A DNA stretch of 35,516 bases from a virus. Shown here in pieces: positions 1 through 35,516 of the stretch (position 1 is its first letter; each line of letters opens with the position of its first letter). The DNA lies in the IMG/VR virus record IMGVR_UViG_3300025120_000220, positions 1-35,516 of that record; one strand, 5' to 3'. Position numbers and translations under genes: made by a program. The notes beneath the pieces were generated by a model. The model was not told where the DNA came from and did not search any database. It saw only the letters and a list, made by a program, of their open reading frames with translations.

Positions 1-2
1 GT

Positions 3-251
3 GGGGATGATTGGACTATTTATTTAGAACCATCAGGAGAAGTTGGCAAAAAAGGTATTAAAGTAAATTTAAAACCAGGTGATATGTTAGTCTATTCTGG
101 TTGTGAACTAGAACATTGGCGAGAAAAGTTTAAAGGAAAAGATTGCGTACAAGTATTTCTTCACTATAACAATAAAAAAACTCCAGGGTCTAAGGATAAT
201 ATGTTTGATAAACGTCCTCATTTAGGTCTTCCATCTTGGTTTAAACGATAA
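3..251 (+). CDS. 2OG-Fe(II) oxygenase, C-terminal fragment (5' end outside window)
   Basis: The reading frame is open from the left edge and ends at TAA 249-251, leaving 82 residues. It has the C-terminal part of a 2-oxoglutarate/Fe(II) dioxygenase double-stranded beta-helix: a 'KPGDMLVYSG' strand, then 'CELEHWRE', whose His would be the distal iron ligand, and a late 'VFLHYN' strand. The basic region after the His would hold the 2OG-binding residue. Such oxygenases are common in marine phage structural regions; their substrates are generally unknown. The last 17 codons (from 201, 'MFDKRPHL...') are duplicated as a relic at 882-932. The gene is incomplete only because the window starts inside it. 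Confidence 0.7.
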   Translation, partial: GDDWTIYLEPSGEVGKKGIKVNLKPGDMLVYSGCELEHWREKFKGKDCVQVFLHYNNKKTPGSKDNMFDKRPHLGLPSWFKR

Positions 252-253
252 TA
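195..253 (+). repeat. Direct repeat copy A (end of upstream oxygenase gene)
   Basis: Copy A begins GATAATATGTTTGA and runs to just past the stop codon of the first oxygenase. It matches 876-934 with a handful of substitutions and no gaps, at an offset of 681 bp. It encodes MFDKRPHLGLPSWFKR and the stop. Confidence 0.85.
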
Positions 254-259
254 GTTAAA

Positions 260-880
260 ATGTCTAATACAGTATGCATACCCTTTGGTGAGCCAATCAT
301 AAAGTACAATGATTTAAATATTGATAATAAAACTTTATTAAAAGAATTAAAAAATATAGAGATGAGAGATACAAAAGAAAATGAAGGTACTTTCATTTCT
401 AAAGACATAAATATATTTAAGTATATAAAAAATGGTCAAAGTATAGAGAATACTTTTTTAACTCGTATTAGAGATGCTGTAATAAAATTAGATTACAATA
501 CTGATATTGCCATAGGTAATTGTTGGCTTGCAATGACTAAACCAAAAGCAATGTCTCATTATCATTTACATTCAAATTATTGGTTAAGTGCCTGCTATTA
601 TCCAATGGGAGATAAAAAAGATAATTTTGGAATTGAATTTAAAAGACCTACTCCTTTAATTTTTGATATACCTAGATCAAACTTTGGAACTTTTAACTCA
701 TTAACTTTTCAACTCAGAGTAACAGCAGGAGATTTTATTGTTTTTCCATCTTATCTAGAACATAGAATTTTAACAAATAGTACAAAGATAAAAAGATATA
801 GTATGGCTATGGTTATTAACCCAACAGGAAAAATTGGAACAGGTGATAGTAGTATTGATTACAGCCCTTTGTATAGATAA
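260..880 (+). CDS. Putative 2OG-Fe(II) oxygenase (TIGR02466/PF13759-like)
   Basis: This 206-residue protein matches the family of putative 2OG-Fe(II) oxygenases frequent in cyanophages and other marine phages. Visible motifs are 'SHYHLHSNYWLSACYY' (His100/102/104, proximal iron-ligand region), 'GDFIVFPSYLEH' (His168, distal ligand) and 'KRYSMAMVINP' (Arg179, probable 2-oxoglutarate contact), in the family order. The ATG at 260 follows the upstream oxygenase stop by 8 bases and has no clear Shine-Dalgarno, so translation may be coupled. Substrate is not predictable: virion protein, lipopolysaccharide or nucleic acid are all possible. The gene is flanked by two copies of the same 59-bp gene-end sequence, suggesting that it arrived by insertion or by tandem duplication and divergence. 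Confidence 0.75.
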   Translation: MSNTVCIPFGEPIIKYNDLNIDNKTLLKELKNIEMRDTKENEGTFISKDINIFKYIKNGQSIENTFLTRIRDAVIKLDYNTDIAIGNCWLAMTKPKAMSHYHLHSNYWLSACYYPMGDKKDNFGIEFKRPTPLIFDIPRSNFGTFNSLTFQLRVTAGDFIVFPSYLEHRILTNSTKIKRYSMAMVINPTGKIGTGDSSIDYSPLYR

Positions 881-934
881 TATGTTTGACAAACGTCCTC
901 ATTTAAGTCTTCTATTTTGGTTTAAACGATGATA
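876..934 (+). pseudogene. Relic duplicate of the oxygenase gene end (repeat copy B)
   Basis: Directly after the second oxygenase, a 17-codon open stretch (ATG 882 to TGA 930-932) encodes MFDKRPHLSLLFWFKR, nearly identical to the C-terminus of the first oxygenase. It is in a different frame from the preceding gene and has no upstream coding part, so it is best read as a leftover of a duplication or an insertion target-site scar. Substitutions relative to copy A (G to A, CC to TA and others) show it has had time to drift. Confidence 0.75.
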
Positions 935-950
935 TATAGTAATTTTGGAG

Positions 951-971
951 TATAAGACTGCCACTCTTATA
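951..971 (+). terminator. Weak AT-rich hairpin between oxygenases and virion genes
   Basis: TATAAG (951-956) and CTTATA (966-971) are perfect inverted arms around a 9-nt loop. There is no strong U-run, so a terminator is only one possibility. TATAAT hexamers follow at 987-992 and 1009-1014, so the 932-1022 gap may both end one transcript and start the next. Confidence 0.25.
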
Positions 972-1021
972 TTATTTATATTTTAGTATAATTTTACAAT
1001 TTTTGTTATATAATAAAAATT

Positions 1022-2866
1022 ATGCCATTAACTCAATTAAACTTTCAACCTGGAATAGACACTGAAAATACCGCAACAGGTGCAGAAGGTAAATGGATTG
1101 ATTGTGATAAAGTAAGATTTCGTAAAGGACTTCCTCAAAAAATAGGTGGTTGGACTAAATTTAGTCCAGAATATTATGTAGGAGTTGGAAGAAGTTTAGA
1201 ACAATGGTTTGCTTTAGATGGAGCAAGATATGAAGCTCTAGGAACTGATCGTAAAGTATATGTATATCAAGGTGGAGATAATCAAGATATTACTCCTATA
1301 AGATCAACAGAAGCTCTTGTTAATGCTATTAGTACTACTTCAGGTAGTGCTATTGTAACTATCACAGATACAGCCCATGAAGCAGATGTAGGTGATTTTG
1401 TTACACTAAGTAGTGTAAGTGCCGCTGTTGGTGGAATTCCTGCAGCTACATTAGATGCTGAATATGAAATTTTAAGTATAGCAAATGTTGATGCTTATAC
1501 TATTCAAAGTAGTGCAACAGCAAGTTCTGCGGTAGGTCCTACTGCTAATTGTACTGTTAATTATCAATTAAATATTGGACCAAGTGAACAAACTTTTGGT
1601 TTTGGTTGGGGAGCTGGTACTTGGAATGCAGGTACTTGGAATACTCCTAGAACAACTTCACAAATTACTCTTGATGCAAGGTTATGGTCTATCAATAATT
1701 GGGGAGAAGATTTAATTATTACTCAAAAAGATGGTGGAACTTATGAATGGGATACTTCAGGAGGAATGTCAGATAACAGAGCTACTGTTATTGCTAATGC
1801 TCCTACTAATTCTACTTTATCTTTAGTATCTACAGAAACTAGACACGTTGTTTGTATGGGAACAGAGACAACTATTGGCAGTACAACTACTCAAGATAAA
1901 ATGTTTATTCGTTGGTCTGATCAAGAAAATTATAATCAATGGACACCTAATGTAACTAACTCTGCTGGCTCACAAAGAATAGCAGGTGGAAGTGAAATAC
2001 GTTGTGCAAGACCTGCTAAAGGAACTATATTAGTATGGACAGATACTACTATGCAATCAATGTCTTTTATTGGTCCTCCTTTTATATTTGGTTTTAGACA
2101 GTTAGGTAATGAGTGTGGAGCTGTTGGTCTTAACTCTGCGATAGTAATAGATGACGTAGCTTACTGGATGTCTGATGGACAATTTTTTAGATATGCTGGA
2201 TCAGTTCAAGAAATACCTTGTCCTATATTAAATCATGTATTTGAAAATATTAATAAAACTCAGTATCCACAAGTCTATGCTGCACAAAATTCTAACTTCT
2301 CAGAAGTGATGTGGTATTATTGTTCAAGCACCTCTGATCAATGTGATCGTTATGCTATATATAACTATTTAGAAAATTCTTGGTATTTTGGAAATATGGA
2401 TAGAACTACTTATCAAGATAATGGAGTTGAATTTAATCCTTTAGCTTCAGAGTATTTTCCTACTGATACATCTAATACTATAACTACTATAAATGGATTA
2501 ACTCAAGGAAGAAGTATAATTTATGCTCAAGAATCAGGAGTGAATGCAGACGGAGCAGCTTTGACTGCTTATATTCAATCAGGTGATGGAGATATAGCTG
2601 ATGGTGAAACTTTTAGCTTTATTAATAAAGTTATACCTGATTTTCAAAATCAAACTGGTAATGCTGTTATTACATTAAGTGTTAAAGACTATCCTAATGA
2701 TACAGCTACTGTAGGAGAAACTTTAACCGTTAGCAACACAACTGGGTATCTTAATACTCGTATTCGTGGTAGACAATCTAATATAAAAATACAAAATAAT
2801 GATATTGATGATAATTGGAGATTTGGTACAATAAGAGTAAATATAAAACAAGATGGAAAAAGATAA
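1022..2866 (+). CDS. P22 gp10-like DNA stabilization / tail accessory protein
   Basis: At 614 residues this is longer than P22 gp10 (about 470). The N-terminus ('MPLTQLNFQPGIDTENTATGAEGKWIDCDKVRF' region) and the 'VGRSLEQWFAL...GTDRKVYVY' segment resemble gp10-like proteins of marine podoviruses (Phage_stabilise type), which form the ring closing the head-tail channel. Residues about 95-180 look like an inserted beta-rich domain ('VGDFVTLSSVSAAVGGIPAATLDAEY'). A later part, 'ILVWTDTTMQSMSFIGPPFIFGFRQLGNECGAVG' (about 335-370), parallels the gp10 segment that ends in a conserved tryptophan/glycine-rich repeat. It is followed by a GNAT gene overlapping by 14 bases. The assignment rests on remembered family features, not on a search. 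Confidence 0.6.
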   Translation: MPLTQLNFQPGIDTENTATGAEGKWIDCDKVRFRKGLPQKIGGWTKFSPEYYVGVGRSLEQWFALDGARYEALGTDRKVYVYQGGDNQDITPIRSTEALVNAISTTSGSAIVTITDTAHEADVGDFVTLSSVSAAVGGIPAATLDAEYEILSIANVDAYTIQSSATASSAVGPTANCTVNYQLNIGPSEQTFGFGWGAGTWNAGTWNTPRTTSQITLDARLWSINNWGEDLIITQKDGGTYEWDTSGGMSDNRATVIANAPTNSTLSLVSTETRHVVCMGTETTIGSTTTQDKMFIRWSDQENYNQWTPNVTNSAGSQRIAGGSEIRCARPAKGTILVWTDTTMQSMSFIGPPFIFGFRQLGNECGAVGLNSAIVIDDVAYWMSDGQFFRYAGSVQEIPCPILNHVFENINKTQYPQVYAAQNSNFSEVMWYYCSSTSDQCDRYAIYNYLENSWYFGNMDRTTYQDNGVEFNPLASEYFPTDTSNTITTINGLTQGRSIIYAQESGVNADGAALTAYIQSGDGDIADGETFSFINKVIPDFQNQTGNAVITLSVKDYPNDTATVGETLTVSNTTGYLNTRIRGRQSNIKIQNNDIDDNWRFGTIRVNIKQDGKR

Positions 2867-3308
2867 ATATACTATAAGAAAAGCTAGAATATCAGATGCT
2901 GTTCGTATAAGAGAACTACTGAAAACATGGCTTACGGAGGCTCCTTTTAACTTTGGAAACACTAATAATACTAAAGCTTTAGACAATATAGTATTTTACA
3001 TTAGAAATAGTTTTGTTATAGTAGTAGAATATGAAAATATTATTGTGGGAACACTAGCTGCTAATATTGACGAAACATGGTATAGTGATAAAAAGTTTAT
3101 GAGAACTTTATGGTTGCACGTGAATCCTAAATATAGAAATTTTAAGATTTTTCGTTCTATAATGATAGTTTTCAAAGAGTATGCATTAGCTAATAAAGTA
3201 ACTGCTATATGTGAAATTTTTCAAGGTAAGGATCTCGCAAGAAAAGATCAAGCTTTTAATAAATTAGGATTCAAAGTTATCGGAGGAACTTATATAATTA
3301 ATGGGTAG
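2853..3308 (+). CDS. GNAT-family N-acetyltransferase
   Basis: This is a 151-residue single-domain GNAT protein. The N-terminal 'YTIRKARISDAVRIRELLKTW' matches the beta1-alpha1 segment. 'VVEYENIIVGTLAANI' is the beta2-beta3 hairpin. 'TLWLHVNPKYRNFKIFRSIMIVFKEYA' is the beta4 strand followed by the acetyl-CoA pyrophosphate loop region (normally Q/RxxGxG/A, here degenerate RNFKIF). 'AFNKLGFKVIGGTYI' is the usual 'fYeklGF' ending. It starts inside the gp10-like gene and overlaps the next gene by 8 bases, so it is translated with the virion genes. The target is unknown; phage GNATs in virion operons may acetylate host proteins or virion components. The weak pyrophosphate loop leaves activity uncertain. 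Confidence 0.7.
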   Translation: MEKDKYTIRKARISDAVRIRELLKTWLTEAPFNFGNTNNTKALDNIVFYIRNSFVIVVEYENIIVGTLAANIDETWYSDKKFMRTLWLHVNPKYRNFKIFRSIMIVFKEYALANKVTAICEIFQGKDLARKDQAFNKLGFKVIGGTYIING

Positions 3309-4326
3309 TATTTTTAAACCAAGCACAACAGTAGTACAAGCACCACAGCAATCATCAACTAGCTATGATATTCCTGAATATTTTAAAGAAATTCAAGAAC
3401 GAACTTTAAGAACTGGTGAAAAAGTTTTTTCTCAACCATATAAAGCCTATACTGGACAACGTATAGCTCAATTAGATCCTATGGAAACACAGGCAGCTAA
3501 CGTATATGCTAATCAAATTTTACCTCAATCAGGACAACTTGCTGCAATAGGTAATCAAACTTATGATACTGCAACAGCAGCAACTTATGCCAATCCTTAT
3601 CAAGATCAAGTTATTTCAGGAGCTTTAGGAGATTTAGAAGAAGCTTATGGTCAAACTCAAAAAGGAATGAATGCACAAGCAATTGGTGCAGGAGCTTTTG
3701 GTGGAGAAAGACAAGGCATTGAAAATGTATTAGGAAGAGAAAGATATTTAGATACAGTAGGAGATACATCAGCAAGATTAAGACAAGCTGGTTTTGAATC
3801 AGGTTCTAATAGATTTGCTCAAGATAGAGCAGCACAATTACAATCTGCTCAATCTCAAATAGGAGCTTTAGGACAATCAGCTGCAGGACTTGCTGGCTTT
3901 GGAACTCAAGCTCGTGGTATAGAACAAGCTGGACTTGCAGAAGGATATCGTGACTTTATAGAAGAAAGAGAATATGCAGGTGGACAAGTTAAACAAATGA
4001 TTGGAGCTTTATCAGGTGCTCCTATAAGAAGTTATGGAGAAGAAAGATCAGGATCAGTTGGAACACCAGTAGCTGGCCCAAGTATGTTTGGTCAAGTTGC
4101 AGGTGCAGCATTAGCATTTCAATCTGATATAAGATTAAAAGATGATATTAATTTAATTGGCAAATCACCATCAGGAATTAATATTTACACATTTAGATAT
4201 AAAGGTGAAGATAAAAAATATCAAGGTGTTATGGCTCATCAAGTTCCTGAAGCTTCTTTTGTTAATGATGATGGTTACTTAATGGTAGACTATAATAAAC
4301 TTGATGTAGAGTTTAAGGAGGTTTAA
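3301..4326 (+). CDS. Virion protein with C-terminal S74-type (intramolecular chaperone-like) segment; possible ejection protein
   Basis: The 341-residue protein has a low-complexity N-terminus, an Ala/Gln/Gly-rich helical centre (about 60-240, with repeated 'GAFGGERQG', 'AQLQSAQSQ') and a C-terminal S74-like segment from residue 275: 'SDIRLKDDI' followed by 'GINIYTFRYKGE...YQGVMAHQV'. In S74 domains this Ser and the nearby Lys (here S275 and K280) act in self-cleavage. Only about 67 residues are present, shorter than a full S74 chaperone, so cleavage is uncertain. It lies first in a run of three genes after the gp10-like protein, which matches the P22 order of tail genes followed by ejection proteins. 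It could instead be a tail-fibre adaptor. Confidence 0.55.
   Translation: MGSIFKPSTTVVQAPQQSSTSYDIPEYFKEIQERTLRTGEKVFSQPYKAYTGQRIAQLDPMETQAANVYANQILPQSGQLAAIGNQTYDTATAATYANPYQDQVISGALGDLEEAYGQTQKGMNAQAIGAGAFGGERQGIENVLGRERYLDTVGDTSARLRQAGFESGSNRFAQDRAAQLQSAQSQIGALGQSAAGLAGFGTQARGIEQAGLAEGYRDFIEEREYAGGQVKQMIGALSGAPIRSYGEERSGSVGTPVAGPSMFGQVAGAALAFQSDIRLKDDINLIGKSPSGINIYTFRYKGEDKKYQGVMAHQVPEASFVNDDGYLMVDYNKLDVEFKEV
4316..4323 (+). promoter_or_regulatory. Strong Shine-Dalgarno AAGGAGGT
   Basis: A full-strength ribosome binding site directly before the TAATG junction at 4324-4328, giving the 446-residue protein its own efficient initiation as well as coupling. Confidence 0.7.
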
Positions 4327-5666
4327 TGGCTGTAGACGAAAAAAAAATTATTGTTGAAGACGAGTTTTCTGATGAAAATTTTGTAGGTAACGAAGCTGAA
4401 ACTTTATATCGTCCTGAAGATGAAAAAAATATTTTAGGTGGAGCTTTTGACGTTCTTGAAGGAGATAGTTATACTCAAAAAATGAATAGGAATGAAAGAC
4501 TAGCAGGAGAAACTAATGATCTTAAAAAAGAAAACGAAGCTCTTAAAATTGAATTAGGTAAAGCATTACCCGATCCTGAAAAACAACCAGAAGAAAAAAA
4601 AAGTGCTCTTTCTAAATTTACCTCTGATGTAGGTCAATCATTTATGAATATTGCGTCAGCTATTCCTAATAAAATAGATGAGATTGCTAAAGATCCAAAA
4701 AAGAAAAAGAATTTTATGAGAGGTCTAGAAATCATGGAAGCTTCTTCCGGTATTAAACCCATAGGTCAAGCTAAGTCTCCTTTAGGTATGATATCAAGTG
4801 GATTACTTAAAGCTGAAAAAGGATTCATTGCTACTGATTTAGCAAAAGCTAAAAATAGAGCTGCTATGTTAAAAGCTTCAAAAACAGGAAGAAATGTTTT
4901 AGATCCACAAGAAAAAGCTTTGTTAGATTCATATACTAAATATAGTGACCTTGAAGCCACAAACAAAAAAAACTATGCTGCAACTTTTGATATTTATAAT
5001 CTTTTAAAAAAGGCTGCTGTTGAAAAAAAAGAATTACCAACTGGTGCTCTTAATAAAATTTTCCAAGGAACTGAACAAGTCATATCTGAAATTCCAGGTG
5101 GAGAAGAATTACTAAAAAAATTATATAATAATAAAGGTGATCAAAGCTCCATGGAGCCTGACGAAAGAGTAACTTTTAAAAATATGTTAGGAGCTGCAAC
5201 AAAACAAAAAATTGTAGCTCAAGTAAAAGAACTATATCCGGTGTCTAATAAAGATATAGAAATATTATTACAAACAGTAGGAGATGTTGGAACTAATCCT
5301 GAAGCACTAAGACGTTTAGTTGCAGCACAAATGGCAAGTAGAGAAATAGCATTAAATCAAAGAAAATATGCAACTAAAGCATTTGAAAATAATGATTTAG
5401 ATTTTAAAGAAAATTCTTTTTATGCTTCTGAAAAAGAACTAGCTAAAAGTTTTAGAAAAGGTGTTAAAGAAGAAACTTTAATAGAAATGTTTGGTACAAC
5501 AGAAGATATTACTGATTCGGGAATTATAGCAGCCCATTATTATCAAAGCTTACAACCTCAATTTAAAGATGGTAAAAATCCTTTTGAAATATATACAGAA
5601 AATCAAGCAGCAACTGATGAAGATATTGATAAGATTATTACTGAAAGACAATCAAAAAAAGAATAA
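4326..5666 (+). CDS. Predicted internal virion / ejection protein (coiled-coil)
   Basis: I do not recognise a named family. The 446-residue protein is highly charged and mostly helical. It has an acidic N-terminus, a Lys/Glu-rich coiled-coil-like part at about 50-95 ('NDLKKENEALKIELGKAL') and a repeated helical body without signal peptide or membrane segment. It starts at a TAATG overlap with the S74-ended protein and precedes the 1102-residue protein by 6 bases. In P22-like phages this position holds gp20/gp16-type proteins injected with the DNA, so an internal virion role is the best inference from position, size and helical character. Confidence 0.4.
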   Translation: MAVDEKKIIVEDEFSDENFVGNEAETLYRPEDEKNILGGAFDVLEGDSYTQKMNRNERLAGETNDLKKENEALKIELGKALPDPEKQPEEKKSALSKFTSDVGQSFMNIASAIPNKIDEIAKDPKKKKNFMRGLEIMEASSGIKPIGQAKSPLGMISSGLLKAEKGFIATDLAKAKNRAAMLKASKTGRNVLDPQEKALLDSYTKYSDLEATNKKNYAATFDIYNLLKKAAVEKKELPTGALNKIFQGTEQVISEIPGGEELLKKLYNNKGDQSSMEPDERVTFKNMLGAATKQKIVAQVKELYPVSNKDIEILLQTVGDVGTNPEALRRLVAAQMASREIALNQRKYATKAFENNDLDFKENSFYASEKELAKSFRKGVKEETLIEMFGTTEDITDSGIIAAHYYQSLQPQFKDGKNPFEIYTENQAATDEDIDKIITERQSKKE

Positions 5667-5672
5667 AATGAT

Positions 5673-8600
5673 ATGGCCGAACTTACTGAATACCAAAAAG
5701 AATCCTATAACATCTATATTGGAAATGATATAGATTCAGAAACGGCAACTAAATTAGCTACCGGTGAATTATCAGCGGCAGATTATAAAAAAAGTAAAAT
5801 TTCTAAAGCACCATTAACTGAAGACCAAGTATTAACTAATGCTGGTTATGACATAGAATTAATGGATACTACAAGAGCAAAAGTAAAAAAAAATAAAGCA
5901 AGAGCAGCATCAAGTGCGGCAGCCGATGACTATTCTGGAGAAAGTTTATACTTAGATGAATATTCACCTAGTAAAAAAGATATTGTTAATGCCTATGGAA
6001 TAGGTACAGACGTAAAAAATGAACTTCCAAAAGAAGTAAGGTTTGCTTTAAGTATGGGTTTAAGTAATGAAAGTTTACAAATTCAAGATGCTAAAAAATT
6101 ATATATTAACGAATACCTAATAGAAGATAAAGGATACAGCAAAGAAGAAATTGATAAATATTCAGATGGAATAGAATTTAAATATCAAGATTTAAAAGAT
6201 AGTATTGTTGGTGCTGGAGATAAAAAAACAAAAATTTTTAAATATAAAGTTCCAAAAGAATTAGGTGGAACAGGTAAATGGAATACTACTAATGCTCCTA
6301 CTTTACTTCCAACAAGTGGTGATATGTCAGCAATAGCAGGAGATATAGTAACTGTATCTTCAGCAATAGCGGCAGGTGTTGGTGGAAGTTTTGTAACTCC
6401 AGTAATAGGAACAGCAGTTGCTTCTTCTGGTGCTACATTTACATCAGAGCTTACTCAACTTATGATAGGAAGATATGTTTATGGTCTAGGTGAAAGTATT
6501 AGTGAAGATGAATTTATGAAGACTGCTTTATCAGAAGCAGCAATCATGGCTGGAATAGATTTAGTGGCAACTCCTGCTTTTTTATTAACAGGTGGAGCAA
6601 TTAAAAAAGCTGTGCTTACAGCAGCAAAAGATAAAATCAGTATGGAGTCAATTGAAAATTTAATTAAATCAGGTGCAAAATTAGATGAAGGTGTACTTAA
6701 AAATTTAGATGAAGCAAAAGCTATATTAAAAGATAATGGAATAGATGACAAATTAGCAGATGAATATTTAGTTGCAAACATACAAAAAGTTTTTCCAGAA
6801 TCAGGAATATCAATAAGCAAAACTGCAAGTGAAACAACTCAATCAGGAGAAATATTAGCAAAAAAAGCAATAAAAGCAAGTGACGTAGAAAATAAATTAA
6901 TCAAATTAACATCTGGATTAGATGATGTAAATATAACAGCAAGTCAAAAAGATGATATTATTAATAGAATACAATCAGAGATAAAAGATATTAGAGCTAA
7001 TGATATAAAAGTTGCTAAAGAATTAGTTGAAGAAGCAGAAGGGAAAGTAATAAAACTAAGACCAGTAAACACGGATCCTACTATTAATGAAATAGATAAT
7101 ATGGGACTTACTTTTAATGAGATTAATCAAAATATTAAACCTATGTTATCTAAACTTGAACGAGAAACAACTAACTTAGCTAATAAAAGTAAAGTTAAAT
7201 ATAATCTTGATCTTAAAGATACTAGAAGAATATTAAATCAAACTATAGAAAAATTTGATATTCCACTTTATAAAAAAATGCAACCACCTAAAAAAGGTGC
7301 TTCTAAAGAATATATTGCTGAATATAAAAAAAATCAATCTGTATTAAAATTAGCTCAAAAATTTTCAGGAGATATTAATCAAACTGAAATTGTTAACACA
7401 ATGAAACTTCTTAAAAATGGATTAAAAAATATAGACGACATGACTTATCAAGAAGCAATGAGTTGGAAGTCTATTATTATGGCAGCCTCTGAAAATGAAG
7501 CTTTACCTGCTGCAATAAGAAATCCATTAAGAAAAGTTAAAGGTGATTTTGATAAAGCAATTATAGATGGTTTACCAAATGATCCTGCTTTATTAGCTAA
7601 ACATATGGAGTATGATGCTTTATTAGCAAATTATAGAAATACTTTTATAGCTAATTTGGCTGATTCTTTTGGATATGGCACAAGTAAAAAAGTAACAAGA
7701 GAAGTAGGAACAACTGGAACAGGTAGAAACACTTTTGAAGATTTTACAAATGGTAGTAATAAATCATTAATACAAGCTGAAAAATTATCAAATCTATTAA
7801 ATACAAAAGGTGTATTTAATATTGCTCAAAAAAATAAAATTAATAATGCTTTATATGATAATTATTTTAAAAAAGTAGTTACCGGTGATAAAAAAAATTA
7901 TTTAAAAAATCATAATGCCTTTATAGAAAAGTATGGAAAAAATTATGAATTGATACTAGGTAAAAAAGAATATCAAAAATTTGCTTCTAGTCAAGCTAAT
8001 GCTATTAAAGTGATGGACGATGCCGTGCAAAAACAAATAGAAGTAAGTAACGCTGTATCAACATCTTTACCGGGTATGAATGTTGCTGTAATTGATAGAG
8101 GTTCTCCTAGAGCAATAGTTGAACAAGTTTTAAAAAATTTTAAAAGCAATGATGTCTCTAGATTAGTAAAAAATTTAAATAAAACAATAGAAGGAAGATC
8201 AGTACTTAATGATGTAAGAAAAGTAATGGTATATGATTTTTTAGATCAAACTAAAATAAATGGATTACACAACGGAAAAGCTTTAGATAATTTTTTAAAT
8301 AAAAATGGAGATGCTTTAGAAAAATTATTTAATAAAGAGTTTGTTCAAACTTATAGATCAGTTGCAAAAGCTTTAAATACACTTCAAGATGATACTTTTT
8401 TAGGAGTAGGAGCTGGTCGTAAAACATTAACAGAGGTAGCAAATCAAGCTGGTTTATTTATAGATATATTTGCAGGGCCATTGAATCACAAAAGATTAAT
8501 TGTAAATAGATTATCTAGAATATTTGATATGTTTAGTTTAGGTGGAGATAATTTAAATTTACTTTTAGATTATAAATTATTTATAGAAGCAGCAAAAAAA

Positions 8601-8981
8601 GAAGCTTTAGGTGGAAACTATAATGTAATGTTAGATGTTCTTGGATCATCTAATAAACCAATTCATCAAAGCTTATTAAAAAAGTTTTTAAACGCAATAG
8701 GAATTGGAAGTAAAGATTTAAATTATAAAGGAATAAATAAAAAAACTCTTTTAGCAAAAGAATATGTTAAAGATAAAACATATGATGATGATAATGTAGG
8801 AGAACCTGATGTATTCACTGCTGTTGATAATGTTTTGGATCGTTTAGGAAAACAAGCTAAAAAAGATGTAATTGATAAAACTGTTCGTTTATCAAAACAA
8901 TTTGTAAATTATTTAAAAGAAGGTAAAGCTACAAGTGAAAAAGATTATGCGGAAGAAGAATTTAATAAAAAACTAAAATAA
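5673..8981 (+). CDS. Large predicted internal virion / DNA ejection protein
   Basis: This is the longest gene in the window (1102 residues). Most of it is helical, Lys/Asn-rich and soluble. One hydrophobic Ala/Gly-rich stretch at about residues 217-260 ('MSAIAGDIVTVSSAIAAGVGG', then 'VTPVIGTAVASSG') could insert in a membrane, as expected for a protein forming part of an ejection conduit. A second hydrophobic patch lies near 280-310 ('AAIMAGIDLVATPAFLLTGGAI'). The arrangement, one giant protein at the end of the virion operon just before lysis genes, is like gp16 of T7 or gp16 of P22. No transglycosylase motif was recognised. Function is inferred from size, membrane patch and location only. 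Confidence 0.5.
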   Translation: MAELTEYQKESYNIYIGNDIDSETATKLATGELSAADYKKSKISKAPLTEDQVLTNAGYDIELMDTTRAKVKKNKARAASSAAADDYSGESLYLDEYSPSKKDIVNAYGIGTDVKNELPKEVRFALSMGLSNESLQIQDAKKLYINEYLIEDKGYSKEEIDKYSDGIEFKYQDLKDSIVGAGDKKTKIFKYKVPKELGGTGKWNTTNAPTLLPTSGDMSAIAGDIVTVSSAIAAGVGGSFVTPVIGTAVASSGATFTSELTQLMIGRYVYGLGESISEDEFMKTALSEAAIMAGIDLVATPAFLLTGGAIKKAVLTAAKDKISMESIENLIKSGAKLDEGVLKNLDEAKAILKDNGIDDKLADEYLVANIQKVFPESGISISKTASETTQSGEILAKKAIKASDVENKLIKLTSGLDDVNITASQKDDIINRIQSEIKDIRANDIKVAKELVEEAEGKVIKLRPVNTDPTINEIDNMGLTFNEINQNIKPMLSKLERETTNLANKSKVKYNLDLKDTRRILNQTIEKFDIPLYKKMQPPKKGASKEYIAEYKKNQSVLKLAQKFSGDINQTEIVNTMKLLKNGLKNIDDMTYQEAMSWKSIIMAASENEALPAAIRNPLRKVKGDFDKAIIDGLPNDPALLAKHMEYDALLANYRNTFIANLADSFGYGTSKKVTREVGTTGTGRNTFEDFTNGSNKSLIQAEKLSNLLNTKGVFNIAQKNKINNALYDNYFKKVVTGDKKNYLKNHNAFIEKYGKNYELILGKKEYQKFASSQANAIKVMDDAVQKQIEVSNAVSTSLPGMNVAVIDRGSPRAIVEQVLKNFKSNDVSRLVKNLNKTIEGRSVLNDVRKVMVYDFLDQTKINGLHNGKALDNFLNKNGDALEKLFNKEFVQTYRSVAKALNTLQDDTFLGVGAGRKTLTEVANQAGLFIDIFAGPLNHKRLIVNRLSRIFDMFSLGGDNLNLLLDYKLFIEAAKKEALGGNYNVMLDVLGSSNKPIHQSLLKKFLNAIGIGSKDLNYKGINKKTLLAKEYVKDKTYDDDNVGEPDVFTAVDNVLDRLGKQAKKDVIDKTVRLSKQFVNYLKEGKATSEKDYAEEEFNKKLK

Positions 8982-9172
8982 TGGTAAAAAATTTAACAGC
9001 TCATACTAGATTAGATAATCATGAAAAGTTATGTCGTATTATGCAAAAGCAAACTCATGATAAAATTAATTTATTAGCTTTACAAATAAGTAGATTAGAA
9101 AAAATACTAATAGGAGCAGCCGCATTAATAATGAGCGGGTTAGGAGCAGCATTAATACAATTGCTTAAATGA
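8981..9172 (+). CDS. Small membrane protein, possible holin accessory (XhlA-like layout)
   Basis: This is a 63-residue protein with a charged amphipathic helix ('LDNHEKLCRIMQKQTHDKINLLALQISRLEK') followed by one C-terminal transmembrane segment ('ILIGAAALIMSGLGAALIQLL'). This layout is seen in XhlA-type haemolysin/holin accessory proteins. It begins at a TAATG junction with the giant virion protein and ends at an ATGA junction with the nuclease. Its position ahead of amidase and holin supports a lysis role, but a virion membrane protein is also possible. Confidence 0.5.
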   Translation: MVKNLTAHTRLDNHEKLCRIMQKQTHDKINLLALQISRLEKILIGAAALIMSGLGAALIQLLK

Positions 9173-9468
9173 CACTCCAAAAAAATAAAGGTTGTCTTTG
9201 TGAAAATATAGCAATATGTTGGTTACAAGAACAAGGTTATTTTGTGTTTAAAGGTTGTCAAACTCAATCGGCTATTGATCTAATTGCCGTGCATCCAGTT
9301 ACTTTAGAAAATCAATATTTTGATGTTAAAATGAGTGGTAAAAGGAAAGATGGCTCTGAAATTAATAGAGTACCTAGAATTAGAAACAGTAAAATACAAA
9401 TTTTATCTGTAGACTTAAAAACAAAAAAATGTAGAATAGTACCTAGGAGAAAAATATTATGGACCTAA
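9169..9468 (+). CDS. PD-(D/E)XK nuclease-like protein
   Basis: This 99-residue protein has the minimal PD-(D/E)XK fold signature. A helix carries Glu12 ('GCLCENIAICWLQEQGYFVF'), then 'SAIDLIAVHP' with Asp37, then 'QYFDVKMS' with Asp52 and Lys54. Such small single-domain proteins include Holliday-junction-resolvase-like and group-specific nicking enzymes. It overlaps the membrane protein by 4 bases (ATGA) and the amidase by 10. A nuclease in a lysis cassette is unusual; it could assist DNA packaging, junction resolution or host DNA degradation late in infection. The motif residues are clear, but the subfamily is not. Confidence 0.65.
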   Translation: MTLQKNKGCLCENIAICWLQEQGYFVFKGCQTQSAIDLIAVHPVTLENQYFDVKMSGKRKDGSEINRVPRIRNSKIQILSVDLKTKKCRIVPRRKILWT

Positions 9469-9902
9469 GAAGAAAAACAGAAATGATAGTAATTCATTGT
9501 GCTGCAACTAAACCATCTATGGATATAGGTGCGTCTGAAATTAAAAAATGGCATGTAGACGATAACGGTTGGGATGATATAGGTTACCATTACATTATTA
9601 AAAGAGATGGATTAGTAGAAGTAGGAAGACCAGAGGCTTTTCAAGGTGCTCATGCTCCAAGTGTAAATTCTAAAAGTATAGCTATTTGTTTAATAGGCGG
9701 TATGGCAGAAAATGGAGAAGCTGAAAATAATTTTACATTAACTCAATTTCTTTCTTTAAAAGATTTAATTAAAAAATTAATTAAAAGTAATTCTAATATT
9801 AAACAAATATTAGGACATTGCGATGTACAAGACAATAAACCAAATTGTCCTGGATTTCATTTAACACAATGGTTATATAAGGAAGATATTAATGTGGCTT
9901 AA
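9459..9902 (+). CDS. N-acetylmuramoyl-L-alanine amidase (T7 lysozyme-like endolysin)
   Basis: This 147-residue Amidase_2 enzyme cleaves the bond between N-acetylmuramic acid and L-alanine in peptidoglycan. The Zn2+ ligands of T7 lysozyme (His17, His122, Cys130) correspond to His13 ('VIHCAAT'), His120 ('ILGHCDV') and Cys130 ('NCPGF'). The catalytic Tyr46 and Lys128 of T7 correspond to Tyr43 ('IGYHYII') and probably Lys127. Length matches T7 lysozyme (151). No signal peptide is present, so it depends on the holin encoded next for access to the cell wall. T7 lysozyme also inhibits T7 RNA polymerase; no such polymerase is seen here. Confidence 0.92.
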   Translation: MDLRRKTEMIVIHCAATKPSMDIGASEIKKWHVDDNGWDDIGYHYIIKRDGLVEVGRPEAFQGAHAPSVNSKSIAICLIGGMAENGEAENNFTLTQFLSLKDLIKKLIKSNSNIKQILGHCDVQDNKPNCPGFHLTQWLYKEDINVA

Positions 9903-10269
9903 TATTATAAGTGGAGCTTTTAAAGTAGGAGCCCATGTAATGAAAAATCGTCAACAAACTAAAATGTTGATTTCTGATGCTGAAAAAGTTCATGCTCAAA
10001 AAATGGCTAATGGCGAAGTAGAATATCAAAAAGCTGTTATGAATAATAACAATCAAGGATGGAAAGATGAGTTTGTTTTAATTCTTGTGTCAGCCCCTGT
10101 GATGTTATTAATTTGGAGTATCTTTTCAGAAGATCCAGAAATCATGGCAAAGGTAGCTACCTTCTTTGATCATTTTGGTAACATGCCTTTTTGGTATCAA
10201 GCTTTGTTTATTGGTGTAGTTTCAGCCATTTACGGTTTAAAAGGTGCAGACATAATGAAAAAAAAATGA
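9892..10269 (+). CDS. Holin, GTA_holin_3TM-like
   Basis: The 125-residue protein has an N-terminal amphipathic/weakly hydrophobic segment, a charged central helix, then a 'WKDEF' motif leading into a transmembrane segment ('VLILVSAPVMLLIWSIF') and a second one ('WYQALFIGVVSAIYGLKG') before a basic C-terminus. This order and the 'W.DE' and 'YGL' motifs fit the 3TM holin family found in gene transfer agents and alphaproteobacterial phages. It overlaps the amidase by 11 bases, the normal endolysin-holin neighbourhood. It would make the lesions that release the amidase. Confidence 0.8.
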   Translation: MWLNIISGAFKVGAHVMKNRQQTKMLISDAEKVHAQKMANGEVEYQKAVMNNNNQGWKDEFVLILVSAPVMLLIWSIFSEDPEIMAKVATFFDHFGNMPFWYQALFIGVVSAIYGLKGADIMKKK

Positions 10270-10382
10270 TAAATAAAATTGCATATAAATTTTTTAGTAT
10301 AATGGATGATATCTGTGAATGGATCGCAACTAAATTCTCTGGCAAAAGATGTCAGTGTGGTAAAAAAGGAAATAAAAAATGA
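10266..10382 (+). CDS. Small cysteine-containing protein downstream of holin
   Basis: This is a 38-residue ORF starting with ATG at an ATGA overlap with the holin stop. A longer in-frame start at 10191 would lie deep inside the holin gene and is not needed. The peptide has an amphipathic N-terminal half ('IAYKFFSIMDDICEWIATKF') and a basic C-terminus with a 'CQCGKKG' cluster. No family recognised. The continuous stop-start overlaps on both sides argue it is translated. Confidence 0.5.
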   Translation: MINKIAYKFFSIMDDICEWIATKFSGKRCQCGKKGNKK

Positions 10383-10495
10383 TTAAATATTTTTTAGAAA
10401 AAATATATCATTGCTCTGGCTATTTAAATTCGTGGTCTTGGCAAAAATTATATAGTAATAGAGAAAAAGGTTACGGATATACTAAAGTTAAATAA
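10379..10495 (+). CDS. Small aromatic-rich ORF (38 aa)
   Basis: ATG at 10379 overlaps the preceding stop (ATGA) and the frame runs to TAA 10493-10495. The peptide is aromatic and basic ('SGYLNSWSWQKLYSNREKGYG'). It converges with and overlaps the end of the minus-strand helicase gene by 8 bases. Not recognised; supported mainly by the ATGA coupling and lack of free space. Confidence 0.4.
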   Translation: MIKYFLEKIYHCSGYLNSWSWQKLYSNREKGYGYTKVK

Positions 10496-11963
10496 ATAAC
10501 TCTTTCCAATCATCACCTGTAATTTGATCAGCTAGTTTCTTCTTAGTACTTAAAGCTTGTAATATCTTTTCATCAATAGTATTAGGACATACAAAATCTA
10601 TATAAGTTACTTTATCAGTTTGACCAATACGGTGGGCTCTATCTTCTGATTGAAGTCTTACTTCCATATCGTAAGTATTATTAAAATAGATAACTGTTTT
10701 AGCAGCAGTTAAAGTTAAGCCATAACCTCCAGTTCTAGGTTGACCTATAAAATATTTTATTTCTCCTGATTGAAATCTTTCAACAATACCTTGTCTTTCT
10801 TCTGATGGAGTATCTCCAAAAAAGGCTGCTACTTTACTAGCTCCATATTTTTTAGCTAAAGTATCACGGATCAATTTAATTGAATTACGATAGGTTGCCC
10901 ATATAATTACACCGCCTTGTGTTTCATCTAACACATTTAAAAGTTCTTGTAATCTAGAATTAGGTCCTTTTATAACTTCTTCAGTTCCATCGTCATATTT
11001 AATAAAGCCACATAGGATCTGTTGTAATCTTAATATTCGTGTGATTACGAGAGGTGCCGTCACCAATTTAGACTGTTCTAGTTCTAGTATAGCTCTTTTT
11101 CTTAATGTGTGATACATGACCTTCTGTTCACGAGAAAGCTCTATTTCTCTTTTTAATCTTATTTTTGGAGGTAAATCTAAACATTCATCTTTAGTTACTC
11201 TGAAACTATGTTCTTCTAATATTTTTTGAAGTTCATCTAGTCTTTGATACTCGACTATCTCATCAAAGCTATGAGTAGATGTTCTTCTTCTGCGAATTAC
11301 ACAAAAAGTATTTCTATAAGCATAAAAACTAGATTGAAGTATAAACTCATCTAGGAAATGCATTTGAGCCCATAAGTCTAAAGGACCTTGGGTCACTGGA
11401 GTTCCTGTTAATATTCTTCTATACTTAGCAAACTTACTTAATTTTAAACAAGCTTTAGTTCTTCTAGCAGTTCTATTTTTAATATTACTACTTTCATCTA
11501 TAGTCCATAAACAATTAGTAATATTTAATAATCTATTTAAATAATTTTTTCCTTTGTCAGTTGATAGAGCCTCTATATTAATTATAAAAAATTTTAATTT
11601 ATGAGAAGGATTTAAAAAATTAGTTAAATTTTCTACATTAGATTTAGTTTCAATAGGATTCCAAATACATACATCTGTAAAACTTTTTACATCATCAGGC
11701 ATATGAGTATTAAATTCAGAAGCAACCCAATTTCGATAGACACCTTTAGGAGCTGTAATAACAGCACAGTTAATTTTGCCTTGTCTATATAGATAAGCTA
11801 TATTATCTATAATAACTTTAGACTTACCAGTTCCTTGTTCCATAAACAAAGCATAAGCTTCTTTGTCTTTAGACTTTAAAAAAACATCATATTGATGTTT
11901 ATAAGGTTTTGTTTTAAATTTATACTTAACGAAGTTTTCTTCGTTAACAAATTCTACCTGCAT
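10488..11963 (-). CDS. SNF2-type DEAD/DEAH-box helicase
   Basis: This 491-residue superfamily 2 helicase has SNF2 features: a Q-like 'YKHQYDVF' start, Walker A 'EQGTGKS' (42-48), motif Ia 'ITAPKGVYRNWV', Walker B 'TIDESS' (Asp156-Glu157, DESS in place of DEAH), motif III 'LTGTPV' (185-190) and motif VI 'QSEDRAHRIGQ' (438-448), with 'GGYGLTLTAA' as motif V. It uses ATP to translocate on duplex DNA. Phage versions are thought to act in replication, recombination or displacement of bound proteins. It is the only gene on the minus strand, so it is transcribed apart from both the lysis and the replication blocks. Its start has an AGAAAG ribosome binding site on the minus strand. Confidence 0.9.
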   Translation of the reverse strand: MQVEFVNEENFVKYKFKTKPYKHQYDVFLKSKDKEAYALFMEQGTGKSKVIIDNIAYLYRQGKINCAVITAPKGVYRNWVASEFNTHMPDDVKSFTDVCIWNPIETKSNVENLTNFLNPSHKLKFFIINIEALSTDKGKNYLNRLLNITNCLWTIDESSNIKNRTARRTKACLKLSKFAKYRRILTGTPVTQGPLDLWAQMHFLDEFILQSSFYAYRNTFCVIRRRRTSTHSFDEIVEYQRLDELQKILEEHSFRVTKDECLDLPPKIRLKREIELSREQKVMYHTLRKRAILELEQSKLVTAPLVITRILRLQQILCGFIKYDDGTEEVIKGPNSRLQELLNVLDETQGGVIIWATYRNSIKLIRDTLAKKYGASKVAAFFGDTPSEERQGIVERFQSGEIKYFIGQPRTGGYGLTLTAAKTVIYFNNTYDMEVRLQSEDRAHRIGQTDKVTYIDFVCPNTIDEKILQALSTKKKLADQITGDDWKELFI

Positions 11964-11990
11964 AAAAACTTTCTGTATTACTAATTTTAA

Positions 11991-12024
11991 ATTTACTTTA
12001 TAGCTAAATTAATTTAAAGTAAAT
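11991..12024. promoter_or_regulatory. Inverted repeat in divergent promoter region (candidate operator)
   Basis: ATTTACTTTA (11991-12000) and TAAAGTAAAT (12015-12024) are perfect 10-bp inverted arms separated by 14 bp. It sits in the 83-bp gap between the divergent helicase and replication operon starts, giving both directions the same TAAAGTAAAT sequence ahead of their start. It could be an operator or paired promoter elements. The same 10-mer also occurs at 27510-27519 and 31474-31483 before genes, and once inside a gene near 59. Confidence 0.45.
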
Positions 12025-12046
12025 AAAAAAAGAAAGGAGAAAAAAT

Positions 12047-12379
12047 ATGGCTAAAGTATATGTCACACAAGAAAATCCTAAAGTAAACATTCTTGCAGCT
12101 GGCAGATTTGGCGAATTAGAATTATTGGTACAACCTGGAAGACAAATCACTCTTTCATCTGCTCCGGTAGTTCGATTATTAAATAATAAGCTAAAAAATT
12201 TTAATGATGACGATTTCCTTTTACCTATGGGTGATCCAGTTGCAATTGCTATTGCAAGTATGGTTGCCTGTAACGTAAATAACGGAAAAGTTAAGATGTT
12301 AAAATGGGATAGAGAAAATCAATGTTACTATAGTGTACAAATTGATTTATACATGAAAGGAGAAAGTAATGAGCAGTAA
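12047..12379 (+). CDS. Hypothetical protein, first gene of the replication operon
   Basis: This is a 110-residue protein of unknown function. It is predicted mostly beta/alpha mixed ('LNILAAGRFGELELLVQPGRQITLSSAPVVRLL' character), without membrane segments or cysteine clusters. The start is fixed by a strong AGAAAGGAG ribosome binding site at about 12031-12039. As the first gene after the divergent control region, it is likely expressed early. It overlaps the next gene by 11 bases. Confidence 0.7.
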   Translation: MAKVYVTQENPKVNILAAGRFGELELLVQPGRQITLSSAPVVRLLNNKLKNFNDDDFLLPMGDPVAIAIASMVACNVNNGKVKMLKWDRENQCYYSVQIDLYMKGESNEQ

Positions 12380-12956
12380 AAAAAATTGGATCTTTGATTC
12401 GATAGAAAAAAGAAACGAGAAAAAAAGTTTACCACAAGGCGGACTAGAAGTAGTAACTGCTATTGGAAATAAACTTATAAAGAAAAAGAAAAATCTTATG
12501 GAAGAGGAAGAAAGATTAAAAATCTTAAAAACTCAAATTCGTGAGATTGAAGAAAAAGAATTACCAGATGCCATGGCGTCTTGTAATGGAATGACTAGAT
12601 TTGATTTAGATGACGGAAGTCAAATTTCAGTTAAAGACGATTTATTTTGTTCTATACCAGAAGATAAAAGAGCAGGTGCTCTTAAATGGTTAGAAGAAAA
12701 TGGACACAGTGAACTAATTAAACATGATGTTAAAGTTAGTTTTGCTAAAGGCGAGTATGATGAAGCGGATAAACTAATTGAGGTCTTAAACAAAAACTTT
12801 AAGAATATACCTTATGATGAAAAATCTTCAGTTCATTCTGGCACATTAAAAGCTTTTGCTAAAGAACAGTATAGTTTAGGTCAAACATTACCTGAAGAAT
12901 ACTTTTCTGTATACGAAGCCAGTATAGCAAAAGTTAAACTCGGAAAGGAGAAATAA
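12369..12956 (+). CDS. Hypothetical coiled-coil protein
   Basis: This 195-residue protein has a long Lys/Glu-rich coiled coil at about residues 33-65 ('LIKKKKNLMEEEERLKILKTQIREIEEKELP') followed by a globular part ('DDGSQISVKDDLFCSIPEDKRAGALKWLEENGH'). The arrangement loosely recalls Gam-type DNA-end-binding proteins with a leading coiled coil, but I do not recognise specific motifs. It has an AAAGGAG site before its ATG and sits between an unknown gene and the possible ssDNA-binding protein, so a DNA-processing role is plausible. Confidence 0.65.
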   Translation: MSSKKNWIFDSIEKRNEKKSLPQGGLEVVTAIGNKLIKKKKNLMEEEERLKILKTQIREIEEKELPDAMASCNGMTRFDLDDGSQISVKDDLFCSIPEDKRAGALKWLEENGHSELIKHDVKVSFAKGEYDEADKLIEVLNKNFKNIPYDEKSSVHSGTLKAFAKEQYSLGQTLPEEYFSVYEASIAKVKLGKEK

Positions 12957-12958
12957 AA

Positions 12959-13753
12959 ATGGCAGACAAGCAAGTAGAAGTTAAATCAAATACTGAATTA
13001 TCTACAGGAGATATTTCAACTGATTTAATTATAAAATCGGCAGGTCGTGGATTAGAAAATATTAGTAATGATGATATTACTATTCCTAGATTAGCTATCG
13101 TTCAATCAGGTTCACCTCAAAGAAAGAAAAAAGATGAGAAGTACATCGAGGGAGCTGAAGAAGGTCATATATTTAATACAGTCAGTAATCAATTGTATGG
13201 TTCTGATGGTATTATAGTTATACCTTGTGGATATAAAAAATCCTATGTAGAGTGGGTACCTAGAGAAAGTGGCGGCGGGTTAGTTGCCATTCACGATATG
13301 AAACCTGAAGGTACAGTCGTTGATCCTAAAACTAGAAAAGCATTTCTTGGCGAAAATCAAATAGTTGATACAGCTGAGCATTTTGTTTTAGTTAAAAAAG
13401 ATGAATCATGGGAACCAGCAGTTCTTACAATGACATCTAGTAATCTTGGAGTTTCAAGAAAGTGGAATACACTTCTTAAAATGAAAAAGATTAATATAAA
13501 AGGGAAAATGATTGATCCACCTTCATTTCTATATATGTTTAAATTATCAACGATCAATGCTGAAAATGATCTTGGTAGTTGGTTTAAATATAAAATAGAA
13601 GAAAAAGGTCAAGTAGCAAGTAAAGATGTATTTTCTACGGCAGAAGCTCTTTCAGATTCAGTATCTGAAGGTAAAGTAAAAGCTTCAGAGCCAGTTGATA
13701 CAGAAACTTCTAGTGCAACAACTTCAACAGGGAAAAATAAAACTCCCTTTTAA
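12959..13753 (+). CDS. Possible single-stranded DNA-binding protein
   Basis: The 264-residue protein has a beta-rich centre ('GIIVIPCGYKKSYVEWVPRE', 'AEHFVLVKKDESWEPAVLTMTSS') and a disordered Ser/Thr/acidic C-terminus that ends in 'KTPF'. A flexible tail ending in Phe is typical of phage and bacterial SSBs, where it contacts the polymerase and helicase. It is the gene directly before the primase. The tail here is less acidic than in T7 gp2.5, and no OB-fold signature can be proven by eye, so this is a hypothesis. The ATG at 12959 has AAAGGAG upstream. Confidence 0.4.
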   Translation: MADKQVEVKSNTELSTGDISTDLIIKSAGRGLENISNDDITIPRLAIVQSGSPQRKKKDEKYIEGAEEGHIFNTVSNQLYGSDGIIVIPCGYKKSYVEWVPRESGGGLVAIHDMKPEGTVVDPKTRKAFLGENQIVDTAEHFVLVKKDESWEPAVLTMTSSNLGVSRKWNTLLKMKKINIKGKMIDPPSFLYMFKLSTINAENDLGSWFKYKIEEKGQVASKDVFSTAEALSDSVSEGKVKASEPVDTETSSATTSTGKNKTPF

Positions 13754-13755
13754 GT

Positions 13756-15258
13756 ATGCACGAAGATTTTTTTAGAGTATTTCCAGGTTTAAATAGAGCT
13801 TATGGCCAATTTTTCATAACAGAAAAAAAAGGCCCTAAGCTTGATGGCTTTGGAAAAACTATTAGAGAATCCTATAATGAAGAACTTTGGAAGCAACACC
13901 TAGACGGAAAAACTGGTTTAGGTGTTATTCCAATAGATGAAAAAAATCAATGTAAGTGGGGTTGTCTTGATGTAGATGATTATTCAGTTGATATTGAAAA
14001 AATTAGTAAACAGTTTGTTAAAAAAAATTTAATAGTTTGTAGATCAAAATCAGGTGGAGCACATATTTTTATATTTACTAAAAAGCCAGTAAGTGCTTCT
14101 TCGATGATTACTAAATTAAAAGATATTGTTAAAAGATTTGGTTTTGTAAAATATGATTTAAGACCTCAACAAACTCAATTATTAAATAAAGAAGATGTTG
14201 GTAGTTGGCTTAATATGCCTTATTTTGGAGGAGAACAATCTGATAGATATGCTTTATATGATGGAGAAGTATTAACTCCAGAACATTTTATTAAATGGGT
14301 AGACAAATTTTCAGTAAATAATTTAGAGGAAATTAATTTAAGTTTTATAGAAAAATTAAATAAATCAAGTGAAATATTACAAGGTGGTCCTCCTTGTTTA
14401 CAACAACTATTATCTCAAGGTTCTTTAGGAGAAGGTAGTAGAAATAATGGATTATTTAATATAGGTGTTTATCTTAGAAAAAGGTTTCCAGAGGAATGGC
14501 AGGAAAAATTAGAAGAATATAATGATGAATATTTAGATCCTCCTTTAAAACCTAGAGAATTTACATCAGTATTAAATAGTTTAGATAAAAAAACTTACAA
14601 TTATAAGTGTAAGGATTCACCTATAAATTCAGTTTGTAATAAAACTAAATGTTTAACATGTGAATTTGGTATAAATGATGAAGGAACTATGCCTATTTTA
14701 AATAGTATAACTAAAATATTAACTAATCCTCCTCAATATTTTTTAACTTTAAGTGAAAAGAAAGTAGGTCCTTTATCTAGTAAACAAGTTTATAGTTTTA
14801 TAGATTTTAAACAAGTTGTATTTGAAAATTTAGATATGTTACTTCCTAAAATAAATGATAAGTTGTGGACAGAAACGATTAATGATTTAATGAGTAGAGT
14901 TATATCTGTAGAAGCACCTAAAGATAGTAGTAATGAAGGACGATTACTTGAATTATTAGAAAGATTTTGTACAGGTTCTACTTCATCTACAGAACTAGAA
15001 GATTTATTAAGAAGTAAAGCAGTCATTCAAGATGCAGTTACTGAATTTAGAATAAATGATTTTATGGAATTTTTAGATAGGCATAGGTTTAAAGAATTTA
15101 AACTACACGAAATTACTGCTTATCTAAAAAATTTAGGAGCAACACACAGTGGTAAAAAAATAAAAGGTAAATTTACTAATACTTGGTCTGTTCCTAATTT
15201 TCAAATGCAAACAGAAGACTTTAAACAACCAAAAATAAACAAGGAGGCTTATGAATAA
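13756..15258 (+). CDS. Archaeo-eukaryotic-type primase (TOTE-like AEP domain)
   Basis: This 500-residue protein would make RNA or DNA primers. The AEP catalytic core is visible: 'CKWGCLDVDDY' with Asp72 and Asp74 (metal-binding DxD), 'VCRSKSGGAHIFIF' with Ser99 and His103 (sGGxH nucleotide-binding motif), and 'GSWLNMPYF' at about 149-157, typical of TOTE-type and viral primases. A second part at about 290-312 carries four Cys ('YKCKD..VCNKTKCLTC'), like the PriCT-type zinc segment. The C-terminal part (about 320-500) is unassigned and may be a helicase-binding or winged-helix region. The start follows the previous stop by 2 bases. No DnaB-like replicative helicase is seen near it. Confidence 0.8.
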   Translation: MHEDFFRVFPGLNRAYGQFFITEKKGPKLDGFGKTIRESYNEELWKQHLDGKTGLGVIPIDEKNQCKWGCLDVDDYSVDIEKISKQFVKKNLIVCRSKSGGAHIFIFTKKPVSASSMITKLKDIVKRFGFVKYDLRPQQTQLLNKEDVGSWLNMPYFGGEQSDRYALYDGEVLTPEHFIKWVDKFSVNNLEEINLSFIEKLNKSSEILQGGPPCLQQLLSQGSLGEGSRNNGLFNIGVYLRKRFPEEWQEKLEEYNDEYLDPPLKPREFTSVLNSLDKKTYNYKCKDSPINSVCNKTKCLTCEFGINDEGTMPILNSITKILTNPPQYFLTLSEKKVGPLSSKQVYSFIDFKQVVFENLDMLLPKINDKLWTETINDLMSRVISVEAPKDSSNEGRLLELLERFCTGSTSSTELEDLLRSKAVIQDAVTEFRINDFMEFLDRHRFKEFKLHEITAYLKNLGATHSGKKIKGKFTNTWSVPNFQMQTEDFKQPKINKEAYE

Positions 15259-15463
15259 AGATAGAGCAATTAGTATTTTATTAGAACATGCAATAAAAAG
15301 TTGTGAAAAAATTGAAAGAAAACAAGAGGCAGGTCATACTGAAGTAACTAATGATGATTTAACTGCGGCAATTTTAGTTTTAGAAAAACATGTTCAAGAT
15401 AATAAAAAAGACGTTAAAGTAGAAATAACCGGTTTAGAATTTAATTTAAGTAAAGGAGCATAA
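15251..15463 (+). CDS. Hypothetical protein (70 aa)
   Basis: A small, mainly helical charged protein ('RAISILLEHAIKSCEKIERKQEAG', then 'LTAAILVLEKHVQ'). The start is set by AAGGAGG before ATG, inside the primase 3' end (8-base overlap). It ends at a TAATG junction with the exonuclease. No family recognised. Confidence 0.65.
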   Translation: MNKDRAISILLEHAIKSCEKIERKQEAGHTEVTNDDLTAAILVLEKHVQDNKKDVKVEITGLEFNLSKGA

Positions 15464-16263
15464 TGATTTTATTTTTTGATACAGAAACAAATGGACTATG
15501 GAAAAGAGAATTAAAACCAGATCATGCTGATCAACCTCATTTAGTTAGTTTAGCTTTTCAAACTTGTAAAGAAGAAGAAATTGTAGGACAATTTTCTTTT
15601 AGAATGCAACCTAAATTATTAGGATTTAAAATACCAGAGGAAGTTGTAAAAATACATGGTATATCTGAAGATGAAGCTAATGAAACTGGAGTGCCTACTG
15701 AGTATGCTTTAAGATTATTTGCCGAACAATTAAAAAATACAGATACTTTAGTTGCTCATAACTTAGCTTTTGATTTAAAAATAATACAAAGAGCTTTTGA
15801 TTTGTTTGCTATAAAATTTGTAAAACCTAAAAATTTACATTGCACAATGATGATGGCAAAAGATGTAATGAAGTTAAAAGGACAATTTAAAGATTATAAA
15901 TTTCCTAAATTACAAGAATGTTTTGAAGCTTTTTTTCATACTTCACCTCAAAAATATCACGATGCTCTTTTAGATGTTCAGTTATGTAGAGAATTATATT
16001 TTCATTTAAAAAGAAAAGATGTAAAGATTAAAGGACCACAAGTTATTCCTACAGAGTTATTAATAAAATTAGAAGGTGAGAGTTATGATAGATTTGTTAT
16101 TTTCTTAAATGGACTTAATCCTAAAAAATTAACACCTTGGGAATTAGAATTTGGAAATTCAATGAAAGAAAGATTAAGTAAATTTGATAATCATTTTTTA
16201 CTTTCTAATAAACAGTTAGAAATACTTAGAAAGTTATATAAAAAAAATGACCAAAACGATTAA
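15463..16263 (+). CDS. DEDDh 3'-5' exonuclease (DnaQ/RNase T-like)
   Basis: This is a 266-residue exonuclease of the DNA polymerase III epsilon fold. All five DEDDh residues are visible: Asp6 and Glu8 ('FFDTETNG'), Asp104 ('AHNLAFDLKII'), His166 and Asp171 ('YHDALLDVQL'). The 'KIHGISEDEA' motif typical of DnaQ precedes the second acidic residue. The last 85 residues lie outside the nuclease domain and are unassigned. Since the DNA polymerase in this phage carries its own DEDDy exonuclease, this enzyme probably acts in repair, recombination or RNA/DNA end processing. It is coupled to the primase block by AAAGGAG/TAATG and overlaps the helicase by 17 bases. Confidence 0.88.
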   Translation: MILFFDTETNGLWKRELKPDHADQPHLVSLAFQTCKEEEIVGQFSFRMQPKLLGFKIPEEVVKIHGISEDEANETGVPTEYALRLFAEQLKNTDTLVAHNLAFDLKIIQRAFDLFAIKFVKPKNLHCTMMMAKDVMKLKGQFKDYKFPKLQECFEAFFHTSPQKYHDALLDVQLCRELYFHLKRKDVKIKGPQVIPTELLIKLEGESYDRFVIFLNGLNPKKLTPWELEFGNSMKERLSKFDNHFLLSNKQLEILRKLYKKNDQND

Positions 16264-17755
16264 AATATTTGGTAGCCCAGGTACAGGTAAAACAACTACT
16301 CTTTTAAAATTATTAGAAGAAAAAATTGCAGAAGGTCATCGACCTGATAAGATAGGATTTTTTTCTTTTACACGTAGAGCAATTAAAGAAGCAAGAAGTA
16401 GAGTAATTAAAAAATTTAATCTAACAGAAGATGATTTAGAATATTTTAGAACTATTCACAGTATGTGTTATAGAACTTTAAATATTAATAGTGGTCAAGT
16501 CTTTAAAGGAGAACGTGTAAGAGAGTTTAGTGAAATAGCTAGAGTAGAGATGACAGGAGTATCAGAAGAAGATACTTCAGGTTTATCTATAGGAAATAAG
16601 AAAGGAGATTTATTATTATTTTGTGATGAAGTATCACGTTCTAGTGAAAGAGATTTAAAATCAGTATGGAAAGAACTAGAGTGTGAACATACTTGGGAAG
16701 AACAAGAATATTTTTCTACGGCTTTAAGAAATTTTAAAAAGTCTAAAAATCTTTTAGATTTTACAGATATGTTAGATGTTTTTAATAAAGAAACTGTTAT
16801 ACCTCAATTAGATATAATGTTTGTAGATGAAGCACAAGATTTAACTACTAAACAATGGAAAGTAATAGATAAGTTAACAACTAATTGTAAATACAGGTAT
16901 ATAGCTGGTGATGATGATCAAGCTATTTATAGATGGGCTGGTGCTGATGTTAAAAAATTTTTAGATATACCTGGTAGTATCGAAGTACTTCCTATTAGCT
17001 ATAGGCTTCCTAAAACTATTCATAAACTTGCGTGTGATATATCTCATAAAATATCTTTAAGGCAAGCAAAAAGTTGGACTTCAAGAGAGGATCAAGGATC
17101 AGTAACTGATATTACTACTATTGAAGAACTAGATATGTCAAATGGAGAATGGTTAATTTTAGCTAGATCAGGATATCAATTATTTAAATCTGAAGCCTAT
17201 TGTAAAAGAATGGGTTGGTTTTATGAAAAAGGATATCATGAATTTAAAACAAATAAATTTGTAATTGCAATTAGATCGTGGATTAAATTAAATAGAGGTG
17301 ATACTATTTCTTTCGATGAACTTAAAAAATTATATCAATGTATTAAAGGAAGAACTGGTATAACTAGAGGATTTAAAAAATTAGAAGGTATAGATCAAAA
17401 TATGGAATTTTCTTTAAAATATTTAAAAGATAATGTAGGTTTATTAGCTTCTGGTAAATGGCAAGAAATAATTACAGGTTTAGATCCTGAAGACATAATA
17501 TTATTTGAATCATTAATTAAATCAGGAGATATATTTAAAAATAAAGCTAGAATTAGGTTATCAACAATACATGGAATTAAAGGTGGTGAAAGTGATAATG
17601 TAGTAGTTATTTCCGATATATCATATAGAACTTGGCGTAAATTTAATCTTGAACCAGATGATGAACATAGAGTATTTTATGTAGCGGTAACTAGAGCTAA
17701 AAAAAATTTGTTCTTGTTGCAGCCTGAAACGAAGTATAATTACGAATTAAAATGA
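16247..17755 (+). CDS. UvrD/Rep-like superfamily 1 DNA helicase
   Basis: This 502-residue SF1A helicase moves 3'-5' in known homologues. Motifs are Walker A 'GSPGTGKTT' (9-17), Ia 'FFSFTRRAIKEA', II 'FVDEAQD' (192-198), III 'IAGDDDQAIYRWAGAD', IV 'LPISYRLP', V 'LSTIHGIKGGESDNVVV' and VI 'VFYVAVTRAKKNLFLL'. It is shorter than cellular UvrD (about 720), with reduced 1B/2B subdomains, similar to T4 Dda in size. It overlaps the exonuclease by 17 bases and the methyltransferase by 4. It is the best candidate for the replicative or accessory fork helicase in this window. Confidence 0.9.
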   Translation: MTKTIKIFGSPGTGKTTTLLKLLEEKIAEGHRPDKIGFFSFTRRAIKEARSRVIKKFNLTEDDLEYFRTIHSMCYRTLNINSGQVFKGERVREFSEIARVEMTGVSEEDTSGLSIGNKKGDLLLFCDEVSRSSERDLKSVWKELECEHTWEEQEYFSTALRNFKKSKNLLDFTDMLDVFNKETVIPQLDIMFVDEAQDLTTKQWKVIDKLTTNCKYRYIAGDDDQAIYRWAGADVKKFLDIPGSIEVLPISYRLPKTIHKLACDISHKISLRQAKSWTSREDQGSVTDITTIEELDMSNGEWLILARSGYQLFKSEAYCKRMGWFYEKGYHEFKTNKFVIAIRSWIKLNRGDTISFDELKKLYQCIKGRTGITRGFKKLEGIDQNMEFSLKYLKDNVGLLASGKWQEIITGLDPEDIILFESLIKSGDIFKNKARIRLSTIHGIKGGESDNVVVISDISYRTWRKFNLEPDDEHRVFYVAVTRAKKNLFLLQPETKYNYELK

Positions 17756-18810
17756 AAGCATTGGGAACTTATATATTTGCAGGTGGATTTACTTTAGGAG
17801 TAAAAAAACATTTTGATGTTGAAGCACATTTTGAAATGAAACCAGGTTTATATAAAAAAACCGCTAAAGCTAATTTTCCTGATTTACCAATTTATGAAGG
17901 CGAAGACGAATGGCCTAGAGAAAAATACAAAAATAAAATTGATTTTGTATATTGTAATCCGCCTTGTGCACCTTGGTCAAATTTAGGTACAACACAAAAA
18001 GGTGGAATGGCATGGAAAGATGATCCTAGAATTGCGTGTTGGAGAAATAGTTTTAATTTATTAAAACAATTAAGACCTTCAGCAATAGCTATTGAATCCG
18101 TTCCTAGAGTTTATTCTAAAAATGGCGGATATGAAATGATTATGGAACTTACACGAGAAGCTCATAAATTAGGATATCAAACTACTCATTTATTAATAGA
18201 TGGTCAATTTACTGGTCTTAATCATAGTCGTAAAAGATTTTTTTTTATAGCAACTAAATATAATTTAAATACTAATAGATTAAATTTTTCACCTTCTCCT
18301 ACTACTGGAGAAGTTTTAAAATCATTTAAAGAAGAACACGGAGATGATATTGGTCATATATTTAAAATGACACCAACTGAAATTCCATACTTAAAAGATT
18401 GTAAACAAGGTGAAAGTTTAAGAACAACTTGGGAAAGATTCAATCCACCAGAAACTTGGGTCAGAGGAGGAATGCGTGGAGGAGTTAAAGGTAGACCTCA
18501 ATTTATGAAATGGAGATTATCAACTGCTAAAATTTGTCCAGTTATAGCAGGAGGATTTTATATTCACCCTACAGAAGATAGATTATTTGGTCATAAAGAA
18601 TTAGCTTATCTTGCAGGATTTCCTCATGATTTTAAATTTGAAGGTCCTGCTGGATCTATTGGATCACAAATCGCAAGAGGAGTAATGCCACCTGTAGCTG
18701 AATATGTAGCAAGAATAGTAAAAGAGAGTATAACTAATAAAGAAAAACAAGTAGAGCAACATGTGACTGTAGATTATAGAAAACAACCAGAACAAGAAAG
18801 ATTAATTTGA
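17752..18810 (+). CDS. DNA cytosine-5 methyltransferase (Dcm-like)
   Basis: The 352-residue protein has the C5-MTase order of motifs: I 'GTYIFAGGFTLGV' (5-17, SAM binding), IV 'YCNPPCAPWSNLG' with nucleophile Cys72, VI 'AIESVPRVYS' (Glu115; ESV in place of ENV), VIII 'NHSRKRFFFIAT' (Arg160-Arg162), and a distal 'RLFGHKELAYLAGFPHDFKFEG' plus 'IGSQIARGVMPPVAEYVARIV', matching motifs IX-X. The target-recognition region would lie about 200-300; the sequence cut is unknown. No partner restriction endonuclease is next to it. It leads directly into the MazG-like gene (TTGA overlap) and so heads a nucleotide-modification cluster. Small N-terminal trimming of motif I is odd but intact in the key Gly residues. 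Confidence 0.85.
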   Translation: MKALGTYIFAGGFTLGVKKHFDVEAHFEMKPGLYKKTAKANFPDLPIYEGEDEWPREKYKNKIDFVYCNPPCAPWSNLGTTQKGGMAWKDDPRIACWRNSFNLLKQLRPSAIAIESVPRVYSKNGGYEMIMELTREAHKLGYQTTHLLIDGQFTGLNHSRKRFFFIATKYNLNTNRLNFSPSPTTGEVLKSFKEEHGDDIGHIFKMTPTEIPYLKDCKQGESLRTTWERFNPPETWVRGGMRGGVKGRPQFMKWRLSTAKICPVIAGGFYIHPTEDRLFGHKELAYLAGFPHDFKFEGPAGSIGSQIARGVMPPVAEYVARIVKESITNKEKQVEQHVTVDYRKQPEQERLI

Positions 18811-19253
18811 GTAACTTAAAAAAATTAGATTCATTAACTGATTTATTAGGAGATATAAATAGATTTCATAATAAATTTAATTTTGAAAAAAATAAAAAAG
18901 TAGGAATACCAGATGATCCTGAATTAGTTAATTTTAGAACTTCTTTTTTAATGGAAGAATTAGCAGAATATACTCAAGCTATAACTAAAAAAGATGATGC
19001 TGCTGCTTTAGATGCTCTTATTGATATTGTTTATATAGCTTTAGGTACAGCTTGGTTATTTAATTTACCTTTTGAAAAAGGTTGGAACGAAGTACAAAAA
19101 GCTAATATGAGTAAGTTAAGATCAAAAATTAAATCATTAAAACGTGGAACTACTTATGATGTTATAAAACCTAAAGATTGGATAGCTCCTAATATAGAAA
19201 AAATTGTAGAGGAAGAGAAAGAGATAAATGAAGATATTAGTAACTGGATTTAA
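18807..19253 (+). CDS. MazG-like / PRA-PH-fold NTP pyrophosphohydrolase
   Basis: The start codon is TTG at a TTGA overlap with the methyltransferase. The 148-residue all-alpha protein has the EExxE motif (Glu50, Glu51, Glu54 in 'FLMEELAEY'), the second metal site 'LDALIDIVYIALGTA' (Asp69/Asp73) and 'NEVQKANMSKL', typical of phage phosphoribosyl-ATP pyrophosphohydrolase-like enzymes. The end 'KPKDWIAPNI' fits the family's terminal 'GPNYxPPDI' motif. These enzymes hydrolyse (d)NTPs to (d)NMP and pyrophosphate. T4 gp56 (dCTPase) has the same fold, which matters because the following genes look like a dCMP modification route. Substrate preference cannot be read from sequence. Confidence 0.8.
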   Translation: MSNLKKLDSLTDLLGDINRFHNKFNFEKNKKVGIPDDPELVNFRTSFLMEELAEYTQAITKKDDAAALDALIDIVYIALGTAWLFNLPFEKGWNEVQKANMSKLRSKIKSLKRGTTYDVIKPKDWIAPNIEKIVEEEKEINEDISNWI

Positions 19254-20262
19254 TGCTCTTACAATAGGAACAGCAAAAAGTCCTTTAAATATTGCAACAT
19301 CAGCTAGAATATTACCAGGTGTATTAAGAGATCAAGGCCACGAAGTAACTCAAAAAGCTATTACGCCAGGAGAAGATGTATCTCAGTATGATAAAGTAAT
19401 AGTTTATGTATTTGGACCTAATAGCTTATCAGCTCGTTATTGGTATGGTGCTGCTTATACTATTATTAAAAGACCTGATGCCATCATATCAATAGACGAT
19501 CATCAAACTAAAGAAACTAAATCAGGCTTTGGAACTTTTAGTAGAGGTCATTGGAGAATATGGAAGAAATTTTCTCAAGCAGGTAATCCAGTTGGTAAAA
19601 TGTATTGGGAAGAAGCCCAACCTTATAAAAAAGAAATAGAAGATTTGGTAGATACTTTTGCTTTTGAAGAATGGCCACATAAATTATTAATTCCAGCTTA
19701 TGATGGAGGTAATTATGAAGCTTTAGGAATAAAAGCTAAAGAAATTATTAATTGGGATCCTTCTCCTTACACAAATTCTTATTTAAACGATCCTAAAGGT
19801 GTTGATTTATTTAGTCAAGAAGAAGTTGTTGAAAAAGAAAAAGCTTGGATAATGGCTAGTCTTTTAAATAAAATGAATTGGTTAAAAAAACAAACTTTTA
19901 CTTGGCCAATTAAAACTTTTGGAAACATTAAAGAAGGTCAAGTAAGATTAAAAGAACATGAATTATATCAAGAGTATAGAAAACATTGGGGTATATTAAG
20001 TCCTCCTCACTCTCATACTTTAAATGGAAGTGGTTGGTGGAGAGTTAGATATAATATGGCTTTTTCTGCTGGATCTTTATTATTAGGTCATCTTTCTGAA
20101 ACTAAAGTATTAGGAGAAGGTTACAATATTGAAGTAGATAACATAGAAAAGAAAACTGACCAAGAATTAAAAGAAATGGTATCTTACCAGAAAGAAAGTT
20201 TTATAAAGAATACTTGGAATAAAGAAAGAACGAAAGAATTTTTTAAATGTCTATTGGGATAA
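19228..20262 (+). CDS. GT-B-type glycosyltransferase-like protein, candidate DNA (hydroxymethylcytosine) glycosyltransferase
   Basis: The 344-residue protein begins like a Rossmann domain ('MKILVTGFNALTIG', then 'ARILPGVLRDQGHEV') with 'VSQYDKVIVYVFG' as the next strand. This matches the layout of the T4 beta-glucosyltransferase N-domain (MKIAIINMG..., ...DYDRLIVVN). The C-terminal part 'WWRVRYNMAFSAGSLLLGHL' followed by a long helix ('DQELKEMVSYQKESFIKNTWNKERTKEFFKCLL') parallels the BGT nucleotide-sugar-binding half and its final helix. Length also agrees (T4 BGT 351). It lies between the MazG-like and kinase genes and overlaps both. I judge glycosyltransferase likely and DNA target plausible from context; no alignment was run, and lipopolysaccharide transfer remains possible. 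Confidence 0.5.
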   Translation: MKILVTGFNALTIGTAKSPLNIATSARILPGVLRDQGHEVTQKAITPGEDVSQYDKVIVYVFGPNSLSARYWYGAAYTIIKRPDAIISIDDHQTKETKSGFGTFSRGHWRIWKKFSQAGNPVGKMYWEEAQPYKKEIEDLVDTFAFEEWPHKLLIPAYDGGNYEALGIKAKEIINWDPSPYTNSYLNDPKGVDLFSQEEVVEKEKAWIMASLLNKMNWLKKQTFTWPIKTFGNIKEGQVRLKEHELYQEYRKHWGILSPPHSHTLNGSGWWRVRYNMAFSAGSLLLGHLSETKVLGEGYNIEVDNIEKKTDQELKEMVSYQKESFIKNTWNKERTKEFFKCLLG

Positions 20263-20819
20263 TAATATTTGACGGACCAGATGGAGTAGGTAAAACTACT
20301 TTAATTAATCATATTAAAAAAAATAATTCTAATTCTTATTATATGCATTTAAGAGTTCATAAAGATATGGAATTATGGCATACAGCTACGGCAAGATTAG
20401 CAGGTAAAAAAAGATTAGAAGGTAAATTAGTTTTATTAGATAGACATTGGCCAAGTGAACAATGTTATTCTTATATTTATAGATCAGGTCCTTCTTATAA
20501 TCCTAAAAAAATATATCAAACTTTAAATAACCAAGGAGCTTTATATGTATGGTGTATACCAGAAGATACTCAAAGAGTTAAAGAAAATCATAGAAGTAAT
20601 AGAGAAAAACGACATGAAGAATATTATGATATTGATAATGTTGTTGATTATTATTATCAGCATTGGTTTAGTAAACCTAAACGGTCTAATTTTTTAAGTG
20701 AGTTATCTCCATTAAAAGAAAGAAAAAATTTTATAAGATATGATATGTTTAAAGATGGTTATAAGTTAGATGAATTTTCAGATAAAATAACAGAAAGGTC
20801 AATGGTACTACAATTATGA
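20247..20819 (+). CDS. Deoxynucleoside monophosphate kinase (thymidylate kinase-like)
   Basis: This 190-residue P-loop kinase has 'FDGPDGVGKTT' (Walker A, residues 8-18) and 'LVLLDRHWPSEQCY' with Asp65-Arg66 (the DRx motif of thymidylate kinases). The 'EENHRSNREKRHEEYYD' region supplies the Arg-rich lid. It would phosphorylate a dNMP to dNDP. Placed beside a dCMP-type TS-fold enzyme, it could be the analogue of T4 gp1, which phosphorylates hydroxymethyl-dCMP. It overlaps the previous gene by 16 bases and the next by 4. Confidence 0.82.
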   Translation: MSIGIIIFDGPDGVGKTTLINHIKKNNSNSYYMHLRVHKDMELWHTATARLAGKKRLEGKLVLLDRHWPSEQCYSYIYRSGPSYNPKKIYQTLNNQGALYVWCIPEDTQRVKENHRSNREKRHEEYYDIDNVVDYYYQHWFSKPKRSNFLSELSPLKERKNFIRYDMFKDGYKLDEFSDKITERSMVLQL

Positions 20820-21655
20820 AAGATATAAATGCAAAATATAGAAAAAAACTATGGGAAATACATTCTACTCCTGAATTTGTAACTCAACCTAGAAATTTAA
20901 AAATAGCTGAAGTTTTAAATGATAGTTGGACTATTGATATGGATGATCCTATTATTACTCTTGCAGATAGAAAATTAAGTTATGATTTTATGTTTGGAGA
21001 AGCAGTATGGATGCTTCAAGGACGTAACGATGTAGCAGGAGTTTATAAATATGCTAACGGTATAAAAAGATTTAGTGATAATGGTATTACTTTTTTTGGA
21101 GCATACGGTCCTAAAATCATTGATCAATTACCTTACGTTTTAGATATTTTAGAAAAAGATCAAGATACAAGACAAGGAGTATTAAATATATGGAGAGAGA
21201 ATCCTAGATCAAGTAAAGATATTCCTTGTACATTATCTTTGCAATTTTTTCTAAGAAAAACAAGTAATGACTTATGGTTACATACTATTGCTACAATGAG
21301 AAGTAACGATATATGGTTAGGTACTCCTTACGATAGTTTTAATTTTAGTGCAATATCTTTTTATTTAGTTTTATTATTAAATAGTAGAGGAATCAAATGT
21401 AAATTAGGTAAATTAAATATTCAAGCTGGTAGTAGACATTTATACGAAAGTGATTTTAAAAAAGTTGATAGAGTATTGTTAAGTGAAGAAATAGAAGATT
21501 TTCCAGAGTTTTCATTTAATAATCTTATTGATATTTATAAAGATGAACCTGAACAATTTATTCCTACTTTAGAACGTGCAGCTAATAGCGGTTATAAAGT
21601 TAAATATGGAGTATTACAAAAACCTTCTAAAAATCATAAGCCAGGTATTATGTAA
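20816..21655 (+). CDS. Thymidylate-synthase-fold enzyme with dCMP-type active site (candidate dCMP hydroxymethylase)
   Basis: This 279-residue thymidylate synthase homologue carries the nucleophile Cys138 ('DIPCTLSLQF'), Glu62 ('EAVWMLQG'), Arg119 ('DTRQGVLNIW'), Arg162/Asp165 ('MRSNDIWLG') and His208/Tyr210 ('SRHLYESD'). The residue that selects dUMP in thymidylate synthases (Asn177 in E. coli, in LPFNIA) is here Asp173, in 'GTPYDSF'. The same Asn-to-Asp change distinguishes T4 dCMP hydroxymethylase and is known to switch TS to dCMP. PCT replaces the usual PCH after the nucleophile. The likely product is 5-hydroxymethyl-dCMP, with 5-methyl-dCMP as the alternative. It overlaps the kinase by ATGA and joins the deaminase by TAATG. 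Confidence 0.78.
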   Translation: MKDINAKYRKKLWEIHSTPEFVTQPRNLKIAEVLNDSWTIDMDDPIITLADRKLSYDFMFGEAVWMLQGRNDVAGVYKYANGIKRFSDNGITFFGAYGPKIIDQLPYVLDILEKDQDTRQGVLNIWRENPRSSKDIPCTLSLQFFLRKTSNDLWLHTIATMRSNDIWLGTPYDSFNFSAISFYLVLLLNSRGIKCKLGKLNIQAGSRHLYESDFKKVDRVLLSEEIEDFPEFSFNNLIDIYKDEPEQFIPTLERAANSGYKVKYGVLQKPSKNHKPGIM

Positions 21656-22113
21656 TGGTTAGAGAACCTTCTGACTTTTATTTTTTAAGAATGGCTATGT
21701 TAGTATCTGAACGTGGTACTTGTGCACGTAGACAAGTAGGAAGTATTTTTATTAATAAAAAAAATCATATAATAGCTACAGGTTATAATGGAAATCCAAG
21801 TGGCTTTCAGCATTGTATAAGTAAACCTTGTCCAGGGGCAAAATCAAAAACAGGTACTGATTTAGATAAATGTGAAGCAATACACGCAGAACAGAATGCT
21901 TTACTTCAATGTAAAGATGTTTATGAAATAGATAGAGTATATTGTACTTTATCTCCATGTATTCATTGTGTTAAATTATTACTTAATACTTCAGCTAGAC
22001 ATATTTTATTTTGTGAACAGTACATTCACCAAGATGCTAAAAGATTGTGGAAAGATAGTAACAGAGAATGGTCTTATATTAATAAAAATATTATTTTAGG
22101 TAAACTAAATTAA
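21655..22113 (+). CDS. Deoxycytidylate (dCMP) deaminase
   Basis: The 152-residue protein has the zinc-binding cytidine-deaminase motifs: 'CEAIHAEQNALL' (His77, catalytic Glu79) and 'CTLSPCIHCVKLLL' (Cys102, Cys105). The N-terminal 'GTCARRQVGSIFINKKNHIIATGYNGNPSG' is the usual dCMP deaminase start. It converts dCMP to dUMP for dTTP synthesis. Here it competes with the TS-fold enzyme for dCMP, as in T4, where both are present. It joins both neighbours by TAATG, so co-translation is likely. Confidence 0.9.
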   Translation: MVREPSDFYFLRMAMLVSERGTCARRQVGSIFINKKNHIIATGYNGNPSGFQHCISKPCPGAKSKTGTDLDKCEAIHAEQNALLQCKDVYEIDRVYCTLSPCIHCVKLLLNTSARHILFCEQYIHQDAKRLWKDSNREWSYINKNIILGKLN

Positions 22114-23954
22114 TGTTTAATGTAAATAAAATAGATGAAGCTACATTAATTGCAATAGATACAGAAACTTGCGATCCTCATTTAAAAACAATGGGACCAG
22201 GTGGTTTTAGAAAAGACGGTCATATAGCTGGAATTTCTGTTTCAACTGATAGCGGTTATACTGAATATTTTCCTATAGGTCATGAAGGTGGTGGTAACTT
22301 AAATAAAACTAAAGTAATTGAATTTATAGATTATATTTATAAATCTAATAAAAAACTTATATTTGCTAATGCTATGTATGACTTAGAGTGGCTTTATTCA
22401 CTCGATAATAGACTTACCCTTACTCGACATCATAAAATAAGAGATGTTCAAACTATAGAACATCTAATAGATGAAAACAAGTTAAAGTATTCGTTAGATA
22501 GTCTTGCTAAATATTATTTAAGAAAATCTAAGTATGAAGTTGAACTTGCTCAAGCTGTACTATTTAAGTTTGGTAAACGAGCAAAAGTAAAAGAAAATTT
22601 ATGGAGACTTCATGCTAATGAAGTAAGTGAATATGCAAAAGAAGATGCTTTACTGACTTTAAATATATATCAAAAACAACAAGAAAGAATTAAAAGAGAA
22701 GAAATAGAAAGTATTGTTGACTTTGAATCTAGACTTATTCCTGTATTATTTCATATGAGAAGAAAAGGAGTAAGAGTAGATGTTAATAAAGCACATAAAC
22801 TTTATGATGAATTAGAAAAAAAACAAGTAGAAGTTCAATCAATACTAAATAAATTAGGAAGTACTGAAGTTAATGTATGGGCTAATGCTTCTTTAAAAGA
22901 AGCTTATGATAAAAATAATATTGGATATGGTTATACGGCAAAAGGCACTCCTTCCTTTACAGCCAGTTGGTTAGAAACTCAAAAAGACGAAGTAAGTCAA
23001 AGTATTTTAAAAGTAAGAAAATTAGATAAGATTAGAAATACATTTGTAAAAAATATGATTATTGATAAAGCTTCTAACGGAAGAATATATTGTGGCTTTA
23101 ATCCAATGGGTACTGTTACAGGTAGATTTAGTTCTCAATATCCTAATCTTCAACAAGTACCAGCTAGAGACCCGGAACTTGGACCTTTGATCAGGAGTTT
23201 ATTTATACCTGAAGAAGAATCAGATTGGGTTTGTGCTGATTATTCTCAACAAGAACCTAGAGTATTAGTTCATTATGCCAGTCTTAAAGGTATGGACACA
23301 GCTATAAAAGTTAAAGATGAATTTAATAAAAATGATAAAACAGACTTTCATCAAATGGTAGCTACTATGGCAAGTATACCTAGAAAACAAGCTAAGACTA
23401 TTAATTTAGGATTATTTTATGGAATGGGAAATAAAAAATTAGCTTCAGAATTAGGATTAGATAAAGATCAAGCTTCTGAATTGTTTAATAGATATCATGA
23501 TAAAGTTCCTTTTGTAAAAGAACTATCAAGACAAGTATCAAATGTAGCCAGTTCAAGAGGTTATATTAAAACTTTATTAGGTAGAAAAAGAAGATTTGAC
23601 ATGTGGGAACCTAGAGATAGTTGGGGTGAACGAGCTTATTCTTTATCAGAAGCACATGCTCAATATCCTAAACAAGAACTTAAAAGAGCTTATACTCATA
23701 CTGCTATGAATGCTTTAATTCAAGGTTCTTCTGCTGATATTACTAAATCAGCTATGATTAAAATATATGAAGCTGGTTTATTAGATGAAATTGATTTAAA
23801 ACTCACGGTGCATGATGAATTAGATTTTTCAGTAAATAAAGATAAACAAAAATGTTTTGAAGAAAGTTTACATATCATGAAAAACTGTGTAGATTTAAAA
23901 GTGCCACTTAAAGTTGATGTTGAAAAAGGAAAAAATTGGGGAACTATAAAATAA
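22113..23954 (+). CDS. DNA polymerase I (family A) with 3'-5' exonuclease
   Basis: The 613-residue replicative polymerase has a proofreading domain with Asp16/Glu18 ('IAIDTETCD'), Asp90 ('ANAMYDLEWL') and Asp178 ('YAKEDALLTL'). Polymerase motif A is 'CADYSQQEPRVLVHYA' (Asp376), where the common IELR is QEPR. Motif B is 'RKQAKTINLGLFYG' (Arg424, Lys428, Tyr436) and motif C 'LTVHDELDF' (His567-Asp568-Glu569). The position equivalent to E. coli Phe762 is Leu432. It has no 5'-nuclease domain and is shorter than T7 gp5 (704). It follows the deaminase by TAATG and would copy DNA with whatever modified dCTP the upstream genes make. Confidence 0.95.
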   Translation: MFNVNKIDEATLIAIDTETCDPHLKTMGPGGFRKDGHIAGISVSTDSGYTEYFPIGHEGGGNLNKTKVIEFIDYIYKSNKKLIFANAMYDLEWLYSLDNRLTLTRHHKIRDVQTIEHLIDENKLKYSLDSLAKYYLRKSKYEVELAQAVLFKFGKRAKVKENLWRLHANEVSEYAKEDALLTLNIYQKQQERIKREEIESIVDFESRLIPVLFHMRRKGVRVDVNKAHKLYDELEKKQVEVQSILNKLGSTEVNVWANASLKEAYDKNNIGYGYTAKGTPSFTASWLETQKDEVSQSILKVRKLDKIRNTFVKNMIIDKASNGRIYCGFNPMGTVTGRFSSQYPNLQQVPARDPELGPLIRSLFIPEEESDWVCADYSQQEPRVLVHYASLKGMDTAIKVKDEFNKNDKTDFHQMVATMASIPRKQAKTINLGLFYGMGNKKLASELGLDKDQASELFNRYHDKVPFVKELSRQVSNVASSRGYIKTLLGRKRRFDMWEPRDSWGERAYSLSEAHAQYPKQELKRAYTHTAMNALIQGSSADITKSAMIKIYEAGLLDEIDLKLTVHDELDFSVNKDKQKCFEESLHIMKNCVDLKVPLKVDVEKGKNWGTIK

Positions 23955-24098
23955 ATGGAAATAGGAAAAAATTGGCATTTAAAATTAAGGTTAAAAATTG
24001 AACAATTACAAAAAGAACTAGACTTAAAAACAATAAGATTAAGAATAGCTGAAAAAAAATTAATAAAATATGAAAATAGGATTTCTAGGACTGGGTAA
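23955..24098 (+). CDS. Small coiled-coil protein (47 aa)
   Basis: ATG follows the polymerase stop directly (TAAATG) and the frame runs 47 codons. The peptide is a single charged amphipathic helix ('LKIEQLQKELDLKTIRLRIAEKKL'). It overlaps the start of the dehydrogenase gene by 29 bases. Unknown function; small basic helical proteins in this position may bind the polymerase or DNA, but nothing shows that. Confidence 0.45.
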   Translation: MEIGKNWHLKLRLKIEQLQKELDLKTIRLRIAEKKLIKYENRISRTG

Positions 24099-25332
24099 AT
24101 TAGGTTTACCAGTAGCTTTAGCTGTTGAAAGTAAAGGTCATCAAGTTATGGGAACTGACATTGATGATTCAATTTTAAGAAATATTAGATTTAAAACATT
24201 AAATTATAGAGAAGAAGGTGCTGAAGAGCTACTAAAAAAATCTAAAATTCAATTAAAAAGTATAGATAAAATTGTTGAAGAATGTGATATAATATTTGTT
24301 CCTATTCAAACTCCTCACGATAAAAAATATGAAGGTATTACTCGAATACCAAAAGAACGTGCTGATTTTAATTATGACTATTTAGTTAATGGAATAAAAG
24401 AAATTAACGAAGAAATTGAAAAACAAGGGAAAGATAAAACAGTTATTATTATTTCTACTGTCCTTCCAGGTACTATTACTAAACTTATTAAACCTATAAT
24501 TGGTAATCATTTAAAACTTTGTTATAATCCATTTTTTATAGCAATGGGAACTACTATTAATGATTTTTTAAATAGTGAAATTATTTTATTTGGAGTAACT
24601 GACGAAAGTGCTGCAAAACAAGCTGAAGAATTTTATAAAACAATTAATAAAACACGTTTTTATAAAACAACTTTAGAGAATGCTGAACTAATTAAAGTAG
24701 TTTATAACACTTTTATTTCAACTAAGATTGCAATGATGAATACAGTTATGGAAACTTGCCATCATTTACCTAATACTGATGTAGATGTGGTAACTGAAGC
24801 TTTAGCTTTATGTACGGATAGAATTATAAGTAAAAAATATCTATATGGAGGTATGGGAGACGGAGGAGGTTGTCACCCACGAGATAATATAGCTCTCAGT
24901 TACTTAGCTCAAAAATTAAATTTATCATATAACTGGTACGATAATATAATGAAGCAAAGAGAAAATCAAACGGAATGGTTAGCTGATTTAATTATTAAAC
25001 ATAAAGGTGATAGGGAAATAAATATTTTAGGTAAATGTTTTAAACCTGAAACTAATATCACAACAGGAAGTCCGGCTATATTGTTAAAAAATATTTTAGA
25101 AGAAAAAGGAGAAACTGTAAGAATGTGGGATCCCTGGGTTGATGATTCAGATATTATGAAAGTAAAAGATGAATACAAATGGGATACTGTACCTCAATTA
25201 TTTTTTATTGGTTGTAAACATGAAGCATTTGAAATATTTTATTTTATGCCTGATTCTGTAGTCATTGATCCATTTAGATATTTAGAAGTAAATGACGATG
25301 TTAAATATATACCTATAGGAAAAAATGTATGA
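24070..25332 (+). CDS. UDP-glucose 6-dehydrogenase family protein
   Basis: This 420-residue enzyme is of the UDP-glucose/GDP-mannose dehydrogenase family. The N-terminus has the Rossmann NAD motif 'GLGKLGLPVA' (7-16) and 'MGTDIDDSIL' ending the second strand with acidic residues. The middle has 'ISTVLPGTITK', 'YNPFFIAMG' and 'LENAELIKVVYNTFISTKIAMMNTV' (active-site Lys219). The catalytic Cys268 is in 'GDGGGCHPRDNIALSYLA', compared with GFGGSCFPKD in typical Ugd. The C-terminal domain includes 'ILGKCFKPETNITTGSPAI'. It oxidises UDP-glucose twice to UDP-glucuronate. Specificity for another UDP or GDP sugar cannot be excluded. A sugar-nucleotide enzyme beside the polymerase suggests DNA or capsule sugar modification. 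Confidence 0.8.
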   Translation: MKIGFLGLGKLGLPVALAVESKGHQVMGTDIDDSILRNIRFKTLNYREEGAEELLKKSKIQLKSIDKIVEECDIIFVPIQTPHDKKYEGITRIPKERADFNYDYLVNGIKEINEEIEKQGKDKTVIIISTVLPGTITKLIKPIIGNHLKLCYNPFFIAMGTTINDFLNSEIILFGVTDESAAKQAEEFYKTINKTRFYKTTLENAELIKVVYNTFISTKIAMMNTVMETCHHLPNTDVDVVTEALALCTDRIISKKYLYGGMGDGGGCHPRDNIALSYLAQKLNLSYNWYDNIMKQRENQTEWLADLIIKHKGDREINILGKCFKPETNITTGSPAILLKNILEEKGETVRMWDPWVDDSDIMKVKDEYKWDTVPQLFFIGCKHEAFEIFYFMPDSVVIDPFRYLEVNDDVKYIPIGKNV

Positions 25333-25550
25333 TTGGAGAGGCTCAATTAAATTTAATTAAAGCTGAAAGAAAACAATGGAGAGAACATACTATTTTAAAT
25401 TCAATAGCTATTCAAAAATTATCAATTGAACTTGATATAATAAGAAAACAAAAAGATGAATTACAAGAAAAATTAAGTAATATTAACAAGATAAGTATTA
25501 TAGAAAATGGAAAAACAAATTTGGCAGACGATCAGGTCAAAATTAAATGA
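25329..25550 (+). CDS. Small coiled-coil protein (73 aa)
   Basis: The ATG overlaps the dehydrogenase stop (ATGTATGA region). The peptide is one long charged helix ('LSIELDIIRKQKDELQEKLSNINK') with no membrane part. It overlaps the nuclease gene downstream by 44 bases, so the last residues are out of frame with the next start. Not recognised. Confidence 0.55.
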   Translation: MIGEAQLNLIKAERKQWREHTILNSIAIQKLSIELDIIRKQKDELQEKLSNINKISIIENGKTNLADDQVKIK

Positions 25551-25911
25551 TTTTTTTATTCAACGTATCGAAACTCAGATTGAACGTGGGATACCTGATG
25601 TACATTACTGTGTTGCTGGTGTTTCAGGCTGGTTAGAGGGAAAGTATTTAAAGTCCCCCAAAAGAGAAAACACCAAACTAAAACTAAAATTGAGTATAGA
25701 ACAAATCGCATGGCACAGGTCTTACTCCTATTCAGGCGGCTCTGTCTACCTAATAGTGAAAAAAGATAAACAAATTTTTTTATTTGACAGTAACGATGGT
25801 GAAGCTCTTGCTAAAGGTGTAACCAGAGAAGAATGGGATAAAAAAGCTTTAGCTAAAGATTGGGAACAGATAAAAATAATATTGTCTAAAAAAGAAAAAA
25901 ATAATATATAA
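25507..25911 (+). CDS. VRR-NUC-like / PD-(D/E)XK endonuclease
   Basis: This 134-residue nuclease has the motif 'RIETQIERGIPDVHYCVAGVSGWLEGKYLK': Asp31 in GIPD, Glu44 and Lys46 in LEGK, with the E/Q-rich lead helix of the VRR-NUC and Hjc-like group. 'GSVYLIVKKDKQIFLFD' is the strand following the active site. It probably cuts branched or recombination intermediates. It starts inside the coiled-coil gene and ends the long replication operon, followed by a 140-bp non-coding, structured segment. Its base composition is more GC-rich than the neighbours, which may point to a separate origin. Confidence 0.72.
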   Translation: MEKQIWQTIRSKLNDFFIQRIETQIERGIPDVHYCVAGVSGWLEGKYLKSPKRENTKLKLKLSIEQIAWHRSYSYSGGSVYLIVKKDKQIFLFDSNDGEALAKGVTREEWDKKALAKDWEQIKIILSKKEKNNI

Positions 25912-25919
25912 TAATAATC

Positions 25920-26030
25920 GCAGGGCCTGAAGTAAGAAAGTGTCGTTAAGATGATTCTGTCCGCCCTGTTAACAAGAAGTCTTGCAGGTATCCCAAAACC
26001 CATTATGGGCTCGAATTGGATCGCAAGGCT
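25920..26030 (+). ncRNA. Candidate structured 5' leader RNA
   Basis: The gap between the nuclease and the DUF2786 gene holds several nested inverted repeats. CAGGGC 25921-25926 pairs with GCCCTG 25963-25968. AGTCTTGC 25978-25985 pairs with GCAAGGCT 26023-26030 (8 bp, one G-U) and encloses ATCC/GGAT (25990-25993/26018-26021) and CCCA/TGGG (25999-26002/26006-26009). The ribosome binding site AAAGGAG (26041-26047) follows it. This could be a leader that controls the next gene, or an independent small RNA. No known riboswitch consensus was recognised. Confidence 0.45.
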
Positions 26031-26051
26031 TTTAAACAAGAAAGGAGAAAT

Positions 26052-26795
26052 ATGACAGAAGAAAAAGAAAGTGTATTGAATAGAATTCAAAAGCTTTTAA
26101 AAATGTCTATAGAAAACGGAGCTTCAGAGAACGAAGCTATGTTTGCTGCAGATAAAGCTCAAAAATTACTTCAAGAACACAATTTATCTATTACAGATAT
26201 TAAAGATGATAGTCAAGCAGAGCCTATAGAAAGCGAAGATGTAGAGGTCGATAGAGATTTATGGAAAGGCTATATTAGAAATGCTACAGCTAAACTATAT
26301 TTTTGTAAAACTTATACTCATGTAAAATTAGATAAATATTATAAAAAAGTTAAAATTTTTACTTTTGTAGGTAGGAAATCTAATCGAATGGTAGCTACAG
26401 AAATGTGTAAATACTTTATTGATACAGTAGATAAATTAGCTGAAGAGGAATTTAAACAAGTTCCAGGTAATCGTACTACTATTAATAAAATGGCTCATGC
26501 TTTTAAACAAGGCTGTGCTTCTAAATTAGCTAAAAGATTAGTTGATAGATATAATGAGATAGTTCCTGATTATATCCCTCAAGGTAATCCAGATGGTTTA
26601 CCAATTCTTTATAAAAACGAGCAACAAGCTATAACTAAATGGTTAGAGCAAAAAGGTATTCGTTTAAGAAGTGCCTCTTCAAGAATGAGTGTTCGAGACA
26701 GAGTAGCTTATAGCCGTGGATCAGAAAAAGGTTCTAAAATAGGAATAAATACACAAGTAAATGGAGCAACTAAATCTAGAATGTTAGGTAGATAA
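26052..26795 (+). CDS. DUF2786 domain protein
   Basis: The correct start is ATG 26052, behind AAAGGAGAAAT; an in-frame ATG at 26016 falls inside the structured leader. The 247-residue protein begins with 'VLNRIQKLLKMSIENGASENEAMFAADKAQKLLQEHNLS', the conserved DUF2786 region (helical, with the 'ALE..AF AAAAKAQELL' pattern). A later part (about 60-160) has 'FTFVGRKSNRMVATEMCKYFIDTVDKLAEEE', common to phage DUF2786/DUF7168 proteins. The basic C-terminus ('SRMSVRDRVAYSRGSEKGSKIG') could bind nucleic acid. Function is unknown; it may be an anti-restriction or nucleoid-associated factor but nothing proves it. Confidence 0.8.
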   Translation: MTEEKESVLNRIQKLLKMSIENGASENEAMFAADKAQKLLQEHNLSITDIKDDSQAEPIESEDVEVDRDLWKGYIRNATAKLYFCKTYTHVKLDKYYKKVKIFTFVGRKSNRMVATEMCKYFIDTVDKLAEEEFKQVPGNRTTINKMAHAFKQGCASKLAKRLVDRYNEIVPDYIPQGNPDGLPILYKNEQQAITKWLEQKGIRLRSASSRMSVRDRVAYSRGSEKGSKIGINTQVNGATKSRMLGR

Positions 26796-26805
26796 TTGTT
26801 ATAAT

Positions 26806-26825
26806 AAGGCCAAGGAATTGGTCTT
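26806..26825 (+). promoter_or_regulatory. GNRA hairpin abutting the start codon
   Basis: AAGGCCAA (26806-26813) pairs with TTGGTCTT (26818-26825) over 8 bp with one G-U, closing a GGAA tetraloop. The start codon ATG of the metallopeptidase is the next base. The only Shine-Dalgarno-like AGGA lies in this loop region, so hairpin opening may control initiation. A TATAAT hexamer sits at 26800-26805. Confidence 0.45.
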
Positions 26826-27125
26826 ATGAAACTTACAGAGATTAGATATAAAAATATTATAACAAAAGTAGTCTTTAAAAAAATTGAAGATTATGCTGTG
26901 TATACTTTTAATAACAATACTCTCACTATTAGAAAAGGTTTAACTAAACAAATATTAGGTAAAACTTTGTTTCACGAAATTTTTCATATCATAATGGCTT
27001 TAAACAATTTTGAAGTAGGTCCTCATGGTGAAGAAAAAGTAGCAACATTAACTGAACAATATTATACTATACTTAAAAGTAATCCTGTATTAAAAAATTT
27101 AATAATAAGATGTATAAATGAATAA
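26826..27125 (+). CDS. ImmA/IrrE-like HExxH metallopeptidase
   Basis: This is a 99-residue compact zinc peptidase. The HExxH motif is 'LFHEIFHIIMAL' (HEIFH), followed by a downstream acidic helix 'GEEKVATLTEQYYTILKSNP', which could supply the third ligand. Size and layout match small ImmA-like proteins, which cleave phage repressors such as ImmR in ICEBs1-type systems. No HTH repressor is next to it here, so its substrate could be a host or prophage regulator. Expression may be limited by the start-abutting hairpin. It overlaps the next gene by 8 bases. Confidence 0.7.
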   Translation: MKLTEIRYKNIITKVVFKKIEDYAVYTFNNNTLTIRKGLTKQILGKTLFHEIFHIIMALNNFEVGPHGEEKVATLTEQYYTILKSNPVLKNLIIRCINE

Positions 27126-27402
27126 ATTAAATAGTCCTATAATAAAAGAAATGATGATGCTTCCTACTGAAAATTATTGGGTTACATTTACTTATTCAAA
27201 TAAAAAACAACCTGAAACTCATCTTTATTTTTCTTTTCCTCAATTTGATGTAGAACCTTATTTTCCTAGGGTTAATCGTTTTTTTGATTTTTGTATAGAA
27301 AATATGAAACAGTTCAATTTTATAGATTATGAAGTCATTGAATATAAAAATCCTGTTTTACGTTATCAAGAGAATTTAGAGAAAGAATTTACTATCCACT
27401 AA
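27118..27402 (+). CDS. Hypothetical protein (94 aa)
   Basis: Aromatic-rich mixed protein ('YWVTFTYSNKKQPETHLYFSFPQFDVEPYFPRVNRFFDF') without membrane segment or cysteine motif. It starts within the metallopeptidase gene end, so coupled expression is likely. No family recognised. Confidence 0.6.
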   Translation: MNKLNSPIIKEMMMLPTENYWVTFTYSNKKQPETHLYFSFPQFDVEPYFPRVNRFFDFCIENMKQFNFIDYEVIEYKNPVLRYQENLEKEFTIH

Positions 27403-27413
27403 TATAGTGTGAC

Positions 27414-27441
27414 GTAGAACGATTTATAGAGCAGGTTCTAC
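27414..27441. repeat. Inverted repeat GTAGAAC-N14-GTTCTAC
   Basis: Perfect 7-bp arms (27414-27420 and 27435-27441). The same arms occur at 30527-30547 with a 7-base loop. It lies in the 135-bp gap after the 27118 gene, so a terminator or operator role is possible. Confidence 0.5.
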
Positions 27442-27537
27442 TTATATATAGAGTAGATATAGCTGTATTTTTTATTGTTTTTATGGATTATTTTTTATTT
27501 TAAAAATTATAAAGTAAATAAAATAGAAAGGAATAAT

Positions 27538-27741
27538 ATGACAATAGAAAAGTTAAGTAAGATTATCAAAGAAGTTAATAAAGATAACGCACCACCTAAC
27601 GGCTGGCCATCAGATAAAGAATGGAACGAAGAAGAAGCTAAAAAAGCAGACGCAGCAGCAGGCTTAGGTTTAGAAGTTTCTGATTTCTGCGATGACGGCG
27701 CAGACTTAGAAGAACTACAAGATATAATGAATGAAGGGTAA
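27538..27741 (+). CDS. Acidic hypothetical protein (67 aa)
   Basis: The start is ATG 27538, with GAAAGGA a few bases upstream; an in-frame ATG at 27475 would add a hydrophobic lead read through the AT-rich promoter region and is not preferred. The protein is acidic in its second half ('SDFCDDGADLEELQDIMNEG') with a 'PPNGWPSDKEWNEEEAKKADAAAGL' centre. Its charge resembles DNA-mimic or small regulator proteins, but no function can be named. Confidence 0.6.
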   Translation: MTIEKLSKIIKEVNKDNAPPNGWPSDKEWNEEEAKKADAAAGLGLEVSDFCDDGADLEELQDIMNEG

Positions 27742-27744
27742 TTA

Positions 27745-28029
27745 ATGACACACTTAGTAATTAAGAGAGATGATCTTATTTATGCTAATACTATTGCTAA
27801 AGCCAAAAATTGGCCTAGGCATTTTAAAAAGCATGAGTTTGAAGATGTAAAGAAGTTCGATAAAGAACAAGAGTGGCCAATCCACTTTTCAATTAGATTA
27901 GCTAAAGATAGACACAGGATTCTATTTGAACATTATAATGGAGAGTTATATCAACTAGATATACCTTTGAGTATTTATAATAGTCTAAAGCTATTATTGA
28001 AAAGTAAAAAAAGGGAGTACTTAAACTAA
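27745..28029 (+). CDS. Hypothetical protein (94 aa)
   Basis: Basic mixed protein with 'RHRILFEHYNGELYQLDIPLSIYNSLKLLL' near the end. It starts after GAAGGG, 3 bases behind the previous stop, and ends at a TAATG junction. Not recognised. Confidence 0.6.
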   Translation: MTHLVIKRDDLIYANTIAKAKNWPRHFKKHEFEDVKKFDKEQEWPIHFSIRLAKDRHRILFEHYNGELYQLDIPLSIYNSLKLLLKSKKREYLN

Positions 28030-28235
28030 TGACAGAGTTAACAGAAGCACACTTTGAGCTACATAGTAAAAATAAAGCTAAATTGCTTGAAGAAAGAAAA
28101 AAAAAAGAAACAAGTAAGTTATTTGATGATTGGATAAAAACGTGTCCAGTAGTTTATTATTTATCTGAAAAAGTAGATGAAGAAGTTAATAAAATAATCA
28201 AATATACATTTGATAAAAAAGTAAGGAGAAAGTAA
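28029..28235 (+). CDS. Hypothetical charged helical protein (68 aa)
   Basis: Highly charged helical peptide ('KNKAKLLEERKKKETSKLFDDWIKTCPV') with a basic end 'FDKKVRRK'. TAATG junctions on both sides and an AAGGAG site before the next gene support translation. Unknown function. Confidence 0.55.
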   Translation: MTELTEAHFELHSKNKAKLLEERKKKETSKLFDDWIKTCPVVYYLSEKVDEEVNKIIKYTFDKKVRRK

Positions 28236-28630
28236 TGGAAATAGAAAGAAACCAAAAAGCTTTTGAAAAAAAGTTAAAAAAGGTTGAAGAGCTAAAAAAA
28301 AAGAGAATAGCAAAGCAAACGGCTAAAAAGCATCGACACTTTATGAAAGAAATTCCTAACTCTAAAGAAGGTTGGGCATTTATAAAGCAAATGAAAAAGT
28401 ATCTACATAAAGGTAGATATAGTATAAGACTAAAGGGTCGTGGATCAAGAAAAGTACATGGTAATCAAAGTTTTGTGCCAATACCTCATGCTGAAAAGTA
28501 TTCGGTGTACATTGATCACAAGATATTAGATAGGGAAAACCCTGCTTATTACTATAAGAAAGAATGGCAAACAAGAAGCAAACTAATTGATATGAAAAAT
28601 CAAATAGACGCAATATTAAGAAGTGAATGA
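28235..28630 (+). CDS. Hypothetical basic protein (131 aa)
   Basis: The N-terminal third is a Lys/Glu coiled-coil-like helix ('AFEKKLKKVEELKKKRIAKQTAKKHRHFMKEI'), followed by a basic, aromatic globular part with 'GRYSIRLKGRGSRKVHGNQSFVPIPHAEKY'. The charge suggests nucleic-acid binding. No named family recognised. Confidence 0.6.
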   Translation: MEIERNQKAFEKKLKKVEELKKKRIAKQTAKKHRHFMKEIPNSKEGWAFIKQMKKYLHKGRYSIRLKGRGSRKVHGNQSFVPIPHAEKYSVYIDHKILDRENPAYYYKKEWQTRSKLIDMKNQIDAILRSE

Positions 28631-28809
28631 AATTAAGAAATAAAAAGTTAGATAAGTTAAAAGAAGAAGCGGATAAAGAGATAGATTATCAAGGTGGTGG
28701 TGCTTATAAAGCATTTTTAAAATTGTTTTATAAGAATATTATAGAGGAGAAGAAGAAAAAAAATGAAGTTAATATATCTGATAATACTACTGATGACAAC
28801 AAGTTGTAG
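28627..28809 (+). CDS. Hypothetical small protein (60 aa)
   Basis: ATGA overlap with the previous gene. Helical charged peptide with 'DYQGGGAYKAFLKLFYKNIIEEKKKK'. Its last 47 bases overlap, in another frame, a short predicted lipoprotein gene. Unrecognised. Confidence 0.45.
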   Translation: MKLRNKKLDKLKEEADKEIDYQGGGAYKAFLKLFYKNIIEEKKKKNEVNISDNTTDDNKL

Positions 28810-28981
28810 TGAGTTATTGTTATTGTCTAGTGGTGCCGGAGTTGTGGCATCACAGAATGTCTATACTAAAGCTTACAATAGTGTAGACATGATCACTGTT
28901 ATATCAACTAAGAAAGATATCAAAGGCCATATATATAATAAAATAAAAGGAGAAAGTAATGAAGCACAAAAGCCTAAGTAA
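28763..28981 (+). CDS. Possible small lipoprotein (72 aa)
   Basis: The ATG at 28763 is preceded by GAGGAGAAG. The N-terminus 'MKLIYLIILLMTTSC' is a hydrophobic signal with a Cys at residue 15 in a lipobox-like setting (MTTSC, weaker than LxGC). The mature part is short and polar. Nesting within the preceding gene recalls Rz/Rz1, but the upstream ORF has no membrane segment, so a spanin call is not supported. It may be an envelope protein for superinfection exclusion. Confidence 0.5.
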   Translation: MKLIYLIILLMTTSCSELLLLSSGAGVVASQNVYTKAYNSVDMITVISTKKDIKGHIYNKIKGESNEAQKPK

Positions 28982-29225
28982 GATGAATGAGCAAAAAAAA
29001 CTAAATAAAAAGATATTTCCTAAAGAATGGCAAATCTTTCATAAAACTAGAGAAACTTTAATAAAATGTGTTGATGACCATATAAAATCTATTAGTAATG
29101 TAAATGTTTATAATAATGGATCAAGAACTGATATTATGTTAAATACCTCTGGTGATTTTACTTTAATGAACGAGCATATGGGTTTGCCTGAACTAGAGGC
29201 TTTAAAGAAAAAAATAATTAAGTGA
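28959..29225 (+). CDS. Hypothetical protein (88 aa)
   Basis: Starts after GGAGAAAGTA and overlaps the lipoprotein end by 23 bases. Basic helical start, then 'NVYNNGSRTDIMLNTSGDFTLMNEHMG' as a beta-like part. Unknown. Confidence 0.55.
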   Translation: MKHKSLSKMNEQKKLNKKIFPKEWQIFHKTRETLIKCVDDHIKSISNVNVYNNGSRTDIMLNTSGDFTLMNEHMGLPELEALKKKIIK

Positions 29226-29428
29226 AAACAGTTATCCTGTATTTAATAGTTATTCTTGATCAAGGTCATGATTACGAATTACGCAAAATAATTTCTTATA
29301 AAGAATTATCTTGTAGTAAATGGTACGAAAAGAATATTAAATTTAAAGATAGAGAAAATAATAAGTATCAAGACTTAGAAGTAAATGGTTACATATGCGA
29401 ATATGAGAAAGGAGAAAAAAATGGTTAA
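29222..29428 (+). CDS. Hypothetical protein (68 aa), GTG start
   Basis: A GTGA overlap with the preceding stop sets a GTG start. The N-terminus 'KTVILYLIVILDQG' is hydrophobic and might be a weak membrane or core strand; the rest is charged with 'VNGYICEYEKGEKNG' at the end. Its stop overlaps the start of the next gene. No function. Confidence 0.5.
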   Translation: MKTVILYLIVILDQGHDYELRKIISYKELSCSKWYEKNIKFKDRENNKYQDLEVNGYICEYEKGEKNG

Positions 29429-29612
29429 AGTTATAAAAAAAGAAAATAAAGAAGGAATGATTAATGTTATTGCTGATGATTTGTATAGGTTTGAAGATAT
29501 ACAAGAAGCCTGTATAAAACTTGGTTATGATAATGAGAAAGTGTTGGATGAACTAACTGGTTTTCCAAATGGTGAAGATAAATGTGTAGGAGTATTAGTT
29601 AATGAAAAATAA
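29421..29612 (+). CDS. Hypothetical protein (63 aa)
   Basis: The preferred start is ATG 29421, preceded by AAAGGAGAA; an in-frame ATG at 29385 lies upstream inside the previous gene. The mixed acidic peptide has 'DLYRFEDIQEACIKLGYDNEKVLDELTGFPNGEDK'. Not recognised. Confidence 0.55.
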   Translation: MVKVIKKENKEGMINVIADDLYRFEDIQEACIKLGYDNEKVLDELTGFPNGEDKCVGVLVNEK

Positions 29613-29617
29613 AATAA

Positions 29618-30157
29618 GTGAATATATTTAGATTAGATGACGATCCTCGAATTTGTGCTCAATATCATTGCGATAAGCACGTTCTTAAAATGATTATAGA
29701 GTACGGACAGCTATTATCGACAGCACACCGGCTTTGTGATGGCATAGAGAGCCGTGGATCCAGCAAGAGTGGTAAAAGCGAAGTACGAGTATGGAAATTA
29801 AGTAACGGCCTCGAGGATACTTTATATAAAGCTTCTCATGTAAATCATCCAAGTAATGTATGGGTTAGATCACATAAAGAAAATTACGTGTGGCTGTGTA
29901 AACTATGGATATATCTGTGCGAACAATACGGCCTCAGATATAAAAAAACTCACATGACTTATATAAAGTTAAACGATGCTCTTTGTGGTAATATTCCTAT
30001 GAATATAGATACAGGAATAAATTTATCTAAGTTTCCTCAATGTATGCCTGAAGAATGTAAACGAGAAGATGCTATAACTGCTTATCGAAGTTTTTACAGG
30101 GCTCACAAACGTGAGTTTGCAACCTGGAAAAATGGCATGCCTGAGTGGTTTAATTAA
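29618..30157 (+). CDS. Conserved phage protein, 'MNIFRLDDDP' family (possible Pyr_excise relation)
   Basis: The start is GTG 29618, 5 bases after the previous stop. The 179-residue protein begins 'MNIFRLDDDPRICAQYHCDKHVLKMIIEYGQLLSTAHR', which I associate with a conserved phage family frequent in marine phages. Other visible features are 'ASHVNHPSNVWVRSHKENYVWLCKLW' and an end rich in Trp ('YRAHKREFATWKNGMPEWF'). Some members are annotated as pyrimidine-dimer DNA glycosylase-like, but I cannot confirm catalytic residues. It is more GC-rich than its neighbours, suggesting a separate history. Confidence 0.6.
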   Translation: MNIFRLDDDPRICAQYHCDKHVLKMIIEYGQLLSTAHRLCDGIESRGSSKSGKSEVRVWKLSNGLEDTLYKASHVNHPSNVWVRSHKENYVWLCKLWIYLCEQYGLRYKKTHMTYIKLNDALCGNIPMNIDTGINLSKFPQCMPEECKREDAITAYRSFYRAHKREFATWKNGMPEWFN

Positions 30158-30195
30158 CTTTACAAACCTTTTAAAATATGCTAACCACTTTATAG

Positions 30196-30441
30196 ATGTT
30201 AGTGTTTTTTCAATTTAAGCGATTTGGTTGTTATGCTAATGGCCTTGTTAAAGCTGATTCGCTTGATAAAGCGGGTAAGGCTCTGTGGAATGAGCCGGTT
30301 GAAACTTTTAAATGGGACAAACATACTCATGATGTACCCAAAAATACTAATTATCTAACTGTAGAGGAGTACAAATATGAGCGAAGCTCTGATGGAAAAA
30401 CTGAACCAGAAGATGAAACTGGAAACCCAGTGGGCAAGTGA
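30196..30441 (+). CDS. Hypothetical protein (81 aa), overlapping the next gene out of frame
   Basis: The 81-residue protein ('FFQFKRFGCYANGLVKADSLDKAGKALWNEPVETFKWDKHTHDVP') reads like a real small globular protein, although no Shine-Dalgarno is present before ATG 30196. Its last 65 bases overlap a 54-residue gene in another frame that has a better ribosome binding site, so the C-terminal residues are the least certain. Confidence 0.5.
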   Translation: MLVFFQFKRFGCYANGLVKADSLDKAGKALWNEPVETFKWDKHTHDVPKNTNYLTVEEYKYERSSDGKTEPEDETGNPVGK

Positions 30442-30541
30442 GTTACTTTCTAATGGTGAAGTTACTGTTGAAATGGCTAAAATCTCCAAAGAGGTTAAAG
30501 TTGTTGAACGTGAAATAAAAGAAGAAGTAGAACAAAAATAG
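30377..30541 (+). CDS. Small charged helical protein (54 aa)
   Basis: ATG 30377 follows GAGGAG by eight bases. The peptide is mostly helical and acidic-basic ('LMEKLNQKMKLETQWASELLSNG', then 'ISKEVKVVEREIKEEVEQK'). It overlaps the previous gene. Such small helical proteins near virion-type genes may be scaffolding or chaperones, but this is only a guess. Confidence 0.55.
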   Translation: MSEALMEKLNQKMKLETQWASELLSNGEVTVEMAKISKEVKVVEREIKEEVEQK

Positions 30542-30548
30542 TTCTACT
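30526..30548. terminator. Inverted repeat AGTAGAAC-N7-GTTCTACT
   Basis: Perfect 8-bp arms (30526-30533, 30541-30548) around AAAAATA, overlapping the 3' end of the 54-residue gene and sharing the GTAGAAC/GTTCTAC core with 27414-27441. There is no U-run, so terminator or operator remain equal choices. Confidence 0.4.
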
Positions 30549-30582
30549 GTACAAATTATAAGATTAATAATACCATAGCAAT

Positions 30583-30753
30583 ATGGCAAAGATACCTACA
30601 TCACGTTTAAATTCTGCTCCTGAAAAATATGTTCAGAACGAATTTAATCAACTAATTGAAGATTTACAAGACATGATCAAAATTTTAAACTCTACTTATC
30701 CTAAAGACCAAAATGATGAGAGAGAAAGACAAGTTTGGTTTTTAGGAGGATAA
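30583..30753 (+). CDS. Small conserved phage protein (56 aa), likely virion-associated
   Basis: 56 codons between ATG 30583 and TAA 30753: starts 'MAKIPTSRLNSAPEKYVQNE' with a helical centre 'FNQLIEDLQDMIKILN' and a 'RERQVWFLGG' end. The next gene starts at the very next base (TAAATG), with AGGAGG in the last codons acting as its ribosome binding site. The pairing of this peptide with the following 108-residue protein is familiar from marine phages, where both sit near virion genes. Confidence 0.6.
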   Translation: MAKIPTSRLNSAPEKYVQNEFNQLIEDLQDMIKILNSTYPKDQNDERERQVWFLGG

Positions 30754-31080
30754 ATGGCAAATATATATAAAAATGAAATGTTTGCTTTAGCAAATACTGG
30801 AACTAATTTACTTTACACTGTACCTAATGATACACGGGCTATTATTAAAACTTTGCAAACTACTAATCTCGGAGCTAATACTGTTGTAACTTTAATAGCA
30901 AATAATACAATCACGAGTTATAACGCAGCGATTGAAGATGTAGTAAGTAACACTGCTGTAAACTTGTTGAAAGGGCCGATGATCCTGGAGGAGTCCCAAA
31001 CTCTTTCTATCAATGCTAAAGATGCTAATGTTGTTTCAGGAATATTGTCTGTTCTTGAAATAAATAGGAACGAACAATAG
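30754..31080 (+). CDS. Conserved phage protein, probable structural (108 aa)
   Basis: The 108-residue beta-rich protein has 'NLLYTVPNDTRAIIKTLQTTNLGANTVVTLIANN' and 'LLKGPMILEESQTLSINAKDAN', a pattern I associate with small phage virion or head-decoration proteins. It has no cysteine and no membrane segment. It is separated from the main virion operon (1-9 kb) but is the last gene before a 456-bp non-coding stretch. A virion role is inferred from the sequence type only. Confidence 0.55.
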   Translation: MANIYKNEMFALANTGTNLLYTVPNDTRAIIKTLQTTNLGANTVVTLIANNTITSYNAAIEDVVSNTAVNLLKGPMILEESQTLSINAKDANVVSGILSVLEINRNEQ

Positions 31081-31150
31081 CTATACTTGTTCTCATTTAC
31101 TTATTCTAGTATATAAAGAACTTATTAACTAAATTAAAGGATAATCTATT

Positions 31151-31225
31151 ATGTTACTGTGGTTTTTTAGGAAAGCTTTACTTATGTTGTTTTTGATACT
31201 TTTATACATCGTTATTACTATATAG
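31151..31225 (+). CDS. Possible 24-aa membrane or leader peptide
   Basis: A short ORF, ATG 31151 to TAG 31225, lies in the gap after the virion-type gene and has AAAGGA nine bases upstream. The peptide is almost all hydrophobic and contains eight leucines. It may be a single-pass membrane peptide or, given the switch-like hairpins that follow, a leader peptide. It could also be chance in AT-rich DNA. Confidence 0.3.
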   Translation: MLLWFFRKALLMLFLILLYIVITI

Positions 31226-31268
31226 AAATATAAAAATAAAAAAAAATATTTCAAATAATCTTTTTATA

Positions 31269-31357
31269 GCCAATACCAATACTTTTCGAGTATTATTCAA
31301 TACTACTAATGATTCTAGTGGTATTGGCACTTCTCTGGAGCCAATACCGCCAATACC
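31269..31357 (+). promoter_or_regulatory. Alternative-hairpin element built on GCCAATACC
   Basis: GCCAATACC occurs at 31269-31277, 31340-31348 and 31349-31357; its complement GGTATTGGC is at 31320-31328. The 9-bp hairpin 31320-31348 competes with a 10-bp hairpin 31299-31308/31316-31325 (one G-U) because both use GGTATT. A third hairpin is AATACT/AGTATT (31278-31294). The layout is like an RNA switch, or an iteron site on DNA. A seven-T run begins at 31388. Confidence 0.5.
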
Positions 31358-31510
31358 TTTCTTCTAACCCGAGGCTGCCGTGAGGACTTTTTTTGATTTT
31401 TATATTTAATTATTTATATTTCTATATAGTAGAATAGACTTTTAAGTTGTTTATTGTTTAATTTTATTGTATCTAAAGTAAATACAGCAAAGTAGATTAA
31501 GAATAATTAA

Positions 31511-31530
31511 TAATAACTAAAAAAGAAAGG
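31511..31530 (+). promoter_or_regulatory. TAATAACTAAAAA pre-start module
   Basis: TAATAACTAAAAA (31511-31523) followed by an AGAAAGG ribosome binding site. The same module precedes the starts at 32482 (TAATAACTAAAAA 32455-32467) and 34472 (AAATAACTAAAAA 34450-34462), so it is likely a shared expression signal. Confidence 0.4.
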
Positions 31531-31536
31531 TAGAAC

Positions 31537-31899
31537 ATGAGTAACATAAACTTGGCTTTAAAGCCAAAAGTAAGTCTAAAAACTAAACCTGAGGTTGTAA
31601 AACCTAAAGCTAAAGTAAAAGCTATGGATCCTAAAGATTATAAGGGAACTTATAAATATGATAAAGATTCTAGAATACAGGTTTGTGTAGATAAAAACCC
31701 TAAAAGAGAAGGCTGTAATGGCTGGAAAAGATTTAATCTTTACAAAAATAGTATGAAGATTAGAGATTTTTTAAAAGCTGGTGGAAAAACTATAGATTTA
31801 GATTGGGACAGAGAAAGAGGCTTTGTTGCAGTAGAAATAATAGATGAAGTTGGTAAAGCTGGTAAATCTCAGAAATCAACATTTAATCTTAAAAAATAA
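31537..31899 (+). CDS. Hypothetical basic protein (120 aa)
   Basis: Lys-rich N-terminus ('LKPKVSLKTKPEVVKPKAKVKAMDPKDYKG') followed by a compact domain with two Cys ('VCVDKNPKREGCNGWKRF') and 'RERGFVAVEIIDEVG'. The charge suggests nucleic-acid binding. AGAAAGG lies upstream. Not recognised. Confidence 0.6.
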   Translation: MSNINLALKPKVSLKTKPEVVKPKAKVKAMDPKDYKGTYKYDKDSRIQVCVDKNPKREGCNGWKRFNLYKNSMKIRDFLKAGGKTIDLDWDRERGFVAVEIIDEVGKAGKSQKSTFNLKK

Positions 31900-31901
31900 T
31901 T

Positions 31902-31910
31902 ATATTGTAT
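31902..31910 (+). promoter_or_regulatory. ATATTGTAT promoter-like element
   Basis: ATATTGTAT right after a stop codon; the same nine bases follow the stops at 32416 (32416-32424) and 34400 (34403-34411). At 32419-32424 TTGTAT is 18 bp ahead of TATAAT, a reasonable sigma70-type spacing. This suggests each accessory gene block has its own promoter. Confidence 0.35.
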
Positions 31911-31942
31911 AATTAAAGTTTTTTACGATTATTAATAAAATA

Positions 31943-32053
31943 GCGAGTAATAAGTTTTTTATGTAGTTATATTTTACTTATTACTTGCAGGGTCGTTGAC
32001 GCTGGCACATTAATAAGTCGCCTATGTAACAAACGAAAGGGTGGTAACGGCCC
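31943..32053 (+). ncRNA. Candidate structured leader RNA
   Basis: GCGAGTAATAAGT (31943-31955) pairs with ACTTATTACTTGC (31976-31988) over 13 bp with one G-U around a 20-nt loop. Directly next to it GGGTCGTT (31990-31997) pairs with AACGGCCC (32046-32053), again one G-U, closing a 48-nt GC-richer loop with further small inverted pairs. The two helices could stack. The AAAAGGAG site and ATG of the next gene follow within 31 bases. No known RNA family was recognised. Confidence 0.45.
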
Positions 32054-32083
32054 ACAATAATTATAACTTAAAAAGGAGAATAT

Positions 32084-32416
32084 ATGGGATATACTAACTA
32101 TTGGCACCAAAAAAACGATATTTCTGATGCTAATTGGAAAAAAATAAAAGATGAATATAATAATTATATTTTATCTGTTGCAGGTAAACGCATAGTTGAT
32201 CTTTCTAAAGAAGATATTATTAGTTTTGACGGAGGTTGTGAAACTTTTGTTTTTTCTAAATATGCTACGAAAGAAGCTGATCGTAGGTATCCAGAAGAAG
32301 ATTTATCATTTCATTTTTGTAAAACGAGGGCTGCCTTATACGATATATTTGTATGGTATTTACTCACTTACATAAATAAAATAGATCCAAGCATATCTAT
32401 TGATAGAGATAATTAA
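32084..32416 (+). CDS. Conserved hypothetical 'MGYTNYW' protein (110 aa)
   Basis: Starts 'MGYTNYWHQKNDISDANWKKI', a start I associate with a small protein family seen in several phages and bacteria. It contains 'ISFDGGCETFVFSKYA' and 'FHFCKTRAALYDIFVWYLLTYI'. Cytoplasmic, no membrane segment. Function unknown. Its expression may depend on the structured leader upstream; AAAAGGAG precedes the start. Confidence 0.65.
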   Translation: MGYTNYWHQKNDISDANWKKIKDEYNNYILSVAGKRIVDLSKEDIISFDGGCETFVFSKYATKEADRRYPEEDLSFHFCKTRAALYDIFVWYLLTYINKIDPSISIDRDN

Positions 32417-32481
32417 TATTGTATTAATTGTTTTATACTTTTTATAATTTTAATTAATAACTAAAAATAGAAAGGAAGAAA

Positions 32482-32733
32482 ATGTATAGAGAAATAGATG
32501 GCGTAAAGTTAAAAGATCCTACACTTCAAGAAGCTCAAAAGTTCGTTGGTGGTTGGGTCGAATTGGTAAGAGTAAAAGATGGAGTTCTTTTAGTTAATGA
32601 AGAGGCTAAACTTAAAAGATTAGAGGCTAATCCAGAAGCAACTCAAAAATATACTGAAATGCATGGTTCAAGCACTACTATATTAGGACCTGCTATATTT
32701 ATTCCAGAAAGTGTAGAATCAGAATGGCTATAA
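32482..32733 (+). CDS. Hypothetical protein (83 aa)
   Basis: Small mixed protein with 'LQEAQKFVGGWVELVRVKDGVLLVNEEAKLKRLE' and 'TTILGPAIFIPES'; preceded by GAAAGGA and the TAATAACTAAAAA module. It overlaps the following gene by 10 bases. The 'GGWVE' pattern recalls small phage DUF proteins, but no name can be given. Confidence 0.6.
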   Translation: MYREIDGVKLKDPTLQEAQKFVGGWVELVRVKDGVLLVNEEAKLKRLEANPEATQKYTEMHGSSTTILGPAIFIPESVESEWL

Positions 32734-32921
32734 AAAGAAGTGTTTCAGACACCGTAGCAAGGGCTTGGTTTGATCGATATAAAAAAGAAATGACTACTTC
32801 TGAGTATGATAAGTATGTTTCTGATTTTAAAAAAGATACAGTTGTTTATAGAGCAACTTGGAAAGATGCAGAAACGCCTAACGAACCAATGCCTGATGGA
32901 ATTGAGGTATTAAATGCCTGA
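32724..32921 (+). CDS. Hypothetical protein (65 aa)
   Basis: Charged helical small protein ('TVARAWFDRYKKEMTTSEYDKYVSDFKKD'). Overlaps both neighbours, consistent with co-translation. Not recognised. Confidence 0.55.
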   Translation: MAIKRSVSDTVARAWFDRYKKEMTTSEYDKYVSDFKKDTVVYRATWKDAETPNEPMPDGIEVLNA

Positions 32922-33072
32922 TAAAGTTGATTCAAAAATATGTGTATTATGTAATAAAGAATTTACTGGTTGGGGAAATAACCCTGAACCTTTATCTGAC
33001 GTAGGTGTTTGTTGTAAGACTTGCGATAATGAGAAAGTAATACCAAAAAGAATGGAGGAACTAAATGTCTGA
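32914..33072 (+). CDS. Small zinc-ribbon protein (52 aa)
   Basis: ATG 32914 overlaps the previous stop by 8 bases, and TGA is at 33070-33072. It has 'CVLCNKEFTGWGNNPEPLSD' and 'VCCKTCDNEKVIPKR': CxxC and CCxxC spaced for a single zinc site. This small protein type recurs in marine phages and bacteria, without a known role. It overlaps the next start by 8 bases. Confidence 0.7.
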   Translation: MPDKVDSKICVLCNKEFTGWGNNPEPLSDVGVCCKTCDNEKVIPKRMEELNV

Positions 33073-33508
33073 TAAATTAGAAGATAAAAATTTACCTGAC
33101 TTTGTAACTAAAAAAGTAGATATGTTGACGGCGGCCAAACTTTTTAAAAAAGCAGTAGATAAACAGTGTAGACATATGGGTCAAGATCCAAATTGGGAAA
33201 CTAATATGTTGACTTATGGTAGACAACATGGATCTAAAGGATCTGATTCTGATCAACAAATTTGTGTTAATTGGGAGGCAGGACCACATGATTGGGGAGT
33301 TGCTTATTCTTTAGGTGCTAACCCTAAAAGTTATATGTTGCACGAAAATATACAAGATTGGTATTTAGAATGTTATTGGGGATTTGATGTTATCTTTACT
33401 CCTATTGATTTTGCTAAATCTCTTAGATATAAAGATGTACAAATAGGAAAACCAATGGCTAAAGGTATGATTCCTAATTATACTGTTGAAATAAAGACTT
33501 TAAATTAA
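33065..33508 (+). CDS. Hypothetical protein (147 aa)
   Basis: Aromatic-rich soluble protein with 'CVNWEAGPHDWGVAYSLGANPKS' and 'WYLECYWGFDVIFTPIDFAKSL'. A charged helical N-terminus precedes it. It is the last gene of the 32482-33508 cluster. No family recognised. Confidence 0.6.
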   Translation: MSDKLEDKNLPDFVTKKVDMLTAAKLFKKAVDKQCRHMGQDPNWETNMLTYGRQHGSKGSDSDQQICVNWEAGPHDWGVAYSLGANPKSYMLHENIQDWYLECYWGFDVIFTPIDFAKSLRYKDVQIGKPMAKGMIPNYTVEIKTLN

Positions 33509-33584
33509 GGTAATTTTACTGTTTAATATTGTTAATAATTATATATTTTATAAATATAGAAAAAATATAGAAAGGGAATAATAT

Positions 33585-33743
33585 ATGTTGTACGCACAAT
33601 TACTTAGTTTATTTGCAATACTATTACTACTTGGTAGTGTATTCTTTTATAAGTTTTTTAATAAAAAAATAAAAGATCAAGAAAGACAAAAAGCATTACG
33701 TGAATCTTGCGAAAGAGCCCAAGGAGGTTTTTATGGCAGATAA
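33585..33743 (+). CDS. Small single-pass membrane protein (52 aa)
   Basis: ATG 33585, with GAAAGGG upstream, opens a 52-codon frame. Residues 4-25 ('AQLLSLFAILLLLGSVFFYKF') form one clear transmembrane helix, followed by a basic cytoplasmic tail ('KKIKDQERQKALRE'). It overlaps the next gene by 11 bases. Possible envelope modifier or superinfection factor. Confidence 0.55.
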   Translation: MLYAQLLSLFAILLLLGSVFFYKFFNKKIKDQERQKALRESCERAQGGFYGR

Positions 33744-33987
33744 TCATACTTTTTTAAAAGATAAAAAAGACGTTTATGGTGATGAAGATTATAGAGGATA
33801 TAATATTAAGTACGATAAAACAGGGTATTCTGTTTTTCTTCTTGATAAATTTTTATTTCATAAAACTTACTATTCAGCAAGATATCTAGCTAGAGTAGAT
33901 ATAGACCAAATACATGCAGCTAGAATTAAACGAGATATAAAACATATACAAAGTGTTGACGCCAACGTATGGAGGTTTAAAAAATGA
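33733..33987 (+). CDS. Hypothetical protein (84 aa)
   Basis: The start is ATG 33733, behind AAGGAGGT (33721-33728); an upstream GTG at 33700 in the same frame is not preferred. Small basic mixed protein ('GYNIKYDKTGYSVFLLDKFLFHKTYYSARYLARVD'). Not recognised. Confidence 0.6.
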   Translation: MADNHTFLKDKKDVYGDEDYRGYNIKYDKTGYSVFLLDKFLFHKTYYSARYLARVDIDQIHAARIKRDIKHIQSVDANVWRFKK

Positions 33988-34400
33988 GTAAACAAAAACC
34001 ATACGTATCAATGTTAAGTAATGGCCAATACTCCGTATTAGACGAAAACGGTGAAGCAGTTTTTACTACTGGAAATAAAGAGTATGCCTTTTACTATTTT
34101 AGAAGAAAATTATGGAAAAAAAAGATGAGTAAAATAAGTAAAGTTAATCTTGATAAAACTATGCCTGATGGAATATTTCGTTATACAAGTAAATCTGGTA
34201 AAGAAATTAAAGATTTTTATGAAGGTCATGATGTTAATCCAGAAGACGGATTAGTCTTTTATAATGATAACGTAGTGGGTTCTTGGTCGTTTGAACACGA
34301 TAGTAGATTAGGAAGTTATGTTTCCAAGATAATAAATAATAAAGAATTTCACGATCATTATCATAATGAGAAAGATATAATTAAGGCTTGTAATCTTTAA
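33984..34400 (+). CDS. Hypothetical protein (138 aa)
   Basis: ATGA overlap with the previous gene. The first half has a beta hairpin pattern ('YVSMLSNGQYSVLDENGEAVFTTGN'), the second part is polar and His-rich ('EFHDHYHNEKD'). No recognised motif. Confidence 0.55.
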   Translation: MSKQKPYVSMLSNGQYSVLDENGEAVFTTGNKEYAFYYFRRKLWKKKMSKISKVNLDKTMPDGIFRYTSKSGKEIKDFYEGHDVNPEDGLVFYNDNVVGSWSFEHDSRLGSYVSKIINNKEFHDHYHNEKDIIKACNL

Positions 34401-34471
34401 TAATATTGTATATTGTTGTTATCTATTCTTTATTTTTAGATTAAGTAAAAAATAACTAAAAAGGAGAAAGT

Positions 34472-34753
34472 ATGGACCCTGTGGCTTTAATGAAACAAAA
34501 GTTAGACAATTATGTAGAAAATTGCATACTTGATGGTGATTATGTAATGACTGAACAAGACGAAAAAGAATACAGATTGCAAGGTCGAGGTAAAAACGAA
34601 AACTACCACATATCAATTTACCATAGTAAACAAACTGTTGTACCCGAAACTATCGTTGACATTGACGATGGACATACAGGATCTGTCCACGTTAAATTTA
34701 AAAATCATCATGGTGTTAAAGATATAATTTCATGGCATAAATCTAGATTATAA
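34472..34753 (+). CDS. Hypothetical protein (93 aa)
   Basis: Small mixed protein preceded by AAGGAG and the AAATAACTAAAAA module. It has 'DGDYVMTEQDEKEYRLQGRGKNENYHISIYHSK' and 'HVKFKNHHGVKDIISWHKSRL'. Last of the accessory genes before terS. Unknown. Confidence 0.6.
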   Translation: MDPVALMKQKLDNYVENCILDGDYVMTEQDEKEYRLQGRGKNENYHISIYHSKQTVVPETIVDIDDGHTGSVHVKFKNHHGVKDIISWHKSRL

Positions 34754-34795
34754 TACAATTTACATTGTTGAAATAATCGCTATATTAGGATAAAT

Positions 34796-35245
34796 ATGGC
34801 GATAACTATAGACCAACTCCATCAGACTAACGAGGCAACCTTATCCTCAATGGAAAAGAAGTTCTGTGAGGGTATAGCTGTCGGAAAAGGTAAGAGGAAC
34901 GCTGCTGTTGACGCAGGTTACTCAGAAACTTCTGCTCACGTCCAGGCTGCAAGAAACTTAAAGAAAGATAAGATTATCCAGTACATCGATAGATTGAGGG
35001 CTGATGCTAGGCGCTTGACTGGTGAAAGCGTGTCTCAAGAGGTCGAAAAGCTAGACGTGGTGTACAAAGATGCTTGTGCCAAGAAACAATACTCTGCCGC
35101 GGTCAATGCGATAAGGCTGAAGGCCCAATTGTTAGGGTTCTTGATTGAGAAGAAAGAAGTACAACACTCGACACTAGATGCTATGAACGATGATGATCTA
35201 TCTACATACCTAAACAAAATAGAAAAAGAACACAACATACAATAA
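34796..35245 (+). CDS. terS: Terminase small subunit
   Basis: The 149-residue protein matches the phage Terminase_2 type. The N-terminal helix-turn-helix part is 'LSSMEKKFCEGIAVGKGKRNAAVDAGYSETSAHVQAARNLKKDKIIQYID' (about 15-65), which has the family pattern of 'aA..AGYs...A...a.rLl....V...I'. A following coiled helical segment ('SVSQEVEKLDVVYKDACAKKQYSAAVNAIRLKAQLLGFLIEKK') is typical of the oligomerisation region. It recognises the packaging start and assists the large subunit. The gene is visibly more GC-rich than its neighbours, and a repeat-rich segment follows it, as often seen for pac/cos regions. The large subunit is not in the window. Confidence 0.85.
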   Translation: MAITIDQLHQTNEATLSSMEKKFCEGIAVGKGKRNAAVDAGYSETSAHVQAARNLKKDKIIQYIDRLRADARRLTGESVSQEVEKLDVVYKDACAKKQYSAAVNAIRLKAQLLGFLIEKKEVQHSTLDAMNDDDLSTYLNKIEKEHNIQ

Positions 35246-35260
35246 CACGCCGCCGCCGTC

Positions 35261-35306
35261 CTTGTGTCAATGATGCTTGTTGAAGTGTGCTTGTGTCAAT
35301 GATGCT
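35261..35306. repeat. 17-bp direct repeat (CTTGTGTCAATGATGCT)
   Basis: CTTGTGTCAATGATGCT occurs at 35261-35277 and 35290-35306, period 29 bp, with a more degenerate related stretch at about 35310-35340. It lies immediately after terS and a GC-rich CGCCGCCGCC run (35248-35257). Confidence 0.8.
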
Positions 35307-35344
35307 AGTTGCTTGTTGCGGTGATGATCATGCTTGTGCCTAGT

Positions 35345-35388
35345 GGATCAGTAGGGATCAAAGGATCAAGGCGGATCAGCAGGGATCA
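35345..35388. repeat. Five GGATCA iterons at 8-10 bp spacing
   Basis: GGATCA occurs at 35345, 35355, 35363, 35373 and 35383, all in the same orientation. The near-helical spacing would place the sites on one DNA face. Candidate packaging (pac) or terS/late-gene regulatory binding site. A TATAAT is just downstream at 35392-35397. Confidence 0.7.
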
Positions 35389-35513
35389 CGATATAATAAA
35401 AAAGCTCTAGACCTTACCTAACTTAAAAATAATATAAAACGAATTAAAACGTATATTTTTTTTTTAAATAGATTATTAATTATTTATTATTAATTAAATT
35501 AGAAAGTTAAAAA
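35389..35513 (+). promoter_or_regulatory. AT-rich leader before a gene that begins at the window edge
   Basis: TATAAT at 35392-35397 is a possible -10 element. An 11-bp direct repeat ATTATTAATTA (35472-35482, 35486-35496) precedes AGAAAG (35501-35506) and an ATG at the last three bases, so a large gene, probably the terminase large subunit, would start here. Confidence 0.5.
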
Positions 35514-35516
35514 ATG
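35514..35516 (+). CDS. Start codon of a gene continuing past the right edge
   Basis: ATG at the final bases with AGAAAG 7-12 bases upstream, as in several starts in this genome. By the usual phage order this would be the terminase large subunit, but no coding residues are visible. Confidence 0.4.

Follow-up and report, generated by a model that had tools for sequence, protein, structure and literature searches.

Phage T4 produces glucosylated 5-hydroxymethylcytosine (hmC) with gp56 (dCTPase), gp42 (dCMP hydroxymethylase), gp1 (kinase) and Agt/Bgt; in T4 BGT, Asp100 is catalytic and Arg269 binds UDP. T4 uses Asp179 to favour dCMP over dUMP, and Asp145 is the proposed activator of the hydroxylating water (PMC6400193). 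In the thymidylate synthase (TS) superfamily, cytosine-type enzymes have Asp and uracil-type enzymes have Asn (PMC5175136). Phages can also supply sugars: Bacillus phage SP-15 has a gene for a UDP-glucose dehydrogenase and bears glucuronate and glucose on its DNA (PMC5977210), and TH1_063 of Thanatos is a UDP-xylose pyrophosphorylase (PMC12838424). Carbamoyltransferases, as a class, have been shown to modify hmC (PMC8670742). The single putative hmC glucosyltransferase reported together with the HTVC023P-type pelagiphages sits in clades other than these thymidine-hypermodification ones (PMC9599517).

The window analysed here comprises 35,516 nucleotides of a marine virus (positions 1 to 35,516 of the record IMGVR_UViG_3300025120_000220). 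On its + strand lie, in this order, genes for a C5-methyltransferase, a MazG-like protein, a glycosyltransferase-like protein (GT), a kinase, a TS-fold enzyme, a dCMP deaminase and PolA; the gene for a nucleotide-sugar dehydrogenase (UGD) comes after them. The operon of the original prediction was confirmed, with every gene in place and neighbours overlapping by 1-26 bases; omitted there was the gene that heads the operon and overlaps the next, coding for a C5-cytosine DNA methyltransferase-like protein of 352 residues (17752..18810; PF00145, E 7.6e-28). The apparent gap between PolA (22113..23954; a family A DNA polymerase with a 3'-5' exonuclease domain; PF00476, E 5e-75) and UGD is occupied by an ORF of 47 codons, read by eye in the sequence, that bridges the two (23955..24098). 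No match came from a near-DNA search against public phage records. The same gene order was found in 33 viral contigs, with GT identities of 66-94%, and because of this recurrence it is not due to chance. The nearest annotated relatives of PolA are from HTVC023P-type pelagiphages (41-45%), and the host is probably a SAR11 bacterium of the ocean. SAR11 bacteria rank with the most abundant cells of the oceans.

The methyltransferase has PPC at residue 70, and IESV at 114 where ENV is usual. It occurs in 43 of 46 cassette loci with the GT, as opposed to 2 of 47 without it. A C5-methyltransferase in a predicted hmC phage counts against the explanation that we favour below.

The TS-fold enzyme (20816..21655; PF00303, E 2e-17) carries D173 at the position of T4 Asp179 and MilA Asp186, with Asp replacing Asn, and this position was Asp in all of the 139 homologues with the motif that were scored. 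C138 and E62 match the catalytic Cys and the conserved Glu (Cys148 and Glu60 in T4), D135 aligns with T4 Asp145, and R119 and S163, as read from a sequence comparison, agree with the MilA switch in the state that prefers deoxy substrates. The best PDB match is MilA, a CMP 5-hydroxymethylase (E 8e-19). D173 and this closest solved relative support the original proposal that hmC is made at the nucleotide level, and on residue and family evidence the enzyme is very likely a dCMP hydroxymethylase. Thymidine hypermodification, also considered, was rejected on account of D173. The MazG-like NTP pyrophosphohydrolase (18807..19253, with a TTG start; PF01503, E 1.7e-12; phrog_671, E 4e-27) is a candidate dCTPase, and a dCMP deaminase (21655..22113; PF00383, E 8e-19; phrog_174, E 2e-35) follows the TS-fold gene. 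The predicted dNMP kinase (20247..20819) has a P-loop and resembles thymidylate kinases, although its assignment is weak (phrog_761, E 3e-11; PF02223, E 1.6e-4); it may act on hmdCMP. Enzymes for hmC synthesis, dCTP removal, phosphorylation and glycosylation are encoded together, as in the T4-type system, with dCTP and hmdCMP as the presumed substrates of the pyrophosphohydrolase and the kinase.

Sequence searches of Pfam, NCBIfam and the PDB did not place the GT (344 residues; 19228..20262), which belongs to phrog_14998 (E 9e-26), a family without an assigned function that is present in T4-like, actinobacterial and marine phages; cultured phages with this GT include Aeromonas phage 25, Erwinia FBB1 and Gordonia Forza. 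PF09198, the Pfam BGT family, matched T4 but neither the window GT nor anything in the records of 17 relatives. It was the fold alone that placed the protein. An AlphaFold model (pLDDT 90, pTM 0.88) returned T4 BGT as its top three Foldseek matches (E 1e-6), and in VIA-align T4 BGT took ranks 1-4 (Z 18.1, rmsd 4.0 over 294 residues), followed by the next family at Z 16.0; T4 AGT scored Z 15.3 and many lipopolysaccharide-type transferases Z 13-15. The structure search suggested in the original prediction was run and found T4 BGT nearest among solved structures, above every other GT-B protein. The match to lipopolysaccharide transferases, named beforehand as telling against a DNA glycosyltransferase, was not obtained. 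A global profile alignment with T4 BGT failed and a local one was reliable only over GT residues 28-70; by eye, D90-D91 and R272, which lie outside that stretch, are plausible places for BGT Asp100 and Arg269, and Glu22 and Glu272 of BGT have no clear counterpart in the sequence.

Across phages, the GT accompanies cytosine-type TS enzymes, and it adjoins the kinase and TS genes even at 26-32% identity (L051, L077, L078, L080, L081, L083 and L086). In all but one of the named GT-bearing phages that we checked there is a TS homologue that carries the Asp; the exception is C48C1, whose complete record has no TS homologue but a Tet_JBP gene (E 3e-17) directly upstream of the GT. A 2OG oxygenase in the window (260-880) was considered as a TET enzyme and dismissed, as it matches PF13759 and not Tet_JBP. 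In cassettes without the GT other proteins take its place, for example a carbamoyltransferase (Carbam_trans) adjoining the TS gene in L136. In a PolA tree the GT-bearing loci form one clade and the UGD-bearing loci one clade; co-occurrence in the cassette therefore does not represent many independent events. Because of its BGT-like modelled fold, together with its pairing with a cytosine-type TS or a TET/JBP enzyme, hmC in DNA is very likely the acceptor to which the GT adds a sugar.

The UGD-like enzyme (24070..25332; TIGR03026, E 6e-63; phrog_9148, E 6e-85) has the three-domain build of UDP-glucose 6-dehydrogenases, with matches to PF03721 (E 7.5e-28) and PF00984 and with PF03720 just below the cut-off. 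Its catalytic Cys268 and Lys209 are invariant in 12 relatives, and its best PDB relative is GDP-mannose dehydrogenase, followed by UGDH. The motif GGGCHPRD, which marks its subfamily, stands where the canonical form in L072 has GGSCFPKD, and the C-terminal FKPxTDDxR region reads FKPETNITTG; because of these departures UDP-glucose is only a candidate substrate. The nearest cellular kin are in Pelagibacteraceae. This divergent subfamily is common to SAR11 surface-glycan clusters and phage glycan clusters, and large marine phages carry it beside a NadE-like gene, with no TS or GT. The link between UGD and the GT is therefore one that we infer. UGD is present in all 24 close relatives whose contigs reach its place, and UGD, UDP-glucuronate decarboxylase (UXS) or UDP-galactopyranose mutase (UGM) in 35 of 46 loci with the GT, as against none of 47 without it. 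At first sight the near-perfect synteny of UGD in the 33 closest loci seemed decisive for the sugar link; it is not, since a sister clade keeps the same GT (45-54% identical) without UGD and has in the same operon a UXS that matches human UXS1 (E 7.5e-90). In the distant L072, UGD and UXS lie back to back, and other relatives of the GT, among them that of Aeromonas phage 25, are accompanied by UGM. These patterns suggest one core for hmC synthesis and glycosylation with exchangeable sugar-supply genes. The window, L027 and L003 have lost the NadE-like neighbour of UGD; a model of it from relatives was poor (pLDDT 47) and was not used.

We propose that MazG would drain dCTP to dCMP, that the TS-fold enzyme would hydroxymethylate dCMP, that the kinase and host enzymes would convert hmdCMP to hmdCTP, and that PolA would incorporate the latter into DNA, while the deaminase would supply dTTP for an AT-rich genome. 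Once hmC is in the DNA, the BGT-fold enzyme would link a sugar to its hydroxymethyl group. The most likely role of UGD is to oxidise a sugar nucleotide, with UDP-glucose as the simplest candidate, and so to provide the GT with a uronic acid donor or the precursor of one. Of this scheme, the analysis establishes the families, the key residues, the fold and the gene associations; the substrates, the sequence of reactions and the modification of the DNA are predictions. A pathway from cytosine to hmC plus a sugar, of the T4 type, is in our view highly probable; that the operon works as in T4 but draws on another source of sugar, UGD feeding the GT, is favoured with less confidence. Whether the sugar is something other than glucose is an even bet, and glucuronyl in particular is less likely than not: the restriction of UGD to the GT-bearing lineage fits a role in sugar supply, but the glucuronyl part of the original prediction was not borne out as such, given the UXS of the sister clade and the glycan clusters that have this UGD subfamily and no cassette. 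Similarly speculative is the broader proposal that a uronic acid sits on the cytosines, as glucuronyl-hmC or as a derivative of it (with amidation where the NadE-like gene is kept), and is attached by a new family of BGT fold, with the donor swapped between lineages via UGD, UXS or UGM. Apart from SP-15, we found no relevant publication on glucuronate or galactofuranose on phage hmC.

It is possible, if somewhat doubtful, that the hmC and GT assignments are right and the GT uses UDP-glucose or another sugar of the host, UGD being an unrelated surface-glycan gene that landed beside PolA. The glycan clusters with UGD, often beside the NadE-like gene, and the sister clade without it would agree with this, and T4 BGT itself works with UDP-glucose; however, nothing else in the window record matched Pfam GT1 or GT2, UGD is retained by every relative that reaches its place even where the NadE-like gene is lost, and phages with GT-less cassettes lack it. 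Alternatively, UGD could make UDP-glucuronate for a host decarboxylase, so that the GT would receive UDP-xylose and the final sugar would be a pentose. The UXS of the sister clade, the UGD-UXS pair of L072 and the (deoxy)pentose on cytosine in Shewanella phage Thanatos (PMC12838424) point that way, yet we regard it as unlikely, as neither the window record nor 9 records of the UGD clade has a UXS, only two distant SDRs (27-29% identity).

Two further explanations concern the enzymes themselves. The TS-fold product may be the 5-hydroxy-dCMP known from Mosigvirus or the 5-methyl-dCMP of Xp12, with the sugar on another group or absent: the Mosigvirus 5-hydroxy-dCMP synthase is homologous to hmdCMP synthase and arabinose is attached directly to C5 (PMC13390438), and residues of the Asp179 type indicate the use of cytosine, not the group added. 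Against this, and making it quite improbable, the closest solved relative is a hydroxymethylase, D135 aligns with the proposed water activator, and the TET/JBP oxygenase paired with the GT in C48C1 fits a hydroxymethyl acceptor. That the GT targets lipopolysaccharide or a virion protein, the operon only remodelling nucleotide pools, seems very improbable; GT-B folds are alike, as the scores of the lipopolysaccharide-type enzymes illustrate, and a gene neighbourhood is no proof, but T4 BGT entries rank first and the GT goes with hmC-making enzymes across unrelated phage groups.

Glycosylated hmC with a phage-supplied sugar is the reading that we prefer. Through this analysis the phage protein family phrog_14998 gains a likely function, and the data suggest a modular rule by which a core makes and glycosylates hmC and the sugar-supply genes are interchangeable. 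If so, the sugars of phage DNA would extend well beyond glucose and arabinose, and neighbouring genes could be used to predict them; such sugars determine which defences, among restriction, Type IV and CRISPR systems, are ineffective.

The locus resembles T4 in its dCMP hydroxymethylase-type TS fold, pyrophosphatase, kinase, dCMP deaminase and GT-B transferase nearest T4 BGT. It differs in that the GT is outside the Pfam BGT family, the pyrophosphatase is MazG-type rather than an identified gp56, the polymerase is PolA and not PolB, and a C5-methyltransferase and UGD are added in a compact operon. SP-15 provides a precedent for a phage-supplied uronate on DNA, although its modified base is a uracil (dihydroxypentyluracil) with glucuronate attached via phosphate, whereas the base predicted here is cytosine. 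Thanatos and Mosigvirus (RB69, NP) share a cytosine with a phage-supplied non-glucose sugar and a TS-superfamily enzyme, but use pentose pathways from other genes, with arabinose placed straight on C5 in Mosigvirus (PMC12838424, PMC13390438); the relatives found for the GT included none from RB69. The HTVC023P-type pelagiphage clades are comparable as SAR11 podoviruses with TS adjoining PolA, but there the TS is paired with aG/PT-PPlase for thymidine hypermodification (PMC9599517). Finally, the 5hmC carbamoyltransferase phages likewise combine a TS-type hydroxymethylase with a tailoring enzyme (PMC8670742), a role that the window fills with a glycosyltransferase.

The genes named in the original prediction were all confirmed at their positions on the + strand, with overlaps of 1 to 26 bases: MazG, a candidate DNA glycosyltransferase (GT; 19228..20262, 344 residues), the kinase, the thymidylate synthase (TS)-fold enzyme (20816..21655), the dCMP deaminase, PolA (22113..23954) and a UDP-glucose dehydrogenase-like nucleotide-sugar 6-dehydrogenase (UGD; 24070..25332). 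The 115-base interval between PolA and UGD holds a 47-codon ORF on the + strand, read by eye. A C5-cytosine methyltransferase gene (17752-18810, +; motif VI, ESV) belongs to the same run and overlaps MazG by 4 bases. Since this gene order is common to 33 IMG/VR contigs (GT identity 66-94%), the run is not a chance arrangement. Of 46 related loci with the GT, 43 have the methyltransferase at the head of the cassette (among them the window, L001-L033 and L043-L050), as against 2 of 47 loci without the GT; PF00145 was found in 11 of the 16 GT-bearing records searched. The window, 35,516 bases long and with a GC content of about 29%, is a single IMG/VR virus record. Its only long minus-strand gene (10488-11963) codes for an SNF2-type helicase resembling the helicase parts of ZorD and DpdE (PADLOC models). 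A 14 kb contig (L087/L202; IMGVR_UViG_3300025168_001637) evidently represents the same phage or a very close one, since its TS part and its UGD match the window at 100% identity.

The best solved relative of the TS-fold enzyme was MilA, a CMP 5-hydroxymethylase (E 8e-19; best thymidylate synthase, 2e-9). Cytosine enzymes carry Asp at the specificity position (T4 Asp179, MilA Asp186) and uracil enzymes Asn (PMC6400193, PMC5175136); the dCMP-type Asp named in the original prediction is indeed present there, as D173. Its spacing to MRSND is identical to that in T4 gp42, Asp is found in 139/139 homologues having the motif, and C138, E62 and D135 are the counterparts of T4 Cys148, Glu60 and Asp145. 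The preference of MilA for CMP comes from Lys133 and Ala176, residues replaced in T4 and TS by Arg and Ser (PMC5175136). Alignments place R119 and S163 at these positions, as in T4 and TS and unlike MilA, and dCMP is therefore the expected substrate.

The GT matched no Pfam or NCBIfam family above its cut-off, and the PHROG family that it matches, phrog_14998, is annotated 'unknown function'. An AlphaFold model built with 37 sequences (pLDDT 90, pTM 0.88) was closest to T4 BGT: the first three Foldseek matches in the PDB were BGT (E ~1e-6, TM 0.53-0.59), with T4 AGT lower, amid other GT-B proteins. VIA-align likewise ranked four BGT entries first, the best with Z 18.1 and an rmsd of 4.0 A over 294 residues, followed by SenB (16.0), glycogen synthases and AGT (15.3). 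Judged by eye, D90-D91 may match BGT Asp100 and R272 Arg269, a tentative equivalence, and BGT Glu22 and Glu272 have no clear counterpart. As the protein lies outside the Pfam BGT family, we regard it as a candidate for working like BGT rather than as a BGT.

GT relatives of 26-36% identity adjoin kinase and TS genes in seven loci (L051, L077, L078, L080, L081, L083, L086) and UDP-galactopyranose mutase (UGM) in ten (L054, L055, L059-L062, L064, L079, L084, L085). Several whole IMG/VR records, and those of Aeromonas phage 25, Erwinia FBB1, Morganella Rgz1, DSL-LC01, MW202657 and Gordonia BlueNGold, encode TS homologues with the cytosine-type Asp. The record of phage C48C1 (L036, OQ984149.1) has no TS homologue and no PF00145 methyltransferase; there a Tet_JBP oxygenase (PF12851, E 3e-17) directly upstream of the phrog_14998 GT and a UGM downstream stand in a row (8586-12033). 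This links the GT to two hmC-making routes. Two fragments that lack TS, of 14 and 22 kb, are too short to be informative. In many actinophage-like loci (L037 10148-11137, L072 10032-11054) a second GT-like protein, ~20% identical to the GT, adjoins it and perhaps adds a second sugar.

From families, residues, fold, synteny and co-occurrence we infer the enzymatic steps of a pathway in which MazG would hydrolyse dCTP, the TS-fold enzyme would make hmdCMP, the kinase would phosphorylate it, PolA would incorporate the hmC nucleotide, the GT would glycosylate hmC in DNA and UGD would supply an oxidised sugar donor. The base is very probably of the hmC type, and it is almost as probable that the GT acts on DNA cytosine.

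In the PolA tree a single clade of 39 rows (support 100/100) unites the GT-bearing cassette phages; within it, the UGD clade, with 26 rows (100/100), includes the window, and the sister clade has 13 rows (99/98). Sister-clade contigs, up to 64 kb, lack PF03721 throughout; in the place of UGD, between the exonuclease and UvrD genes, they carry a UDP-glucuronate decarboxylase (UXS; E 7.5e-90 to human UXS1, against 3.5e-33 for the next family), and most also carry a Methyltransf_23 protein (in L047, 4469-5419 and 6908-7576, respectively). UGD and UXS lie back to back in the distant L072. A NadE-like protein follows UGD directly in most UGD-clade members (e.g. L012 8636-9406) and is absent there in the window, L027 and L003; L001, L026 and L027 additionally have an SDR epimerase. 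GT-less cassettes show other neighbours: a carbamoyltransferase near a cytosine-type TS (L136 6240-7937), matching the known 5hmC carbamoyltransferase pairing, and a Methyltransf_23 gene that precedes MazG or the kinase (L116 6674-7561, L132 6357-7196, L145 7075-7887, L131 1910-2809), possibly serving a different hmC tailoring step.

UGD, UXS or UGM accompany 35/46 GT-bearing cassette loci versus 0/47 GT-less ones, counts that are not independent events because UGD characterises one clade and UXS another. The independent associations are few: the UGD clade, the UXS clade, L072, at least two UGM lineages and the Rgz1 GT neighbours (arabinose-5-phosphate isomerase and an NTP-transferase). We give even chances to the sugar being the UGD product or a derivative; glucuronate or a close uronate, one part of that share, is by itself less likely than not. 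Plain glucose, the sugar that BGT transfers in T4, has about the same chance. The window UGD belongs to a GGGCHPRD subfamily (canonical motif, GGSCFPKD) common to SAR11 genomes (~55-64% identity), there among Glycos_transf_1 proteins, and present in large marine phages, often near a NadE-like gene and with no cassette; it therefore probably derives from a glycan pathway. A search of the window record for Pfam GT1 and GT2 proteins gave no match, which makes the BGT-like GT the obvious consumer of the UGD product; a protein outside those families, or one in the host, may consume it instead. NadE-like (NAD synthase family) genes recur near GGGCHPRD UGDs, in phage glycan clusters too (further loci: L243, L249, L252, L254-L258, L261, L262, L271, L272, L276-L278, L281); their products might serve to amidate the uronate or to provide NAD.

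The window PolA is nearest to those of HTVC023P-type phages and its UGD to those of Pelagibacteraceae; this kinship and the similar GC content suggest that the host is probably SAR11. Thymidine hypermodification genes have been described in HTVC023P-type pelagiphages (PMC9599517). In the open-licence literature we found no paper that deals with the phrog_14998 GTs, none that combines UGD or UXS with hmC and none that describes glucuronyl-hmC. T4-type hmC glycosylation is already known, as are non-T4 cytosine sugars in Thanatos and Mosigvirus (PMC12838424, PMC13390438). A phage UGD together with glucuronate in DNA has a precedent in SP-15 (PMC5977210); there, however, glucuronate is carried on uracil, through phosphate, whereas cytosine is the predicted base in the window.
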